DNA of 64,000 nt from Aggregatilinea lenta (GTDB lineage: Bacteria > Chloroflexota > Anaerolineae > Aggregatilineales > Aggregatilineaceae): positions 1,116,001 through 1,180,000 of the forward strand of contig NZ_BFCB01000003.1 of assembly GCF_003569045.1 (NCBI RefSeq). The letters run 5' to 3'. Below are positions 1-64,000 of the stretch, in pieces (the stretch's first letter is position 1; each line of letters starts with the position of its first letter). Made by a program: the position numbers and the translations under genes. The notes below the pieces were generated by a model. It saw only the letters and a program-made list of their open reading frames with translations, was not told the DNA's origin and ran no database searches.

Positions 1-479
1 GAACTGTGCTTGGGTGGCTGCAAGCGGCTGTGGTCTTTGGAGATCACGGCGATGACGAGCAGATCGCGTTTTTTCGCTTCGAGCGCCATCTCCACCACGA
101 CCTCGTTCACGCCGCTGTTAGAGAAAATCAGAAAGCTGTCCGGCGGCTGGAGCACGAAGTTGCGCAGGATGACCGGCGCGAAGCCCTCGACGTGTTCGAG
201 AAACATCGCCTGCCGCTGCCCGTTCGCGCCCACCACCTGAGTGTGGTACGTGAGCGACAGTTCCACGATCGGGTGGAAGCCGGGGAAGCTGCCGTGGCGC
301 GGGTACATTTCCTCGATCATCATGCGCGAGTGGCCGGTGGCGAACATATGCACCAGCCCGTCATTGGCGATCGTGTGCGCGCAGATCTCTGCCGCGCGCT
401 CGATGTGCTCCATTTCGTGTTCGCGGATGCGCTTGAGGATCGCCTCCGCCGCATCCAGGTAGGCCAGGGCCGGGTCCAT
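1..479 (-). CDS. SIS-domain sugar-phosphate binding/isomerase protein, 3' truncated by window edge
   Basis: The reading frame begins at ATG 479, preceded by GGAGAGGA at good spacing, and runs off the left edge. The visible ~159 residues start MDPALAYLDAAEAIL. They carry an ATGHSRM segment, a GSFPGFHPIVE segment and an SNSG sugar-phosphate binding loop (FSNSGVNEVVVEMA), which is the SIS fold of the UPF0309-type sugar isomerase family. Such proteins bind or isomerise phosphosugars in the cytoplasm. It lies 31 bp downstream of the metallo-hydrolase gene on the same strand, so the two are probably cotranscribed. The substrate is not deducible. Confidence 0.8.
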   Translation of the reverse strand, partial: MDPALAYLDAAEAILKRIREHEMEHIERAAEICAHTIANDGLVHMFATGHSRMMIEEMYPRHGSFPGFHPIVELSLTYHTQVVGANGQRQAMFLEHVEGFAPVILRNFVLQPPDSFLIFSNSGVNEVVVEMALEAKKRDLLVIAVISKDHSRLQPPKHS

Positions 480-510
480 CGGTCATCCTCTCCATTGTGT
501 GCAGGGTAGG

Positions 511-1371
511 TCAAACGGCGTTGCGCCGCCACTCGAACCGCTCGCCGCAGCGCAGCACGGCGTAGGACAGTCCGGCGGCGTCCGCGCGGCGGGTAAACTC
601 GCTCACGTCCACCGTGTTGAAGGTGAACATGTCGTAGTGGTGCGGGATCACCAGCCGGGGCGATACGGCTTGCGCCAGCGTTACGGCTTCTTTGGCGTTG
701 ATGTTGGGTGGCACTTTGAGCTGCGCCAGCCGCTCGCTCGTGCCGTTGATGGGCAGAAACAGGATGTCCGGCGCGAACGGCTTCAGGCGTTCGGCCAGCC
801 CATCGTAGACGAGCGTGTCGCCGCTGTGGTACAGCGTCAGGCCGTCCACCTCGATCGCGTAGCCCAGGAACGGGTAGCCGCTCGCAGGATCGTGCTCGAA
901 GGTGGGGTGGGCCGAGGGCAGGCTATGCACCGTGAGCGGCCCGACCCGGATCGTCTCCTCGCCGCGCGTGGGGATCAGCCGCGCCCGGTCCAGGCCGAGC
1001 GTGTCTGCGGCATACTCGACCAGCGCGGCGGGCAGCACCAGCCGTGCGCCGGGCGACGCTGCGAACAGATCCGGCATCGTGCCGGGATCGAGGTGATCGC
1101 TGTGCTTGTGGCTGGCGAACACCCACTCTGCGTTGCGGATGTCCGCGCCGCGCAGCGGAGCCGCCGTCATGCGGACGTGCGGTTTTTCCGTCGCGGCGTA
1201 CTTGGCGGTGAGGTGTTCCGACAGGTACAGGTCGATGTAAAACAGCGCCGACGCGGTTTTGATGGCGTACCCGCTCTGGCCCAGCCACCAGATCGCAACT
1301 TCTCCCGCGCCGGGATGGGTCGCGTCGATGTCGTCAAGCAGCGCCTGGCCGCTTTGCACGGGCTGAATCAT
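511..1371 (-). CDS. UlaG-like metallo-beta-lactamase-fold hydrolase
   Basis: A 286-residue cytoplasmic protein with the metal-binding signature SHKHSDHLDP (HxHxDH near residues 88-93) and later ligands in the SAHPTFEHD, YHSGDT and IPHHYD segments. This is the pattern of the UlaG/RomA branch of MBL-fold metal-dependent hydrolases, which includes L-ascorbate-6-phosphate lactonase. I chose ATG 1371 because GGGAG lies 5-6 bases upstream; a GTG two codons earlier is possible. It is divergent from the MetE-like gene and sits just upstream of the SIS-domain gene, which fits a small sugar-phosphate module. Calling it a lactonase is inference from family membership. Confidence 0.82.
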   Translation of the reverse strand: MIQPVQSGQALLDDIDATHPGAGEVAIWWLGQSGYAIKTASALFYIDLYLSEHLTAKYAATEKPHVRMTAAPLRGADIRNAEWVFASHKHSDHLDPGTMPDLFAASPGARLVLPAALVEYAADTLGLDRARLIPTRGEETIRVGPLTVHSLPSAHPTFEHDPASGYPFLGYAIEVDGLTLYHSGDTLVYDGLAERLKPFAPDILFLPINGTSERLAQLKVPPNINAKEAVTLAQAVSPRLVIPHHYDMFTFNTVDVSEFTRRADAAGLSYAVLRCGERFEWRRNAV

Positions 1372-1457
1372 GGTCACTCCCCGATTTATGCTACACTATC
1401 TTCCATTATGACAGGTAGCTTAAACTTGCAAAAGTATTCTTTCAGGAGCAGCGCCCC

Positions 1458-2495
1458 ATGACGTCCAATCTGCCGCTTTTGCCCACCAGTGTGATCGGAT
1501 CTTACGCGTGGCCCGCGTGGCTGCACACGGCGCTGGCTGCCGCGCAGCGCGGGGAATACGGGCCGGACGATATGCTCGAAACGCAGAACGACGCCGTCGA
1601 TCTGGCCCTGCGCGACCAGGACGACGCGGGCGTGGACATTATCACCGACGGTGAGATGCGCCGGGTCGGGTTCTTCACCGCCGAGTTTTACGGCCATATG
1701 ACCGGGCTGATCGAGCTGCCGCCGCGCCGCAAGGTCGGGGTGGTGGGGCACGACCAGCGCGAGGGCTACGAAGCCACTGCGCCGGTCGAAGCGCCTGCGG
1801 GCCTGGGGCTGGTGCAGGAGTTTGAATATGCGCGCACGCGCACCGCGACGCCGCTAAAGGTGCCGTGTCCCGGGCCGTTCACGCTGGCGGGGCGCATCAG
1901 GCCCGGTAGTATTTACAAAGACCGCATCGACGTGGCCTACGCGCTGGCGGCGATCATCAACCGCGAGCTGAAGGCGCTCGTCCAGGCGGGCGTGACGTTC
2001 ATCCAGCTTGACGAGCCGTCCTACGCGGTGCACTCGCGGGCAGGCGCGCCGGAGGAATTCGTGAAGCTGTTCAACACCGCTGTGGACGGCGTGAACGCCA
2101 AAATCGGGCTGCACCTGTGTTTCGGGAATTTCGTCGGGCGTCCGGTCGCCAAGCGCACCTATCGCCCGCTGTTCCCGTACATTCTCGACGTGCGCGCCGA
2201 CCAGCTTGCGCTGGAGTTTGCCAACCGCGAAATGGCCGAGCTTGACCTGTGGCGCGAGTTCGCCAGCGAGAAGGAACTGGCGGCGGGCGTGGTGGACGTC
2301 AAGAACTACTACGTTGAGACGCCCGCCGATGTGGCTGAGCGCATCCGGCGCGTGTTGGAAGTCGCTCCGGCGGAAAAAGTGACACTCACGCCCGACTGCG
2401 GCTTCAGCCAGACGGCCCGCTGGGCCTCGCGCGCCAAGCTCAAGGCGCTGGTGGATGGCACGAAGATCGTGCGCGCCGAGCTTACGGGCACGTAA
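1458..2495 (+). CDS. MetE C-terminal-like (cobalamin-independent methionine synthase family) protein
   Basis: A 345-residue TIM-barrel protein equal in length to the catalytic C-terminal half of MetE. It starts with LPTSVIGSYAWPAW, continues with the DGEMRR motif and has the zinc ligands H219 and C221 (HLCFGN) and C314 (TPDCGFSQ). The family transfers methyl groups to thiols with an active-site zinc. Stand-alone C-terminal-domain forms like this one lack the N-terminal folate-binding half, so the methyl donor and acceptor are unknown. AGGAG precedes the ATG. It is divergent from the MBL hydrolase gene and no methionine gene lies nearby. Confidence 0.85.
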   Translation: MTSNLPLLPTSVIGSYAWPAWLHTALAAAQRGEYGPDDMLETQNDAVDLALRDQDDAGVDIITDGEMRRVGFFTAEFYGHMTGLIELPPRRKVGVVGHDQREGYEATAPVEAPAGLGLVQEFEYARTRTATPLKVPCPGPFTLAGRIRPGSIYKDRIDVAYALAAIINRELKALVQAGVTFIQLDEPSYAVHSRAGAPEEFVKLFNTAVDGVNAKIGLHLCFGNFVGRPVAKRTYRPLFPYILDVRADQLALEFANREMAELDLWREFASEKELAAGVVDVKNYYVETPADVAERIRRVLEVAPAEKVTLTPDCGFSQTARWASRAKLKALVDGTKIVRAELTGT

Positions 2496-2514
2496 ATTCG
2501 TTTTGGCGGCCTGC

Positions 2515-2544
2515 TTGACTCAGTAAGAACTTATGTTCTATAAT
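2515..2544 (+). promoter_or_regulatory. Promoter with GAAC-N4-GTTC inverted repeat upstream of the MoaD-like gene
   Basis: TTGACT (2515-2520) and TATAAT (2539-2544) are separated by 18 bases and lie 30 bases before the MoaD-like start codon. The spacer holds an inverted repeat, AGAAC-TTAT-GTTCT (2526-2539). GAAC-N4-GTTC is the known LexA box of Gram-positive-type LexA proteins. LexA control is only a suggestion, because an 8-base match is expected by chance about once in a window this size. Confidence 0.6.
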
Positions 2545-2573
2545 TATGACGAAAATTAGAAAAAGGAGGCGCT

Positions 2574-2846
2574 ATGCCTCGCGTGAAATTTACCAGCCAT
2601 TTGCAGCGCTATTTCCCCACCCTGCAAGAGACTACCGTAGAAGGCCGCACCGTTGCGGAAGTGGTCGCCGCATTGGACGAGCGCTATCCGGGGCTGGCCG
2701 ACTACGTGTTAGACGACCAGGGATCGCTGCGCAAGCACGTCAATATCTTCATCGACGAGGACGTCATTACCGATCGCACCACGCTGCAAGATCCGGTCAG
2801 TGAGCTGAACCGGGTCTATATCTTCCAGGCGCTTTCGGGCGGATAA
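2574..2846 (+). CDS. MoaD/ThiS-family ubiquitin-like sulfur-carrier protein
   Basis: A 90-residue protein with the beta-grasp pattern of MoaD/ThiS and archaeal SAMP-like proteins. It ends in the diagnostic di-glycine (ALSGG), the site for adenylation and thiocarboxylation or conjugation. An AAGGAGG ribosome binding site precedes ATG 2574 and a clear sigma-70-type promoter lies upstream. It is followed 15 bp later by the Asp-box protein gene, apparently in the same operon. No MoaE, MoeB/ThiF-type activating enzyme or cofactor-synthesis gene is nearby, so a classical molybdopterin or thiamine role is not indicated. Its partner E1-like enzyme must be elsewhere. Confidence 0.87.
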   Translation: MPRVKFTSHLQRYFPTLQETTVEGRTVAEVVAALDERYPGLADYVLDDQGSLRKHVNIFIDEDVITDRTTLQDPVSELNRVYIFQALSGG

Positions 2847-2861
2847 AGGAGCACGCTGACG

Positions 2862-3953
2862 ATGACTTCGGACACACTGCTACTTGGAACGCACAAAGGG
2901 CTGTTGATGCTCGACGTGAGCGGGCCGCGCCCCGCGCTGACGTGCGAGGTATTCACGGGCATCCCCGTGTCGCACGCGATGCTCGATCCGCGCCACAACA
3001 CGATGTGGGCCTGTCTGGATCACGGGCATTGGGGCCAGAAGCTGCACCGCTCGCGGGATTTTGGGCAGACGTGGGAGGAGATCCCCGCGCCGAAGTACCC
3101 GCTGGGTGAGGAGATCTCGGAGGGCGTGCCCGCGACCGTCAGCTACTTGTGGCTGGTGGCTCCCGGCGGCGCGGACCAGCCGGAGCGCCTCTACATCGGG
3201 ACGGAACCCGGCGGCCTGTTCCAGAGCGACGACGGCGGGCAAACCTTCGAGCTGGTCGAGAGCCTGTGGAATCACCCGACGCGCAAGGATTACTGGTTTG
3301 GCGGCGGGCGTGACTACGCGGGGCTGTGCTCGATCATCGTGGACCCGCGCGACAGCCAGCATATCATCATCGGCATCAGCGTGGGCGGCGTGTACGAATC
3401 CACCGACGGCGGCAAAAGCTGGGAGCCGCGTAACGAGGGCTGCACGGCGGACTACCTGCCCAACCCAACCGCCATCGCCGGGCAAGATCCGCACTATGTG
3501 GTTTCCAGCCCGAAGCACCCCGACGTGCTGTGGCAGCAAAATCACTGCGGCGTGTTTCGCAGCACGAACGGAGGCCGCCTCTGGGAGAAGGTCTCGCAGC
3601 CGGGCGGTCCGGTCAACTTCGGCTTTGCGATTGCGGTGGACGACGACGCGCCCGATACGGCGTGGGTGATCCCGGCGGTTGCGGACGAGTGCCGGATCGC
3701 CGTCGGCGGGGCGCTGTGCGTGAGCCGCACGGACGATGGCGGCAAAACGTGGACGGCGTTCCGCGACGGGCTGCCGCAGGAGCAGTGCTACGATTTGGTT
3801 TTCCGGCACGCCCTGGACAAACAGGGGGACCGGTTGGCCTTTGGGACCACGACCGGCAACGTTTACCTGTCCGACGATCGCGGCGAGTCGTGGCGATGCC
3901 TGGGCAGCAACTTCCCGCCGGTCAGCTCTGTGCGCTTCCTGCCTCGACGCTGA
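2862..3953 (+). CDS. Asp-box (BNR) repeat beta-propeller protein
   Basis: A 363-residue protein made of repeats carrying Asp-box motifs: SRDFGQTW, SDDGGQTF, STDGGKSW, STNGGRLW, TDDGGKTW and SDDRGESW. These mark a sialidase/Vps10-type beta-propeller. There is no signal peptide, so it is predicted to be cytoplasmic, unlike secreted sialidases, and no sialidase catalytic arginine triad or FRIP motif is evident. It is probably not a glycosidase. It directly follows the MoaD-like gene (15 bp), and I recall such pairs in other bacterial genomes, which suggests a functional link between the propeller and the small modifier. Function unknown. Confidence 0.8.
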   Translation: MTSDTLLLGTHKGLLMLDVSGPRPALTCEVFTGIPVSHAMLDPRHNTMWACLDHGHWGQKLHRSRDFGQTWEEIPAPKYPLGEEISEGVPATVSYLWLVAPGGADQPERLYIGTEPGGLFQSDDGGQTFELVESLWNHPTRKDYWFGGGRDYAGLCSIIVDPRDSQHIIIGISVGGVYESTDGGKSWEPRNEGCTADYLPNPTAIAGQDPHYVVSSPKHPDVLWQQNHCGVFRSTNGGRLWEKVSQPGGPVNFGFAIAVDDDAPDTAWVIPAVADECRIAVGGALCVSRTDDGGKTWTAFRDGLPQEQCYDLVFRHALDKQGDRLAFGTTTGNVYLSDDRGESWRCLGSNFPPVSSVRFLPRR

Positions 3954-3973
3954 TGTAACCTCAACAGAATGCA

Positions 3974-4003
3974 ATCAGGGGCGTCTGCGCAGACGCCCCT
4001 GAT
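3974..4003. terminator. Perfect palindrome between convergent genes, probable bidirectional terminator
   Basis: A perfect inverted repeat with 15-base arms (arm ATCAGGGGCGTCTGC) lies between the 3' ends of the Asp-box gene and the URO-D-family gene. It has no long T-tract on either side, so it may act as a weak or Rho-assisted terminator or an mRNA end stabiliser. Confidence 0.65.
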
Positions 4004-4030
4004 GATTCCTCACGCGCACAATTACAGCAT

Positions 4031-5308
4031 TCAGCGAACCGGATAGGCCCGGAACTCCCGCACGGCGTCGTACAGCGCCAGCAGGTTTTCGACCGGCACG
4101 CACGCCTGAACGTTGTGGATCGAGTTGAAGACGAAGCCGCCGCCCGGCGCGAAGATCTTGAAGCGCTCGTGGATCTCCTGGCGCACCTCATCCGCCGTGC
4201 CAAACGGCAGCGTGCGCTGCGTGTCGATGCCGCCGCCCCAAAACGTGATGCGGTCGCCAAATTCCGCCTTGAGTTCGGCAGGATCCATCTTGGCCGCGCC
4301 CGTCTGCACCGGATTGTGGATGTCGAACCCGGCCTCGATGAAGTCCGGGTACAACTTGCGCACCGATCCGCACGAGTGGATGAACGTCTTCCAGGTGGTG
4401 TTCTGGTGAACCCAGTCGTTCACGCGCTGGTGGAACGGCATGTACAGGTCCCGGTAGGCTTTGGGCGAGATGAACGGGCCGTTCTGCGCGCCGAAGTCTG
4501 TCCCGGTGATGTAGGCGGCGGTGATGCGGTTGCCGACGACCTCGTAGAGCTTCGCCAGGTTGTCGAGCGCGATTTCGCACTGGCGGTCGAAGACCTCGTA
4601 GATGTAGTCGCGGCGCAGGGCGGTGCTCATGTACCACTCCGCGACGTCGCGGATGCCCTTCGGGTGCTTGAGCCAGGGCGCAGGCACCAGCGCGATGTCA
4701 CCAAAGCCCGTCCCGCCGAAGTTCGCCAGGATGGCCTTATCCGTGCCCTCGTACAGCCGCGTGATCTCCGCCTCGAAGTAGGCCAGATCCTCGTCGCTGA
4801 TCGGCCCGAACTCCTCCAGGTTGTCCTCGACGTTCAGGTTTTCGTCGTCGACCGGCGGCTGGCGGATGATCGCGTCGAAGTACCAGCCTCCGGCGGGCAT
4901 GCGCGCGCCGGGCGGCACGGAGCGGTCGCCTTCCGGGTACTGCACGATATCGCCGTTAGGCTCCAGTTCCGTGTTGAACGCGGCGGGCACCAGGACTGGC
5001 GTGCCGTCGAAGGTCGTCCATTCTTTCCAGTTCTCGTTTTTGAACCCGAAGAAATTTTTGGGCGCGCTGACGCCGACCACATCCGCGCCCAGGGCGTCGA
5101 GCAGGTCCGGTTTGATTTCGCCGAGCATCTGGAACGGCTCGGTGACCTTGACCGGCGTGCCCGGCGCGTCCAGCCCCAGCGCCTGACGAAGCTGGTAAAC
5201 CGAGTTGACCTGCATGCCGGTGGTCCCGCTGCTGCCCAGATCGAGCGGCACGCAGTCCGCTTCCTGATGGTTGAGCGCTCGTTCGACGCGCTCGCGTGAC
5301 GTTAACAT
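4031..5308 (-). CDS. Uroporphyrinogen decarboxylase (URO-D) family protein, probable methyltransferase
   Basis: A 425-residue protein with the URO-D-family opening MLTSRERVERALNHQEADCVPLD and the later segments GTDFGAQNGPFISPKAYRDLY and FIHSCGSV. This is the layout of URO-D-like corrinoid methyltransferases (MtaA/MtbA/CmuA relatives) rather than of haem-pathway HemE, which is shorter and begins differently. No corrinoid protein or substrate methyltransferase lies next to it, so the substrate cannot be named. It is a single-gene unit, convergent with the Asp-box gene. Family call is firm, reaction uncertain. Confidence 0.82.
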   Translation of the reverse strand: MLTSRERVERALNHQEADCVPLDLGSSGTTGMQVNSVYQLRQALGLDAPGTPVKVTEPFQMLGEIKPDLLDALGADVVGVSAPKNFFGFKNENWKEWTTFDGTPVLVPAAFNTELEPNGDIVQYPEGDRSVPPGARMPAGGWYFDAIIRQPPVDDENLNVEDNLEEFGPISDEDLAYFEAEITRLYEGTDKAILANFGGTGFGDIALVPAPWLKHPKGIRDVAEWYMSTALRRDYIYEVFDRQCEIALDNLAKLYEVVGNRITAAYITGTDFGAQNGPFISPKAYRDLYMPFHQRVNDWVHQNTTWKTFIHSCGSVRKLYPDFIEAGFDIHNPVQTGAAKMDPAELKAEFGDRITFWGGGIDTQRTLPFGTADEVRQEIHERFKIFAPGGGFVFNSIHNVQACVPVENLLALYDAVREFRAYPVR

Positions 5309-5398
5309 AAGCGTACGTCCTTTTATGAACTGCTCTCAATTAGTTACGAACAGTGAGGCCGGGGGCCATGAAAACCAGAACGAATCCGTCTGTGTCAG

Positions 5399-5690
5399 TA
5401 TAACCCCGCCGCGTCCAACGTACGAGCGGATCGGCACGCAAAGGTCGTGCGATCGGCTTGTACGGTCATGGCGGAGGGCGCGCCGTCACCGTCATCGGTG
5501 GGCCGCAGTGCAAGGGCGGCTACCTGTGGCGGCAGATCCGCACGACGACGGCCAGACGGGGTAGAGCACCGGCGACGGCGGCGAGTACGCACACACCTTC
5601 ATGGTACCGTTCGATCCCAAATCGCAGACGGCCCCGCCCGGGGACAACCTCGTTCTCCCGCCAGAGGCTCACGGTTTGCGTTGATCCCGG
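5399..5690 (+). pseudogene. Decayed SH3-like domain gene fragment
   Basis: One frame (about 5419-5547) reads RAVTVIGGPQCKGGYLWRQIR, close to the conserved core VTVIGGPQC..GYxWWQVR of bacterial SH3-like domains frequent in Chloroflexota surface proteins. Just after it the matching continuation, DDGQTG, lies in another frame, consistent with a one-base loss near 5542. The next codon is a TAG stop where the family has tryptophan (GQTGW). The continuation STGDGGEY follows in that frame. No intact start or secretion signal is left. I read this as a relic; the family likeness is from memory and needs a profile search. Confidence 0.5.
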
Positions 5691-5753
5691 CTCCCTCATT
5701 TGACAGCGAGTGCCCTTCCTCCTGCCACCTCGCGGCCAGAATTAAAGCCGGTT

Positions 5754-5767
5754 GAAACCTTGGTTTC
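5754..5767. promoter_or_regulatory. Palindrome upstream of the iron/siderophore transporter operon
   Basis: GAAACCTTGGTTTC is an inverted repeat with 6-base arms, about 160 bp before the first permease gene; a half-site, CCAGGTTTCA, follows at about 5780. It could be an operator for metal-dependent repression. It does not match the classical Fur box. The rest of this intergenic stretch shows only the SH3-like relic and a TTGACA (5820-5825) with no convincing -10 element. Confidence 0.3.
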
Positions 5768-5924
5768 TGCCACTGCCAGCCCAGGTTTCATACGGGGGCC
5801 TAGTTTTTCAGAGCGTTGTTTGACAAAATGGATCCCTTAGGACGCGGGCAGCGCGCACGCTGGTCGCCGTCCGTGCTGGAACTGCGATGAGTGCGCTACG
5901 GAAACGCTGCTGGGAATTCTACCG

Positions 5925-6968
5925 ATGGCCGTTCAAGTCAAACACGCGCGCACGAACACCACCCGCCTGCTGGGCAGTCGGTCGCTGCTGCTGCCGGGGC
6001 TGGGGGTCGCGGCCCTGCTGCTGATTCTCTGCGTGGTGTGGAGCATCACACTCGGTGCCGCCGACGTGAAGCCGCAGACGGTGTACGACGCGCTGCTCCG
6101 TTTCGATGACACGCAGTTCGAGCACCTGATCATTCGCACCGTGCGCCTGCCGCGCGTGCTGTCCGGCGTGGTGGTCGGAGCAGGGCTGGCCGCCGCCGGG
6201 GCGATTATGCAGGGGCTGACCCGCAACCCGCTCGCGGACAGCGGCATCCTCGGCATCAACGCGGGCGCGGCGTTCGCGGTCGTGATCGCCGTGTACCTCG
6301 TCGGCAACCCGCCCATGGCGGTCTACGCGCTGGCGGCGCTCGTCGGGGCCGGGCTGGCGGCGATCCTGGTCTACGGCCTCGGCTCGGTGGGGCGCGGCGG
6401 CGCGACCCCGCTGCGACTGACGCTGGCGGGTGTCATCCTGACGGCGTTCGTCTCGTCCCTGACCACCGCGATCCTGATCCAGGACCAGGAGACGCTCGAC
6501 AAGATCCGCTTCTGGACCGCCGGGTCGCTGGCCGGGCGCGACATGGATCTGCTGCGCCAGATGTCGCCCATTGTCATCGTCGGGCTGGTGGGGTCGCTGC
6601 TCATTAGCCGCCAGATCACGACGATCAGCCTGGGCGAAGACGTGGCAAAGGGCCTGGGGCAGAACACGCTGGTGGTGAAGGCGGCTGCGGCGGTGATGGT
6701 GGTATTGCTGGCGGGCGGGTCGGTGGCGCTGGCCGGGCCGATCGGCTTCGTCGGGCTGATCGTGCCGCATCTGGCGCGGTTCGTCGCCGGGGTGGACTAT
6801 CGCTGGATCATTCCCTATTCGATGATCCTGGGCGGCATGCTGGTCACTGTGGCGGACGTGGTGGCGCGCATCGCGCTGCGCCCGCAGGAACTGCCGGTCG
6901 GCATCATGATGGCCGTGCTGGGCGCGCCGTTCTTCATCTTTCTGGCGCGGTGGAAGGTGCGGCGCTGA
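5925..6968 (+). CDS. FecCD-family iron/siderophore ABC transporter permease
   Basis: A 347-residue polytopic membrane protein of the BtuC/FecCD family. It has the characteristic segments RLPRVLSGVVVGAGLAAAGAIMQGLTRNPLA near residues 73-103 (read in short blocks: RLPR, GAGLA, MQGLTRNPLA) and VALAGPIGFVGLIVPHLAR near residues 268-286, where the cytoplasmic coupling helix contacts the ATPase. These permeases import iron-siderophore, haem or cobalamin. It is the first gene of a four-gene operon and overlaps the second permease by one base (TGATG). The TTG/ATG choice is simple: ATG 5925 gives the usual family length. Confidence 0.92.
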   Translation: MAVQVKHARTNTTRLLGSRSLLLPGLGVAALLLILCVVWSITLGAADVKPQTVYDALLRFDDTQFEHLIIRTVRLPRVLSGVVVGAGLAAAGAIMQGLTRNPLADSGILGINAGAAFAVVIAVYLVGNPPMAVYALAALVGAGLAAILVYGLGSVGRGGATPLRLTLAGVILTAFVSSLTTAILIQDQETLDKIRFWTAGSLAGRDMDLLRQMSPIVIVGLVGSLLISRQITTISLGEDVAKGLGQNTLVVKAAAAVMVVLLAGGSVALAGPIGFVGLIVPHLARFVAGVDYRWIIPYSMILGGMLVTVADVVARIALRPQELPVGIMMAVLGAPFFIFLARWKVRR

Positions 6969-8074
6969 TGACCCTGCACTCTGGTCCGACGCATTCCGGC
7001 TCGACGCATTCCAGCACCCGGCCCAGCTGGATCGCCTTCCGCTCGCGGCGGCTGGGGCTGTCGTTCAAACTCGACCGCCGCGTGCCGGTCGTGGCGCTGG
7101 CGATTCTGGCGGTGACGCTGGTCGTGCTGGTGTTCAGCATCAGCTACGGCGTATACGACATCTCGCCCTGGGACGTGATCCGCACGCTGACCGGCACGCT
7201 GCCGCACGATCACCCCGACTACGCCAACTATCACCTCGTCGTGGACACCTTCCGGCTGCCGCGCATCCTGACCGCATTCCTGGTCGGCGCGGCGCTGGCG
7301 ACGTCCGGCGCGATCATGCAGAGCATCATGCGCAACCCACTGGCGGAGCCGGGCATTCTGGGCGTCAGCGCGGGAGCCGGACTGGCGGCGGTGGCGCTGA
7401 TCGTCTGGTTCCGCGACGTGCCGCTGACGCTGCTGCCCTGGGCCGCGTTCGGCGGCGCGCTGACCACCGCGACGGCGATCTACGCGCTGTCGTGGAAGAA
7501 CGGCGGCAGCACCCCGGTGCGCCTGATCCTGATCGGGGTGGCGCTGGCCTCGGTGCTCGGGTCCCTGACGACGTTCATGCTCGTCTTCGGCGACATCAAC
7601 GACGTGCAGCAGGCGTACGTCTGGCTGGCGGGCAGCGTCTACGGGCGCAACTGGTCGCACGTGCGCGCGCTGGGCGCGTGGCTGCTGGTGCTGCTGCCGG
7701 TGTCGTTCCTGGCGGCGCGGCAGCTCAATGCCCTGTCCCTGGGCGACGAGATTGCGCGCGGGCTGGGCACGCGGGTCGAGGCGCAGCGCGTGCTGCTGCT
7801 GGTAATCAGCGCGGCGCTGGCGGCAGCGGCGGTCGCGGTGGCCGGGACGATCGGCTTCGTGGGGTTGGTTGCGCCGCATGTCACGCGGCGGCTGGTGGGG
7901 CCGTCTCATGAGGGGCTGCTGCCGGTGGCGGCGCTGTTCGGCGGGGCGCTGCTGGTGCTGGCGGACCTGATCGGGCGGTGGGTGATCGCGCCCTCCGAAC
8001 TGCCGATCGGCATCGTCACGGCGCTGATCGGCGCGCCCTACTTCATGTTTCTGTTGTATCGCTCGCGTGGATAG
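6968..8074 (+). CDS. FecCD-family iron/siderophore ABC transporter permease, second subunit
   Basis: A 368-residue paralogue of the preceding permease, with [22 protein letters not shown] and [18 protein letters not shown] near the first third and [18 protein letters not shown] near the C-terminus. Two dissimilar FecCD subunits form a heterodimeric channel, as in FepD/FepG. ATG 6968 overlaps the upstream stop codon (TGATG) and indicates translational coupling. An in-frame ATG 18 bases earlier lies inside the upstream gene and is less likely. About ten transmembrane segments are expected for the family. Confidence 0.91.
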
Positions 8075-8082
8075 GGGGACCT

Positions 8083-8940
8083 GTGGCCGATTTAATCCAC
8101 ATCGACAACCTCTCGCTGTCGTATGACGGCGGGGCGGTCGTCGTGCACGAGCTGAACCTGCGCATCCAGCAGGGCACGATCACGGCGCTGGTCGGGCCGA
8201 ACGGCTGCGGCAAATCGACACTGCTGCGCGGGCTGTCGCGGCTGCTCAAGCCCGCGTCGGGCGGCGTGTACCTCAGCGGGCGCGACATCCACGCCATGAA
8301 GGCGCGCGATCTCGCCCGGCAGCTCGGCATCTTGCCCCAGTCGCCTAGTGCGCCGGATGGCCTGACGGTACACGAACTGGTCGCGCAAGGGCGCTATCCA
8401 CACCAAAACTGGTTCCAGCAGTGGAGCGCCGAAGACGAGCGCATCGTGCAGGATGCGCTGGACACCACCAACCTGTCGATGTTTGCGGATCGCCCGGTGG
8501 ATACGCTCAGCGGCGGGCAGCGCCAGCGGGCCTGGATCGCGATGGCGCTGGCCCAGCAGACCGAAGCGCTGCTGCTCGACGAGCCGACCACCTACCTCGA
8601 CCTGGCGTACCAGATGGACGTGCTCGACCTGCTGGACGACCTCAACGCGGAGGGGCGCACGATCGTCATGGTGCTGCACGACCTGAACCAGGCCGCGCGC
8701 TATGCCGACACTGTCGTCGCCATGCGCGGTGGGCAGATCGTGGCGCAGGGCACGCCGGAGCAGGTCATGACGCCGGAGAACATCCTGCATGTGTTCGGGC
8801 TGAAGTCGGAGGTTATTGCCGACCCCGTGACCGGCACGCCGATGTGCGTGCCCATTGGGCGGCGAGGTCAGCACAAGCGGCGGAAGCCGTCGCCCCGCTC
8901 GAACGGAAAAGTGAAAGAGCGCATCAGCGTGCTTTCATGA
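8083..8940 (+). CDS. FepC/FhuC-type iron ABC transporter ATP-binding protein
   Basis: A 285-residue ABC ATPase beginning at GTG 8083 ([14 protein letters not shown]) after AGGGGG. It has Walker [10 protein letters not shown], the ABC signature [10 protein letters not shown], Walker [12 protein letters not shown] and the switch histidine in [14 protein letters not shown]. The TTYLD form of Walker B/D-loop is usual in siderophore and cobalamin importers. Open frame extends upstream, but only into the permease gene, so the GTG with its ribosome binding site is preferred. It energises the two FecCD permeases. Confidence 0.92.
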
Positions 8941-8997
8941 TGTCTGTGTGTATTTATACCGCTGGCAACGCCAGCCGTACCCGAAAGGTGCAGCAAA

Positions 8998-10023
8998 ATG
9001 AGGAAAGCCGTTTTGATCTTGATGATTGTCGCCCTGGCATCGGGCTTTGCCGTGACGCCGACCCAGGCCCAGGACGACGCAGATCCGTTTCCGGTCACGA
9101 TCGAACACAAGTTTGGCAGCACGACGATTGCCGCAGCGCCGCAGCGTGTGGTGGCTATTGGCTATACCGAGCAGGACTTCTTGCTGGCGCTGGGCGTGAC
9201 GCCGGTCGCCGTGCGCTACTGGTACGGCGATGAAGACGACGCTATTTTCCCCTGGGCCGATGACAAAGTCGAGGGCGACGCCCCGGTGGTGCTCAACATG
9301 CCCTTTGGCGGCCTGAATTACGAGGCGATCCTGGCGCTGCAGCCGGATCTCATCAGCGCGGTGACGGCGGGCATCACGCAGGACGAATACGATGCCCTGT
9401 CGCAGATCGCGCCGACCCTCGCCCAGACGGACGACTACATCGACTTCGGCATGCCCTGGCAGGAAGTCATGCAGATGATCGGCGACGCCGTGGGCAAGGG
9501 CGACGAGGCCGCCTCCATCGTGGCGGATGTCGACCGGTTGTTTGCAGACGCTCGCGCCCAAAACCCGGAATTCCAGGGGAAAACCGTTGCGGTGGCGTAT
9601 TCCTATGAGGGCACCTACGGCTTCTACACCGCCGAGGACAGCCGTGGGCGCTTCTTCACCGATCTGGGCTTCGTGATGCCGGACGAACTGCTGGAGGTTG
9701 CAGGCGACTCGTTCTACACCGACCTGAGCGCCGAGCGTGTGGATCTGCTCGACCAGGATCTGATAGCCATTGTCAACCTGCAGTTCATCGAGGGCGGGCG
9801 TGAAGCCCTGGAAGCCGATCCCCTGTTCGGCCAGCTCAAGGCGGTGCAGGAAGGGCGCGTAGTCTATCTCGACGAGCAGGCGGAAAACGCGCTGGGCTTC
9901 AGCTCGCCGCTGAGTCTGGCCTACGCGCTGGATGCCGTGCTGCCGCAACTGGAAGCCATTTTCGGCGGGTCGCCTGCTGCCGTCGCCACTGAAGCCGCGA
10001 CCGAAACCGCCGCATTGAATTAG
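8998..10023 (+). CDS. Iron-siderophore ABC transporter substrate-binding protein
   Basis: A 341-residue secreted protein. Residues 1-24 form a Sec signal peptide ending TQAQDD. The mature part has the class III binding-protein pattern: HKFGSTTIAAAPQRVVAIGYTEQD near the start, then ALQPDLISAV and FGQLKAVQEGRVVYLD. These are typical of FepB/FhuD-like proteins (TroA fold). There is no lipobox cysteine, so membrane attachment would have to be by another means. A C-terminal Ala/Thr-rich stretch (AAVATEAATETAALN) resembles a spacer. AAAGGTG precedes ATG 8998. It is the last gene of the operon and is followed by a terminator. Confidence 0.9.
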   Translation: MRKAVLILMIVALASGFAVTPTQAQDDADPFPVTIEHKFGSTTIAAAPQRVVAIGYTEQDFLLALGVTPVAVRYWYGDEDDAIFPWADDKVEGDAPVVLNMPFGGLNYEAILALQPDLISAVTAGITQDEYDALSQIAPTLAQTDDYIDFGMPWQEVMQMIGDAVGKGDEAASIVADVDRLFADARAQNPEFQGKTVAVAYSYEGTYGFYTAEDSRGRFFTDLGFVMPDELLEVAGDSFYTDLSAERVDLLDQDLIAIVNLQFIEGGREALEADPLFGQLKAVQEGRVVYLDEQAENALGFSSPLSLAYALDAVLPQLEAIFGGSPAAVATEAATETAALN

Positions 10024-10048
10024 CCGGAGTACCGATCCCGTGAGTGCG

Positions 10049-10089
10049 AAGGGACTTTCGAGGATATGACGATCCTCGAAGGTCCCTTT
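10049..10089 (+). terminator. Stem-loop terminator after the iron transporter operon
   Basis: Inverted repeat with arms around AAGGGAC-TTCGAGGAT and ATCCTCGAA-GTCCCTT, loop ATGACG, starting 26 bases after the binding-protein stop codon and ending in a short T-run. It sits between convergent genes and may serve both. Confidence 0.75.
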
Positions 10090-10100
10090 GTGTATGCAGA

Positions 10101-11492
10101 CTACCGGGCTGCGCGTGCGTGTTCGCGCACGGGTAGGTGGACGGGCTGGCTCTGTGGCTGCGGGGGCCGCGATGGCCGGGGCGGCGTTTTCTGGGGCAGC
10201 TCGCTGGCACGCCGCAGCTTCGGGATGGCCGGATCGTTCCCGTTCCGTAGCGCGGTGTAGGCCGGTGACATGATTTCCACGCCCGCGCTGTGGAACGCGT
10301 CGAGTATGTGCTCGTGCAGTTCGGAGTAGATTGTCGCCATGCGGTCGGGCCGGTTGGTGTAGGCGTTCACCTGATAGGACACGTAGTAGTCGTCCAGGCT
10401 GGTCTGGAGCACGAACGGCTCCGGGTCCTCGTGGATGTGCTCGGTTTGCAGCGCCGCCGCGATCATCAGGTCGTGCACCTGACGCCAATCGACGTCGTAG
10501 CCGATGGTGATCGAGGTGTGCAGGATCAGGCCTTCCGTCTCGGCCATCGTGGCGTAATTGACGATCTCGTTGTCCAGCACCAGGCTGTTCGGGATCGCGA
10601 TCTGCTCGTTCTTGATCGTCTGGATGCGTGTCACGAACAGGCTCTTTTCCAGCACGTCGCCGACCGACCCGTTGACGCAGATGCGGTCGCCGATCTGGAA
10701 CGAGCGCGTGTAGGTCAGCACCATGCCAGCCGTCATGTTCTTGATGGCGGACGTCGAGCCTAACGAGACGAGCAGTCCCAGGAAGAACGAAATCTCCTCG
10801 AAAAACTGCGAGTCGGATCCAGGCAGCAGCGGCATGATGATGAACCCGACGAATATCACCGCCAGAATCCGCACGATCTTGTAAGTCGGCTCGGCCCAGT
10901 CCGGGTAAAAGCCGCGCACGACGATGATCCCCATGCCGAGCGCGTGGAAGAACAGATGCACCAGCTTGAGCAGATAGCGCGTCACGGTCAGGATGACGAC
11001 GATCTCGAACAGGTTGGGCAGATAGGCGATGCATGCCTGCCAGATTTTTTCCAGCGGCATGCGGATCATGCGCTGCAGCTCAAGCGCAAGTGGCTCGGCT
11101 TCGGGGAAGAGCACGAGGATACGCGAAAGATAGATGCCGACAACGACCGCACTTGAGACGAACCGCAGCGTGTGCAGGCTGTGGTAGATGGCGCTGCGGA
11201 TCTGGTCGGGTGTCACGACTTCCAGGCGCTGAACGCGCAGCGCCTGGTGCATGGGCATGTGCCAGCGATCGAGCAGGCGATCGAGCCGGGTGAAAAAGAC
11301 GCGTATGCCAATTAATCCCAGCAGCAGAATACAGGTCGCTAGGGCGGCGTAGACAAACTTCTGATCGGCGGGCGCGCCCGTCACCTGCTCGGTCATTTCA
11401 TCGGCGCTGGCGGCCAGCCACCGGCTAAACGCGGCGAGAATGCCCGCGCAAAGTATCAAGAGATAAATCACCGTACGACGTAGGCTAAGCAT
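10101..11492 (-). CDS. MscS-family mechanosensitive ion channel
   Basis: A 463-residue membrane protein. Hydrophobic segments appear near residues 7-27, 48-65, about 115-130, 160-175 and 185-245. They are followed by the MscS core: LGLLVSLGSTSAIKNMTAGMVLTYTRSFQIGDRI in short form (SLGSTSAIKN, GDRICVNGSVGDV), then KSLFVTRIQTIKNEQIAIPNS. The MscS pore helix and beta-domain are therefore intact, with additional N-terminal helices as in larger MscS-like proteins. The C-terminal ~50 residues are Pro/Arg/Gln-rich and probably disordered. AAGGAG precedes ATG 11492. It protects against hypo-osmotic stress. It is a single-gene unit. Confidence 0.88.
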   Translation of the reverse strand: MLSLRRTVIYLLILCAGILAAFSRWLAASADEMTEQVTGAPADQKFVYAALATCILLLGLIGIRVFFTRLDRLLDRWHMPMHQALRVQRLEVVTPDQIRSAIYHSLHTLRFVSSAVVVGIYLSRILVLFPEAEPLALELQRMIRMPLEKIWQACIAYLPNLFEIVVILTVTRYLLKLVHLFFHALGMGIIVVRGFYPDWAEPTYKIVRILAVIFVGFIIMPLLPGSDSQFFEEISFFLGLLVSLGSTSAIKNMTAGMVLTYTRSFQIGDRICVNGSVGDVLEKSLFVTRIQTIKNEQIAIPNSLVLDNEIVNYATMAETEGLILHTSITIGYDVDWRQVHDLMIAAALQTEHIHEDPEPFVLQTSLDDYYVSYQVNAYTNRPDRMATIYSELHEHILDAFHSAGVEIMSPAYTALRNGNDPAIPKLRRASELPQKTPPRPSRPPQPQSQPVHLPVREHARAAR

Positions 11493-11713
11493 TCCGGCTC
11501 CTTCAGCGCGTGTTCGCGAATTCTGTCGGCAGTGCCGTCATCTATTCGCCCGGCGTCCGGGCGCATCGCGTCCGCCTGTGCAGCCCCCCTCCGACGTACC
11601 CATGCGTCAGGCTCGCTTTAGGTGTTTCCCGCATGGCGCGCGGGCCGGCTAGCAGCCCCATGCGGCCTCTCAGTTCCTCTGCAACGTGCCCATCAAATGG
11701 ACAGGACTTCCAC

Positions 11714-11841
11714 TTAAGGTGTGTACGGAAACCCTCATCCCCCGGCCCCTTCTCCCTCAGGGAGAAGGGGAGCAAGACCGCAGAAGGCGCTTGCGGTGAG
11801 CAACGCGAAGGGCTGTAAAGCCGCTTCCATACACGCTCTTA
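11714..11841. repeat. MITE-like repeat, copy 1
   Basis: A ~128-bp element bounded by TTA at each end (11714-11716 and 11839-11841), with imperfect terminal inverted repeats (GTGTACGGAAAC at the left; the right end reads GCTTCCATACACGCTC, i.e. GAGCGTGTATGGAAGC in reverse complement). The centre is a GC-rich hairpin, CCCCTTCTCCCT-CA-GGGAGAAGGGG. It is nearly the same as the element at 14352-14480. The TTA flanks look like a 3-bp target duplication. Confidence 0.75.
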
Positions 11842-12300
11842 GATAGGGCATATCTCCGGCTGAGTTTCCTGGGTGGTGTCTGGTCGGGAGTGATACGAAT
11901 CCGTGTGGTGCTGCCTGATTTTTCAGCAGAGGAACTGACGCAGCGCCCCGGCGCGGTCCGCGAATGGGACCTGAGTTGATTGCGTGCTTATGCGGTCACG
12001 GTTGTGAATTAAATCTTAAGTAAGTCAGCATGTGTGAACCTTTTTCCCGTACGGCGAGCATCTGCTTCGCATACCGGGATAGCCTTCGCTGTCTTTACGT
12101 TCTTAACATTGCGACCTCACTATACGAGTCCCAGGGGATCCCGGCAATAGTAGAACTTTCCCATGTCCGGGACCTTATTGCCTCTCAGACGGGTGACTCG
12201 ATTGAATTTCCGTGGCTGATTACGGCATTTTGGCTCTCTGTGATGCGCGGCAGTTTATGCTAGACTTTGGGAGCAAACTTGCAGATAACGGAGCAAATTC
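11842..12300. other. Intergenic region upstream of the first LacI gene, no gene seen
   Basis: No convincing coding region. A 77-codon open frame at 12030-12263 has no ribosome binding site and an unlikely composition. The last 30 bases contain GCAAACTTGC, an imperfect LacI-type half-symmetric element, just before the LacI ribosome binding site GGAG. The preceding 11493-11713 also shows nothing recognisable. Confidence 0.4.
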
Positions 12301-13317
12301 ATGTCCAGGTCCAGGGACAAACGCCCAACAATTCGGGACGTTGCACGTGAAGCCGGTGTGTCGTATGGGACGGTCTCGCGTGTGCTGAACAGCCATCCTG
12401 AGGTTGCCCCTGGTACCCGCGTTCACGTCCAACGCATCATGGAAAAGATGGGGTTCGAGCGCAACCTCGGCGCGCGGATGCTGACGACCCACCGGTCGAA
12501 CATCATCGAATTTATCGTCATGGACGTGAACTTCGGCCTCGTGCTGCCGCGCATGGCGCAGTATATCAATGCGGCAGGGTACTCCACGCTTTATTCGGAA
12601 TGCACGCGGGACAATTTCGCCGAGACGTTAAACACGGCGGCGGCGCGGTTGGTCGACGGCATTCTGCTCTATGCGCCCAAACTGCGCATCCCCGACGACG
12701 AGCTGCTGGCGATGTGTCACGGGATTCCGATCGTGCGGCGTGACACTGTGCTGGATTCGAAGCTCACCTGGGTCGGGTACAACCAGGAACACGCAACGCA
12801 TCTGGTGGTGCAGCATTTGCTCGATCTCGGCCACCGGCAAATCGCAGAGATCACCGGGTCGCTGGAGTTCATCAACCCGCGCCTGCGCCACGATACGCTG
12901 CGCGACATCCTGGCCGTGCGCGGCCTGGAGCCTGGGCCAACCTACACCGGCGACTATTCGGCCTTTGCCAACGCCATGAAGACCGGGTATGAGGGGGTGG
13001 GTGAGTTCCTGAAACGGGACGAAGAATTTACGGCGATCATGACCGTCAACGACTATGTGGCTGCTGGGGCCATCTCCGCCCTGCACGAACATGGCCTGCG
13101 CGTTCCCGACGACGTCTCTATCGCCAGCTTCGACGACGACGCGATTGCGGCCTACCTGCTTCCCCCGCTCACCACCGTTTACTTCGACTTTGACATCCAG
13201 AACCGGCTGGCATCTCAATTTCTGCTCGAACAGATCGACGACCCCGATTACAGGCATCACCAACACGTCCTGATCCCCGATCTGGTTGTACGCCGAAGCA
13301 CGCGACGGCTTGACTGA
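12301..13317 (+). CDS. LacI-family transcriptional regulator
   Basis: A 338-residue regulator. The N-terminal helix-turn-helix is RPTIRDVAREAGVSYGTVSRVL (blocks: IRDVAREAGVS, TVSRVLN), followed by the hinge region and a periplasmic-binding-protein-like effector domain from about residue 60 (SNIIEFIVMD ... TVNDYVAAGAI ... VSIASFDDDAIAAYLLPPLTTV). GGAG precedes ATG 12301. It is convergent with the GH43 gene and probably controls the nearby sugar operon or itself. The family binds palindromic operators with a central CG and responds to a sugar or sugar phosphate. Confidence 0.92.
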   Translation: MSRSRDKRPTIRDVAREAGVSYGTVSRVLNSHPEVAPGTRVHVQRIMEKMGFERNLGARMLTTHRSNIIEFIVMDVNFGLVLPRMAQYINAAGYSTLYSECTRDNFAETLNTAAARLVDGILLYAPKLRIPDDELLAMCHGIPIVRRDTVLDSKLTWVGYNQEHATHLVVQHLLDLGHRQIAEITGSLEFINPRLRHDTLRDILAVRGLEPGPTYTGDYSAFANAMKTGYEGVGEFLKRDEEFTAIMTVNDYVAAGAISALHEHGLRVPDDVSIASFDDDAIAAYLLPPLTTVYFDFDIQNRLASQFLLEQIDDPDYRHHQHVLIPDLVVRRSTRRLD

Positions 13318-13440
13318 GGCGATAGACGCCGCGCAATCGCCGTCCATCAGCCGGGCGATGGCGCTGAACCAGCCGGTACGCGTGACCGGTCGCTTTTGCC
13401 TGCCCCGCAATGCCGAGGCAGCGATCACCGCCGCGCCGCG

Positions 13441-14316
13441 TCAGGCGAGTTCGACCGACGTCGCGGTTTCGCGTAGGGGCACGAAATGCGGGCGCTCGCC
13501 GGGCGTCGGGTTGGGGCGGTGGAAGGCGAGGCGAAGCTGCCCGTCAAAGGTGCGGAACACCATGCAGTGACCGCCATCCCCCGCATACAGCGGATCGGGC
13601 TGCTGCTGCCAGGGACCGAGGATATCACCCGACGTCGATCGCGCGATCCCGACCGTGTAGCCGCCCGCGCTGAAGCTGGACCACAGCATGATCAGCTCGC
13701 CGTTCGCCAGGCGATGCAGGCAGGGGCCGTCGGTCACGTAGCCCTTCCGGCCCCTTGAGTTGACTCCTTGCGCCCAGGGCGCTTCGGACGCGTGGAACAG
13801 CAGGTGTGCCTGCCCGATCGAAGATGTGAGATCGTCGTTCAGGCGCAAGGCGCAGATCTCTCCATCGCCGACTTGCACCCACTCGTGGCAGAAGACGATC
13901 CAGGGCCGATCGCTGGCATCCACGAACAGCGTTCCGTCCAGGCACTCCCAGTCGCGGGGCGTCACCGGCCCGTCACTGACCGGCAAGAAAGGCCCCTGCG
14001 GGCTGTCGGCGGCCAGGATCTGCGTGCCCCGGCGGACCCCTTCGGCCTTGAAGCTGGCGAACATGGTGTAGCGTCCGCGATAAACGTGCACTTCGGGTGC
14101 CCAGAAGTTCCGGTCGGCCCAGAAGGTCGCCGGGGGTCGGAAGGCGGGGAAGGGGCCTTCCCAGGTTTGCAGGTCGGTTCCGGTGTAGCAGTCGATGCCT
14201 GACGCCGCGTTGGTCCAGGTCTCCGCGCCGGTGGTACCGTACAAATAGTAGCGCCGCTCCGCCACGTCCGGCAGCACGAACGGATCGCGGATGTGAATGT
14301 CGGTATTCTTTAGCAT
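13441..14316 (-). CDS. Glycoside hydrolase family 43-like protein
   Basis: A 291-residue five-bladed beta-propeller enzyme, with the N-terminal HIRDPFVL (catalytic-base Asp in RDPF), WAPEVHVYRGRYTMFAS in the second blade, and WECLDGTLFVD / YVTDGPCL in the middle. GH43 and related enzymes (arabinanase, xylosidase) share the pattern. There is no signal peptide, so it acts in the cytoplasm on imported oligosaccharides. ATG 14316 is preceded by GGAG. A longer frame would start in the neighbouring MITE-like repeat and is rejected. It is the last gene of the minus-strand sugar operon. Confidence 0.85.
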   Translation of the reverse strand: MLKNTDIHIRDPFVLPDVAERRYYLYGTTGAETWTNAASGIDCYTGTDLQTWEGPFPAFRPPATFWADRNFWAPEVHVYRGRYTMFASFKAEGVRRGTQILAADSPQGPFLPVSDGPVTPRDWECLDGTLFVDASDRPWIVFCHEWVQVGDGEICALRLNDDLTSSIGQAHLLFHASEAPWAQGVNSRGRKGYVTDGPCLHRLANGELIMLWSSFSAGGYTVGIARSTSGDILGPWQQQPDPLYAGDGGHCMVFRTFDGQLRLAFHRPNPTPGERPHFVPLRETATSVELA

Positions 14317-14351
14317 GGGGTGCTCCGAAAAGGCGTAATGAAGCCGGTGGC

Positions 14352-14480
14352 TTAGAACGTGTACGGAAACCCTCATCCCCCGGCCCCTTCTCCCTCAGGG
14401 AGAAGGGGAGCAGGACAGCGGAAGGGGCTTGTCGTGAGTAATGCGAAGGAGAGTAAAACCGCTTTCCATACACGCTCTTA
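14352..14480. repeat. MITE-like repeat, copy 2
   Basis: A ~129-bp element almost the same as the one at 11714-11841. It is flanked by TTA (14352-14354 and 14478-14480) and has inverted ends GAACGTGTACGGAAAC and, reading inward from the right, GAGCGTGTATGGAAAGC. The internal hairpin is CCTTCTCCCT-CA-GGGAGAAGG. It sits between GH43 and the second LacI gene, 36 bp upstream of the GH43 start codon. It carries no coding capacity, so it would need a transposase in trans. Confidence 0.78.
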
Positions 14481-14565
14481 GACTCGTGTCTCCCATTATC
14501 TCGATTAGTCGTGCGCCAGGCAAAATTGAAGGACAAAACGGCGATCCTGTTTGCGAATGGGCTTT

Positions 14566-14613
14566 GTAGGGGCATGTAGGCATACACCCCTACCGGGCGG
14601 GTTTCAACCCGCC
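14566..14613. repeat. REP-like double palindrome
   Basis: Two adjacent inverted repeats: GTAGGGG...CCCCTAC (14566-14593) and GGCGGGTT-TC-AACCCGCC (14596-14613). They lie downstream of the second LacI gene, between the MITE-like element and its stop codon. Short GC-rich palindromes of this kind are commonly dispersed in Chloroflexota genomes. It could also serve as a transcription or mRNA end signal. Confidence 0.55.
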
Positions 14614-14678
14614 GCTACAGCATGGTAGCAGCAGCCGTTCGCTGCCACGCTTTTATCCATCAATTTAACCTTGTTGGA

Positions 14679-15713
14679 CTACTGGCGTGTGCTGAAGGAG
14701 TCCCGCTCGACGAGGTCGACGGGCAGCGTGATGTGCTCCGGGGTGATGTCGGGGTTTTCGATGCGCTGAATGAGCAGTTCGGCGGCGACGCGGCCTTTGG
14801 CGACGGTCGGCTGCCGGATGGTGGTCAGAGCGGGGCAGGTCAGGCTGCTAGCCTCGATGTCGTCGTAGCCGATGAGCGACAGCTCGCCGGGCAGGTCCAT
14901 GTGATGCTCGCGCGCGGCACGCATGACGCCGATGGCGATCACGTCCGCCATTGCCACGATTGCGGTGGGCTGCGTTCGGGATTGCAGCACGGTCTGCAAG
15001 CCCTCGTAGCCGCCCTCCAGATCGCATTCGCATTCGAGCAGGTGGATGCCAGGATCGTCGAGCGAGAGACCAACTTCGGCCAGCGCGCGCGCGTAGCCTG
15101 CGATGCGGCGCTGAAGCGTGCCCGCGTACTTGCGGTAGTCGCCGTGGTAGCCTGACCGGATGCCGAAGATCGTGATGCGGCGGTGCCCCATGCGCAGCGC
15201 GTACGACATGGCCGCATACGCGCCTGCCTCGTCGTCGATGTTGACGCAGGGCGTATCCGGCGTGGGATCGCTGTCCACCATGACGAACGGCACGCCGCGC
15301 TGCTGCAAAACCATCATCGTACCCCGGAACGTCTCCAGCCCCAGTGTCAGGAAGCCGTCGACGGCGGCGCGTACGATCGCGCGGCGCAGGTTGCCCTTCA
15401 GCGGCGGCACCAGCATCAGCGAGAGGCCCATGTCGTGACAGACATCGCCCACGCCCTCGATGAACGCCAGCGTGTGTGGGTTGCGCGTCATGATCGGGAT
15501 CGGCTGCGGCACGAGGATGCCGATGCAGCCCGTGCGGCGCGTCTTGAGGTTGCTGGCGACCGGATCGGGCGAATACCCGGCTTCTTCGGCTACTGCCAGG
15601 ATGTGCCGCAGCGTTTCTTCTGACAGGCGCTCCGGGTAGTTGAAGGCGAAGGAGACGGCGGTCTTCGAGACACCTGCGCGCTGGGCGATGTCCGAAATGG
15701 TGAGTTTAGGCAT
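14679..15713 (-). CDS. LacI-family transcriptional regulator (internal gene of sugar operon)
   Basis: A 344-residue regulator with helix-turn-helix LTISDIAQRAGVSKTAVSFAF near the N-terminus, the hinge ASNLKTRRTGCIGILVPQ and an effector domain that ends with AELLIQRIENP...VDLVERDS. ATG 15713 follows AAAGGTG at usual spacing; a GTG two codons upstream is also possible. The start overlaps the end of the GH13 gene, so the two are translationally coupled. As the regulator inside a maltose-type operon, it is the best candidate for the tandem operators at 20362-20386. Confidence 0.92.
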   Translation of the reverse strand: MPKLTISDIAQRAGVSKTAVSFAFNYPERLSEETLRHILAVAEEAGYSPDPVASNLKTRRTGCIGILVPQPIPIMTRNPHTLAFIEGVGDVCHDMGLSLMLVPPLKGNLRRAIVRAAVDGFLTLGLETFRGTMMVLQQRGVPFVMVDSDPTPDTPCVNIDDEAGAYAAMSYALRMGHRRITIFGIRSGYHGDYRKYAGTLQRRIAGYARALAEVGLSLDDPGIHLLECECDLEGGYEGLQTVLQSRTQPTAIVAMADVIAIGVMRAAREHHMDLPGELSLIGYDDIEASSLTCPALTTIRQPTVAKGRVAAELLIQRIENPDITPEHITLPVDLVERDSFSTRQ

Positions 15714-17112
15714 GGTCACCTTTCACGGGAGTCAGCACGCAGCCGCTGCGCGCGGGCAGGTCGGGGAGGTGCAGCACGCCGCCAGACGCCGCATACTTCG
15801 CGCCGCTCAGCGCGTCCCGCCATGTTCCATTGAGATCGGACCCTGTACCCAGCGGAATACGCAGATCCTGGCGTGCTTCGCGCGGATTGAGCACGACGAT
15901 CACGTTGTCTTCGGCATGGCCGCGGCGGTAGGCATACACCCCGTTGAAGGTGAGCAGTGGCTCGAAGTCGCCGTGTGTCAGGGCCGGATGATCGCGCCGC
16001 AGGGCGGCCAGTGTGCGGTACGTATCGAACAGCACACGATTCCAGCGCGACTCGTCCCAGACCATCCCGGCGCGGCAGAACGGATCGTTTTCCCCGGCCA
16101 TGCCGATTTCGTCTCCGTAATAGATCATCGGGATACCAATATAGGTGAATTGGAAAATCGCCGCGAGCCGGACGCGCGCTACATCACCGCTGCACAGCGT
16201 CAGGATGCGCGGGGTGTCGTGGCTGCCTAACAGATTCAGGTGATAAGGCGCGGAGGGGCCGTGCTCGTGCCGGATCAGGCCCAGCTCGTAATCGAAATCC
16301 TCGGCGTCCATGTGGTCGAAGACGAGGTAGTCGAGGATGGCGTTGCGCACCTGATAGTTCATTACGCCGTGCACAGTGTCGTTCCCCATCCACGGTGTCG
16401 TGCCGCGCCACACCTCGGCAGCGATGTACGCATCCGGGTTGGTTTTCAGGACGTCCTGCCGGAAGGTGCGCCAGAAGTCCAGCGGGACTTTCCACGGCAC
16501 GTCCAGCCGCCAACCATCCGCGCCCTGTTCCAGCCAGTAGCGCGCTACCTTGAGCAGATATTCCCGTACGGCGGGATTGGCATGGTTCAGCTTGGGCAGA
16601 AATGCCGCGCCGCCGCAGGTCTGGTACGATACCGGCTCGGCGGTGACGGGGAAAGACGCGATGTCGAACCAGTCCGCATAGGCGGAATCCGCCCCATGAC
16701 GGACCACGTCCTCGAACGCCCAGAAGCCATCGCCGCAGTGGTTGAACACCGCGTCGAGCACGAGGCGCATGCCGCGTTGGTGCATCGCTTCGACCAGCGC
16801 GTGGAAGTCCGCCAGCGTGCCCGCTGCCGGATCGATCTCCAGGTAATCGGACGTGTCATAGCGGTGGTTGGTGCGCGCTTTGAAGAACGGCGTGAAATAG
16901 ATGGCGTTGGCTCCCAGCCGCTCCAGGTGATCCATCCGCGCGCGGATGCCTGCCAGGTCGCCGCCGAAAAAGTTCTCGCGCGTGGGCGTGCTGTCCCACG
17001 GAACCACGCCCTGCGGATCGTTGGACGGATCGCCGTTGCAGAAGCGCTCCGGGAAGATCTGGTAAAAGATGGCGCTGCGTGCCCATTCGGGGGCGTCCCA
17101 CCGGTCGATCAT
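15706..17112 (-). CDS. GH13 alpha-amylase-family enzyme (neopullulanase/cyclomaltodextrinase type)
   Basis: A 468-residue (beta/alpha)8 enzyme with all four GH13 regions: DAVFNH (120-125), GWRLDVPWK with nucleophile D204, AAEVW with acid/base E233, and LLGSHDT with D299. Its opening WARSAIFYQIFPERFCNGDP is typical of neopullulanase/cyclomaltodextrinase-like intracellular enzymes, but the family's usual N-terminal domain is missing. No signal peptide is seen, so it cleaves imported malto-oligosaccharides in the cytoplasm. It lies just downstream of the MalG gene and overlaps the LacI gene by 8 bp. Confidence 0.9.
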   Translation of the reverse strand: MIDRWDAPEWARSAIFYQIFPERFCNGDPSNDPQGVVPWDSTPTRENFFGGDLAGIRARMDHLERLGANAIYFTPFFKARTNHRYDTSDYLEIDPAAGTLADFHALVEAMHQRGMRLVLDAVFNHCGDGFWAFEDVVRHGADSAYADWFDIASFPVTAEPVSYQTCGGAAFLPKLNHANPAVREYLLKVARYWLEQGADGWRLDVPWKVPLDFWRTFRQDVLKTNPDAYIAAEVWRGTTPWMGNDTVHGVMNYQVRNAILDYLVFDHMDAEDFDYELGLIRHEHGPSAPYHLNLLGSHDTPRILTLCSGDVARVRLAAIFQFTYIGIPMIYYGDEIGMAGENDPFCRAGMVWDESRWNRVLFDTYRTLAALRRDHPALTHGDFEPLLTFNGVYAYRRGHAEDNVIVVLNPREARQDLRIPLGTGSDLNGTWRDALSGAKYAASGGVLHLPDLPARSGCVLTPVKGDHA

Positions 17113-17119
17113 AGTGTGC

Positions 17120-17989
17120 TTAGCCTTTCATGCCGGTCTGCGCGATGCTCTGGATAAACCAGCGCTGTCCGATCAGGAAAATCAACAGGGTTGGCAGGGT
17201 CGCCGTGACGGTGCCTGCCATCAGCAGCGTCCACTGGGTCCCATAACGTCCCTGGAACATCGCCAGCCCCAACTGCACCGTGCGCATGTTTGGATCGTTG
17301 GTGACCACCAGCGGCCACAGAAAATCGTTCCAGGCGAACATGAACGCGAAGATAGCCAGTGTCGCCAGCCCCGGCCCGGACAGCGGCATGATGATGCGCC
17401 ACCAGATGCCCAGCCGTCCCGCGCCGTCGATCATCGCGGCTTCGTCAAGCTCTCTGGGAATGCCCTGATAGTACTGGCGCATGAGGAAAATGCCGAACGC
17501 GCTGATCATGCGCGGCACGATCAGTGCCGCGTAGGAGTCCACCCAGCCGAGTCGGTCGATGATCAGGTACGACGGGATCAAAATCACGTGGAACGGGACC
17601 ATCATCGTGCCCAGGAAGACCAGGAACAGCAGTTCCTTGCCGGGGAATTGCAGCCGCGCGAAGGCGTAAGCGGCCAGGGACGAGAAGATCACCTGTCCGG
17701 CGACGATGCCCCCGGTCATGATAGCCGAGTTCAGGTAGTAGCGCGCGAACGGCGCGGCGTCCCAGGCTTCGGCGTAGTTCGACAGCTCGAACGAGGTCGG
17801 GATCAGGTACGGCGCCTGGTGGAGCAGGGACACCGGCTTCAGGGACAGCGTGAGCATCCACAGGAAGGGAATGACCATCGCAAACGCCCCGGCGATCAGG
17901 ATCGCGTGAATGAGCAGGTGACTCCAGGGAATGTGCACGCGACGCAGAACGCTGCGCCGGGCGGACTGGCTCGTAGTTATTGCGCTCAT
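17120..17989 (-). CDS. Carbohydrate ABC transporter permease, MalG type
   Basis: A 289-residue membrane protein with about six hydrophobic segments and the MalG coupling (EAA) loop ELDEAAMIDGAGRLGIWWRIIMPLSGPGLAT (key blocks EAAMIDGAG, IMPLSGPGLAT) near residues 190-215. The C-terminus WFIQSIAQTGMKG is typical. It starts 4 bp inside the end of MalF (ATGA overlap), showing coupling. It forms the CUT1-type channel together with MalF. No ATPase gene is in this operon, so a shared MsmK-like ATPase elsewhere is likely, as in many CUT1 systems. Confidence 0.92.
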   Translation of the reverse strand: MSAITTSQSARRSVLRRVHIPWSHLLIHAILIAGAFAMVIPFLWMLTLSLKPVSLLHQAPYLIPTSFELSNYAEAWDAAPFARYYLNSAIMTGGIVAGQVIFSSLAAYAFARLQFPGKELLFLVFLGTMMVPFHVILIPSYLIIDRLGWVDSYAALIVPRMISAFGIFLMRQYYQGIPRELDEAAMIDGAGRLGIWWRIIMPLSGPGLATLAIFAFMFAWNDFLWPLVVTNDPNMRTVQLGLAMFQGRYGTQWTLLMAGTVTATLPTLLIFLIGQRWFIQSIAQTGMKG

Positions 17990-18906
17990 AGACTTGCCTC
18001 ACGCGCGCCGAAGAACTTCCACTGGACCATCGTGACGGCGAACACGATGGCGAAAATGACCCAGCCCATCGCGGAGGCGGTGCCCAGGTTGAAGTAGCGG
18101 AACGCTTCGCGGTACAGAAGCAGCCCGACGACTTCCGTCGTGCCGATGGGGCCGCCGTCGGTCATGACGTATACCACGTCGAAGATCAGGAACGAATCGA
18201 TGATCGACATGATGACGAGCAGCAGCGTGATCGGCGAAATTAGCGGGATCGTGATGTGGCGGAAACGCGCCCAGGTGCCCGCGCCATCCACAGTCGCCGC
18301 CTCGTAAAATTCCTTGGGGATGTTCTGAAGCCCGGCCAAATAAATAACGATATTAAAGCCGATCCGCTTCCAAATGCCCACCAGCATCACGATACGCAGC
18401 GCCCAAGTTGGGTTGCGCAGCCAGGTGGGGTTGGGCGGCGTGATGCCCAGGTCGCGCAGCAGCACGTCCGCGTAGCCGGTGCCGGGTGTCATCAGGTAGC
18501 GCCACACGACCGCCGCCGCGACGGTCGAAGTCACTACCGGCAGGAAGTAAACCAGCCGGTAAATGTTCTGCCCGCACACGCCGGAATTGAGCAGGACCGC
18601 GATCACCAGGCTGGCCGCGACGCCAAGGACCGCGACGCTGAGCGTGTATTGGAGCGTGACGCCCAGCGCGTTGCGAAAGGTCGCGGATTCGACCAGCGCG
18701 CGGTAGTTGTCCAGCCCGACGTACGATTTGTCCGGGCTGAAGCCGTCCCACTCCATCACGCTCAGATAGCCGGAGTAGAGCAGCGGGTAGATATTGAAGA
18801 TCGCAAAGAGGATCACCGCCGGGGCCAGCGCCATCGCGGCAGCGCTCACATCGCCGCGCCGGTTGGCGTGTTGCCATCCTGCTCGCACACGGGCCATTGC
18901 AGTCAT
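17986..18906 (-). CDS. Carbohydrate ABC transporter permease, MalF type
   Basis: A 306-residue membrane protein with six hydrophobic stretches. It has the N-terminal MAL-type helix LAPAVILFAIFNIYPLLYSGY and the coupling loop EFYEAATVDGAGTWARFRHITIPLI (EAATVDGAG) near residues 200-225. The conserved FDVVYVMTDGGP motif follows. ATG 18906 has a GAGG ribosome binding site. It pairs with MalG 17120-17989 and the binding protein upstream. A hairpin separates it from the binding-protein gene and may lower its expression relative to that gene. Confidence 0.92.
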   Translation of the reverse strand: MTAMARVRAGWQHANRRGDVSAAAMALAPAVILFAIFNIYPLLYSGYLSVMEWDGFSPDKSYVGLDNYRALVESATFRNALGVTLQYTLSVAVLGVAASLVIAVLLNSGVCGQNIYRLVYFLPVVTSTVAAAVVWRYLMTPGTGYADVLLRDLGITPPNPTWLRNPTWALRIVMLVGIWKRIGFNIVIYLAGLQNIPKEFYEAATVDGAGTWARFRHITIPLISPITLLLVIMSIIDSFLIFDVVYVMTDGGPIGTTEVVGLLLYREAFRYFNLGTASAMGWVIFAIVFAVTMVQWKFFGAREASL

Positions 18907-18940
18907 AAAAACCTCGGTTACGTTGTCCTGTTAAGGGGAA

Positions 18941-18971
18941 CTGCGGGATGCGCTGCGCACGCACCCCGCAG
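18941..18971 (-). terminator. Hairpin between binding-protein and permease genes
   Basis: Inverted repeat CTGCGGGATGCG...(G)CACCCCGCAG just after the binding-protein stop codon, without a T-run. In maltose-type operons such intergenic structures protect the upstream message or partly stop transcription. It is one of four in this window in the same position. Confidence 0.5.
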
Positions 18972-18986
18972 TATACCAGCCGTGTG

Positions 18987-20252
<1,266 letters not shown>

Positions 20253-20361
20253 GGTTTCTTTTCTCCTCAAGCAGTCCAATTAGCCAAGCAGCATAAGTAA
20301 GGCGGGCAAGTCAGTCGGTGGGGAAAGCAATCTCCTTTCGCGGTGTGGCGCCGCAGAGATA

Positions 20362-20409
20362 TAAACCGGTTTACTAAACCGATTTAATCACACTTTGGCG
20401 TTTTGTCAA
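20362..20409 (-). promoter_or_regulatory. Promoter with two tandem LacI-type operators
   Basis: On the minus strand a -35 TTGACA (20404-20409) and a -10-like TTAAAT (20382-20387) are 16 bases apart. Two near-palindromes with central CG, TAAACCGGTTTA (20362-20373) and TAAACCGATTTA (20375-20386), lie side by side over the -10 and the expected start of transcription. Repeated central-CG palindromes of this size are typical LacI-family operators. Probable repressor: the LacI protein at 14679-15713 or the one at 12301-13317. Confidence 0.78.
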
Positions 20410-20712
20410 GTAAGCTGCTGGAGTCGGTCCGCCAACTGACTGGTGCCCGGCCCTATGCGAGCCAGGTCCGGGTTGAAAATGTTCCTGGGGGGCCGTGTGG
20501 ATTCAGCCCGTACACGTGCAGTCGGTTACCCCAACCACGGTTGTCGGCTGGCATCACGTACGATGTCACCGGGTTTTAGAGAGTCCCAAAACCACTCTCC
20601 CGCGCGGCGGGATCGCGGACTGCTCGCTGAACACCTGCCGGAGCGCCAGTCAGAGGCGCTCCGGCATCGTATGACGTCGGATTCTTGGAATTCAAACGGC
20701 GGCAATGGACTC
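20410..20712. other. Intergenic region between the sugar operon promoter and the reductase gene
   Basis: No gene seen. It contains a stable hairpin, GCCGGAGCGCC-agtcaga-GGCGCTCCGGC (20637-20665), 48 bp past the end of the aldo/keto reductase gene, without a T-run, which may end that transcript. The remainder looks like degraded sequence with no recognisable relic. Confidence 0.4.
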
Positions 20713-21711
20713 TCAGCGTTTGCGCGTGTAGCGCGCGATGAAGTTGTAGGGCGAGGGCAGTGGGATCGCGCTGGCCGCGTCCAATTGCGCGACCTCGTCT
20801 GCCGAGAGCGACCAGCCCGCGCAGCCGAGGTTTTGCTCCAGTTGTTCTGGCGTGCGCGCACCGAAGATGGGCGCGGTCACACCGGGCTTGTTCAGCACCC
20901 AGTTCAGCGCGACCTGGGCGGGAGACTTACGGCGCGCCTCAGCGATCGCCACGAGTGTATCGACGATTTCCCAGCACTGGTCTGTCTCGCGCTGTTCCGG
21001 CAGATCATCCCAGCGATCGGCGCGCCCGGCGCGGCTGTCGGACGGCGGCGGCTGGTTGCGCTTATACTTGCCGGTGAGCCATCCTCCGGCCAGTGGCGAC
21101 CACGCGATCACGCCGACGCCTTGTTCCTGGCACAGCGGCAGCAGCTCCCATTCCGGGCTGCGTACCAGCAGGCTGTACTCCGGCTGAAGGCAGTCCATGC
21201 GCGCCCAGTTATGCTTCTCGCTGAGCATGAGCGAGCGCATCAGTTGAGATGGCGTGTAGTTGGACGCGCCGATGTAGCGGATCTTGCCCATCGTGACGAG
21301 GTCGTTCAGGGCGCGCAGCGTTTCCTCCAGCGGGGTGGAGGCGTCCCAGCAGTGTGTCTGGTAAATGTCGATATAGTCGGTTTGCAGTCGTCGCAGGCTG
21401 GCATCGACCTGATGAAAGATGTGTTTGCGCGTCAGGCCGGTGTCGTTGGGACCGCTGCCTGCCGGGAAAAATACCTTGGAGGCGATCACCACCTGCGATC
21501 GGTCCTGATTCTTCAGCCAACTCCCCAGGATCGTTTCGGACTGGCCCTCGTTATAAATATTGGACGTGTCGAAAAAGTTGCCCCCGGCGTCCAGGAACTG
21601 GCTTGCCATGCGGTGTGCGGTCGTTTCGTCGGCCCCCCAGCCGAACGTCTGCGTGCCGAGGCACAACTCGGACACCTTCAGGCCGGTGCGCCCCATGTAG
21701 CGGTATTCCAT
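20713..21711 (-). CDS. Aldo/keto reductase
   Basis: A 332-residue NADP-dependent (beta/alpha)8 reductase. The catalytic tetrad is visible: D48 and Y53 (FFDTSNIYNEG), K79 (VIASKV) and H120 (IYQTHCWD). The C-terminal NADP-binding segment is VTAPIFGARTPEQLEQNL. The group resembles YajO/oxidoreductase-type AKRs that reduce sugars and other carbonyls. AAGGAG precedes ATG 21711. It lies 61 bp after the FGGY kinase gene on the same strand, so the two are probably an operon that converts and phosphorylates a sugar or polyol. Confidence 0.9.
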   Translation of the reverse strand: MEYRYMGRTGLKVSELCLGTQTFGWGADETTAHRMASQFLDAGGNFFDTSNIYNEGQSETILGSWLKNQDRSQVVIASKVFFPAGSGPNDTGLTRKHIFHQVDASLRRLQTDYIDIYQTHCWDASTPLEETLRALNDLVTMGKIRYIGASNYTPSQLMRSLMLSEKHNWARMDCLQPEYSLLVRSPEWELLPLCQEQGVGVIAWSPLAGGWLTGKYKRNQPPPSDSRAGRADRWDDLPEQRETDQCWEIVDTLVAIAEARRKSPAQVALNWVLNKPGVTAPIFGARTPEQLEQNLGCAGWSLSADEVAQLDAASAIPLPSPYNFIARYTRKR

Positions 21712-21772
21712 CCGTAACGTCTCCTTTCATAAGCGGCCCAAAATTAAGTAGCGCTCTTGGTGTTCGCGCGCC

Positions 21773-23305
21773 TCACAAGTCGGCATCGGCGAGCATGTCG
21801 TAAATCGGCACGAGGGCGTGATAGGCGGCCTCGAAGATCGGGTAGGTGCGCGCGTAGACTGCCTGGTTGGCCGGGTCGGGCTGGACCGTTTCCGCGATCT
21901 CGTTCATGGTCTCGGACATCGAAAAGTCGGGGTACAGCCCGACGCCGATCCCGCCCGCCAGCGCCGCGCCCATCGAGGTCGCTTCTTGCAACACCGCCAG
22001 ACGGTGGACCGGGATTCCATACACGTCGGCCATGATCCGGTTCCACAGGCGGCCCCGCGCGCCGCCGCCGATCACGCGCATGGCGTCGATCTGCGCACCC
22101 TGCGCCGTGAACGCGTCCAGGATCACGCGCAGGTTCATTGTGATCCCTTCCAGCACGGCGCGCACCATGTCCGCACGGGTGTGACGGACCGTCAGGCCGA
22201 CGAAGCCGCCGCGCGCACGCGGATTCCAGCGCGGGCTGCGCTCGCCGATCAGGTACGGGAAAAAGAGCAGCCCGTGCGCCCCGGCAGGCGACTGTTCGGC
22301 GCTGAGATTCATCAGGTCGTAAGGACTGATGCTGAGCGCCTGCGCGGCTTGCTGTTCGGGCAGGCAGAGTTGGTCGCGCGCCCACTGGTAGGAGCCGCCC
22401 GCCATCTGCATCGTTCCGCAGGGGCTGAACAGGCCGGGAACGAGATGCGCCCAGGTGAAGGTGCGGTATTCCGGGTCGAAGATCGGCTTTGGCGTCGCCA
22501 GCGCGATCCAGGACGACGCGCCCACGTAGTTATAGGCCGCGCCTTCGCGGACCACTCCGGCTCCGGCAGCGGCGCACATGCCGTCGCCCCCGCCGATGAC
22601 GACCGGCGTTCCGGCGGCCACGCCGACCTCGTCGGCCACGGCGGGCAGCACGGTGCCTACCACGTCGATCGAGCGGCGCAGGTCGGGCAGCTTGTCTACG
22701 TCGAGCTGGGCGGCGGCGATGATGGGCGCGGACCACGTCCCGGCTTCGAGATCGTACAGGTTCATGCCCGACGCGTCGGTCGGTTCCGTGACGAAGTTCC
22801 CGGTCAACCGCGCGACGATGGCGTCCTTCGCGTGCACGAACTTGTGCGTCGCCGCGTAGACATCCGGCTGATGATCGCGAATCCAGAGGATTTTGCACAG
22901 GGAGTAGGACGCGCTGAGGCGGTGCCCGGTGATGCGGTAGACGTCCGCCGGAGCGATGCGCTCCGCCAGCCAACGCTCCTGCTCGAGGGATCGCTGGTCC
23001 GCCCAGATGATCGCGTTGCGGAGGGGCCGGGCGTGCTCATCCAGCGGCACGCAGCCCATCATCTGCCCGCTGAACGTGACGACGGCGATCTCGCTGGACC
23101 GCACCCTGGCCCGCCGCAGCAGCGCGTGTGTCGAATCGCAGACCGCGCGCCACCAGTGTTCGGGGTCCTGTTCTGCCCAGTTCGGCCCACCATATTCAGT
23201 GTCATAGCCGTAAAACGCGCTGCTCAGAAGGTCGCCTTCCGGGCCGTAAAGTGTCGCCTTATTGCCCGTCGTGCCTAAATCGTGCGCAAGAACGTATTGT
23301 TTCAT
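21773..23305 (-). CDS. FGGY-family carbohydrate kinase (xylulokinase-like)
   Basis: A 510-residue kinase of the actin-like ATPase fold. The N-terminal phosphate loop is AHDLGTTGNKATLYG, then GGPNWAEQDPEHWW, FSGQMMGCV and WADQRS, all typical of xylulokinase-like proteins. The C-terminal ATP site has RVIGGGARGRLWNRIMADV. Sugar kinases of this branch phosphorylate ketopentoses and related sugars; the exact sugar is not readable. GAGG precedes ATG 23305. Its upstream region contains GCAAA-N8-TTTGC (23339-23356), a possible operator, and 370 bp away the GntR-type operator at 23672-23693. Confidence 0.9.
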   Translation of the reverse strand: MKQYVLAHDLGTTGNKATLYGPEGDLLSSAFYGYDTEYGGPNWAEQDPEHWWRAVCDSTHALLRRARVRSSEIAVVTFSGQMMGCVPLDEHARPLRNAIIWADQRSLEQERWLAERIAPADVYRITGHRLSASYSLCKILWIRDHQPDVYAATHKFVHAKDAIVARLTGNFVTEPTDASGMNLYDLEAGTWSAPIIAAAQLDVDKLPDLRRSIDVVGTVLPAVADEVGVAAGTPVVIGGGDGMCAAAGAGVVREGAAYNYVGASSWIALATPKPIFDPEYRTFTWAHLVPGLFSPCGTMQMAGGSYQWARDQLCLPEQQAAQALSISPYDLMNLSAEQSPAGAHGLLFFPYLIGERSPRWNPRARGGFVGLTVRHTRADMVRAVLEGITMNLRVILDAFTAQGAQIDAMRVIGGGARGRLWNRIMADVYGIPVHRLAVLQEATSMGAALAGGIGVGLYPDFSMSETMNEIAETVQPDPANQAVYARTYPIFEAAYHALVPIYDMLADADL

Positions 23306-23631
23306 TGGATGTCCTCATAAGGTCTTTCTCATAACCCGGCAAAACGATCTATTTGCGGCTGGTTGATGCCAGCGCTGGCCGCATATGCCCGTGTTTTGCC
23401 ATAGGGTGGAGAGTTACGCAACCGCCGCGACATGAGGGCGGGCCGCTGGGTGACACCAGGGTGGGAAGGTGAGTGATGGTTGGCTGAGGCGCCGGGGAAA
23501 CGGTTTTGGGGCCGTTGACGGCAGGCTGACGACCCGAAAGCCGTAACTTGATCCGAACCACCGAACTGCGCTAGCGCCTCATAAACCATGTGTTTCTCTA
23601 AGTATGCACCCTAAGAACGAGCTAATTCTAG

Positions 23632-23693
23632 TTGCGTGCGACTCTTTTCTTGATTATAATACAGCTAATCACCTGTAATAACAAGATGACAGG
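23632..23693 (+). promoter_or_regulatory. Promoter with GntR-type operator, site 1
   Basis: TTGCGT (23632-23637), 17 bases, TATAAT (23655-23660), then a 22-bp inverted repeat at 23672-23693 of the form CnTGTnAT-N6-ATnACAGG, here CCTGTAAT...ATGACAGG. The operator lies where transcription would begin. The same repeat occurs at 28604-28625 and 28935-28956, in front of the isomerase and GntR genes. This promoter points to the binding-protein gene at 24384; an overlapping minus-strand TATAAT could serve the kinase gene. Confidence 0.68.
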
Positions 23694-24383
23694 ATAACAC
23701 ATGTCGTTCTCGTGCGACCGCTTCAGTGCGACGCCAAGCCCCGCCCGACCAGCGGGTGACGCTCAGGTTCGCGTTGGCATCGGTCGGCGAGAGCGCTTTT
23801 TGTTTGAACGCCCCAATAGATGCACGCCATTAGACCTGACCCGACTACCCCGTTTCTGGATCGTACAACGGTTGCGGCAATTTACTTGCCTTACGCTCAA
23901 CTGGTTTATTTCCACTCGTATCGCTCGCTCGATTCGTTCCACATCGCACGCCGTACGGGACGCGCGTCGCACCCTCACGGCTCCCAATGAGATATCGTTC
24001 TGCTGGTTTCGCCTGGCAAGGCGCACGGTTCGCTTGACAGCCTGAGGCCAGAGGCCGCCCGTCCGCGTCGATCTATTCGACCGGGCGGTGGGGAGGCTCT
24101 GGTTTGGAAACCGGAAAAAGTTAAACGTTCGGGGCAGGTGGCCCGGCCTTTTGCCGATCCACGGCTCCGGTCACACCTTACGGTCGTCACGATGGTTATT
24201 GCTTCCAACTGTTGCAGGCGCACTTAACATGATCTCCCCATAATCGAAGTCGAACTGCACGAAGCAGCGTCTGGGCGATTTACCTGGCCGTACGAGAAAG
24301 GAGGAGGCCGCAGCGTCGTAGACCGCAAGACGATTCTTATCGTTCGCCGACTTAAAAATTAGCAACTTAGTGAGGGGACAACG
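23694..24383 (+). other. Long untranslated leader of the CUT1 transporter operon, possible structured RNA
   Basis: About 690 bases lie between the promoter at 23632-23660 and the binding-protein start codon. I see no convincing protein: an open frame at 23701-24045 follows an AGGA but has an Arg-rich, shadow-like composition. At 24048-24102 a nested stem is visible: CCAGAG with CTCTGG outside, CCGCCCG with CGGGCGG inside, and TCGA with TCGA at the tip. A second hairpin, GGTTT-GG-AAACC, follows at 24101-24112. It does not match any riboswitch I can recall. An unmapped second promoter nearer the gene is equally possible. Confidence 0.35.
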
Positions 24384-25880
24384 ATGACAAAAAGGTTCTT
24401 TTCGATCGTGTTCGTGGTCGCAATGGTACTCGGACTTGTTCCACTGAGCACCCATGCGCAGGACGACAAGCCGTTTGAAGGCATGAAAGTGGTGGTCGTG
24501 ACCCAGGAAGGGCGCTCGATCGGCGGCCCCGTCGAGGACTTCGCGCCTGAATGGGAAGAGATGACCGGCGGCGAAGTGGAGCTTCAGCAGTTCGCGTTCG
24601 GCGACCTGTTTGAAAAGATGATCACCGCCTTCGAAACCGGCTCTGGCGCGTACGACATGCTGATTTTCCCCGCCGACTGGGCGGGCGATTTCATGGCATC
24701 GGGTTACCTGGAGCCGATTTCCGACGAACTGAAGGCTCAGGTGGACTGGGAAGACATAATCCCGCTCTACAGCGACCGAATCGTCGCCTGGGGCGATCAG
24801 GTGTACGCGCTGCCGTATGACGGTGACTCGCACATGCTGTACTACCGCAAGGACCTCGTCGACAACGCGGAATACGCGGCTGAGTTCGAGGCTGAGTACG
24901 GCTATCCGCTGGCTGAGCCGACCACCTGGAACCAGTACATCGATATTGCCAAGTTCTTCAATGGCAAGGAAGTCGTGCTCGATACCGAGGGCAACGAAGG
25001 CCCGATCTACGGCACGATGGAAGCCCAGAAGCGCAACGCGCAGAGTTACTGGGTGTATCTCTCCCATGCGACCGGCTACGGCAAAGTTCCGGGCAACCCG
25101 TGCTTCTTCTTTAGCTGCGAAGACATGACGCCGCAGGTCAACAACCCCGGCTGGGTCCGCGCTCTGACCGAGTACGTGGAGATCGGGCAGTACGGGCCGT
25201 CGGAAATGGTCAACTGGGACGTCGCGGACACGCGCGTTTACTATCCCTCCGGCATGTCGGTCTTCAATATCGACTGGGGCGATGTCGGCCCGATCTCGAT
25301 CGATCCTGAAGCATCGGTCATCCAGGGCCTGGTCGGCTTCGCGCCGCTGCCGGGTGGCGAGCAGTACTGGGACTACGAGGCGGGCGAATGGGTCACCCCT
25401 GAGTCGGGCGTGAACCGCGCACCGTTCATCGCCTTCGGCGGCTGGATCATCGGCGTGGCGGCGGACAGCGATGTCAAGGAAGCCGCGCTCGACTTCGCAG
25501 CGTTCATGGCCGATCCGGAAATGGTGAAGCAGCTCGCGGTCACAGGCGGCACGGGCATCAACCCGGCGCGCTTCAGCCAGTTCGAAGCGCTCGACCTCTG
25601 GGTCAGCGCGGGCTTCGACCAGGCCAGCGCGGAAGACTACCTGGATGCCGTCCTCAGTGGCATCAACGATCCGAACGCAGTGCTCGACCTGCGCATCACC
25701 GGTTCGGCTGAGTACCTCCAGACCCTGGATGTCGAGATCGCGCGGGCCATTGCGGGCGAAGTGACGCCGCAAGAAGCGCTGGACAACGTGGCGCAGCAGT
25801 GGAACGAGATCTCCGATCGCCTGGGGCGTGACGCGCAGCTCGACCAGTACCGCGCGGCGGTGGGTTATACGGCGGAATAA
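24384..25880 (+). CDS. Extracellular sugar-binding protein of CUT1 ABC transporter
   Basis: A 498-residue secreted binding protein, longer than the ~420 usual for the family. The signal peptide MTKRFFSIVFVVAMVLGLVP ends near STHAQDD without a lipobox cysteine. The mature domain resembles SBP_bac_1 proteins (YDMLIFPADWAGDF, VYALPYDGDSHMLYYRKDL, MSVFNIDWGDVGPI) and has a Cys-containing insert CFFFSCED near residues 244-251 that might form a disulfide. GAGGGG precedes ATG 24384. A terminator-like hairpin separates it from the permease genes. It is likely regulated by the GntR protein through site 1. Substrate unknown. Confidence 0.88.
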   Translation: MTKRFFSIVFVVAMVLGLVPLSTHAQDDKPFEGMKVVVVTQEGRSIGGPVEDFAPEWEEMTGGEVELQQFAFGDLFEKMITAFETGSGAYDMLIFPADWAGDFMASGYLEPISDELKAQVDWEDIIPLYSDRIVAWGDQVYALPYDGDSHMLYYRKDLVDNAEYAAEFEAEYGYPLAEPTTWNQYIDIAKFFNGKEVVLDTEGNEGPIYGTMEAQKRNAQSYWVYLSHATGYGKVPGNPCFFFSCEDMTPQVNNPGWVRALTEYVEIGQYGPSEMVNWDVADTRVYYPSGMSVFNIDWGDVGPISIDPEASVIQGLVGFAPLPGGEQYWDYEAGEWVTPESGVNRAPFIAFGGWIIGVAADSDVKEAALDFAAFMADPEMVKQLAVTGGTGINPARFSQFEALDLWVSAGFDQASAEDYLDAVLSGINDPNAVLDLRITGSAEYLQTLDVEIARAIAGEVTPQEALDNVAQQWNEISDRLGRDAQLDQYRAAVGYTAE

Positions 25881-25908
25881 CGCTCTTCTGAAGTTGAAGG
25901 TCTGATGC

Positions 25909-25948
25909 AAAAAAGCGCTACATCCAACGTAGCGATGTAGCGCTTTTT
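25909..25948 (+). terminator. Intrinsic terminator/attenuator between binding protein and permease genes
   Basis: A 13-15-base perfect stem, AAAAAGCGCTACATC / GATGTAGCGCTTTTT, with a 9-base loop and a run of five T, 28 bases past the binding-protein stop codon. It is the best intrinsic terminator in the window. Partial readthrough would yield much more binding protein than permease, which is the usual need. Confidence 0.85.
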
Positions 25949-25981
25949 GCGATCACGCGGTTGCCAGGAAGAGAGGCTACT

Positions 25982-26995
25982 TTGGCACAGGCATCGTCCG
26001 ATCTCACCATCGAAGAGGGCCAGGGTACGCGCGACGACCGGATCATGAAGCGCGTATTTTTGTCGCCTACCGTTTTTGTGCTGTTGGCGCTGTCCATATT
26101 CCCGCTGCTGTGGTCGCTGGGAATCAGCTTCACCGACATCCAGCGCGGCGGTTCCACGACCGCGCGGGTGGAGGAGGCCACCGGCGAAACCGGCACGGGC
26201 TTCCTGGGCCTGGACTGGAGCCTGAGCGCGCGTAATTATGACCGGCTGCTCCACGACTCACGGTTGTGGATTGCGGCGCGAAATACATTTATTTACGTGT
26301 TTTTGGGCGTGACGATTCAATATGTGATCGGGCTGCTGCTGGCCCTGGTGCTCAACCAGCAGTTTCGAATGCGTAGCCTTGTACGTGTGATATTCCTGAT
26401 CCCGATGATGACCACGCCGGTTGTGGTCGGCTACACCGGGCGGATGATGTTCGACTCGTTCAAGGGACCGATCGCCGACCTGCTGCGCCACGCGGAGGTG
26501 TGGTGGGCGCAGGTGCCGGTGATCGGTTCGGATATCAACCTGTACGTGCCCTGGATGACGGAAACCAAGTGGGCGCGCTTCACGATGGTGCTGATGGACA
26601 GCTGGCAGTGGATCCCGTTCATGATGCTGATTCTGCTGGCGGGTATGCAGGCGATCCCCGACGACGTGTACGAGGCCGCCCGCGTAGACGGCGCGTCGTC
26701 GTTCCAGATCTTCCGCCGGATCACGTTCCCGATGCTGCTGCCGCTCTCGGCGACGGTCATTCTGATTCGCGGCCTGGAAATCTTCAAGATCATCGACGTG
26801 ATCGTCGTCACGACGGGCGGCGGTCCCGGCTCCGCGACTGAGAGCCTGACGATGTACATCTACAAAACCGCGCTGACCTTCGGCAACTATGGCTACGCGG
26901 CGGCGATCTCGTTCGCGCTGCTGGTGCTGGTGGTCATCTTTTCGACGCTGTTCCTGGGCCTGATCAGACGTTTCATACCACGCGATCAGTACTAA
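25982..26995 (+). CDS. Carbohydrate ABC transporter permease, MalF type
   Basis: A 337-residue membrane protein. I chose TTG 25982, which follows GAGAGG at 6 bases; ATG 26045 ([13 protein letters not shown]) is an alternative that removes an acidic cytoplasmic tail. The first helix is [19 protein letters not shown]; the coupling loop is [25 protein letters not shown] (blocks [18 protein letters not shown]). The extracellular loop between helices 1 and 2 is longer than usual ([19 protein letters not shown]). It pairs with MalG at 27011-27871. Confidence 0.9.
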
Positions 26996-27010
26996 TCGAG
27001 GAGGCTACCC

Positions 27011-27871
27011 ATGAAACGTCGCTCGCGTCGCTCGACTCTGTTGATCTACTTCGTCGTGATCTTCTGGTCCTTCATCGTGTTGTTTCCGTACTACTGGCTG
27101 GCCACGACGTCGTTCAAGAAGCCGCTGGACGCCACACGCTTCCCGAAGTACGTGCCGTTCTACGACTTTCAGCCCACAACCGAACACTGGGATTACATCC
27201 TGACCCAGCGTTGGGACAAAACCTCAGGTAGTTTTCGCAACAGCCTGATCATCGCGTCGGGCAGCACGTTCCTGGCGGTCCTGCTCGGCTCGATGGCCGG
27301 GTATGGCCTGTCGCGCTTCAAGTACTACTGGAAGAGGCTGAGGTGGCGGAACGACAACATCGCGTTCTGGATCATCTCACAGCGGTTCTTACCTCCCGCC
27401 GTGTTCATCATCCCGTTCATGATCGCCTATGTTGACCTCGGCCTGATCGATACGCACGCCGGGCTGATCATCGCCTACACGATGTTTAACATCCCGTTCG
27501 CGGTGTGGATCATGCGCGATTTCTTCAACGGCCTGCCGACCGACCTGGAAGACAGCGCGCGCGTGGATGGGGCGACGCGCTGGAAGGCGTTTTACCGCAT
27601 CGTGCTGCCGCTGAGCGCGCCGGGATTGGTATCGGTGGCGATTCTGTCGTTCATCTTCTCGTGGAACGAGTACCTGTATTCGCTGATGCTGACGAACGCC
27701 GAGGCGGTGACGCTGCCGCCGTTCATCGCGGCGCAGAACACACAGCGCGGCGTGGAGTGGTGGTACATTTCGGCGCTGGCGATGCTCGCCATCGTACCCG
27801 TCATCCTGTTCGGGCTGGCGCTGGAACGGTTCATCACACGCGGGCTGGTCGCGGGGGCGCTCAAAGGCTAG
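27011..27871 (+). CDS. Carbohydrate ABC transporter permease, MalG type
   Basis: A 286-residue membrane protein with six hydrophobic segments and the coupling loop [29 protein letters not shown] ([17 protein letters not shown]). It ends [15 protein letters not shown], a standard MalG C-terminus. GAGGAGG precedes ATG 27011, 15 bp after MalF. It completes a CUT1 importer that lacks its own ATPase gene. A hairpin lies between this gene and the convergent isomerase gene. Confidence 0.92.
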
Positions 27872-27927
27872 CGGGGCAGGGGAAGCCAGGCCTAAAGGCG
27901 GACTTTGACGCCGACTTTGGAGATGGA

Positions 27928-27960
27928 CGTGAGGCTCACGCGATGATGGTGAGCCTCACG
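27928..27960. terminator. Hairpin between convergent transporter and isomerase genes
   Basis: CGTGAGGCTCAC-gcgatgatg-GTGAGCCTCACG, a perfect 12-base stem with no T-run, placed 56 bases past the MalG stop codon and 11 bases from the isomerase stop codon. It probably serves both directions. Confidence 0.65.
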
Positions 27961-27971
27961 ATAGGTCAGGC

Positions 27972-28556
27972 TTACGTGTCGGTATCGCCCCAGCGTGGGT
28001 TGTCGATCACGCCGTACGGGTCGCTGTTGTCGACGATCAGCTTGCGGAAGCCTTTTTGCTCGATCGTGCCATAGTCGTGCCCGGCGTCGCCAGGGTAGAC
28101 GAAGAACGTGATCAGATCTTCGTCCTGGCCCGTATTCACCGAGCGGTGCGCCCAGCGCGGCAGCACGTACAGTACGCGTCCGGGCCGCAGCTCCTCGACA
28201 GCCCACTCGCCTTCGGGCGTTTCCATGACCATCACACCCTGGCCCTGCAGGCAGTAGTAGATCTCGCCCGTTTCCAGCACGTTGTGGAAGTGTCCCTTGG
28301 TCATGAAGTACTCACTGCCGACTTTGCCGGGATGCACGATCGAAACGCCATGCAGCAGCTCCCCGGCTACTTCGGGACGCTTGAACTCGTAGACCTCGTA
28401 GAGCAGCGCGTCTTCGCGGTCTAGCATCGCCTGATAGGCGTCCTGGTCGAGGTACTGGCCTTGCATGTCGGTGAGACGTCGCTCAATGTGATTGTCGTAG
28501 TTTTCTGGGATGAAGGTGCCGGCAGGTAGGCCAAAAGTATAAGGTTCGGTTCTCAT
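27972..28556 (-). CDS. Cupin-type phosphoglucose isomerase
   Basis: A 194-residue single-domain cupin with the archaeal-type PGI signature TKGHFHNVLETGEIYYCLQG. Metal ligands would be H89, H91, E98 and H137, matching the spacing known from Pyrococcus PGI (H88, H90, E97, H136). This family interconverts glucose 6-phosphate and fructose 6-phosphate with a metal ion and is unrelated to the common Pgi fold. Here it likely isomerises a phosphorylated sugar imported by the adjacent transporter. It has an excellent promoter with the shared 22-bp operator directly after the -10 element. Confidence 0.86.
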   Translation of the reverse strand: MRTEPYTFGLPAGTFIPENYDNHIERRLTDMQGQYLDQDAYQAMLDREDALLYEVYEFKRPEVAGELLHGVSIVHPGKVGSEYFMTKGHFHNVLETGEIYYCLQGQGVMVMETPEGEWAVEELRPGRVLYVLPRWAHRSVNTGQDEDLITFFVYPGDAGHDYGTIEQKGFRKLIVDNSDPYGVIDNPRWGDTDT

Positions 28557-28603
28557 ATCACGTGTCCTGAGTCGTGGTGCGAAATCCGCTCGTCTGATAA
28601 AAA

Positions 28604-28662
28604 CTTGTGATCCTATGATTACAGGTTATCCCCATTATAGTGGTGTGGCCCGCGCTTGTAAA
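28604..28662 (-). promoter_or_regulatory. Promoter with GntR-type operator, site 3 (isomerase gene)
   Basis: On the minus strand TTTACA (28657-28662), 17 bases, TATAAT (28634-28639). The 22-bp inverted repeat (28604-28625; CTTGTGAT...ATTACAGG as read on the plus strand) covers the expected transcription start. A repressor bound here would block initiation. The segment 28663-28892 between this and the divergent GntR promoter shows no gene. Confidence 0.8.
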
Positions 28663-28892
28663 TATGCCGTTCAGCAGCCGATCGATTGACGTCCGCCACA
28701 GCGAATCGCGCGCCCGGACCTTAGCTCGATTTGCAGCAACTGGCACCAAACGAACGCTTATCAAGCGAAAGCTAGCCGGAGCGCGTGTCAAATGTGCCAA
28801 CGTGGACCGCTGTGTAAGCTCCCGAATCCGGCTTTGTGCCAGTGTTTGTGCCCCGCGACTAAACCAATAGTACGCTAATTTCTGATGAGGCG

Positions 28893-28956
28893 TTGACCTC
28901 GGACAGAACTCTCACTATAATGAAACCAAGACAACATGTTATAACAAGATTACAGG
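28893..28956 (+). promoter_or_regulatory. Promoter with GntR-type operator, site 2 (GntR gene)
   Basis: TTGACC (28893-28898), 17 bases, TATAAT (28916-28921), then the 22-bp inverted repeat at 28935-28956 (CATGTTAT...ATTACAGG). The right arm ends in AGGA, which doubles as the ribosome binding site for the TTG start at 28965. This geometry implies autoregulation of the GntR gene. Confidence 0.8.
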
Positions 28957-28964
28957 ATAACATC

Positions 28965-29798
28965 TTGACTGACTCTGTGGATCGCTCCAGCCCCATTCCC
29001 TACTACATCCAGGTCTGGGATATTCTGCGCGAGAATATCCAAAACGGCATCTGGCAGCCCGGCGAGCAGATCCCGGGTGAGCCGGAGCTGTGCCGGACCT
29101 TTGGCGTCAGCCGCACCGTGATCCGGCAGGCCCTGAACGAGATGGTGCACAAGGGCCTGATCGTGCGCGAAAAAGGGAAGGGCACGTTCGTCGCCACCCC
29201 GAAGATCAGCGAAAGCCTGGTGGGGGAGCTTACCGGTTTTCATCAGAACATGGTCGAGCAAGGCTACAACCCGGTCGCGCAGGTGCTGCGCCAGAACATC
29301 GTTCCGGCCAGCAGCAAGGTGGCGACCTATCTTAACGTCGAGGTCGGATCCCAAATCATCGAAATTGAGCGCCTCCGCTTCATCGATGACCTCCCCATTC
29401 AACTCGTCACGACGTATATCCCGTATGCACTCTGCCCCGATCTGGCGACCGCCGATTTTTCGCACCAATCCCTGTACACGTTTCTCGAGCAGCAGTGCGG
29501 CATCATGATCGCACGCGGGCGGCGCAGCATCGAGGCCGTGCCTGCGAACGAGTATGAGGCGCGCCACCTGAGCGTGAAGAAGGGTGCGCCGCTGATCCTG
29601 CTCGACAGCGTGAGTTACCTGGACGATGGGACGCCCGTGGAATACTACCACGCCGTGCATCGCGGCGACCGGGCCAAGTTCGAAGTGGAGCTGGTCCGCG
29701 TCCGTAAGATGGACGCCAAGGCCGACATGCCACACGAACGGCGGGGCGTACCGTGGGGAGGGGGCCTGGTTGTTCGGAGACAGAACGAAGCCGATTAG
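28965..29798 (+). CDS. GntR-family (HutC subfamily) transcriptional regulator
   Basis: A 277-residue regulator. The winged helix spans about residues 10-75 (PYYIQVWDILRENIQNG, GEPELCRTFGVSRTVIRQALNEM, VREKGKGTFV), followed by a UTRA effector domain (ELTGFHQNMVEQGYNP, IIEIERLRFIDDLPIQL, VEYYHAVHRGDRAKFEVEL). I place the start at TTG 28965 because AGGA lies 7 bases upstream. Apparent starts further up fall in the promoter itself: 28893 is the -35 box and 28920 overlaps the -10. The HutC subfamily senses sugar phosphates and other small metabolites. It likely binds the three 22-bp repeats. Confidence 0.9.
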   Translation: MTDSVDRSSPIPYYIQVWDILRENIQNGIWQPGEQIPGEPELCRTFGVSRTVIRQALNEMVHKGLIVREKGKGTFVATPKISESLVGELTGFHQNMVEQGYNPVAQVLRQNIVPASSKVATYLNVEVGSQIIEIERLRFIDDLPIQLVTTYIPYALCPDLATADFSHQSLYTFLEQQCGIMIARGRRSIEAVPANEYEARHLSVKKGAPLILLDSVSYLDDGTPVEYYHAVHRGDRAKFEVELVRVRKMDAKADMPHERRGVPWGGGLVVRRQNEAD

Positions 29799-29948
29799 CC
29801 GCTTCTCCAGCAACCTCTCACAAACTAAATCACACGGTTAAGGTTGGCTTTTCGTCAAAGGAGGTGCTGCGCGACCTGCCGTTTGTAGTCTCCCTATTTC
29901 TGGGGACATCAGCAAGATAATACGTTTCATTTACTTTGGAGGATAATG

Positions 29949-31130
29949 ATGCGCAAGAGTCGGTTGATTGTAGTTTCGCTTCTGCTGGTCCTGAGTATGG
30001 TCGTGGCTCTCAGCGCGTCCGCTCAGGGTGACGGTAACCGCGCCGACGAGCCGATCGTGATCGGCTGGGCGCCGCCGGACATCACGGGCGTTTTCAAGAC
30101 CGCGACGGACTTCTTCCAGGCCGCGGTGGACGATGCGAACGCCAACGGCTTCGACGTCGAACTAATCACACAATCCCCATCCAGCCACACGGACTTCGCC
30201 GATCAGGTTGCGATCCTCGAAGACTACATCCAGCGTGGCGTGGACGTGATCGCGGTCTCCCCAAGCGAAGTTGAAGTCGTCAAGCCTGCGATCGCGAAAG
30301 CCAATGAAGCAGGCATCCCCGTCATCGTCGTCAACCTGCTTGAGCCGATCGAGGGCGCGGACGTGGCATCGTACATCGGCTTCGACAACACTGTCGGTGC
30401 TGAAGTGTCGGCCTATGCCATGCTCGACTACTTCGGCGGGCCGGGTGTCCTGGGCGAAGGCGAGCAGGTCGAGATCGAAGACGGCCAGTACCTGGACATC
30501 GAATTCTGGGAAGGGCTGTACGGCGAGCTGACGGACGAGGAAAAAGCTGAAATCGTCGCCAAGGGCGCGATCATCGAAGGCGTGGCGGGCGGCTTCTTCT
30601 CTGTGGCGCGCCTGAACGGCTTCAATCAGGTCCTGGAAGACTATCCGGGTGTTGAGATCGTCGGCGAGCCGTGCGCGGCGGACTGGAACCGCGAAAAGGG
30701 CATTTCCTGCGCCGAAGACATCCTGCAAGCGAACGACGACCTGGACTTCATCTGGGCCGCTTCGAACGAGATGGGCCTGGGCGCGATGCTGGCTGCTGAC
30801 GGCCAGGAACGTCTGGAAAATGCGCAGGATGGTCCGGTCGTGGGCGATGGGTCCGTGGCAATCTTCACCAATGACCTGACCCCCGAATCGGTCGAGCGCA
30901 TCAACGAAGGCATGATCGTCGCCGAGACGACCCACGGCTTCGCCGACTGGGGCTGGTACGGTGGTGAGTTCGCGGTCGAGCTGGTGTGCGGCATCGACGT
31001 TCCGGCGACCTTCGACATCCGTCCGCGTATTGCCTATATCGAGAACGCAAGCACCTTCTATCCTGAGCCTGTGCTGCCCGAAATCGACTGGGAAAGCATC
31101 AAGGCGGACTGCACCGGCGCTGCTGAGTAA
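29949..31130 (+). CDS. Ribose-type sugar ABC transporter substrate-binding protein
   Basis: A 393-residue secreted protein of the Peripla_BP_4 family (RbsB/XylF-like). The signal peptide MRKSRLIVVSLLLVLSMVVA ends at SASAQGD with no lipobox cysteine. The segments TDFADQVAILEDYIQRGVDVIAVSPSEV and GIPVIVVNL are the classic ligand-binding start of this fold. Two cysteines (CAADW, ISCAED) may form a disulfide. GGAGG precedes two adjacent ATG codons; the second (29949) is better spaced. It is the first gene of a twelve-gene operon. Confidence 0.92.
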   Translation: MRKSRLIVVSLLLVLSMVVALSASAQGDGNRADEPIVIGWAPPDITGVFKTATDFFQAAVDDANANGFDVELITQSPSSHTDFADQVAILEDYIQRGVDVIAVSPSEVEVVKPAIAKANEAGIPVIVVNLLEPIEGADVASYIGFDNTVGAEVSAYAMLDYFGGPGVLGEGEQVEIEDGQYLDIEFWEGLYGELTDEEKAEIVAKGAIIEGVAGGFFSVARLNGFNQVLEDYPGVEIVGEPCAADWNREKGISCAEDILQANDDLDFIWAASNEMGLGAMLAADGQERLENAQDGPVVGDGSVAIFTNDLTPESVERINEGMIVAETTHGFADWGWYGGEFAVELVCGIDVPATFDIRPRIAYIENASTFYPEPVLPEIDWESIKADCTGAAE

Positions 31131-31153
31131 TTTCACGCCATGAGCGGGATGCT

Positions 31154-31186
31154 GTGCGGCGGGCCAGCGCCATCGACCCGCCGCAC
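31154..31186 (+). terminator. Hairpin after the binding-protein gene of the twelve-gene operon
   Basis: GTGCGGCGGG and CCCGCCGCAC form a perfect 10-base stem 24 bases after the binding-protein stop codon, without a T-run. It likely stabilises the upstream message or attenuates downstream transcription. Confidence 0.5.
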
Positions 31187-31227
31187 GGCCCGTCACCCGT
31201 CGCCGTGATGCGACGAAGGAGGGTTCG

Positions 31228-31986
31228 ATGCGGTTTCAGGAGAAGGTTGTCGCGATCACCGGCGCGGCCAAAGGGATAGGTCGGGCCGCCGCGCTGGCCT
31301 TTGCGCGCGAAGGCGCTGCCGTCGCAATCGTGGATCGAAGCGCGGACGGGGAAGCCGTCGCGCGCGAGCTTGAAGGGGCCGGACACCCGGTCCTGTTTGT
31401 GGCTACCGACATTTCCAGCGAATCCGAGGTCCAGGCGCTGTTTGACCGGATCGCGGCGCAGTGGAACCGGCTGGACGTGCTGGTCAACAACGCGGGCATC
31501 TACCGCCAGGGCGACGTGCTGGAAGCGCCCACCGACGAGTGGGAGCGCATCCTGGCCGTTAACCTCACCGGCAGTTTCCTGTGCACCAAATATGCCGTAC
31601 CGCTCATGTTGCGCGGCGAGGGCGGGGTCGTCGTCAACGTCGCGTCCGAGGCTGGGCTGGTCGGGATCGCAGGGCAAGTAGCTTACAACGTCTCGAAGGC
31701 GGGCATGATCGCCCTGACGCGCAGCTGCGCGGTCGATCTGGCATCACGCGGCATCCGGGTCAACAGCGTGTGTCCCGGCACGACGTCTACACCCCTGGTC
31801 GAAGAGGCAATCCGGCGCGCGCCCGATCCGGCGGCTGCGAAGCGTTTCCTCGAAGAATCACGCCCCATGAACCGCCTCGGCACGCCGGAGGAAATCGCCT
31901 CCGCGATCCTTTATCTGGCGAGCGCCGACGCGGGCTATGCCACCGGCTCAATCCTCAGCATCGACGGTGGGTATACGGCTCAGTAA
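31228..31986 (+). CDS. Short-chain dehydrogenase/reductase (SDR)
   Basis: A 252-residue classical SDR with TGAAKGIG cofactor loop (11-18), NNAG (87-90) and the catalytic S140, Y153, K157. It ends in the usual ILSIDGGYTAQ. The Asp in AIVDRS after the second strand favours NAD over NADP. It oxidises a secondary alcohol, probably of the sugar or polyol brought in by the operon's transporter. GAAGGAGGG precedes ATG 31228. Its position between the binding-protein gene and the ATPase gene makes its link to the transported compound strong. It is similar to, but not the same as, the SDR at 34724-35491. Confidence 0.92.
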   Translation: MRFQEKVVAITGAAKGIGRAAALAFAREGAAVAIVDRSADGEAVARELEGAGHPVLFVATDISSESEVQALFDRIAAQWNRLDVLVNNAGIYRQGDVLEAPTDEWERILAVNLTGSFLCTKYAVPLMLRGEGGVVVNVASEAGLVGIAGQVAYNVSKAGMIALTRSCAVDLASRGIRVNSVCPGTTSTPLVEEAIRRAPDPAAAKRFLEESRPMNRLGTPEEIASAILYLASADAGYATGSILSIDGGYTAQ

Positions 31987-32005
31987 CCTGAGTGGGAGAT
32001 AGTTC

Positions 32006-33490
32006 ATGGCAGCCAGCCAGCCGCTCCTGCATATGGAGCAGATCGACAAGCACTATCCGGGTGTGCACGCGCTTGATCACGTCGATTTTACGCTGCACGC
32101 AGGTGAAGTACATGTGTTGTTAGGCGAAAACGGGGCCGGAAAATCGACCCTGATGAAAGTGTTGAGCGGGTCCGTGCCGCGCGATGGGGGCCGGATCATC
32201 ATCAACGGCGAAGACGTGAAGCACTACGATCCTAATGCCGCGCACCTGTTGGGTGTGGGCATGGTGTACCAGGAATTTAGCCTCGTCCCAACGCTGACGG
32301 TGGCGGAAAACATCTTTTTGGGCGATCTGCCTCGAAACCGGCTGGGCGTTGTGAAATGGTCGGAGGTGAACCAGAAAGCGCAGGCCAGCCTCGATGACCT
32401 GGGCGTGGACATCAACCCGCGCGCGGTGGTCGAGACGCTCAGTGTGGCCGAGCAGCAGCTCACGGAGATCGCGCGCATCGTAACCAGGCAGTCGCGCATT
32501 CTGCTGCTGGACGAGCCGACCTCCGCTCTGTCAGAGACGGAACGCGAGCGCCTGTTCGACATCATCCGGCGGCTCCAGCAGCGCGGTGTGGGCATCATCT
32601 ATATCTCGCACCGCCTGGAAGAAGTGCCGCTTATCGGCACACGGGTCACCATTATGCGCGATGGGCGGGTGATCGATACGCTGCCAATCGACAAGGCCGA
32701 CCGTGAAACGATGGTCAGCATGATGGTCGGTCGCCAGCTTACGGACCAGTTCCCCAAAACGGAAATCAAACGAGGCGACGTGGTGCTGCGCGTCGAGAAC
32801 CTCGCGCTAGACGGCAAGCTGCACGATCTGTCGTTCGAGCTGCACCGGGGCGAGATCCTGGGCATCTTCGGTCTGATGGGCGCAGGTCAGACGGAGCTGG
32901 CGCACGCGCTGTTCGGGCTGGTGAAGCCCGCCACCGGGCGCATCAGCATCGACGGCAAGCAGGTGTCCATCCACGAACCGGTGGAGGCTATTCGCGAGGG
33001 CATGGGCTTTATGCTGCGCGACCGCAAGGCCAGTTTGGTCCCCATGCAGCCGATCCCGTCCAATATCACCCTGGCGAACGTCAGCCAGAACCGGATGCTG
33101 CGCGCGCTGAACCTCGGCCAGGAGACGAAGACCGCGGAGGAATACGTCAAGGAGCTGCAAATTCGCCCGCCGATGCTGGACCGCCCGGTGATGTTCCTCA
33201 GCGGCGGCAACCAGCAGAAGGTTTGCCTCGCACGGTGGCTGTGCAGCCAGGCGCAGATTCTGATCGTGGACGAGCCGACGCGCGGCATCGACGTGGGCGC
33301 GAAAGCGGAAGTTTTTGCGCTGCTGGACCGGCTGGCACGGGAGGGCGTGGGCGTGATCATGATCTCCTCCGAAATGCCGGAGATCCTGGCGATGGCCGAC
33401 CGCACGCTGGTCATGCGCGACGGGCACTTCACCGCCGAGTTCGAGCGCGGCGAGGCGACGCAGGAGCTGCTATTGCACAGCGCCAGCTAA
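32006..33490 (+). CDS. Ribose-type sugar ABC transporter ATP-binding protein (RbsA-like)
   Basis: A 494-residue double ABC ATPase. The N-terminal half has Walker A GENGAGKST, signature LSVAEQQ and Walker B ILLLDEPTSAL. The C-terminal half has a degenerate Walker A (GLMGAGQTELAH, lacking the Lys), signature LSGGNQQKV and Walker B ILIVDEPTRGID. One active and one degenerate site is the rule for RbsA/XylG/MglA. It drives the permease at 33597-34679. Substrates of this CUT2 class are monosaccharides or polyols. GGGAG precedes ATG 32006. Confidence 0.94.
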   Translation: MAASQPLLHMEQIDKHYPGVHALDHVDFTLHAGEVHVLLGENGAGKSTLMKVLSGSVPRDGGRIIINGEDVKHYDPNAAHLLGVGMVYQEFSLVPTLTVAENIFLGDLPRNRLGVVKWSEVNQKAQASLDDLGVDINPRAVVETLSVAEQQLTEIARIVTRQSRILLLDEPTSALSETERERLFDIIRRLQQRGVGIIYISHRLEEVPLIGTRVTIMRDGRVIDTLPIDKADRETMVSMMVGRQLTDQFPKTEIKRGDVVLRVENLALDGKLHDLSFELHRGEILGIFGLMGAGQTELAHALFGLVKPATGRISIDGKQVSIHEPVEAIREGMGFMLRDRKASLVPMQPIPSNITLANVSQNRMLRALNLGQETKTAEEYVKELQIRPPMLDRPVMFLSGGNQQKVCLARWLCSQAQILIVDEPTRGIDVGAKAEVFALLDRLAREGVGVIMISSEMPEILAMADRTLVMRDGHFTAEFERGEATQELLLHSAS

Positions 33491-33596
33491 GGTATGGCGC
33501 GCATCGTAGCGCGGTCAGCCGCCAGATCGCTGGCGGGCAGCACGGCTTCTGTCGTAACAGATTATCTTGAGTGAAATACATTTTCCGGAGGCGCAC

Positions 33597-34679
33597 GTGG
33601 GTAAGAATATTGGACTTGGGGCCAACGCGGGCGAAACGGCGCTGGACTCGATGCGGGCCAGCCGGACCTGGCATACAACGCGGTCTCTTCTGCTGCGCGG
33701 CGGTCCGCTGATTGCGCTGCTGGTGCTGGCGATCTACCTTTCGTTTGCATCGCCCCACTTCATGACCGAGAGCAATCTGGTGAACGTCGCCCGCCGGACG
33801 TCCGTCCTGGCGATCATGGCGGTCGGTCAGACGTTCGTCATTCTCACGGGGGGCATCGACCTGTCGGTCGGCGCGGTTGCGGCACTCAGCGCCTCGGCGG
33901 CAGCCGTGACGATGACCCAGCAGGTGAACGTGCTGGGGCTGGGCATCAAGTTCGGACCGGTGGACTTTCTGCCGGGCCTGATTATCGCGCTGCTGGTCGG
34001 CGGGGCCGCCGGGCTGCTGAACGGCCTCTTGATCACTAAAGGCAACATCCCCGACTTCATCGCCACGCTGGGCACGCTTGAGGCGTTTCGCGGCATGGCG
34101 CTGCTAACGACCAACGGCCTGCCCGTGCCCTCCTACTACAGCGACGCGCCCAAAGCGCGTTCGGCGCTGCCGGAGACGATGATCCGCGTGGGCACGAGTG
34201 ATTTCCTGGGGATACCGATCGCGGCCTGGCTGGCGCTGCTCGTTGTGTTGGCCGGGTGGCTGCTGCTGCGCTATTCGACCTTTGGGCGCGGCGTGTACGC
34301 CGTGGGCGGCAACCGCGAGGCCGCGCGCGTGTCCGGTATCAACATCAACCGCACGAAGCTGGGCGTGTACCTCGTGTCCGGCGTCCTGGCGGCGCTGGGC
34401 GGGTTCGTGCTGGCCGGACGCCTGAACTCGGCCAATGCGCTGATGTCCGAAGGCGACGAGCTGACTTCTATTGCGGCAGTAGTGATCGGCGGCACGAACC
34501 TGATCGGCGGTGTGGGCGGCGTGATCGGCTCGGTGATCGGCGCAGTGATCACGGGCGTGATCGACAACGGCCTGAACCTGCTGAACGTGACCGAGTTCTG
34601 GCAGCGCATCGTGATGGGGTCGGTCATTGTCGTCGTGGTCATCTTCGACCAGTGGCGGCGGCGGCGCTTCCATACGTAG
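33597..34679 (+). CDS. Ribose-type sugar ABC transporter permease (RbsC-like)
   Basis: A 360-residue membrane protein of the BPD_transp_2 family. GTG 33597 follows CGGAGG at ideal spacing; a TTG at 33567 is possible but lacks a site. The segments VGQTFVILTGGIDLSVGAVAALS (GGIDLSVG), GLLNGLLITKGNIPDFIATLGT and VYAVGGNREAARVSGIN (GGN.EAA.SGI) are diagnostic. A loop at residues ~170-200 is longer than in RbsC. About eight to ten membrane segments are visible. Confidence 0.93.
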   Translation: MGKNIGLGANAGETALDSMRASRTWHTTRSLLLRGGPLIALLVLAIYLSFASPHFMTESNLVNVARRTSVLAIMAVGQTFVILTGGIDLSVGAVAALSASAAAVTMTQQVNVLGLGIKFGPVDFLPGLIIALLVGGAAGLLNGLLITKGNIPDFIATLGTLEAFRGMALLTTNGLPVPSYYSDAPKARSALPETMIRVGTSDFLGIPIAAWLALLVVLAGWLLLRYSTFGRGVYAVGGNREAARVSGININRTKLGVYLVSGVLAALGGFVLAGRLNSANALMSEGDELTSIAAVVIGGTNLIGGVGGVIGSVIGAVITGVIDNGLNLLNVTEFWQRIVMGSVIVVVVIFDQWRRRRFHT

Positions 34680-34723
34680 AGGGACGGCAGCGTCCCTGGT
34701 TTTTGAACGGCACAGGAGGATCT

Positions 34724-35491
34724 ATGGCGCGGCGCTTTGAAGATAAGGTCGTGGTGGTGACAGGCGGCAGCCGGGGCATCGGCTACGCGATCGCCAGCGC
34801 GCTGGTGGACGAGGGCGCGACAGTGATCGTCGCGTCCAAGAACTCAGCGCGGGGCACTGCCGCAGCGGAGGTGCTCAACGCGCAGGACGGCGGTGGACGG
34901 GCCGCGTTCGTTGCCACGGACGTGACCGACAAAGCGCAGGTTGAGGCGATGGTCGCGCAGGTCCTGGCGCAGCACGGGCGGATCGACGCGCTGGTTAACA
35001 ACGCGGGCGTGCACGACAAGGCGGCGTTTTGCGACGAGAGCGAAGACCTGTGGCAGGTCATGTATCGCCAGAACGTGATGGGCGTCGTGCTGCCCTCGCA
35101 GGCCGTGGTGCGCGATATGCAGCGGCGCGGTGAGGGCGGCGCGATCGTACACGTCTCGTCGAAGGCGGGCGTCGTCGGAGAGCCGGGGCACGCGGCTTAC
35201 AGCGCGGCGAAAGGGGCCGTGATCGCCCTGACGCGCGCGATGGCGGTCGAGCTGGCATGGGACCAGATCCGCGTGAACGTGGTCTGTCCGGGACCGGTGC
35301 TGACCGATATGCTGACCGGTAACGTCACGGCGCAGGCCGATCGCGATGCACTGGGCGCGGATGCGCCGTTGGGCCGCATCGGGCTGCCGGAGGACATCGC
35401 GGGCGCGGTGCTGTATCTGGCCTCGGCGGACAGCGGCTGGTGCACCGGGCAGGCGATCAACGTGGACGGTGGCCTGTCGATCCTGAAGTAA
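34724..35491 (+). CDS. Short-chain dehydrogenase/reductase (SDR), second in operon
   Basis: A 255-residue classical SDR: TGGSRGIG (13-20), NNAG (92-95), catalytic S146, Y159 and K163, ending AINVDGGLSILK. AGGAGGA precedes ATG 34724. Upstream open frame overlaps the permease gene and is ignored. Together with the SDR at 31228-31986, the Gfo/Idh/MocA protein and the alcohol dehydrogenase, it gives four different oxidoreductases in one operon, so the pathway probably has several oxidation or epimerisation steps, or handles several substrates. Residues after the second strand (IVASKN) suggest a different cofactor preference from the first SDR. Confidence 0.92.
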   Translation: MARRFEDKVVVVTGGSRGIGYAIASALVDEGATVIVASKNSARGTAAAEVLNAQDGGGRAAFVATDVTDKAQVEAMVAQVLAQHGRIDALVNNAGVHDKAAFCDESEDLWQVMYRQNVMGVVLPSQAVVRDMQRRGEGGAIVHVSSKAGVVGEPGHAAYSAAKGAVIALTRAMAVELAWDQIRVNVVCPGPVLTDMLTGNVTAQADRDALGADAPLGRIGLPEDIAGAVLYLASADSGWCTGQAINVDGGLSILK

Positions 35492-35618
35492 CCGGCTGGA
35501 ACCAGCGCAATAGTAATCGATCGAATCAGCTCTACACGGATATCTGAATTTCACTTGCCTGCCTGCACCGCACCTTCACGCAGCGGCAATCGCAAGCACA
35601 CACGAAGGAGACTCTAGG

Positions 35619-36644
35619 ATGGCTCAGGATGTACGGGTCTGTGTTATCGGCGCGGGGCGTGCGGGCATGGTCCATGCGCGGAACTTCCGCTGGCGCGTGC
35701 CCTATAGTAAGCTGGTCGCGCTGGTCGACGTGAGTGAGGAGCAGGGGCAGAAGTCTGCGGCGGAAGTGGATCTGGGCGACGCGCACTACACTACGCTCGA
35801 ACAGGCCCTCGACGCGACCGAGTTTGACGCGGTCGTCATTACCACGCCGACCTTCACGCACGCCGAACTGGCGATCAAGGCCGCACAGGCGGGCAAGCAT
35901 ATCCTGTGCGAAAAGCCGATGGCGCTGACTCTGGACGAGTGCGACCGCATGATCGCCGCCGCCGAGGAAGCGGGCGTCGTGCTGCAGCTCGCCTTCATGC
36001 GCCGCTTCGATCCGCCCTTCGCCGCCGCGAAGAAGCAGATCGAGGAAGGGCTGATCGGCGACCCGATCATCGTGCGCTCGCTGACGCGCGGGCCGGGTCT
36101 GCCGCCTGCGTGGGCCAACGACGTCAGCCGCAGTAACGGCATGCTGGCCGAAGTCAACAGCCACGACTTCGACGCCGTGCGCTGGCTGGCGGGCAGCACC
36201 TATACCAGCGTCTTCGCACGGGCGGCAACGCTCAAAGCGCCGGAAGTGAAGGAACAGTATCCCGACTTTTACGATACGGCCATCGTCAGCCTGCAACTGG
36301 CGAGCGGCGCGCTGGGCATGATCGACGGCGTGTGCCCCGCGCACTACGGCTACGACGCGCGCGCCGAGGTGGTCGGCACGGCGGGCATTCTGATGATTGG
36401 CGAGCTGCGCGAGACGGCGATCACGCGCGTCACGCGGCAGGATGGCATGATCGAGCGCAACTTCGTATCGTGGCCGCTGCGCTTCAAGGAAGCCTACGTC
36501 GGCGAGGAAACCGACTTTGTGACCTGTATCCGCGAGGGCAAGCAGCCGAGCGCGACGGGACTCGACGGACGCCGCGCGCTCCAGGCCGTGCTGGCTGCCA
36601 ACGAGTCGATCCGCACCGGGCAGGCCGTCGCCATCGCGCAGTAA
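35619..36644 (+). CDS. Gfo/Idh/MocA-family sugar or inositol dehydrogenase
   Basis: A 341-residue oxidoreductase with the N-terminal Rossmann motif VIGAGRAGMVHARNF and the family's CEKPMALTLDEC (EKP catalytic lysine). Then GILMIGELRETAITRV and the C-terminal alpha/beta dimerisation domain. Members include myo-inositol 2-dehydrogenase and glucose-fructose oxidoreductase. The motif MLAEVNSHDFDAVRWLAGS carries the HD pair used in catalysis. GAAGGAG precedes ATG 35619. It probably oxidises a ring hydroxyl of a sugar or cyclitol. Confidence 0.92.
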   Translation: MAQDVRVCVIGAGRAGMVHARNFRWRVPYSKLVALVDVSEEQGQKSAAEVDLGDAHYTTLEQALDATEFDAVVITTPTFTHAELAIKAAQAGKHILCEKPMALTLDECDRMIAAAEEAGVVLQLAFMRRFDPPFAAAKKQIEEGLIGDPIIVRSLTRGPGLPPAWANDVSRSNGMLAEVNSHDFDAVRWLAGSTYTSVFARAATLKAPEVKEQYPDFYDTAIVSLQLASGALGMIDGVCPAHYGYDARAEVVGTAGILMIGELRETAITRVTRQDGMIERNFVSWPLRFKEAYVGEETDFVTCIREGKQPSATGLDGRRALQAVLAANESIRTGQAVAIAQ

Positions 36645-36658
36645 GCGCGGGCAGATAG

Positions 36659-36753
36659 CCCCCACCCCAAACCCCTCCCCCGCGAAGAGGGAGAGGCCTA
36701 AAAACCTGTTTTTCTCCCTTCCCTCCTTGCGGGGGAAGGGGCGGGGATGGGGG
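36659..36753. repeat. GC-rich imperfect inverted repeat
   Basis: About 95 bp with complementary arms CCCCCACCCC...CCCTCCCCCGC and GCGGGGGAAGGGG...GGGGATGGGGG around an AT-richer centre (GCCTAAAAACCTG). It lies between the dehydrogenase genes, inside the long operon. Sequences of this kind are dispersed in many Chloroflexota genomes. It resembles the core of the MITE-like repeats but lacks their terminal repeats. Confidence 0.6.
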
Positions 36754-36859
36754 ATAAGACGCGCCAAACAGGCCAAATTTACACCAGCTTGGCGCGCTAT
36801 AGGGACAATTCATGAATTGCCCACAGTAGATCGACCGAGGGAAGAGACGAGGACACTGT

Positions 36860-37909
36860 ATGCAAGCGGCAGTCTATCATGGCATCGAGGACATCCGGAT
36901 CGAGACGGTTCCCACACCGGAACCCGGTCCTGACGAAGCAGTCATGCGCGTGGGGGCCGCGGGGATCTGTGGGACGGATTTGCGCATCTACGGCAACGGC
37001 CACCACCGCATCCCCGAAGGTGAGACGCGCATCCTCGGTCACGAGCTGGCCGGGGAGATCGTGGCCGTTGGCGCGAACGTGACCGCGCTGAAGCCGGGGA
37101 TGCGCGTGGGCATCGCGCCCAACATGGGCTGCGGCCACTGCCCGCAGTGCGTGGCGGGTTGGACGAATCTGTGCGCGGACTACACCGCGTTTGGCATCAG
37201 CCTCAACGGGGCCTTCGCGGAGTACATGCTCATCACCCAGGAAGCGATCGAGCAGGGCAACATTGTGCCGATCCCGGCAGATGTGCCGATGCACGTCGCG
37301 GCGCTGGCCGAGCCGCTCTCGTGCGTGATGAACGGCCAGGATGCGGTCAACATCCGCCCCGGCGACTCGGTGATGGTCGTGGGCGCGGGGCCGATCGGGC
37401 TGATGCACGTGCAGCTCGCCCGGCTGAGCGGCGCGCGGCAGGTGATCATGAGCGAGCTGTCCGACACGCGCCTCGAAGAAGCGGCGGCGCAAGGCGCGGA
37501 TGTGCTCATTAATCCCGCGCGGGACGACGTGAAGGCGCGCGTGCTTGAGGCGACGGACGGCGAAGGTGCCAACGTAGTGATCATCGCTGCCCCTGCTGCA
37601 CGGGCGCAGGAAGAAGCGCTGGACTGGGTCAGCCGCCAGGGCCGGATCAACCTGTTTGGGGGGCTGCCCAAAGACCGCCCCACCATCCAGTTCAACTCGA
37701 ATCTGGTGCACTACAAGCAGTTGATGGTCACAGGCACAACCGGGTCGAACGTGCGGCAGTATCGCGCGTCGATGGGGCTGATCGTCGCGGGGCGCATCAA
37801 GCTGGACGAGATCGCGCGGCCCCGCCTACCGCTGGACCAGATTCACGAAGGTATCGCGCGCTCGAAGTCCGGCAAGGATATGCGCGTGCTGATCGAGCCG
37901 TCGGCCTAG
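36860..37909 (+). CDS. Zinc-dependent alcohol (polyol) dehydrogenase, MDR family
   Basis: A 349-residue medium-chain dehydrogenase. Catalytic zinc ligands are C37 (GICGTDLR) and H61-E62 (GHELAGE); structural zinc ligands are C91, C94, C97 and C105 (CGHCPQC...NLC). The Rossmann motif is VVGAGPIGL. The pattern fits sorbitol/xylitol or threonine dehydrogenase-like enzymes, which oxidise a polyol or sugar acid with NAD. GAGG precedes ATG 36860. It is in the middle of the operon, after the GC-rich repeat. Confidence 0.92.
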   Translation: MQAAVYHGIEDIRIETVPTPEPGPDEAVMRVGAAGICGTDLRIYGNGHHRIPEGETRILGHELAGEIVAVGANVTALKPGMRVGIAPNMGCGHCPQCVAGWTNLCADYTAFGISLNGAFAEYMLITQEAIEQGNIVPIPADVPMHVAALAEPLSCVMNGQDAVNIRPGDSVMVVGAGPIGLMHVQLARLSGARQVIMSELSDTRLEEAAAQGADVLINPARDDVKARVLEATDGEGANVVIIAAPAARAQEEALDWVSRQGRINLFGGLPKDRPTIQFNSNLVHYKQLMVTGTTGSNVRQYRASMGLIVAGRIKLDEIARPRLPLDQIHEGIARSKSGKDMRVLIEPSA

Positions 37910-37939
37910 CGCGTCACTGCGGAGAAGAGGAGCCAGAAG

Positions 37940-39511
37940 GTGGCCAAAACGTACTTGATCGGTGTGGACCTCGGCACGATGGGCACGAAGGCCGGCATTG
38001 TCGATGCGGACGGCGTCGTCGTCGCGGAAGCCTACGAGGAAACCAGGCTCTACTACCCGCGCCCCGGCTGGGTCGAGCAGTCCCTGGACGAGATTTACGG
38101 CTCGGCGGTGCGCATGATCAGGGCCTGCCTGGAGCAGAGCGGAATCGACCCCGGCCACGTCGCCGGGATCGCCTTCGACGGGCAGATGGCGGGCATCGGC
38201 AGCGTTGGCGCGGAATGGGACAGCCCCACGGGGTACGACTCGTGGCTGGACACGCGCTGCGGGCCGTACATCCCGCGCCTGCAAGAATACGGACGCGAGA
38301 TCATCGGGCTGACGGGCGGACCGCCGACCATCACGCACGGCGCGAAGATCCTGTGGTGGATGCACGAGCGGCCCGACGTGTTCGCGCAGATCGCGCGCTT
38401 CGTTCAACCGGGCGGCTACGTCGCGGGGCGGCTGGCCGGGCTGAAGGGCGACGAGGCTTACGTAGACCGCACTTACATCCACTTCTCGTGCTTCAGCGAT
38501 TCACGCGCGGGCGTGTGGTCCGACGAGCTGACCGGCCTGTTCGGCGTCGATCAGGACAAGCTGCCGCGCATCGTCAATCCGTGGGACGTGATCGGCCACG
38601 TGACTGAAGCGGCAGCACGCGAATGCGGGCTGAAGGCCGGGACGCCCATTGCGGCGGGCTGTGGCGACCAGGCGGCGGCGCAGCTCGGCGCGGCGATGGT
38701 CCAGCCCGGTCTCGTGTTCGACGTGGCGGGCACGGCCTCCGTGCTGGCGCTGGTGTTCGACCAGTTCGTGACCGACCAGGAGCACGGCGCGCTGTTCACG
38801 GCGCACGCGGCGGTCCCTGGCCTGTACTACGCGCTGGGCTACACCAACGGCGGCGGGCTGAATCTGCGCTGGTTCCGCGACGAGTTCGCGCAGCACGAAA
38901 AAGCCGAGGCGCTGGTACGTGGCGAGAACCCGTATCAGGTGCTCGATCGTATGGCGGCGGACATCCCGGCGGGCGCGAATAATCTGCTGTTTCTGCCGCA
39001 CCTGAGCGGGCGCGTCTGCCCCGGCGACCCGAATACGCGCGGCGTGTTTATCGGCCTCAACTGGCTGCATACGCGCGGGCATTTCTACCGCGCCATGCTG
39101 GAATCGCTCGGCTACGAGTACGCGTACTATCTGCGCGTGCTGCACAGCATGCTGCCCGACGGCGACTTTCTGGAGGCGCGTGTCACCGGCGGTGGGGCAC
39201 GCAGCGCGCTGCTCAACCAGATCAAGGCCGATATCCTGGGGCTGCCCTACGTCCGGCTCAACCGCGACGAGTTCTCGGTGCTCGGCTCGGCGATCCTGGC
39301 CGGGTACGCGGTGGGCGTGTTCGACGACATGGCGGCGACGGCGCAGCGCTTCACGCAGCCGACTGAGCGCATCGAGCCGAACATGGCGATGCACGCGCGC
39401 TATCAGCCCTACGTGGACGAGTACATCAAGCTGTTCGAGGCCACGAAGCCGATCTTCGACGATCTGGCCGCCATGCCGGAGCCGGAGAACGAGGCGCTTC
39501 CCGGCCAATAG
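37940..39511 (+). CDS. FGGY-family carbohydrate kinase
   Basis: A 523-residue sugar kinase beginning at GTG 37940 after GAGGAG. The phosphate loop is GVDLGTMGTKAGIVD; further segments are FDGQMAGIG, GCGDQAAAQLGAAMV and RVTGGGARSALLNQIKADI, typical of xylulokinase-like kinases. It lacks the compact N-terminal motifs of glycerol kinase. It is a distant paralogue of the kinase at 21773-23305, which serves another transporter. The product would be a phosphorylated sugar, sugar acid or polyol that the downstream enzymes process. Confidence 0.92.
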   Translation: MAKTYLIGVDLGTMGTKAGIVDADGVVVAEAYEETRLYYPRPGWVEQSLDEIYGSAVRMIRACLEQSGIDPGHVAGIAFDGQMAGIGSVGAEWDSPTGYDSWLDTRCGPYIPRLQEYGREIIGLTGGPPTITHGAKILWWMHERPDVFAQIARFVQPGGYVAGRLAGLKGDEAYVDRTYIHFSCFSDSRAGVWSDELTGLFGVDQDKLPRIVNPWDVIGHVTEAAARECGLKAGTPIAAGCGDQAAAQLGAAMVQPGLVFDVAGTASVLALVFDQFVTDQEHGALFTAHAAVPGLYYALGYTNGGGLNLRWFRDEFAQHEKAEALVRGENPYQVLDRMAADIPAGANNLLFLPHLSGRVCPGDPNTRGVFIGLNWLHTRGHFYRAMLESLGYEYAYYLRVLHSMLPDGDFLEARVTGGGARSALLNQIKADILGLPYVRLNRDEFSVLGSAILAGYAVGVFDDMAATAQRFTQPTERIEPNMAMHARYQPYVDEYIKLFEATKPIFDDLAAMPEPENEALPGQ

Positions 39512-39533
39512 CCGTGAAACAATAGCCGTGAAA
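39506..39533. repeat. Tandem 14-bp duplication across the kinase stop codon
   Basis: CAATAGCCGTGAAA occurs twice back to back (39506-39519 and 39520-39533). The first copy contains the TAG stop codon. It looks like a recent slippage duplication. Confidence 0.85.
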
Positions 39534-39634
39534 ATGGACAGGATCGGCGGACACGCTGACCCCTTCCGTTGAACGCTAAGGATATTTGGCACAGCGGACA
39601 ACAGGACCTCCTATTTACAACGAGACGGTGAACG

Positions 39635-40612
39635 ATGGCTGATAAAATTCTGGTAACCGCACGCTCGTTCCGGCAAACGCCCGGCCCCCACCAGCAGATT
39701 TTGATCGATGCCGGCTACGAGCTGGTGAACAGCCCGCACGATCGCCCGCTGGAGGGGGCGGAACTGGCCGGGTTGGGCGCGGACGTGACAGGTATGCTGC
39801 TCGGCGTGGACCAGTGCGGCGCGGAGGTGTTCGAGCGTGCCGCCCAGCTCAAGGCCATCTCGCGCTACGGCGTCGGGGTGGATAAGGTGGACGTCGCGGC
39901 GGCGACGCGGCACGGTGTGGTCGTGACCATCACGCCCGGCGCGAACGCGATCTCAGTCGCGGAGCTGGCGCTGGGCATGATGTTCGCGCTGGCGCGGCAT
40001 ATCCCGCACCACGACCGCGTGGTGAAGGCGGGCGGTTGGGGGCGCGTGTCCGGCGTGGAGCTGACCGGCGCGACGCTGGGCGTCGTCGGGCTGGGGCGCA
40101 TCGGGCAGGAGGTCGCGCGGCGCGCGATTGGTCTGGGCATGCGCGTGCTCTACTACGATCCCATGCCGTTCCCGCTGGAGCTGATCGCATCGCTCGGCGT
40201 GGAAGCGCGCTCGCTGGACGCGCTGTTCGAAGAGAGTGACTTCATCAGCCTGCACCTGCCGCTCACGGACGAGACGCACTACCTGATCGACGCGACGGCG
40301 CTGGCGCGCATGAAGTCTACCGCGTGCGTGATCAACACGGCGCGCGGCGGACTGGTCGATGAGGCGGCGCTGGCTCAGGCCCTGGCAGCCCGGCAGATCG
40401 CGGGTGCGGCGGCGGACGTGTTCAACGCCGAGCCGCCCACCGATCGCACGCTGGTCGAGTTGGACAACTTCATCGCCGTGCCGCACGCCGGGTCCGCCAC
40501 GCTGCAAACCACGCTGCGCATGGGCCTGATGGCCTCGCAAAACCTGCTGGCGGCCCTGCGCGGCGAGCTGCCCGAAGGCACGGTAAACCCGGAGGTCTTC
40601 GAACGGCCATGA
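39635..40612 (+). CDS. D-2-hydroxyacid dehydrogenase (SerA-like)
   Basis: A 325-residue NAD-dependent dehydrogenase. The NAD-binding motif is GLGRIGQEVARRAIGLGM, the catalytic Arg is in NTARGGLVDE and the catalytic His in VPHAGSATL; a Glu in FNAEPP completes the set. It lacks the C-terminal ACT domain of biosynthetic SerA. Related enzymes act on glycerate, hydroxypyruvate or sugar-derived hydroxyacids. It overlaps the phosphotriesterase-like gene by four bases (ATGA). In this operon it probably reduces or oxidises a C2-C4 hydroxy acid produced by the aldolase or by the earlier steps. Confidence 0.92.
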   Translation: MADKILVTARSFRQTPGPHQQILIDAGYELVNSPHDRPLEGAELAGLGADVTGMLLGVDQCGAEVFERAAQLKAISRYGVGVDKVDVAAATRHGVVVTITPGANAISVAELALGMMFALARHIPHHDRVVKAGGWGRVSGVELTGATLGVVGLGRIGQEVARRAIGLGMRVLYYDPMPFPLELIASLGVEARSLDALFEESDFISLHLPLTDETHYLIDATALARMKSTACVINTARGGLVDEAALAQALAARQIAGAAADVFNAEPPTDRTLVELDNFIAVPHAGSATLQTTLRMGLMASQNLLAALRGELPEGTVNPEVFERP

Positions 40613-41562
40613 ACTTCCAAACCGTGACCGGGCCGGTCCCGGTCGAGGCTGTAGGACTGGCTGATGGCCACGCACACGTCTGGATCGCGCCGCAGAATGG
40701 GGTTGCGCCGGACGTGCGGATCGAGCTGCACGACTACGACCGGATCGAAGCGGAGCTGCGCGACTTCCGCGCGCTGGGCGGTACGCTGCTGATCGACTGC
40801 CAGCCGGGCGGCGCAGGGCGCGACACGACGAAGCTGGCCGCGCTGTCACGCGCGACGGGCCTGCACATCACGGCGACGACCGGGTTTCACCGGCGCATGT
40901 ACTACCCGCCAGACGACTGGCTGTGGTCCGCCACGGAAGACGAGGCTGCGGCCTATTTCGTCGAGGAGCTGACGGCCGGTACGCGCGAGAGCGGCGGCAC
41001 GATCCGCGCGACCACGATCAAGGTCGGCTACGAGGGCACGCCCGAGGGCCAGACACGCGTGCTGATGGAGGCCGTCGCGGAGGCGGCGCGGCAGACCGGG
41101 GTGTTGGTGCTGTTCCATACCGAAGCAGGGCGCAACGTCGAGGCGCTGCTGCCTTTCTTCAGCGAGCGCGGCGTACGCCCGACCCGGCTCTACCTGTGCC
41201 ACGTCGACAAACGGCCCGACCTGGGGCTGCACCGCGAACTGGCGCAGGCCGGGGTGCTGTTGGGCTACGATACGTTCGCGCGGCCCAAGTACAACCCGGA
41301 GCAGGGCGTCTGGAAGCTGCTGCCTGCGTTGGCGGCGGAAGGTCTCGGCAAACATATCGCGATTTGCCTGGATCTGGCATTTCCGGAACAATGGCAGCAT
41401 TATGGCGGCGGGCCGGGGTTACAGTTCCTGCCCACGCAGGTGCTGCCGCGCCTGCGCGCCGAAGGCATCGACGAAGCCACGATGGCCCGGCTGACGGGTG
41501 GCAACATTGCCCGCTATCTTGTTCACCAATCTCTAACCCATCAGGAGTCACACCAGGAGTAA
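40609..41562 (+). CDS. Phosphotriesterase-family hydrolase, candidate lactonase
   Basis: A 317-residue (beta/alpha)8 hydrolase. The binuclear-metal ligands of the PTE family can be placed: H21 and H23 (GHAHVW), bridging K138 (TTIKVGYEG), H170 (VLFHTEAG), H198 (LCHVDKRPD) and D255 (CLDLAF). Family members include organophosphate hydrolases, acyl-homoserine lactonases and, in sugar operons, lactonases for (phospho)aldonolactones. The operon context favours a sugar lactone substrate (inference). The start overlaps the upstream stop by four bases. Confidence 0.87.
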   Translation: MNFQTVTGPVPVEAVGLADGHAHVWIAPQNGVAPDVRIELHDYDRIEAELRDFRALGGTLLIDCQPGGAGRDTTKLAALSRATGLHITATTGFHRRMYYPPDDWLWSATEDEAAAYFVEELTAGTRESGGTIRATTIKVGYEGTPEGQTRVLMEAVAEAARQTGVLVLFHTEAGRNVEALLPFFSERGVRPTRLYLCHVDKRPDLGLHRELAQAGVLLGYDTFARPKYNPEQGVWKLLPALAAEGLGKHIAICLDLAFPEQWQHYGGGPGLQFLPTQVLPRLRAEGIDEATMARLTGGNIARYLVHQSLTHQESHQE

Positions 41563-41564
41563 CC

Positions 41565-42530
41565 ATGTCTGATACAATGGTTGGCCAATCGCACGTACTG
41601 GTGAAGCGCGAAGGTCCTACGATGTATTTCGTCGGCGTCACGACAGGCAAGTCATCGATCATGAAAGTGTTCCCCAAGTGGTCCGACATCCTGGGGCTGA
41701 ACGCGCAGATCGTGGGCTACGACGCGCCGATTCACGCCCAGGACGAGGTGTACCGCGCCATCACCGAGCACATCAAGACCGATCCGCTGTCGAAGGGCGC
41801 GCTGGTGACCACGCACAAGATCGATCTGCTCGACGCCACGCGCGACCTGTTCGAGTATCTCGACCCTTACGCGCAGTTGTGCGGCGAGATCTCCTCGATT
41901 TCCAAGCGCGGCGACCAGCTTCGCGGCCACGCCAAGGACCCAATCACGTCCGGTCTGTCGCTGCAAGCCTTCGTCGAGCCGGGCTATTGGGGCCGCACGG
42001 GCGGCGAGGTGTTGTGCCTGGGCGCGGGCGGCTCGGCGGTAGCAATCAGCGTGTACTTCGCGGGCCTGCCGGACGCGGCGGATCGCCCCAAGAAGTTCAT
42101 CGCGGTCAACCGCAGCGCGCCGCGTCTGGAGTCGCTGAAGGCAATCCACGCCAAGCTGGACACGGACATCGAGTTCGAGTACATCCTCAACGACGATCCG
42201 CGTGTGAACGACGAGATCATGGGCCAGCTACCGCCGTACTCGATGGTGATCAATGCGACCGGCATGGGCAAGGACCGGCCCGGCTCGCCCATCACCGACG
42301 ACGGCCTGTTCCCCGAAAACGGGTGGGCCTGGGAGCTGAACTATCGCGGCGAGCTGGATTTTATGCACCAGGCCGAGCGCCAGCAGGCGAGCCGCGGCGT
42401 GCGCATCGAGGACGGGTGGATTTACTTCGTGCACGGCTGGACGCAGGTCATCGCGGAAGTCTTCGACGTGACGCTGACGCCGGAGATCTTCGCGAAGCTG
42501 GACGATGCCGCGTCGTCGATTCGCAGCTAA
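41565..42530 (+). CDS. Shikimate-dehydrogenase-like protein of unknown substrate
   Basis: A 321-residue protein that begins at ATG 41565 after CCAGGAG, 2 bases past the upstream stop codon. The N-terminal part (YFVGVTTGKSSIMKVFPKW; KGALVTTHKIDLLDATRDLF) follows the substrate-binding domain of AroE. The Rossmann domain has LCLGAGGSAVAISVYF and the NATGMG segment near residue 229. The usual AroE motif SxS for shikimate is replaced by the TGKSSI form, and the Lys/Asp pair is shifted (TTHKIDLLDAT keeps the lysine). It is longer than AroE (~270). It is therefore probably not a shikimate pathway enzyme but a dehydrogenase for a cyclic or branched polyhydroxy acid. Confidence 0.8.
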   Translation: MSDTMVGQSHVLVKREGPTMYFVGVTTGKSSIMKVFPKWSDILGLNAQIVGYDAPIHAQDEVYRAITEHIKTDPLSKGALVTTHKIDLLDATRDLFEYLDPYAQLCGEISSISKRGDQLRGHAKDPITSGLSLQAFVEPGYWGRTGGEVLCLGAGGSAVAISVYFAGLPDAADRPKKFIAVNRSAPRLESLKAIHAKLDTDIEFEYILNDDPRVNDEIMGQLPPYSMVINATGMGKDRPGSPITDDGLFPENGWAWELNYRGELDFMHQAERQQASRGVRIEDGWIYFVHGWTQVIAEVFDVTLTPEIFAKLDDAASSIRS

Positions 42531-42542
42531 GGAGGCGCTGTC

Positions 42543-43217
42543 ATGGCTCGATTCGATCGATTGAGCGTTCTGAATACGGTGATTGCGGGGGGCATGGTCC
42601 CGCTGTTCTACAACGCCGACGTGGACACGGCCCGGCAGATCGCCGCCGCGCTGTACAAGGGCGGGGCGCGCGTGCTGGAGTTCACCAATCGCGGCGACTT
42701 CGCAATCGAGGTCTTTTCGGCGCTGGTCAAGCACTGCGCGCAGGCGCAGCCGGAGCTGATCGTCGGGGCGGGGTCGGTGGACGACGCGCCGACGGCGGCG
42801 CTGTACATGGCGCACGGCGCGAACTTCGTGGTGGGGCCGACCTTCAACGAAGAGGTGGTGCGGGTGTGCAACCGGCACAAGGTGGCCTACATGCCGGGCT
42901 GCGGCAGCGTGAACGACATCGCGCGAGCGGAGGAATGGGGCGTGGAGATCGTGAAGGCGTTCCCCGGCACGGCGGTGGGCGGTCCCGGATTCGTCAAAGA
43001 CCTGCTCGGCCCACGCCCGTGGTCGCGCCTCATGCCGACGGGCGGCGTCACGACCGAAGAAGCCAATCTGCGGGCGTGGTTCGACGCGGGCGTGGCCTGC
43101 GTGGGCATGGGCAGCAATCTGGTCAAGAAGGACTGGGTGAAGGCCGGGGACTTCCAGAGCATCGAGCACGCCACGCGTGGCGCTCTGGACCTGATCCGCG
43201 TCATTCGCGGCCTATAG
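42543..43217 (+). CDS. KDPG/KHG-type aldolase (Eda family)
   Basis: A 224-residue class I aldolase. Key residues: E46 and R50 (VLEFTNR), the phosphate or carboxylate loop GPTFN, the segment YMPGCGSVNDI, and the Schiff-base lysine K138 in IVKAFPG. The C-terminal GGVTTEEANLRAWFDAGVACVGMGS binds the phosphate in KDPG aldolase. It cleaves a 2-keto-3-deoxy sugar acid to pyruvate and an aldehyde. AAGGAGG precedes ATG 42543. It is the last gene of the operon and implies that the pathway ends with a 2-keto-3-deoxy acid, although no sugar acid dehydratase is encoded in the operon. Confidence 0.93.
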   Translation: MARFDRLSVLNTVIAGGMVPLFYNADVDTARQIAAALYKGGARVLEFTNRGDFAIEVFSALVKHCAQAQPELIVGAGSVDDAPTAALYMAHGANFVVGPTFNEEVVRVCNRHKVAYMPGCGSVNDIARAEEWGVEIVKAFPGTAVGGPGFVKDLLGPRPWSRLMPTGGVTTEEANLRAWFDAGVACVGMGSNLVKKDWVKAGDFQSIEHATRGALDLIRVIRGL

Positions 43218-43246
43218 ACGTTTCTCCACCATGCCAAAGCAGATAG

Positions 43247-43274
43247 TGCATAGGGGCCATCAGGCTCCTATGCA
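43247..43274 (+). terminator. Hairpin after the aldolase gene
   Basis: TGCATAGGGGCC-atca-GGCTCCTATGCA, a 12-base stem with one mismatch, 29 bases past the aldolase stop codon, without a T-run. The stronger T-rich terminator follows at 43463. Confidence 0.55.
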
Positions 43275-43462
43275 GCTCTGCTAGAGTGTGTTATGCGCTT
43301 TCGCGCCACAAACGGCCAAGACGGCGTTGTGTCCGTTCAATGACGCGGACGTCCAAGACATACATTTGCTGAAGGCAAATCGCACTCTTACAACACGTCG
43401 TGGCAGCCGAAATGAACCACGGGAAGGAAGTCGATAAAAACGACAGCCGTGGCGAGGAATGG

Positions 43463-43494
43463 ACCCTGCCAGTCAACGCACTGGCAGGGTTTTG
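43463..43494 (+). terminator. Intrinsic terminator of the twelve-gene sugar operon
   Basis: ACCCTGCCAGT-caacgc-ACTGGCAGGGT followed by TTTTGT: an 11-base perfect stem with a T-run on the plus strand. The stretch 43275-43462 between the two hairpins shows no gene. Confidence 0.8.
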
Positions 43495-43603
43495 TATGGG
43501 ACCTCATGGTGGTAAATGGTATTTCGAAGACCCGCGCGGAATGGCCCTCGGATTTGAACGTGACATCCTCTGCCGGGCGGACGCCATCGGTCGGATGTGA
43601 AGG

Positions 43604-43690
43604 AGATAGACGTAGACCAACACCGACGCGTTTCGTTTCGCCTGCTTCCAGCGTGACCGTCGCAAAGGCCGTCAGTGCTTTGGACGGGCG
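43604..43690 (-). pseudogene. Relic of a GH3 glucosidase C-terminal fibronectin-III-like domain
   Basis: A minus-strand frame reads RPSKALTAFATVTLEAGETKRVGVGLRLS. This is close to the RELKGFERVPLQPGETKTVTFEL stretch of the intact GH3 gene at 55743-57971 and to GH3 enzymes in general (RPxKxLxGF..VxLxPGETK). Upstream and downstream sequence does not continue the domain properly and the frame has no start or other GH3 parts. The relic lies just after the OppF gene, suggesting that a GH3 gene once belonged to the Opp operon. Confidence 0.55.
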
Positions 43691-43703
43691 CGACGGCCCT
43701 GCA

Positions 43704-44513
43704 TTAAACCGTTGAGAGATCCCATTCTTCATGAAGCTTCGGGACATCATTCAGCAAGCGTTGGGTATAGGCTTCTTTCGGGTTCAAAATCACCTCGTCG
43801 GCAGATCCGCTTTCAACGAATTTGCCGTGTTCCATGATGTAGACGGTGTCCGACACGTAGTAGGCCAGTCCAATATCATGTGTGATGAAAATCGGCGTCA
43901 TGCCAATTTCGCTGCGCAGCTCCATCAGCATGTCCAGGATAGTCGCACGCGAACAGGCGTCGATCATCGAGGTGGGTTCATCGGCCAGCAGAATTTTCGG
44001 CTTCAGCAAAAAGATACGAGCAATCATCAAACGCTGCTGCTGTCCACCAGACAGTTCAAAGGGATATTTGTTGGTCAGCTCATCAAACTTTAAATTGACA
44101 AAGCTGCAAGCCTCTTGCATCATCGCCCGTTTTTGGTCGTAGGGGAGTCTGCGACCGCCTCGCATGCGAATGCAATCGAGCAGCACCGCGTCGATCTTCC
44201 TGAAGATGTTGTATGAGGAAAACGGGTCCTGGAAGATCGCCTGGATATTTTTCCAGTATTCCTTCTTCTTCTTATAGGAACGGATGTCGCGCAGCTGCCC
44301 CTCGAAGTAGATCTCGCCTTCAGTGGGTTTGAGCAGTCCCAGCAGCATCTTAGCTAATGTGGTTTTCCCGCTGCCCGACTCACCAACAATCGAGATGATT
44401 TCGCCCTTTTTGAAGCTGAAATCTACCTGATCGACGGCGACGGTTCGCTGAGCACCAAAACCAAATGTTTTAGTAAGCCCTTTGCCGCGGAGTATCTCTG
44501 TATCAGTCTTCAT
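43704..44513 (-). CDS. Oligopeptide/oligosaccharide ABC transporter ATP-binding protein (OppF-like)
   Basis: A 269-residue ABC ATPase: Walker [10 protein letters not shown], signature LSGGQQQR, Walker [13 protein letters not shown] and H-loop [14 protein letters not shown]. It is shorter than classic OppF (~330) because it lacks the C-terminal Cys-rich oligopeptide extension seen in its partner. It starts 11 bp inside the end of the OppD gene. Lower GC and a different codon choice (for example Arg CGA, Ile ATA and Leu TTG) than in surrounding genes are visible. In thermophiles such Opp-type systems import cello- and xylo-oligosaccharides; the same may hold here. Confidence 0.9.
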
Positions 44514-45513
44514 TTTTGTACGCCTTCCTTAAATCATCTTCCGGTATGATGCAGCGATAGGCGCGTCCCTCACTACTATCATGTAGATTCACCGAAATCG
44601 TCCTGCATTCAGGCATGACAAATCTACAGCGCTCCGCAAACCGGCATCCAGACGGTGGATTTTTAAGATTGGGGGGAGTGCCAGGAATAGCCGCCAGTTT
44701 GACATCCCGCAAACCTGCTTCTGGTACGATGATCGACCCCATGAGAGCCTTGGAGTAGGGGTGGATGGGGTCGAAGACAACCTCTTCGGCGGTACCCTTC
44801 TCCACAATCTGCCCGGCATACATGACCATGATATCGTCAGTGACGTTGTAGAGCAGCGGGAGTTCGTGCGTGATAAAGATCAACGCCTTGATGATGCCTT
44901 TGTCCATCAAATCCATCACCATCTTGATGACCATCTTCTGCGAGGTCACGTCGAGGGCGGAGGACGGCTCATCTGCGATCAGCACTTTGGGGGACAGGAT
45001 CACCGAGGTTGCGATCACAGTACGCTGCTTCATCCCACCGGAGAGTTCGACGGAATATTTTTGCAGGACTTTGGGCGACAGGCCCAGCAATTCGAAACGC
45101 TCGCTGGCCAGCTCGTAGATCTCTTTCTTGGTGGTCTTTGGATGATGCGCTTGAACGACATCCTCAATAAAGTGGATGATCTTCTGTGTAGGATTGAGCG
45201 CATTCATCGCAGCCTGGGGAATATAGGAAATTTCGTTTCCCAAGATGGTTTTGCGAACGTTATCCGGGTCCATTCCCGTAATGTTTGTTCCGTCGACGAT
45301 GATCTCCCCGCTGGCGTAGTGCAGCGGCGGAAAGTAGTACCCCATCAGGCTGAGCGCAAGCGTCGATTTTCCGCACCCGGACTCACCTGCGATGCCTAGC
45401 GATCTGCCTTCTTTAACCTTCAGGGAAACATGATCAACGGCATAGATTTTTTCCTGAAACCGGGTGACATAGTTCGTTGTCAGTTCGTTGACTTCTAGCA
45501 CGACTCGTGACAT
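44503..45513 (-). CDS. Oligopeptide/oligosaccharide ABC transporter ATP-binding protein (OppD-like)
   Basis: A 336-residue ABC ATPase: Walker [10 protein letters not shown], signature LSGGMKQR, Walker [13 protein letters not shown] and H-loop [14 protein letters not shown]. The C-terminal extension [19 protein letters not shown]...C carries the cysteine pattern typical of OppD/DppD proteins, which can bind an iron-sulfur cluster. ATG 45513 is 8 bp past the OppC stop codon; a longer frame enters OppC and is ignored. It pairs with OppF. Confidence 0.91.
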
Positions 45514-45521
45514 GCGATCAC

Positions 45522-46775
45522 TTAATCCCTTAAAGCCGGATTGAATACTTGATCCAGGCCCGTATTCATTAAGTTCATCGAAAACGAAATCAAAGCAATA
45601 ATGACGATCACGGGGAAGTACGCCCACCACTTACCCATGATATGCGCCTGGTAGATCATGCCCCAATTCATCATCAGTCCCAGGGTGGGCACATCCGTCG
45701 TTCGGGGTCCCAGGCCAAGGATCGATAATCCGGCCTCAATTAAGATGCCGGACGAAATTTGTAGAATCAGGGCCATGATCACATACGAAGCGATATAGGG
45801 CAGAATATCTGTCGTCAGGATGTGGGCGACAGAATGCCCGGAGAGCTTCGACAGGTTGACATGGTCGCGGTTCCGCAGCGAAATGACCTGCGCGCGCACC
45901 GCCCTGGCCGTCCAAACCCACGAGGTGAGTCCGATTACCACGGCGATGGTGAAGGCCCCGCGCTGTTCCTGCCCGATGCTGAATGAAATCAGGATGAGCA
46001 GCACAAAAGACGGAATGACGGTGAACAGGTTGTTGATAAAGACGATCAGGTCGTCAACCAAACCGCCCATGTATCCGGATATTAGCCCAAGAAGCAGGCC
46101 GATAGAGGTCGCAACCACCCCCGCTACAAGCCCAATGGACAGGGAAACGCCGGTTGCTTTGACCAGCTCTGTCAATACATCGCGACCGAAGTTGTCCGTT
46201 CCAAGGGGCAGCACGCGGACATTGGGCACTTCGCCGACATTCACATAATCGGTCTGGTTGATAATACCCTTTTCCTCAAGCACACCCGTTTCTTGATTTA
46301 GGGCGGCAACAGTCGCGCCTTCGGTGGCGAGAAGCCCATCCAGTGAGGTGTTGAGACGGATGTAGTAATTTCGATCAGCATTTGTCATGCCGGGGAAGCG
46401 TGCGGTGGGGTCAAAGTTATTTTTCCAAAGTTCGAGGAGTTTAACCGTATCCTCGATATCGATCTCATCTTCCGGGACGCCCATGGCGACAAGCCATTCT
46501 TGCATCGCCAGGCGGTCCTCATGGCTCAGCTTACTGGCAATTCGCCGGGACGCTGCGTCATCCAGGAGCAGCGTATAGCGCAGGGAAGAACTCATGCTAT
46601 CGTAAACGTTCACGTAGATTCCCGGAGGAAGGAATGTGCCCCGGCTGACGACATCCAATGGCGGGTATTTTATAAACAAAGGATAAATCAACACCGTCAG
46701 CACGATGGCCATAAATATGACAAAGCCGACGAGAAATTTCCCTGACCGAAACACCTGTCTAAATGTATGTTTCAT
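45522..46775 (-). CDS. Opp-type ABC transporter permease (OppC-like) with an enlarged extracellular insert
   Basis: A 417-residue membrane protein, about 100 longer than standard OppC. Helix 1 is at residues ~14-35. Then comes a long hydrophilic segment (~36-195) before the OppC signature [20 protein letters not shown], where standard proteins have only a short loop. The permease core with the coupling segment [24 protein letters not shown] follows, and the C-terminus is [14 protein letters not shown]. The insert should face outside and may contact the binding protein or a glycan. Genes are in the order binding protein, B, C, D, F. Confidence 0.9.
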
Positions 46776-46789
46776 GGTTTGATATCCGC

Positions 46790-47794
46790 CTATTCGGACT
46801 GAGCAGCTTTAACGCGAGGGTCAATCATCCCATAGACGATTTCGAGGACAAAGAATGCGATCAAAGTCATGATGGTAATAATCAGTGTCGTGGCCGAAAT
46901 CAACGGGTAATCTCCCCCTAGCACGGCGGTCAGGATGGTAGAGCCAAGCCCGGGATAACTAAAAATTATCTCAGCGACCAGCGCGCCGCCTACCATGGTC
47001 CCGATCGATTGCGCCAAGCCGGTGACCTGGGGCAGCATCGCATTTCTGAAGACGTACCGGATAATCTTGCTATCTTTGACTCCGAGGAAACGCGCATACT
47101 TGACGTAATCCGCGTTCAACTCATAGATCGCCATCGAGCGCATGCCGATTGCCTGGCCGCCGATGGTAATCAGCACAATTGACCAGAACGGCAATTGATA
47201 ATGCACGATGACGGACCATACAAATTCCCAACTGGTGTTGGGAATCATGTCAAACCCATAGCCGCCGGATGTAGGGAACCAGTTCAGGTCCACGGCGAAG
47301 ATCACCAGTAAAACGACCGCCATCCCAAAGGCGGGTAAATTGCTGAGGAAGATGCTGATAGGCAGAAGAACTCTGTCAAAGCCCTTTCGAAGGTACGCAG
47401 CCAACGCGCCGAGGGTGTTTCCTAATATCCACCCGACGATGATCGCTGGAAACTGCAGCGCAACAGTCCACCAGATGGACGATTGGATGACATCGGCAAC
47501 CGTTCGGGGATACTGGCTGATCGAGTAGCCAAAATCGCCATGAAATACATTGCGGATGTAGATCAGGAACTGCTCTATCATCGATTTGTCGGTGCCAAAC
47601 AATTTTGTGTATTGTTCATACACGGCCTGAACACCTGTGGCATTGGACATACCCTGGGCCATCCGGGCGACGATGGCCGCCACGGGATCGCCCGGCATCA
47701 GGCGAGGCAATATGAAATTTAGGATAAACGCGCACTGGAGGGTGACAATGAACCAGATGAACTTCTTAAGATAATAGTTCCGATACTCTTTCAA
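46790..47794 (-). CDS. Opp-type ABC transporter permease (OppB-like)
   Basis: A 334-residue membrane protein that starts at TTG 47794 ([15 protein letters not shown] when initiated with Met), preceded by GAGGAG at 7 bases. Six hydrophobic segments are visible; the first is [25 protein letters not shown] with the OppB motif PRLMPGDPV. The coupling loop [29 protein letters not shown] is standard, as are [16 protein letters not shown] and YGMIDPRVK near the end. It is separated from the binding-protein gene by a very stable hairpin. Confidence 0.9.
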
Positions 47795-47836
47795 CCCACC
47801 GCTCCTCAACAATAAAATCGATGGAAGATACTAATG

Positions 47837-47913
47837 AGGTAACAGTCACCTCGGGGCCCCGGTCCTGGCTTTGGGTGCCAATGACCGGGGCCAGTATGAG
47901 GTGACTGTTACCT
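47837..47913 (-). terminator. Very stable long hairpin between binding-protein and permease genes
   Basis: A two-tier stem: an outer perfect 16-base stem (AGGTAACAGTCACCTC / GAGGTGACTGTTACCT) and an inner 10-base stem (GGCCCCGGTC / GACCGGGGCC) with a 14-base loop. It has no T-run. It lies between the binding-protein stop codon and the OppB gene, and is likely to protect the upstream mRNA or reduce downstream expression. Confidence 0.7.
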
Positions 47914-47927
47914 GCATAGTCAGTTAT

Positions 47928-49745
47928 TTAGGGGTTGACCAGCTCCAGGTTATAGAGACCGGCAACGCCCCAACCATCCATCATATCGAGCGGCGGTACG
48001 GGCGGATTGGTACCATCACCATCATAGGGGAAGTTGGTCCAAACGCTTTCATTTACCGTGTGGAATGACTGCGGGCGGTACATCAGCGTGAAGGACGGAA
48101 TGTCGGTCAGGTACATCTGAACCAGTTCCGTGTACATTTCCTTCAGCTTGGCTTCATCGGTTTCCTGCGGGATGGCAGCGATGATCGCGTCCGCGTCGGG
48201 GTTGGCATAGCCACCCCAGTTACCGTTCCAGTTGCTCGTCATGCCGTTGAATTCAGAACTCATCAGCTTGCGGATACGGCTCCACGGCTGCGTCGGGCCA
48301 GCGCCATCGCTCCACATCATGAAGATGTCATAGCCTTCGGGCAGCGGGGCGTCCGACTTGGTGACCACGGTCTGGTATACAGACCATTCGGGGTAGTTCG
48401 TCGTGATGTCAATGCCGATTTCTTTACCAGCGGCAGCAACCACTTCAATGGCAGCCTGCCAGTCAGACCAGCCGTTGGGGCAGGTCGCGATGTAGGTCAG
48501 CTTCTGGCCGTCCAGCTCACGCCAGCCGTCGCCATCGCTGTCCACAATACCGGCCTCGTCGAGGATGGCATTGGCGGTTTCGATGTCGTTGCCCGCCCAT
48601 TGCAGATCGGCAACGGCGTCATGGTCGTACAGCGCCTGCTCACCGTCGGTCGGGTTCATCAAAGAGCGCGGAACCTGATCGAAGGTGGCGGACTGGTTGG
48701 TCATGGCGTTGGCGATGATGGTCGGGTAGTCGACCGCGATCGCGATAGCCTTACGCACTGCAAGATTGTCCAGGCCATACGAAGACCCGGTCAGGTTGAA
48801 GAACGCGGTGGGCAGGGAAGCGCCGATGCCGTAGGGCGCATCCGGCAGGTAGGTCGAGATCGGAAGCCCGTCTTCCAACCAGAGATTCTGGACATTGGCG
48901 TTGAACTGCTGGCTGACGTCGACTTCACCGGCCTGCAGAGCGGTCGTACCAGCCGCATTGTCCTTGTAGATGACATGGGCCAGGTACTTCGGAACGGGCA
49001 GCTTGCCCCACATGCTTGCGTCCTGGCCCCAGTAGTTGTCATCACGAATGAGGACAACCTTAGAGTCGTCGGCGAAGTACTTCATGTACGGGCCGGAGGC
49101 GATGACGTCTTCAGCCGGGTCGGCGAGCAGGGCGGTCGCATCACCACCGACGCGCTCTTCCAGGATCTGGATCCAGGCCTTCTGGATGACGTAGTTGGTG
49201 CTGACGTAAGCCTGAACGAGCAGCGGGTTGATCGCCGCGCCTGCATCATTCAGTTTCGCCTGGATGACGACGGTGTAGTCATCAGATGCGACGATGTCTT
49301 CGATATAGTCAACGTTGGCTGCCGCCGTCGGGGTGTTGTACTTGACGTGGGCTTCCCAGGTGTAGGCGACGTCTTCCGCCGTCAGCGGGGTGTCATCGCT
49401 CCAATGGGCGGCTGGATTGATGCTGAAGCTGAGTTCGGTACGGCTGTCGTTCCATGCGTACGGACCTTCAGCCAGCAGCGGATAGACCTGCCCGTCGAGC
49501 ATGTTGTACAGGTAGGGCGTTTCAAACATGAGGACACGGGCGTTGTCCTGCTGCGCAATAGTCATGGCGTTGTTGTTGTTGTTCGAGAACGGATTCCAGC
49601 CGACAACGGAACCCCACTGCTGCCCGTTGAAGTACAGGGTTTCATTGCGTGGCAGAGTTTCCTGGGCAACTGAAGGAGATGGTGTTGCGGTTGCTACCAA
49701 GGCGACGACAAGTACAACGGCGATAATCAAACGGTTAAGCTTCAT
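47928..49745 (-). CDS. Opp-type ABC transporter substrate-binding protein (SBP_bac_5)
   Basis: A 605-residue secreted protein. The signal peptide [20 protein letters not shown] ends near SPSVAQET, without a lipobox cysteine. The mature part has SBP_bac_5 features: [20 protein letters not shown], the [17 protein letters not shown] motif near residue 120, and [24 protein letters not shown] 49745 follows AGGAG with a long spacer. These proteins bind peptides, nickel or, in many glycan-degrading bacteria, beta-linked oligosaccharides. The GH3 relic nearby supports the last, weakly. Confidence 0.9.
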
Positions 49746-50005
49746 TGCAATCACACTCCTGGAGATATAAGTAACGTTTTAATTGAGATCCGGCGTCTTG
49801 CCGGTAATGATTAGTTCTCGTACAGCGACCACCTCCCTCCGGCCTGGACGCGATAGAGTCATAATTCGGTATGAACTCACAAGCCAATCGAACAACAATC
49901 AACTTTGTGATTTATATAGATCCGAGGAAATGCTCGATCGGTTGTCCTTCCCCAATAATGTTCCTGAAGCATGGGTGTTGAAAATGATGAGAGATGATGT
50001 CTGAG

Positions 50006-51058
50006 TTATAAAGGTCCCACCGTCACGCACGAGTCACGCACGATTAATTGGGTGGGCAGCGTCACCTGATGGGGACCGCTGCCAGGATCTTCAATCAAAT
50101 CGAGCAGGATGGATGCTGCCATTTGACCCTTCTCCTGCACGGGATGCCGCACAGTAGTGAGCCGGGGTCTGAGTTGGCTGGCGGTCGGTAAGTCGTCAAA
50201 ACCAATCAGGGCAATATCATCCGGGACGCGGATGTGGATTTCGTGCAGTGCCTGTAAAACCCCGCGCGCGGTGATGTCGTTCGCTGCAAAAATTGCATCG
50301 ACATGCTGTTCCACGAGCTGTTTCGCGCCCAGGTACCCAGCATTGTGCGAGAAATTACCCTCGACAATGAGCGTCTGGTCGACGGGAAGACCGGCAGTAG
50401 CCAGTGCACGCTCGTATCCTCGGACCCGGTCCACGCCGTCAGCTATGCCCAGGTTGCCGGTAATGTGCCCGATACGTCGTCGTCCGAGCGCGATCAGATG
50501 AGTCACGGCGTTGTACGCCGACGCCTCGTTATCAATCGAAACGAAGCTGATTTGATCGAGATGATAGCTCGGACGCTCGACCATGACAAAGGGTATGCCA
50601 CTTTCGAGAAAGTACTCGATGAGCGGCTCGTCCCGCGTGGCCGAAGCGATAACGACGCCGTCCATCAGGCGATTAGTCACAATACGCCGGTAGAAAGTAT
50701 GATGCTCTTCTTCGCTTTGAAGTAGCCACAGCATCATGGCGTGATCGCGCTTGCTGGTCGTCATGGAAATACCTTGCAGCAGCGTAGGAAAATAGAAGGT
50801 ATCTTCGAAGAAAGTGAGGGGCGCTAATGGGATTACCACACTGATTACCTGTGTGCGCCGGGTGACCAGTGCTCGCGCAGACGGATTAGGGGCGAAACCT
50901 TCTTGGGCAATGACCTTTAACACACGCTGACGTGTTCTCTCGCTGACCCCAGACGTATTGTTGATGATGCGAGATACAGTTGATCGTGAGACACCGGCTT
51001 TGGCCGCGATGTCCTCAAGACTCTGTGGTCGTTTGGTCAAAGTAGTCGTTGGTTTCAC
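50006..51058 (-). CDS. LacI-family transcriptional regulator of the Opp-type operon
   Basis: A 350-residue regulator with helix-turn-helix LEDIAAKAGVSRSTVSRII, hinge ARALVTRRTQVISVVIP and a sugar-binding effector domain ending DDLPTASQLRPRLTTVRHPVQEKG. The start used is GTG 51058; TTG 51040 is a possible alternative and neither has a strong ribosome binding site. It is upstream of the binding-protein gene on the same strand and likely controls it. A typical operator lies 38 bp upstream of its start. The 250 bp between it and the binding-protein gene hold no gene. Confidence 0.9.
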   Translation of the reverse strand: MKPTTTLTKRPQSLEDIAAKAGVSRSTVSRIINNTSGVSERTRQRVLKVIAQEGFAPNPSARALVTRRTQVISVVIPLAPLTFFEDTFYFPTLLQGISMTTSKRDHAMMLWLLQSEEEHHTFYRRIVTNRLMDGVVIASATRDEPLIEYFLESGIPFVMVERPSYHLDQISFVSIDNEASAYNAVTHLIALGRRRIGHITGNLGIADGVDRVRGYERALATAGLPVDQTLIVEGNFSHNAGYLGAKQLVEQHVDAIFAANDITARGVLQALHEIHIRVPDDIALIGFDDLPTASQLRPRLTTVRHPVQEKGQMAASILLDLIEDPGSGPHQVTLPTQLIVRDSCVTVGPL

Positions 51059-51095
51059 AGCTGCAACAACATTTTTATCGGACGCTTTTCTATAT

Positions 51096-51112
51096 TTGGG
51101 AGCGCTCTCTAA
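51096..51112 (-). promoter_or_regulatory. LacI-type operator upstream of the regulator gene
   Basis: TTGGGAGCGCTCTCTAA has a perfect GAGCGCTC core (51100-51107) and partial outer symmetry, the usual form of LacI-family operators with central CG. It lies just upstream of the LacI gene and implies autoregulation. Confidence 0.6.
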
Positions 51113-51478
51113 TTCTCTGACAGTATTATCGTCGGATCTTTAAAGGTTTGTCAAGCAAGAGGATCTGTTGTTTGATGCACGGCACTGAAACCAGGCCGGA
51201 ATAATTCGAATCCGGGTAACGCGGGTGTCTGTTGGGCGCGGGAACGGAAAGAACGTGGGCCGTAGCTTCACAAGCCCAATTGCGACGCCAAGATGAATGC
51301 CACCCCCGTCCCCAGGCGACCGGAAGTGGTAGTGGTCGTGTCTGTTAGCGCTGAATTAATATACCACCTCGCGTCTCGTAAAATACGTCTTTTGGTGGAT
51401 TACACCATCCCTCTCTTTTTGTATGATTATGGCATCAATAAAGAAGTACTCACTGCTGGAGTACGGAAGGTGGTCACC
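51113..51478. other. Intergenic region, no gene seen
   Basis: The sequence is more AT-rich than the average. It lies between two divergent genes. No homologous fragment was recognised. A TATGAT-like -10 element at about 51422 may serve the small gene downstream. Confidence 0.4.
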
Positions 51479-51751
51479 ATGGTTATGCAAATCAATCCTG
51501 AAGCCGAACGGATTCGCGCTCAGGCCATCCTGCGCTCATTCACGGAATACGATAAGGCCGTTGAGCTGTTCGCGCCGCGCAATTCTCAGGCCGAAACGAC
51601 TGAACCCGCAGCCAATACCACGCGTAGCAACGGCCCGTTCATCACGCGGGTTTTCAAGTCGATCAAGCGGAACCACCGTCCCGCAGTCGAGGACGCCGCT
51701 CAGCAACCCGCGTATTCGCCTCGACCGGTCACGACGTCTGGCTGCTCGTAG
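51479..51751 (+). CDS. Small hypothetical protein
   Basis: A 90-residue protein starting at ATG 51479 after GGAAGGTGG. The N-terminal half is predicted to be helical (INPEAERIRAQAILRSFTEYDKAVELF); the rest is rich in Ser, Thr, Pro and Arg. No signal peptide, membrane segment or known domain is visible. A clear hairpin terminator 48 bases past its stop codon supports it as a real transcript. I do not recognise the family. The open frame extends upstream, but that region has no start site with a ribosome binding site. Confidence 0.45.
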   Translation: MVMQINPEAERIRAQAILRSFTEYDKAVELFAPRNSQAETTEPAANTTRSNGPFITRVFKSIKRNHRPAVEDAAQQPAYSPRPVTTSGCS

Positions 51752-51799
51752 CGATCGTCTACGGCAGTAGATTGCACACCTGGAGATTTGTAGTTGGCC

Positions 51800-51832
51800 A
51801 ACGCCCACAGCGCAACAGACTGTGGGCGTTTG
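51800..51832 (+). terminator. Terminator after the small hypothetical gene
   Basis: AACGCCCACAG-cgcaacaga-CTGTGGGCGTT, an 11-base perfect stem followed by TGTC. It lies between the small gene and the convergent membrane-protein gene and may serve both. Confidence 0.7.
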
Positions 51833-51886
51833 TCATGTTGAGGGCGTCACCACCAGCGCGAGAATCAGGCGCTGAACCGCTTAACA

Positions 51887-52801
51887 TTACCGGTCGGCGT
51901 CAAGGCCGGAACTCTGCCGGGCGCTGTGCAATGCCCATCGCCACACGCTGGCAATCAACGCCTCACGTACGAGCAGCGTCCCGCCGGTGCATAGCGCAGC
52001 ATGGCTCAGTTCCATCTGGGAAATATAGGCTGCCGTGGGTCCCAGGGTGGCAACCGATAAAATGCGCGTGGTGTTCAGTCGCCAGACTTCCCCGTGTTCA
52101 AGAGTCAAAAACGCTTCTGCAGCCGCAATCTCAACCACCCAAATAACCAGGACCACGGCGATCGCGGTGAGCAGCGCCGCGCGGATCGAACGGGCGGTGG
52201 TGCCCGCTGCCAGCGCGGCCACGGCCAGCAAAGCGTAATGCTGCATCCGGTCAAAAATAAATAACAGGCTGCCCAAAACGGGTGTGATAAGCAGAACGCC
52301 CCACAGACCAAGACTATACCAACCGCTGGTTCGCGATAAGCTCTCTGGAATCAGCGCCACACTGGTGATTCCTACGACTGCCGAGGCACACATCAACAGC
52401 ATGCTGATCGCGTAGGTCAGAAACCGGATATGCCATAACGCCCCGCCAGCCTTTCCGAGCAAAACCGTCCGCATGTCATAGGGGACAGCTAACAAAAACT
52501 CCCATCTCGACTTCGTGCGCTCCTCCACGACAACCGGTCCCAGGGTCAGGGCGAGCGCCAGCGCAAAAATCAGCAGGGGAGGCACGAAAAAGAAGAGGAT
52601 ATGACGGGCGTAAAGGATGCCTACGATCCCCAAAAACAGACCGATCAGCAGCCAGGCCGCACGAAAACGCGTAATTCGCCGTAAAACGTCGCGCCACACC
52701 GGCTCGTGGTTCGCGTCGCGTACAAAGATGGCATTGTCGGAAGCGCCCCACCCCAAAAATGCATAAACGAACAGCTTCCAGGTAACCATTGGCCTATTCA
52801 T
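51887..52801 (-). CDS. ABC-2-like multi-pass membrane protein
   Basis: A 304-residue membrane protein with about six hydrophobic segments (near residues 48-63, 68-88, 125-145, 160-178, 188-200 and 210-228). The segment VVVEERTKSRWEFLLAVPYDMRTVLLGK, between helices 2 and 3, matches the cytoplasmic motif of ABC-2 type permeases (ERExGTWExLLxTPLxRxxIxxGK). No ATPase gene is adjacent. It may be an orphan permease subunit or a remnant of an ABC-2 exporter. The function cannot be assigned further. ATG 52801 or the in-frame ATG four codons later may be the start. Confidence 0.6.
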   Translation of the reverse strand: MNRPMVTWKLFVYAFLGWGASDNAIFVRDANHEPVWRDVLRRITRFRAAWLLIGLFLGIVGILYARHILFFFVPPLLIFALALALTLGPVVVEERTKSRWEFLLAVPYDMRTVLLGKAGGALWHIRFLTYAISMLLMCASAVVGITSVALIPESLSRTSGWYSLGLWGVLLITPVLGSLLFIFDRMQHYALLAVAALAAGTTARSIRAALLTAIAVVLVIWVVEIAAAEAFLTLEHGEVWRLNTTRILSVATLGPTAAYISQMELSHAALCTGGTLLVREALIASVWRWALHSARQSSGLDADR

Positions 52802-52969
52802 TCCGTCCGGATACGGGGTGAGGGCTAGCCGGTCAATCGTTTCTCGGTTGGGTCTACGCGGTGAGGCTGCAGCGGCTACTTCATATTATTGTGCCATCTG
52901 CCCTTGATTGCTACTGAGTGGCGTTCAAACCGCGCGCATTTGAACGGTAGCGCCTCTCTTTATCAAACG

Positions 52970-53003
52970 AAAAAGCGATACCGAGAAGCCTCGATACCGC
53001 TTT
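52970..53003 (-). terminator. Intrinsic terminator of the glycan locus
   Basis: On the minus strand AAAGCGGTATCGAG-gctt-CTCGGTATCGCTTTTTC forms a stem with two G-T pairs and a T-run, 33 bases past the end of the GH2 gene. Confidence 0.75.
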
Positions 53004-53035
53004 GGCGTTGGAGGTAAAAGGGAACTGAATGTCGC

Positions 53036-55570
53036 TTACCGCGATTTTACGGTCAGCATATCCGGCCTCAGTGGAACGTTCGCGTTGGTGACCGTGATCG
53101 TGCGCTGCTCGCCCGGTTCCAGGTCGAAGTAGTTGTCGCTGAACGCGGTGCCTTCATGCGGCACGCTCAGGTTCACGAAATACGCATATTTGTCGGCGCT
53201 GATGTGGACGTTCAGCGTGTGCTCGTCCACCGCCTCGACCGTCACCGAGACAGGCAGCGCGTCGCGCTGAAGGTCCATGATCGGCACGAAGAAGTGGCGG
53301 TTGGCCGGGAACAGCCCGCTTGCCGACTGCACGCTGAGGTAGCGATCCGGCCCGGCGGCGAGATTCTCGGCGGCCAGCCGGACCACGCACGCGCTGCTGT
53401 TCGGCTCTAGCGACACCGCTTCTTCACGCTGCCAGAATGTCTGCCCGTCGAAAGCGCGCAGGCGGATGGTCACGGTGTCGTCCAGCGCGGCCAGCCGGTC
53501 GTTGGTGATCCACAGCTCCACGCTGCCGTCGTCCAGCGCCTTGAACGAGGCCAGCACCGGGGCGTAAACGCGCTTGGCGTAGAAGTAGCCCGCCTTGCCG
53601 AAGCCGTAGTAGTCCACCACACTCCAGCTCAGCACCGGCCAGCAGTCGTTCAACTGCCAGAACAGCGTGCCGGAACAGTGCGGCTTGCGGCGGCGGAAGT
53701 GCTCGATCCCGAACTTCAGCCCTTCGGCCTGCGCGATCATGCTGAAGTCGATGTACTCGTCCAGATCCTTGGGCACCCCGGTGACGCCTTCCATCAGCCG
53801 GTCGCCCTTGTTCTTGGGGTTGTCCTTGTTGTGGTGGTCCATCGACGGACTGTGGTGGTAAAGCTGGTCGGCGGGGATGTTGCGGCGCAGCGTCTCGAAG
53901 ACCGGCGCGGCGTGCATCCCGAACTCGCTGACGAAGCGCGCGGTGTCGTTCGCGTAGCGGCGGTAGGAGACACCTTCGGCGCTGTAATCGACCTTCGGCT
54001 CCTCGCCAAACTTACGCGGGCTGGCACCGTGCCACACGTCCCAGTTGTGGCGGTCGCCGTCCGTCATGCTGTTGTGATCGTTGCCGCCGTAGGGGCTGCC
54101 GGGCCAGTAGGGGATCTGCCCGTCCAGCTCGGCGCAGGCGCGCGGCAGGATCTCGTCGTAGTAGAGCGAGCCGGGGATATACGCCAGGTGCTTCTGCCAG
54201 AAGACCTGATCGAAGATCCACTGGTTTTCGTTGTTGCCGCACCACACCGCCATACACGGGTGCGAGCGCAGGCGGGCGACCTGATAGCGGGCTTCGGCCT
54301 CGACCTCCGACACGAACTCCGGCTCGTCTTCGGGGTAGAGGGCGCAGGCGAACATGAAGTCCTGCCAGATCAGCAGGCCCATCCGGTCGCACAGGTCGTA
54401 AAACACGTCGTGCTCGTAGATGCCGCCGCCCCAGACGCGCAGCATGTTCATGTGGGCATCGCACGCGGTGCTCAGCAGGGATTCGTACCGCTCGGACGGA
54501 ATTGTGCCGACGAAGGAGTCCGCCGGAATCCAGTCTGCGCCCTTGGCAAAAAGCGGCACGCCGTTAAGCACGAAGCGGAAGAAGCGCGTGCCCGGCTCGG
54601 CGGGGTCGGGCGACTGGTCCAGCTCGATGGTGCGGATGCCGACCTGCTGGGCGTGTTGGTCCAGCTCGACGCCGTCCTGCGCCAGCGTGACCTGAAGCGC
54701 ATACAGCGCAGGCTCACCGAGGTCATGCGTCCACCACAGCGCGGCGTCTTCGACCGTCAGGTAGGCCGTGCCGCTAACGCGCTCGCCCTCACCGTGCAGC
54801 GGGATCGTCGCGGTAACGGGCGACGCGCCTGCGCGGTCCAGCCGGACGCTGGCCGCCAGCGCGCCCTGCGCGGCGAAACGGTCGGCCTCGACCCGCACGG
54901 CGACGACGGCACGGTTCTGGTCGCGGTCGATTTCGAGCGTGTAGAAGTGCACCCCCGCGATCGCGGCGCGGGACTCGCGGCGCAGCTCGACCGGACGCCA
55001 GATGCCTACTTCCGGCAGGCGTGGACCCCAGTCCCAACCGTAGCTGAACTGGGCTTTGCGCATGAAGACGCGCGGCTCGTGTTTCCACTGCCATTCCGTC
55101 TTGAACTGCTCGAAGCCTTCGGTGTGGGCCAGCGGGCGATCGAAGCACAGCGCGAGGGTGTTGGGCTGGTTGGGCAGCAGCCTGTCGCTGACGTCGAACG
55201 CCGCCTCGCGGAACATGTTCTGGTGCTGGCCCAGTTTCTCGCCGTTGAGCCAGATGGTTACAAACGTGTCCAGCCCGTGAAAGATCAGGCGCCACCGCTC
55301 GCCCGCCGCCAGCGGCTCCGCCGGGCCGTCGAACGTCAGGCGGTACCACCACTCACGATCCTCGATCCAGGCGCACTGTTCTTCGTTCCGGTCGTAAAAC
55401 GGGTCTTCGATGCGCCCGGCAGCGATGAGCGCGGGATGGACGCCGCCCGGCACATCGACCGGCAGCCACGCGTTGTCATCAAAACTGACCTGAAATGCCC
55501 CGGCGTCCAGTCCTTCGCCGGGGGCAAAATCATTCAACTTCCAGGGGGACGATAAAAACACGCTGGGCAT
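53036..55570 (-). CDS. Glycoside hydrolase family 2 beta-mannosidase
   Basis: An 844-residue enzyme with the beta-mannosidase opening WKLNDFAPGEGLDAGAF...WLPVDVPGGVHPALIAAGRIEDPFYDRNE. The acid/base E448 is in WCGNNENQW and the nucleophile E548 is in FVSEFGMHA. The W-rich FWQLNDCWPVLSWS follows. There is no signal peptide, so it hydrolyses terminal beta-mannosides from imported oligosaccharides in the cytoplasm. ATG 55570 has AAAGGTG upstream. It is the last gene of the glycan locus and ends at a terminator. Confidence 0.93.
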   Translation of the reverse strand: MPSVFLSSPWKLNDFAPGEGLDAGAFQVSFDDNAWLPVDVPGGVHPALIAAGRIEDPFYDRNEEQCAWIEDREWWYRLTFDGPAEPLAAGERWRLIFHGLDTFVTIWLNGEKLGQHQNMFREAAFDVSDRLLPNQPNTLALCFDRPLAHTEGFEQFKTEWQWKHEPRVFMRKAQFSYGWDWGPRLPEVGIWRPVELRRESRAAIAGVHFYTLEIDRDQNRAVVAVRVEADRFAAQGALAASVRLDRAGASPVTATIPLHGEGERVSGTAYLTVEDAALWWTHDLGEPALYALQVTLAQDGVELDQHAQQVGIRTIELDQSPDPAEPGTRFFRFVLNGVPLFAKGADWIPADSFVGTIPSERYESLLSTACDAHMNMLRVWGGGIYEHDVFYDLCDRMGLLIWQDFMFACALYPEDEPEFVSEVEAEARYQVARLRSHPCMAVWCGNNENQWIFDQVFWQKHLAYIPGSLYYDEILPRACAELDGQIPYWPGSPYGGNDHNSMTDGDRHNWDVWHGASPRKFGEEPKVDYSAEGVSYRRYANDTARFVSEFGMHAAPVFETLRRNIPADQLYHHSPSMDHHNKDNPKNKGDRLMEGVTGVPKDLDEYIDFSMIAQAEGLKFGIEHFRRRKPHCSGTLFWQLNDCWPVLSWSVVDYYGFGKAGYFYAKRVYAPVLASFKALDDGSVELWITNDRLAALDDTVTIRLRAFDGQTFWQREEAVSLEPNSSACVVRLAAENLAAGPDRYLSVQSASGLFPANRHFFVPIMDLQRDALPVSVTVEAVDEHTLNVHISADKYAYFVNLSVPHEGTAFSDNYFDLEPGEQRTITVTNANVPLRPDMLTVKSR

Positions 55571-55673
55571 CAACCTAACACCTTTCCGTTTATTCTAAAA
55601 TAACCCATTCTTCACGCGATTATGACGCATGCCGGGCCGGACGCAAATCCTATAGCGCCCCGGCAGAGGGGCA

Positions 55674-55720
55674 CACAAAGAAGCCGAATCCTGACTTCGT
55701 GGGAAGCAAGATCCGGCTTC
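55674..55720 (-). terminator. Intrinsic terminator after the GH3 gene
   Basis: GAAGCCGGATC and GATTCGGCTTC (minus strand) form a stem with a 19-base loop, ending in TTCTTTGTG, 22 bases past the GH3 stop codon. The GH2 gene may therefore have its own promoter in 55571-55673. Confidence 0.6.
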
Positions 55721-55742
55721 TGGTGCGAGCGGTTAGGAGCGT

Positions 55743-57971
55743 TTAGGCAACGACTTCAAATTCCGCATGGAGCGTCGCCTGCGAGTCGGACCCCACCCAG
55801 ACATCGAAGGGGGCGGCGTCCTGGACCCACTGGCCGAGGCTCGAACTCCAGTACGTGAGCTGGTCCGGGCCAAGCTCGAAAGTGACGGTTTTGGTCTCGC
55901 CGGGCTGGAGCGGCACGCGCTCGAAGCCCTTCAGCTCGCGCATGGGGCGCGAGTCGCTGCCGAACCGCTGGTGGATGTACAACTGCACCACTTCGTCGCC
56001 CGCCACGCTGCCGGTGTTGGTCACGTCGGCGGTGACGGTCAGCGACTCGCCGACCTTCATCTGCGACGCGGAGAGTTTCAGGTTCCCGATTTCGAAGGTG
56101 GTATAGCTCAGGCCAAAGCCGAACGGGTAGAGCGGCGTGGTGGGGCTGTCCCAGTAGCGCGAGCGGTACATGAAGTGATCTTCGGGCTGGTGCGTCAGCG
56201 TGCGTGCGTAGTACAGCGGGGCATGGCCGCCGCTGCGCGGGAACGTCACGGGCAGCTTGCCGCCGGGGTTGGCGTCGCCAAAGAGGATGTCGGCCACCGC
56301 GTGCCCGCCTTCCGTGCCCGGCTCCCACGCTTCGAGGATCGCCGGGACGTGCTCCGCCGCCCAGTTGATGCTGAGCGGACGGCCATTCAGCAGCACCAGC
56401 ACGACCGGCTTACCGAGCGCCACCACGGTTTTGAGCAGCTCTTCCTGCCGCCCCGGCAGGTCGATCGATCCGCGCGAGGCCGCTTCGCCCGCCATGAGAT
56501 CGGTTTCGCCCAGGACCATAATCACCAGATCCGCGCCCTGTGCCGTCTCAACAGCCGTCTGGAAGGCCGCTTCCGCCGCTTCGGGCGTTTGGGCGGGCTT
56601 CTTCTTGCCCGGTTCAAAGTCCTCGAAGAACGACGGGTAGTCGCGCCGGATTTCAGGGCCGGGGGCATAGTCAACGCGCGCGTCGGGCAGTTTGGCGCGG
56701 ATGCCTTCGAGCACGGTCACCGCGGCGGGCTGGTGGCCGAAGACCATCCACGAGCCTTCCGTGGCTTCCATCGAGTCGGCCACCGGGCCGATGACGGCCA
56801 CGTGCTTCAGGTCTTTCGACAGCGGCAGCAGGCCGCCTTCGTTGCGCAGCAGGACCATCGAGCGCTGCGCCGCCTGCCGCGACGCGTCGCGGTGTTCCGG
56901 CAGGGCGACAACCTGATCCAGCAGATCCTCGTCGACGTAGGGGTGCTCGAAGAGACCCATTTGCACCTTGAGGGTGAGAACGGGCCGCACCGCCGCGTCG
57001 ATGATGGCTTCATCAAGTGTGCCATCCTCCACCAGCCCGGCCAGATTCTCCAGATAGGCACCGCTTGCCATGTCCATATCGAGGCCCGCGCTCAGGGCGC
57101 GGAACGCGGCATCACGGTTATCGCGGGCGAAATGCTGAATGACGAGATTGCCGACCGCAAACGCGTCGCTGATCACGAAACCCCGGAAGCCCCACTCGCC
57201 GCGCAGGACCTCGCGCAGCAGCCAGGGATTCCCCGCCGCCGGGACGTTGTTGAGGTCCATGTAGGCGCTCATGAAGGTTCCGACGCCCGCATCCACGGCG
57301 GCTTTGAAGGGCGGGAAGTACACGTTGCGCAGTTGGGCTTCGGGCAGGAAGACCGGGTCGTAGTCGCGCCCGCCGTCTGCCGCGCCGTATCCGGCGAAGT
57401 GCTTGGCACAGGCGATCACGTGATCGGGCGCGCCGGGATAGGGACCCTGGAAGCCGCGCACCTGCGCCGCCGCCATCGCCGCGCCCAGGACGGGGTCTTC
57501 GCCCGCGCCTTCAACGATACGCCCCCAGCGGACGTCGCGGGCGATGTCGAGCATCGGGCCGAAGGTCCAGTGCAAGCCCGCGGCGCGCGCTTCTTTGGCC
57601 GCGACCGCCTGCGCCTGTTCGGCTGTGTCGGGATCCCAGGACGCGGCCATCGCCAGCGGCACGGGGAAGATCGTGCGGTAGCCGTGGATCACGTCCAGGG
57701 CAAAGAGCAGGGGGATCTTCGAGGGGCTTTCTTCGACGGCGATCTTTTGCAGCTCGTTGAACTTTTTGGTGTCGTTGAGCCACAAGACCGACCCGGCACC
57801 ACCGCCGCGAATAACGTCTTCGGGCTTTGGCCCCGGCATAAAATCGGCGCCGCCAATCTGGACGAGCTGGCCGATCTTATCCGCGAGGCTCATCGGCCCC
57901 AGGATCGCTTCGACCCGTGCGGCAACGTCGGCTTGCGATGGAACAGATGTGATGGTCGCTGCATTTCCCAT
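55743..57971 (-). CDS. Glycoside hydrolase family 3 beta-glucosidase-like enzyme
   Basis: A 742-residue three-domain GH3 enzyme. The N-terminal TIM barrel carries KHFAGYGAADGGRDY and the nucleophile D269 in GFVISDAFAV. The alpha/beta sandwich follows (VIMVLGETDLMAGEAASRGSIDLPGRQ), then the C-terminal fibronectin-III-like domain (RELKGFERVPLQPGETKTVTFEL). ATG 57971 is 14 bases from AAGGAG, an unusually long spacing; a start eleven codons earlier would overlap that site. There is no signal peptide, so action is cytoplasmic. Likely substrates are beta-gluco- or xylo-oligosaccharides. Confidence 0.92.
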   Translation of the reverse strand: MGNAATITSVPSQADVAARVEAILGPMSLADKIGQLVQIGGADFMPGPKPEDVIRGGGAGSVLWLNDTKKFNELQKIAVEESPSKIPLLFALDVIHGYRTIFPVPLAMAASWDPDTAEQAQAVAAKEARAAGLHWTFGPMLDIARDVRWGRIVEGAGEDPVLGAAMAAAQVRGFQGPYPGAPDHVIACAKHFAGYGAADGGRDYDPVFLPEAQLRNVYFPPFKAAVDAGVGTFMSAYMDLNNVPAAGNPWLLREVLRGEWGFRGFVISDAFAVGNLVIQHFARDNRDAAFRALSAGLDMDMASGAYLENLAGLVEDGTLDEAIIDAAVRPVLTLKVQMGLFEHPYVDEDLLDQVVALPEHRDASRQAAQRSMVLLRNEGGLLPLSKDLKHVAVIGPVADSMEATEGSWMVFGHQPAAVTVLEGIRAKLPDARVDYAPGPEIRRDYPSFFEDFEPGKKKPAQTPEAAEAAFQTAVETAQGADLVIMVLGETDLMAGEAASRGSIDLPGRQEELLKTVVALGKPVVLVLLNGRPLSINWAAEHVPAILEAWEPGTEGGHAVADILFGDANPGGKLPVTFPRSGGHAPLYYARTLTHQPEDHFMYRSRYWDSPTTPLYPFGFGLSYTTFEIGNLKLSASQMKVGESLTVTADVTNTGSVAGDEVVQLYIHQRFGSDSRPMRELKGFERVPLQPGETKTVTFELGPDQLTYWSSSLGQWVQDAAPFDVWVGSDSQATLHAEFEVVA

Positions 57972-58004
57972 AGTATTCGTAGTGTCTCCTTTTAAGGTAA
58001 CCAA

Positions 58005-58229
58005 TATTCAGAACAGCAATGCTCTGCACCCGAAGCGTCTGATCGCGCTGCCTTAAATTCATGCCCGGGATGCATCTCGTCGAGGCCCTGCGCGACCAGT
58101 ACCGAACAAGCTGCGCCAACCGTGGCCCGGATTCGTTGTATTCCACCCGGAGAAGCGCAAGGGGAGCCTTCGTTCCACCGCGCTGAGAAGGATCAAACAG
58201 GTCCTGATCGATGCGGTCGCGCTCGGCTG
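58005..58229. other. Region between the GH3 gene and the IS remnant
   Basis: No gene seen. It may include further degraded IS sequence; no right inverted end of the element is recognisable. A plus-strand frame (about 58140-58280) reads FVVFHPEKRKGSLRSTALRR, without a start codon or known relatives. Confidence 0.3.
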
Positions 58230-58426
58230 CGCTACCACGCGCAAGCCGTTCAAGACTTCACGCAATGGATAGTTCTGCTGCGGCGCGTCCTCTGTCATCC
58301 AGATCAGATTCAGATATGGAGCGACACAGACCGATTCTGCGTCACGGACATCCGTGGGGAAAGGTTTTCGCTCACTCATTCCCCCATTTTACTTCGGACC
58401 CTGTCAAAAGCGCACACACGCTCTAG
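58230..58426 (-). mobile_element. IS5-family insertion sequence remnant (left end and transposase N-terminus)
   Basis: A minus-strand frame from ATG 58379 reads MSERKPFPTDVRDAESVCVAPYL...EDAPQQNYPLREVLNGLR, close to the N-terminal DUF4096 domain of IS5-type transposases; after ~50 residues the likeness is lost. 47 bp before the ATG the end sequence CTAGAGCGTGTGTGCGC appears, matching the inverted ends of the two MITE-like repeats (GAGCGTGTATGG). CTA at the border fits a TNA target site. The catalytic DDE region is missing, so it is inactive. Confidence 0.68.
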
Positions 58427-59883
58427 GTACCGCGATGACGCGCGAGCAGCGCCCCGGCATCGCCGGCGCGACCGGTGGCGCGCAAGCGCTCGACATACAG
58501 CGGCAGCATGCCTCGGATGTGGAAGGGACCGCCCTCGCGCAGCACGGTCAGCATGGGGTCCACGGCATGGTAGCCGGTTTGCGCCTGCTGCTGGTGCCAC
58601 TCGACCAGCCGCTTCGCCGCCTCGTTGACAAGTTCCGGGTGCTCGCCGGCCAGGTTGACCTGTTCGTGAGGGTCGTTTTCCAGGTCGAACAGCATCACCG
58701 GATCGAGGGCTTTGTAGCCGTCATGATAAACGAACAGGCACATGTACTGCGCGAACCGCACCGCGCGGCTGCATGTCCAGGCTGCCTGGCTGCACACCAG
58801 GCTGTCACGCCCTTGTTCACGGCGCTCGCGGAAAGCTGGCGCAAAGGATGTACCGTTCCAGTTCTCCGGCACCGTGCCCCCGACAAGGTCGATCAGGGTG
58901 GCCGCCCAGTCGAAGTGATAGTGCAGCGCCGTGTCGATCTGCGGCTTATCGGTAATGCCCGGATAGCTGATCAGCAGCGGCACGCGGCACGTCCAGTGAT
59001 CGCCGGTCATGTGATCGCCCCAGACGTTGAGTTCCCCCTGGTTCTCGCCGTGATCCGCGCCGATCACGACGATCGTTTCGTCGAGCACGTTCAGGTCGGC
59101 GAGCGCGTTCAACACGCGCCCGATGTGGCCGTCCACGTAGCGTATGCCGGTGTCGTAGCCGTCAAACCAGCGCTTGACGGCCTCCATAGAGTCGATCTGG
59201 CGCGGCATGCGGGGCAGCGGGATCTCCGGTTCCTCGCTGCCCCAGCCCCAGGGTTCTTGCGTGCTGTGCGGGCCGTACCCGTCCCACAACTGCGCGCGTA
59301 TCTCCTCCGTAGGCCAGTCGGGCGGTGGATCGTCCGCAAAAGGATTGCCGAAGTCGAGCGGTGTGCGGTAGGGCGTGTGTGGGTCCCAGTAGTTGACGTG
59401 CAGGAACCAGTTGTCGCGGTTGCCGTTACGCCGCAGCCACTCCAGCACAATGGGCGTGATGTCGTCCGCGATCTCGCCGCCATATTTACCCGTGTTGTAC
59501 ATCTCGTTGAAGCCCGCGCACCAGTGCCATGCACCGTGCCGCTCCGCAAACGGGCTGACGCTGGCTGTCGTATAGCCCGCCTTTCGCAGGGCCGTCATCC
59601 AGCTCGTCTCCGCAAACGTATCGCGGAAGTCGCGCGAGGCGCCCTCGACAAACGGCTGCGCTGCCGTGCCACCGTGCCCCACGACGCCGGTCTGGAGGCC
59701 AAAGCGCCCGCTCCACAGCGCCGTGCGTGACGGCAGGCAGGGCGCGTCGCTGGTGTAGCAGTTGTCGAACCGCGTGCTGCGCGCCGCGACCGCGTCGATG
59801 TTGGGGCTGGTCTGGCGATGATAGCCATAGCAGCCGAGATGATCCGGGCGCAAGCTGTCGATGTCGATGTATACGATGCGCAA
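58423..59883 (-). CDS. Sulfatase (S1 family, formylglycine type)
   Basis: A 486-residue sulfatase beginning at TTG 59883 (initiating MRIVYIDIDSLRPDHLGCYGY) with GGGAG 7 bases upstream. The metal-binding DIDSLRPDH opening and the modification motif C49-LPSR within APCLPSRTAL are intact; the cysteine would become formylglycine, which needs a maturase encoded elsewhere. Later IGADHGENQGELNVWGDHM holds further metal ligands. No signal peptide is seen, so it would be cytoplasmic. The stop codon TAG lies at the border of the IS remnant, so the natural C-terminus may be lost. It removes sulfate from an imported glycan (inference). Confidence 0.9.
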   Translation of the reverse strand: MRIVYIDIDSLRPDHLGCYGYHRQTSPNIDAVAARSTRFDNCYTSDAPCLPSRTALWSGRFGLQTGVVGHGGTAAQPFVEGASRDFRDTFAETSWMTALRKAGYTTASVSPFAERHGAWHWCAGFNEMYNTGKYGGEIADDITPIVLEWLRRNGNRDNWFLHVNYWDPHTPYRTPLDFGNPFADDPPPDWPTEEIRAQLWDGYGPHSTQEPWGWGSEEPEIPLPRMPRQIDSMEAVKRWFDGYDTGIRYVDGHIGRVLNALADLNVLDETIVVIGADHGENQGELNVWGDHMTGDHWTCRVPLLISYPGITDKPQIDTALHYHFDWAATLIDLVGGTVPENWNGTSFAPAFRERREQGRDSLVCSQAAWTCSRAVRFAQYMCLFVYHDGYKALDPVMLFDLENDPHEQVNLAGEHPELVNEAAKRLVEWHQQQAQTGYHAVDPMLTVLREGGPFHIRGMLPLYVERLRATGRAGDAGALLARHRGT

Positions 59884-59923
59884 GATTGTTCTCCCTGTGG
59901 CGTGTGGACTCACGTCGTTCGTG

Positions 59924-62293
59924 CTATTTGCTCACGACAATGCAAACCGTCTGAACCGTACCGGGCGGGGCGACGGGCAGGACGTCACCGGGCCGCAGGT
60001 CCCCATCCACACGACAGCCCGGCTGCTCATCCCCGACTGCGCGACGCACGGTGATGTCATAGACGGCCCCGCGAAAGGCGCGCTTGATGCGGAATCGCTC
60101 CCAGTCATCAGGCAGATCGGCGCGGACCATCAGGCCGTCGATCTGCGCCGTCACGCCCAGGACGCCTTCCACCAGCGCGCGCAGATACCACGCAGCGGAC
60201 CCGGTGTACCACGTCCATCCGCCCTGGCCGGGAATCTCAGCCTCGGGGCCGGATACGTTGCCGGGCATGACATACGGTTCCGCCAGATAGTGATCGGGCG
60301 ATTGTCCCCGCAGCGGCGGACAGAAGCGACGCCACAGATCGTACGCCGCCTGCGCGCCGTTCAGGGTGCGTTCGGCCAGGACCGCCCAGCAGGCCGCGTG
60401 ACAGTAGACGCCGCCATTTTCGCGGATACCGGGCGCATAGCGGGACAGATAGCCGATTTCGGGGTCCGGCTCCGCATACGCGGGGGCGAGCAGCAGCGGA
60501 CCATAATTCGAATACAGCCGCTTGCGGGCGGCTGCCATCGCTTGCTGCGCGCGGTCGGGTGGAGCGGTGCCCGCGAGTACCGCCCACGTTTGCGCGTTCA
60601 AGAAGATCTGCCCCCCACTGGACTGGCTCGATCCGACCAGCCCGCCGCCGTCCTTTGAGGCCCGCCAATACCACTCGCCGTCCCAGGCGTGCTGGTTGAC
60701 GGCGGCACGCAGCCGCTCCGCTTCGCGCCGAAAGCGCGCCTGCGTTTCCGTATCATCGAGCGGAAGGTCGGCCCAGGCACACAGCAGGAAATGCAAGAAA
60801 TGTCCCATCCAGACGCTTTCGCCGCGCCCAAACGCGCCAACCGCGTTCAGGCCGTCATTCCAATCGCCTTTCAGAATGAGCGGCAGCCCGCGCGCGCTGC
60901 GCCGCCGGAGCGCCACGTCGAAGGCGCGCAGACAGTGATCCTTGAGCGAGGCTGCGCCTGCATCATAAAACGGCATGCTGTCGTCCAGACAGCCCCAGTC
61001 GCCTGTTTCGTACAGGTAGTGCAGCACGACGAACGGCAGCCACAACAGGTCGTCGCTGTAGTCGGAGCGCATGCCCGTTTCGGCCAGTGGATGCCACCAG
61101 TGCAGCACGATGCCATCCTGGAACTGGTGTGCCGCGTGGAGCCGGATCTGGTCGAGGGTTGCTTCAGGGCGTCCCATCAGGAGCCAGACCAGGCTGTCCT
61201 GCAATTGATCCCGAAAGCCGTATGCGCCGCCGGTCTGGTAATACGCGGTGCGGCCCAGCAGACGCCCTACGATGGCCTGATATTGCAGCCAGCCGTTGGC
61301 CATCAGGTTCAACGCCGGATCGGGTGTTTCGATGACCAGCTGATCCAGAATGCCGTCCCATTGATCCCGCACGGATTGCAGCGCCGTGCGGAGAGATTCT
61401 GGCGTTTTGAAGCGCGCGGCCAGCGCGAGCGCCTGTTCCTGGTCGTCGGCAGCGCCCAGCACAAACACGATCTCGCAGGCCTCGCCGGGGGCCAGGGTGA
61501 GATCCAACTGCAGGCTGCCAATGGGGTCGCCCCATCGCCCGGCGTAGTTCCCCAACTGGCCGCGCTGCACGGCGGCGGGGGCGTGCAGGCTGCCGTTGCG
61601 CCCCAGAAAGTCGCGCTTGTCGGCGCTGAACCGAACCGGCGGCAGCGAGGCACTGAGAAAGGCCACGTAGGGCCAGGATCGATTCCAGTGGCTGGCGCTT
61701 TCGGTAGGAAGCTCCCATAGACACTTGGTCGCCAGCAGCGTTCCAGACGCCGCGTGGTAGTGCGTTTCGATAAACGTGCGGTGAAATTCGCGGTGCCAGT
61801 CCGGTGCAGCGCCGAGCAGCCATTCGAGGTAGGTGAACACCTGGAGGTGACGCGGCGTGTCGCCGTGGTTTTCCAGCCGCAGCAGCCACAACTCGCACGA
61901 TGCATCCAGCGGCACAAAGTACGTCACACTGCTGCTCAGGGCTTCGCGCTGGGCTTCGATGACGGAATAGCCCATGCCATGCCGGACGCGATAGCCGTCC
62001 AGGGTTGTGCCGCACGGCTGCCACGTCGGCGACCAAAACGCGCCGCTCTCGGCGTCACGCAGGTAGAGGTACTTGCCCCAATCGTCGCGGATCAGGTCCT
62101 GATCCCAGCGCGTGATGCGATTGAGGCTGGCGTGCGTGCGCCAGCTGTAGCCGCTGCCGGTCTGGGAGAGCACCATGCCATAATCACCATTCGACAGCAC
62201 GTTGATCCAGGGCATCGGCGTGTCCGCCCGCGTAATCACATATTCTTTTCCATCGTCGCTGAAACTGCCGTATCCGTTTGCTAGCTGGCCCAT
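59924..62293 (-). CDS. GH94 glycoside phosphorylase
   Basis: A 789-residue enzyme of the cellobiose/chitobiose phosphorylase family. The N-terminal beta-sandwich opens GQLANGYGSFSDDGKEYVI; the (alpha/alpha)6 barrel holds GGAYGFRDQLQDSL, the catalytic D480 in KGDWNDGLN, and the phosphate-binding TGSAAW. It uses phosphate to cleave a beta-linked disaccharide, giving a sugar 1-phosphate. ATG 62293 follows CGGAGA at 8 bases. Specificity (cellobiose, laminaribiose or chitobiose type) is not clear from the sequence. It is cytoplasmic and saves ATP in a fermentative cell. Confidence 0.9.
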   Translation of the reverse strand: MGQLANGYGSFSDDGKEYVITRADTPMPWINVLSNGDYGMVLSQTGSGYSWRTHASLNRITRWDQDLIRDDWGKYLYLRDAESGAFWSPTWQPCGTTLDGYRVRHGMGYSVIEAQREALSSSVTYFVPLDASCELWLLRLENHGDTPRHLQVFTYLEWLLGAAPDWHREFHRTFIETHYHAASGTLLATKCLWELPTESASHWNRSWPYVAFLSASLPPVRFSADKRDFLGRNGSLHAPAAVQRGQLGNYAGRWGDPIGSLQLDLTLAPGEACEIVFVLGAADDQEQALALAARFKTPESLRTALQSVRDQWDGILDQLVIETPDPALNLMANGWLQYQAIVGRLLGRTAYYQTGGAYGFRDQLQDSLVWLLMGRPEATLDQIRLHAAHQFQDGIVLHWWHPLAETGMRSDYSDDLLWLPFVVLHYLYETGDWGCLDDSMPFYDAGAASLKDHCLRAFDVALRRRSARGLPLILKGDWNDGLNAVGAFGRGESVWMGHFLHFLLCAWADLPLDDTETQARFRREAERLRAAVNQHAWDGEWYWRASKDGGGLVGSSQSSGGQIFLNAQTWAVLAGTAPPDRAQQAMAAARKRLYSNYGPLLLAPAYAEPDPEIGYLSRYAPGIRENGGVYCHAACWAVLAERTLNGAQAAYDLWRRFCPPLRGQSPDHYLAEPYVMPGNVSGPEAEIPGQGGWTWYTGSAAWYLRALVEGVLGVTAQIDGLMVRADLPDDWERFRIKRAFRGAVYDITVRRAVGDEQPGCRVDGDLRPGDVLPVAPPGTVQTVCIVVSK

Positions 62294-62347
62294 GTGCCTG
62301 TCTCCGGGGTGTGTGTGATGGAGGGGCAATCTCATGCGTTCGCGTAA

Positions 62348-62362
62348 TGAGCGCTCCGCTCA
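62348..62362 (-). promoter_or_regulatory. Inverted repeat upstream of the GH94 gene
   Basis: TGAGCG-ctc-CGCTCA, with 6-base perfect arms, 55 bp before the GH94 start codon. It also contains the GAGCGCTC core seen in the operator of the LacI gene at 51 kb. It could be a LacI-type operator, but the match is short. Confidence 0.35.
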
Positions 62363-62427
62363 ATTATTGTTCGTCGGAGTGCCGGGTTGGTCCACGTGAT
62401 CCCGTTTGGGACGGGGCGCTGTGCGCG

Positions 62428-63009
62428 CTAACCGGCCTCCGGGTTTTGCTGGAGCCGCCCCAGATCTTGCCGGGCGCGCTCGATAAGCGCCGTCTCCTGC
62501 GGGAAAAGGTCCGGGAACGATTCGTAAATGTCTTCGGCGTCGCGGAACTGGCCGTCTTCCTCGTAAAGCTCGCCGAGGCGCAGGTAGATCATGCCCAGGT
62601 ACGGGTTGCTTCGTCCGATATTTTCCTGGACAAACTGCTCGGCCTCGTCGATCGTGAGCCGGTCATAGACAATTTCGTCAATTGCTTTCTGGGCGCGCTC
62701 GGCGTCGTCCGGCACCGGAAAGGCCCGATCGTTGCTCCAGATGCGCTGAACGTAGGTATAGCCGCCGTGCTGGACGTACTGCCCCTCGGCGTCGTCGTAG
62801 GTTTCATAGCCCAGCAGCGCATCCAGGTAGCGCCCATCCGCATAGCTGGCATTGGCGTCTTCCATGTAGGTGGACGACAGCCGGTAGGCGTCCCACCACG
62901 CCAGGACATAGGTAAACACGAAGACCAGGATCGCGCCTGCGATCAGGATCAGGCTGCGGGAGGGCTTGAAGGAATGGGCTGGGGCTTGTGTTTGGGTTTG
63001 GGCAGCCAT
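62428..63009 (-). CDS. Membrane-anchored TPR-like protein in a transporter operon
   Basis: A 193-residue protein with a cytoplasmic N-tail, one membrane segment (residues 19-38, LILIAGAILVFVFTYVLAWW) and an external helical domain. The latter has repeated A/G-xx-Y patterns (NASYADGRYLDALLGYETY; YLGMIYLRLGELYEEDGQFRDAEDIYESF) that look like tetratricopeptide repeats. It follows the MalG gene by only 4 bp, so it is part of the transporter operon. I do not know this protein from characterised sugar importers. It could help assembly or present the binding protein. Confidence 0.75.
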   Translation of the reverse strand: MAAQTQTQAPAHSFKPSRSLILIAGAILVFVFTYVLAWWDAYRLSSTYMEDANASYADGRYLDALLGYETYDDAEGQYVQHGGYTYVQRIWSNDRAFPVPDDAERAQKAIDEIVYDRLTIDEAEQFVQENIGRSNPYLGMIYLRLGELYEEDGQFRDAEDIYESFPDLFPQETALIERARQDLGRLQQNPEAG

Positions 63010-63013
63010 AATG

Positions 63014-63847
63014 TCACTTGCTCAACGATACGTTGGCGAACGCTTTGACGAACTGTTCTTGAATGAAGAAGTACACCACCACGATCGGTACGATGATCAT
63101 CGTGGTCAGCGCCCAGATTTGCTCCGAGTTCTCGCCCGGCACGGTGCCCTTGAACTGGAGCAGGCCGAGCTGCAGCGTCCAGCGGTCGGGGCGGTTGAGG
63201 TAGAGCAGAGGACCAAAAAAATCGTTCCAGCTTCCCATGAACGTCAGGATGGCCACGGTGGCCAGCGCTGGGCGGGCGAGCGGCAGAATCATGCGCAAAA
63301 AGATCGTGATCTCGCCCGCGCCATCGATTCGGGCCGCTTCCACCAGCTCGTCGGGAATGCCCAGCATGAACTGGCGTACGAGGAAAATATTGAAGACCGA
63401 GATCGCGGACGGGATGATCAGCGCCTCGTAATGCCCCACCCAGCCGATCCGGTAAATGAACACGTAGGTGGGGATCAGAAACAACACGCTGGGAATCATC
63501 ATTGTCAGCAACATGAAGCCAAAGATGCGGCCTCTCCCCGGAAAAGGAATTTTCGCGAAGGCATACCCGGCCAGCGCACTGAGCAGCGTGTTGAGGAAGG
63601 TGATCGAGATACCCAGGATCAGCGAGTTTTTGAACAGCAGCAGTACGTTCAGCTCGTCAAAGACGCCCGTGTAGCCGTCCAGCGTGATCTCCGACGGCAG
63701 CGAAGATGGCGCGTGCAGGATCTCGCGTCCCGGTTTGAGAGAGTTGTTGACTGCGAAGAAGAACGGGTACACGACGACGATCGCGCCCAGAGTCAGCGCG
63801 AGGTACGTTGCCAGCAGTGAGAGTGAGTCGCGCCTGAAGATCTTCAT
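63014..63847 (-). CDS. Carbohydrate ABC transporter permease, MalG type
   Basis: A 277-residue membrane protein with six hydrophobic stretches. Coupling loop: ELVEAARIDGAGEITIFLRMILPLARPALATVA (EAARIDGAG, ILPLARPALAT) near residues 180-205. The N-terminal helix is YLALTLGAIVVVYPFFFAVNNSL and the C-terminus is FVKAFANVSLSK. GAGAGG precedes ATG 63847. It pairs with the partial MalF gene 10 bp upstream. Confidence 0.92.
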   Translation of the reverse strand: MKIFRRDSLSLLATYLALTLGAIVVVYPFFFAVNNSLKPGREILHAPSSLPSEITLDGYTGVFDELNVLLLFKNSLILGISITFLNTLLSALAGYAFAKIPFPGRGRIFGFMLLTMMIPSVLFLIPTYVFIYRIGWVGHYEALIIPSAISVFNIFLVRQFMLGIPDELVEAARIDGAGEITIFLRMILPLARPALATVAILTFMGSWNDFFGPLLYLNRPDRWTLQLGLLQFKGTVPGENSEQIWALTTMIIVPIVVVYFFIQEQFVKAFANVSLSK

Positions 63848-63857
63848 TGCATGCCTC

Positions 63858-64000
63858 TCAATCTGCCTCAGTGCGAACGAACTTGAACTGGATCGCGGTC
63901 AGAACGGCGATCAGGACGGCCAGCAGCAGCCCCAGGGTCGAGGCGTAACCCACATTCGACCGATCGAAGGCCTGCGCATACAGGTACAGCACGGGCGTGA
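63858..64000 (-). CDS. Carbohydrate ABC transporter permease, MalF type, 5' part beyond the window
   Basis: The C-terminal 46 residues (TPVLYLYAQAFDRSNVGYASTLGLLLAVLIAVLTAIQFKFVRTEAD) are the last membrane helix of a MalF-type permease, with the typical YAQAFDRSNVGYASTLG motif. The stop codon is 10 bp before the MalG ATG. The start lies beyond the right edge. Confidence 0.88.
   Translation of the reverse strand, partial: TPVLYLYAQAFDRSNVGYASTLGLLLAVLIAVLTAIQFKFVRTEAD

What the first reader, a model, noticed from the sequence alone, without database searches (positions are those of the whole stretch)
23672..28956. One 22-bp operator at three promoters defines a GntR regulon
The inverted repeat CnTGTnAT-N6-ATnACAGG occurs at 23672-23693, 28604-28625 (reads in the opposite orientation for its gene) and 28935-28956. 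Each copy is placed just after a good -10 element: upstream of the binding-protein/MalF/MalG operon, the cupin isomerase gene and the GntR gene itself. This links kinase, reductase, transporter, isomerase and regulator into one unit. The GntR start codon is also resolved by this: its AGGA overlaps the operator.
Basis: partly seen in the sequence, partly recalled or inferred. Interest (0 to 1): 0.72.

Follow-up and report, generated by a model that had tools for sequence, protein, structure and literature searches.

The report
Tandem-repeat operator of a sugar repressor
Three promoters of a sugar-use gene cluster in a Chloroflexota bacterium carry the same binding site for the cluster's own GntR-type repressor, and comparison with dozens of relatives shows that the site is really a head-to-tail row of 8-base units, an unusual layout for this common repressor family.

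Summary
The three sites lie where stated, each just after a TATAAT box. The exact core TGTNAT-N6-ATNACA occurs 3 times in the window (0.01-0.02 expected) and 4 times in the 6.2-Mb genome; the fourth copy looks accidental. The GntR protein is a HutC/NagR-type (UTRA) regulator. Among 45 upstream regions of its relatives (50-69% identity) 28 carry the operator in gene orientation, against 0 of 17 weaker matches. A same-family genome has it at the same three targets. So the autoregulated regulon is well supported, though binding is untested.

The "N6 spacer" is conserved (nACARG). The real operator is one inverted half-site followed by direct 8-bp repeats: CYTGTA-ATNACARG-ATNACARG-(ATNACA), with 2-3 units usual and 11 in one relative. 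One diverged ortholog has another unit (GTACAAGC) with the same period. I infer a NagR-type dimer on TGTNATNACA plus further dimers on the repeats. NanR works this way, but NanR's N-terminal extension is absent here.

The regulon is also wider: gntR leads a second sugar-transporter operon. Kinase/reductase control is indirect: a divergent promoter's -35 box lies inside site 1. The sugar is unknown.

The parts
23672..23699 (+). Operator 1: CCTGTA + ATAACAAG ATGACAGG ATAACA (inverted half-site plus three 8-bp repeats), between the divergent kinase and transporter genes
   Evidence: the orthologous intergenic region in G744 (L146/L158) carries TGTAATGACAAGATTACA at the corresponding place
23632..23660 (+). 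Promoter of the SBP-MalF-MalG operon: TTGCGT-17-TATAAT
   Evidence: sequence; promoter plus operator is the only long conserved block in the aligned intergenic regions of the window and G744
23656..23684 (-). Possible divergent promoter for kinase/reductase: TTGTTA-17-TATTAT, -35 inside operator 1
   Evidence: 9 of 12 matches; G744 has TTGTCA-17-TATTAT at the same place, read from the sequence printed
28604..28625 (-). Operator 2 (cupin gene): CCTGTA + ATCATAGG ATCACAAG; first unit degenerate, no third unit
   Evidence: an operator also sits upstream of the cupin gene in G744 (L128/L159)
28634..28662 (-). Promoter of the cupin gene: TTTACA-17-TATAAT
   Evidence: 11 of 12 matches
28935..28964 (+). 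Operator 3 (gntR): CATGTT + ATAACAAG ATTACAGG ATAACATC; the third repeat abuts the TTG start codon
28893..28921 (+). Promoter of gntR: TTGACC-17-TATAAT
   Evidence: 11 of 12 matches
28965..29798 (+). gntR gene, HutC/NagR-type regulator (GntR wHTH + UTRA), 277 aa, TTG start
   Evidence: Pfam PF00392, PF07702; best solved relative NagR/YvoA, E 1e-46
27972..28556 (-). Cupin-type phosphoglucose isomerase family protein
   Evidence: PF06560; cupin PGI structures, E 3e-55
24384..25880 (+). Sugar ABC transporter substrate-binding protein
   Evidence: PF13416/PF01547
25961..26995 (+). MalF-type permease
   Evidence: PF00528
27011..27871 (+). MalG-type permease
   Evidence: PF00528
21773..23305 (-). 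FGGY carbohydrate kinase, xylulokinase-like (below the XylB cut-off)
20713..21711 (-). Aldo-keto reductase
   Evidence: PF00248
29946..34679 (+). RbsB-like binding protein, SDR dehydrogenase, AraG/RbsA-like ATPase, RbsC-like permease: second sugar transporter operon behind gntR, probable further regulon member
   Evidence: order gntR-RbsB-SDR-AraG-RbsC kept in L078, L079, L162; operator directly upstream of the RbsB operon in G756 (L160)
34730..43217 (+). Further catabolic genes in the same direction: SDR, Gfo/Idh/MocA, zinc ADH, second FGGY kinase, 2-hydroxyacid dehydrogenase, PTE-family protein, uncharacterised protein, KDPG-aldolase-like; possible regulon members, no own operator in the window
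   Evidence: Pfam; orthologs clustered with gntR and operators in other genomes

Best explanation
The cluster is a sugar-utilisation regulon controlled by its own HutC/NagR-type repressor. Without inducer, GntR binds an operator that overlaps the start of the transcript at the transporter, cupin-isomerase and gntR promoters, blocking RNA polymerase and limiting its own synthesis. A pathway intermediate, probably a sugar phosphate bound by the UTRA domain, releases it. The operator is a directional array: one canonical HutC dimer site (TGTNATNACA, GT-N4-AC) continued towards the gene by one or more half-sites at an exact 8-bp period (ATNACARG)n. A first dimer probably takes the palindrome and further dimers the repeats, giving stepwise, possibly cooperative repression. 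Site 1 probably also covers the divergent kinase promoter. Shown by sequence: sites, promoters, protein family, conservation, 8-bp architecture, recurrence at the same targets. Inferred: that GntR is the binder, repression, inducer class, more than one dimer per operator, control of the kinase.
NagR Arg48, which reads G-4, is Arg50 here, and the operator keeps that G; NagR Arg38, which reads G-5, is Pro40, and the operator has T there.
Against: No binding, expression or inducer data. In 17 of 45 close upstream regions no standard operator was found; some of these genes may be internal to operons, but this was not worked through. Site 2 has a degenerate first unit (ATCATAGG) and no third unit, so the wide inverted repeat alone may be enough there. 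NanR's N-terminal extension, needed for its multi-dimer assembly, is absent: in several orthologs stop codons or the operator lie directly before the conserved start. The shuffles keep base composition only, and related genomes are not independent. The kinase promoter is only a 9-of-12 consensus match.
Confidence: 0.77

Rival explanations
1. One reading: a single GntR dimer binds a 22-bp inverted repeat with half-sites TGTNAT and ATNACA either side of a non-specific 6-bp spacer; the repeats matter little.
For: All three window sites match it exactly, and at site 2 it is the better preserved reading because the first repeat unit is degenerate.
Against: The spacer is conserved and directional (nACARG). 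HutC sites normally have 4 nt between GT and AC (PMC4494728), which the compact TGTNATNACA satisfies and the wide repeat (12 nt between GT and AC) does not. Relatives extend the array by whole 8-bp units, and L025 keeps the period with a different unit.
Confidence: 0.12
2. The compact palindrome TGTNATNACA is the whole binding site; downstream units are weak auxiliary boxes of the kind described for many GntR regulators and add only local concentration.
For: Suvorova et al. 2015 report weaker extra half-sites 7-12 nt from the palindrome centre in several GntR groups (PMC4494728). The first unit is the most constant.
Against: The second unit is nearly as conserved as the first (though both were used to pick the sites), and L033/L034 lack the inverted TGT half but keep two direct units. 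Extra boxes in that study scored about half of a true half-site.
Confidence: 0.25
3. Another regulator binds these sites and GntR is a bystander.
For: No binding data. Six other GntR-like matches exist in the genome.
Against: The operator tracks this ortholog group across different gene neighbourhoods, right before gntR in gene orientation, and is absent before distant GntR relatives. Specificity residues fit the NagR reading code.
Confidence: 0.04

Closest known systems
NagR/YvoA of Bacillus subtilis (GntR/HutC), dre-site operator (PMC4333415)
   Same: Closest solved relative by sequence (E 1e-46); same wHTH + UTRA layout; conserved recognition arginine (Arg48 = Arg50) and G-4; half-site geometry GT-N4-AC.
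   Different: Arg38 replaced by Pro40 and G-5 by T; palindrome centre AT not TA; NagR operators are single imperfect palindromes, here half-sites continue as an 8-bp direct array.
NanR of E. coli, (GGTATA)3 operator bound by three dimers (PMC8012715)
   Same: GntR-family repressor of sugar genes on closely spaced direct repeats.
   Different: NanR has no UTRA domain and belongs to the FadR subfamily; its cooperativity needs a 32-residue N-terminal extension absent here; the repeat sequence differs.
NagQ and FarR, HutC-subfamily regulators listed with direct-repeat sites (TGGTATT; TGTATTAWTT) (PMC4494728)
   Same: Same subfamily, direct-repeat operators.
   Different: Different repeat sequences; no palindrome-plus-8-bp-array design is described for them in the passages read; no Chloroflexi HutC regulator was in that survey.
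Additional half-sites near GntR palindromes (PMC4494728)
   Same: Extra half-site 7-12 nt from the palindrome centre.
   Different: There weaker; here nearly as conserved as the core and repeated, up to 11 units.

Membership tests
GntR family, HutC (UTRA) subfamily regulator | N-terminal GntR wHTH and C-terminal UTRA domain | tested here: met
   PF00392 E 1e-19, PF07702 E 5e-45
GntR family, HutC (UTRA) subfamily regulator | Operator core with 4 nt between GT and AC | tested here: met
   TGTNATNACA in operators 1 and 3 and most ortholog operators; one mismatch at operator 2
GntR family, HutC (UTRA) subfamily regulator | Usual TA-centred core GTMTAKAC | tested here: not met
   Centre is AT in every operator aligned; a sequence difference from the common consensus, not a loss of geometry
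NagR-like operator reading | Arg48 reads G-4 and Arg38 reads G-5 | tested here: inconclusive
   Arg48 kept (Arg50) with G-4 kept; Arg38 is Pro40 with T at -5: consistent covariation but not full membership
NanR-type tandem-repeat repressor | Closely spaced direct-repeat operator | tested here: met
   8-bp units, 2 to 11 copies
NanR-type tandem-repeat repressor | 32-residue N-terminal extension before the wHTH | tested here: not met
   About 10 residues before the wHTH; stop codons or operator directly upstream in several orthologs
NanR-type tandem-repeat repressor | Three dimers bind cooperatively | not testable with these tools
   Needs EMSA, ultracentrifugation or cryo-EM
Autoregulated sugar regulon | Same operator at regulator and pathway/transport promoters, recurring in relatives | tested here: met
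Autoregulated sugar regulon | Identified substrate and inducer | not testable with these tools
   FGGY, cupin, AKR and transporter families are not substrate-specific enough

The most novel reading that the evidence does not exclude
A HutC-type GntR repressor group assembles as a polar row of dimers on 8-bp-phased half-sites starting from one palindrome, without NanR's N-terminal extension, and the number of repeats (2 to 11) sets the strength or steepness of repression in different species.
Probability: 0.38. Interest if true: 0.6.

Novelty: new variant of a known kind. Interest (0 to 1): 0.42.

Why it matters
Most GntR/HutC operators are single palindromes, and how symmetric dimers use direct repeats is known in few cases. 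This ortholog group gives a natural series of operators (2, 3 and 11 units, one with a different unit but the same 8-bp period) in front of the same regulator, so the link between repeat number, dimer number and regulation can be tested directly. It also gives a HutC operator motif and regulon in Chloroflexota, for which the 2015 survey (PMC4494728) had no HutC example. The regulon as such is ordinary biology.

Tried and rejected
1) Idea that the 690-bp leader between operator 1 and the transporter gene is a decayed gntR copy (relatives have gntR there): tblastn with ortholog GntR proteins and blastn gave nothing beyond the promoter/operator itself. Rejected. 2) The 114-aa ORF starting just after operator 1 (23701-24045): no tblastn hit at 1e-8 in the ortholog loci; probably not a gene. 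3) CRP-type site: the core is 18 bp, not CRP's 16-bp TGTGA-N6-TCACA (own knowledge). Rejected. 4) Fourth genome match C3:1017202: between a LacI-type gene and another operon, overlapping a LacI-like palindrome; treated as chance. 5) search for related loci in genome contigs found no relatives; the genome search was used instead. 7) First period test had a strand error for minus-strand loci and was discarded; one search is the corrected version. 8) Pathway naming: the kinase scores just under the XylB cut-off, others fit families only; I did not assign a sugar.

Full report
What was checked. The three sites are present exactly as given and are the only exact matches to TGTNATN6ATNACA in the window. 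Expectation is 0.010 (composition) to 0.017 (first-order Markov) per 64 kb. In the genome (6.2 Mb, five contigs) there are four exact matches, three of them here. The tool's test with two mismatches allowed is not significant (11 against 9.5 expected), so the case rests on the exact matches, their placement and their conservation.

Promoter context. Operators 2 and 3 follow strong sigma-70-like promoters (11 of 12 matches, 17-bp spacers). Operator 1 follows a perfect TATAAT with a weak -35. The operators start 8-13 bp after the -10 box, over the start of the transcript, which fits a repressor that blocks polymerase.

The protein. GntR carries a GntR wHTH and a UTRA domain. The nearest solved protein is NagR/YvoA. 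In the alignment NagR Arg48, which reads G-4, is Arg50, and NagR Arg38, which reads G-5, is Pro40. The operator has G at -4 and T at -5, which agrees with that code. Operator-bearing orthologs do not show Arg at position 40, while several of the distant NagR-like relatives without the operator do.

The operator across relatives. Relatives were found by whole-genome protein searches in the class, phylum and order. Of 45 close upstream regions, 28 have two or more consecutive ATNACA units at an 8-bp period in gene orientation, most with the inverted TGT half in front; none of 17 weaker matches do (one of the 17 is a partial match to a close relative). In 20 genomes the refined motif TGTNATNACARGATNACA with at most one mismatch was found 41 times, the reversed control never.

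Why the inverted repeat is not the full description. A test with no motif at all, scoring self-similarity at periods 5-15, gives period 8 as the best in 20 of the 32 ortholog regions with a single best period, and no preference in the distant set. Examples: L028 ATTACAGG ATAACAGG ATAACAGG; L081 with 11 units; L025 TGTATGTACAAGCGTACAAGCGTACAAAT, a different unit in the same phase. The logo is CYTGTA-ATNACARG-ATNACARG-(ATNACA) (selection on ATNACA inflates those columns, hence).

The regulon. In G744, same family, operators lie between kinase and transporter, before the cupin gene and before gntR: the same three targets as here, on two contigs. In G751, G765, G232 and G313 gntR itself leads the SBP-MalF-MalG genes. 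In the window gntR leads RbsB-SDR-AraG-RbsC, an order kept in L078, L079 and L162, and in G756 that operon has its own operator. Orthologs of the genes further downstream (SDR, Gfo/Idh, ADH, FGGY, 2-hydroxyacid dehydrogenase, PTE-like, KDPG-aldolase-like) recur beside gntR elsewhere, but a terminator-like hairpin at 34680 leaves the extent of the transcript open. Control of kinase and reductase is inferred from a divergent promoter-like sequence with its -35 in operator 1 (TTGTTA-17-TATTAT; TTGTCA-17-TATTAT in G744). Suvorova et al. found that single sites in divergons usually serve both operons.

Mechanism. Best supported is a repressor with a canonical HutC dimer site extended by a polar array of half-sites. 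Several dimers per operator is an inference; NanR shows it is possible in the GntR family (three dimers on (GGTATA)3), but NanR uses an N-terminal extension that is not present here, so contacts would have to differ. A single dimer with auxiliary boxes remains a real alternative.

Novelty. Direct-repeat operators are on record for NagQ, FarR and NanR, and extra half-sites for many GntR groups (PMC4494728), so this is a variant, not a new kind. The conserved palindrome-plus-8-bp-array and its variable length are, as far as the papers found here show, not described for this group; only open-licence papers were searched.

Noticed in passing
L081:4464-4550 (G295:C58): Operator array of 11 consecutive 8-bp units before a gntR ortholog, built of a repeated 16-bp pair (ATTACAGTATGACAAG), as if grown by duplication in register.
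   Followed up: partly
L025/L070, upstream of gntR (G295:C448): Ortholog with a different repeat unit (GTACAAGC repeats after TGTATGTACA) but the same 8-bp period and a palindromic start.
   Followed up: partly
23694-24383: About 690-nt untranslated leader between operator 1 and the transporter gene, 57% GC, no similarity to relatives' leaders; G744 has about 300 nt there.
   Followed up: partly
23653-23660: The -10 region ATTATAAT is self-complementary, so it could serve promoters in both directions.
   Followed up: no
G000:C3:1197657-1198385 (L058), about 18 kb beyond the window end: A gntR-like match of the same subfamily with three in-frame stops: probably a pseudogene.
   Followed up: no
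20365-20390: AAACCGGTTTACTAAACCGATTTAAT before a maltose-type transporter/alpha-amylase-like operon on the minus strand: looks like a LacI-type operator.
   Followed up: no
41562-42530: Conserved protein without a Pfam match at 1e-5, in the cluster in many relatives (58-83% identity); looks shikimate-dehydrogenase-like by eye.
   Followed up: no
L072 and L077, next to gntR: A second, divergent GntR-like gene (35-36% identity) beside the ortholog in G388 and G094.
   Followed up: no
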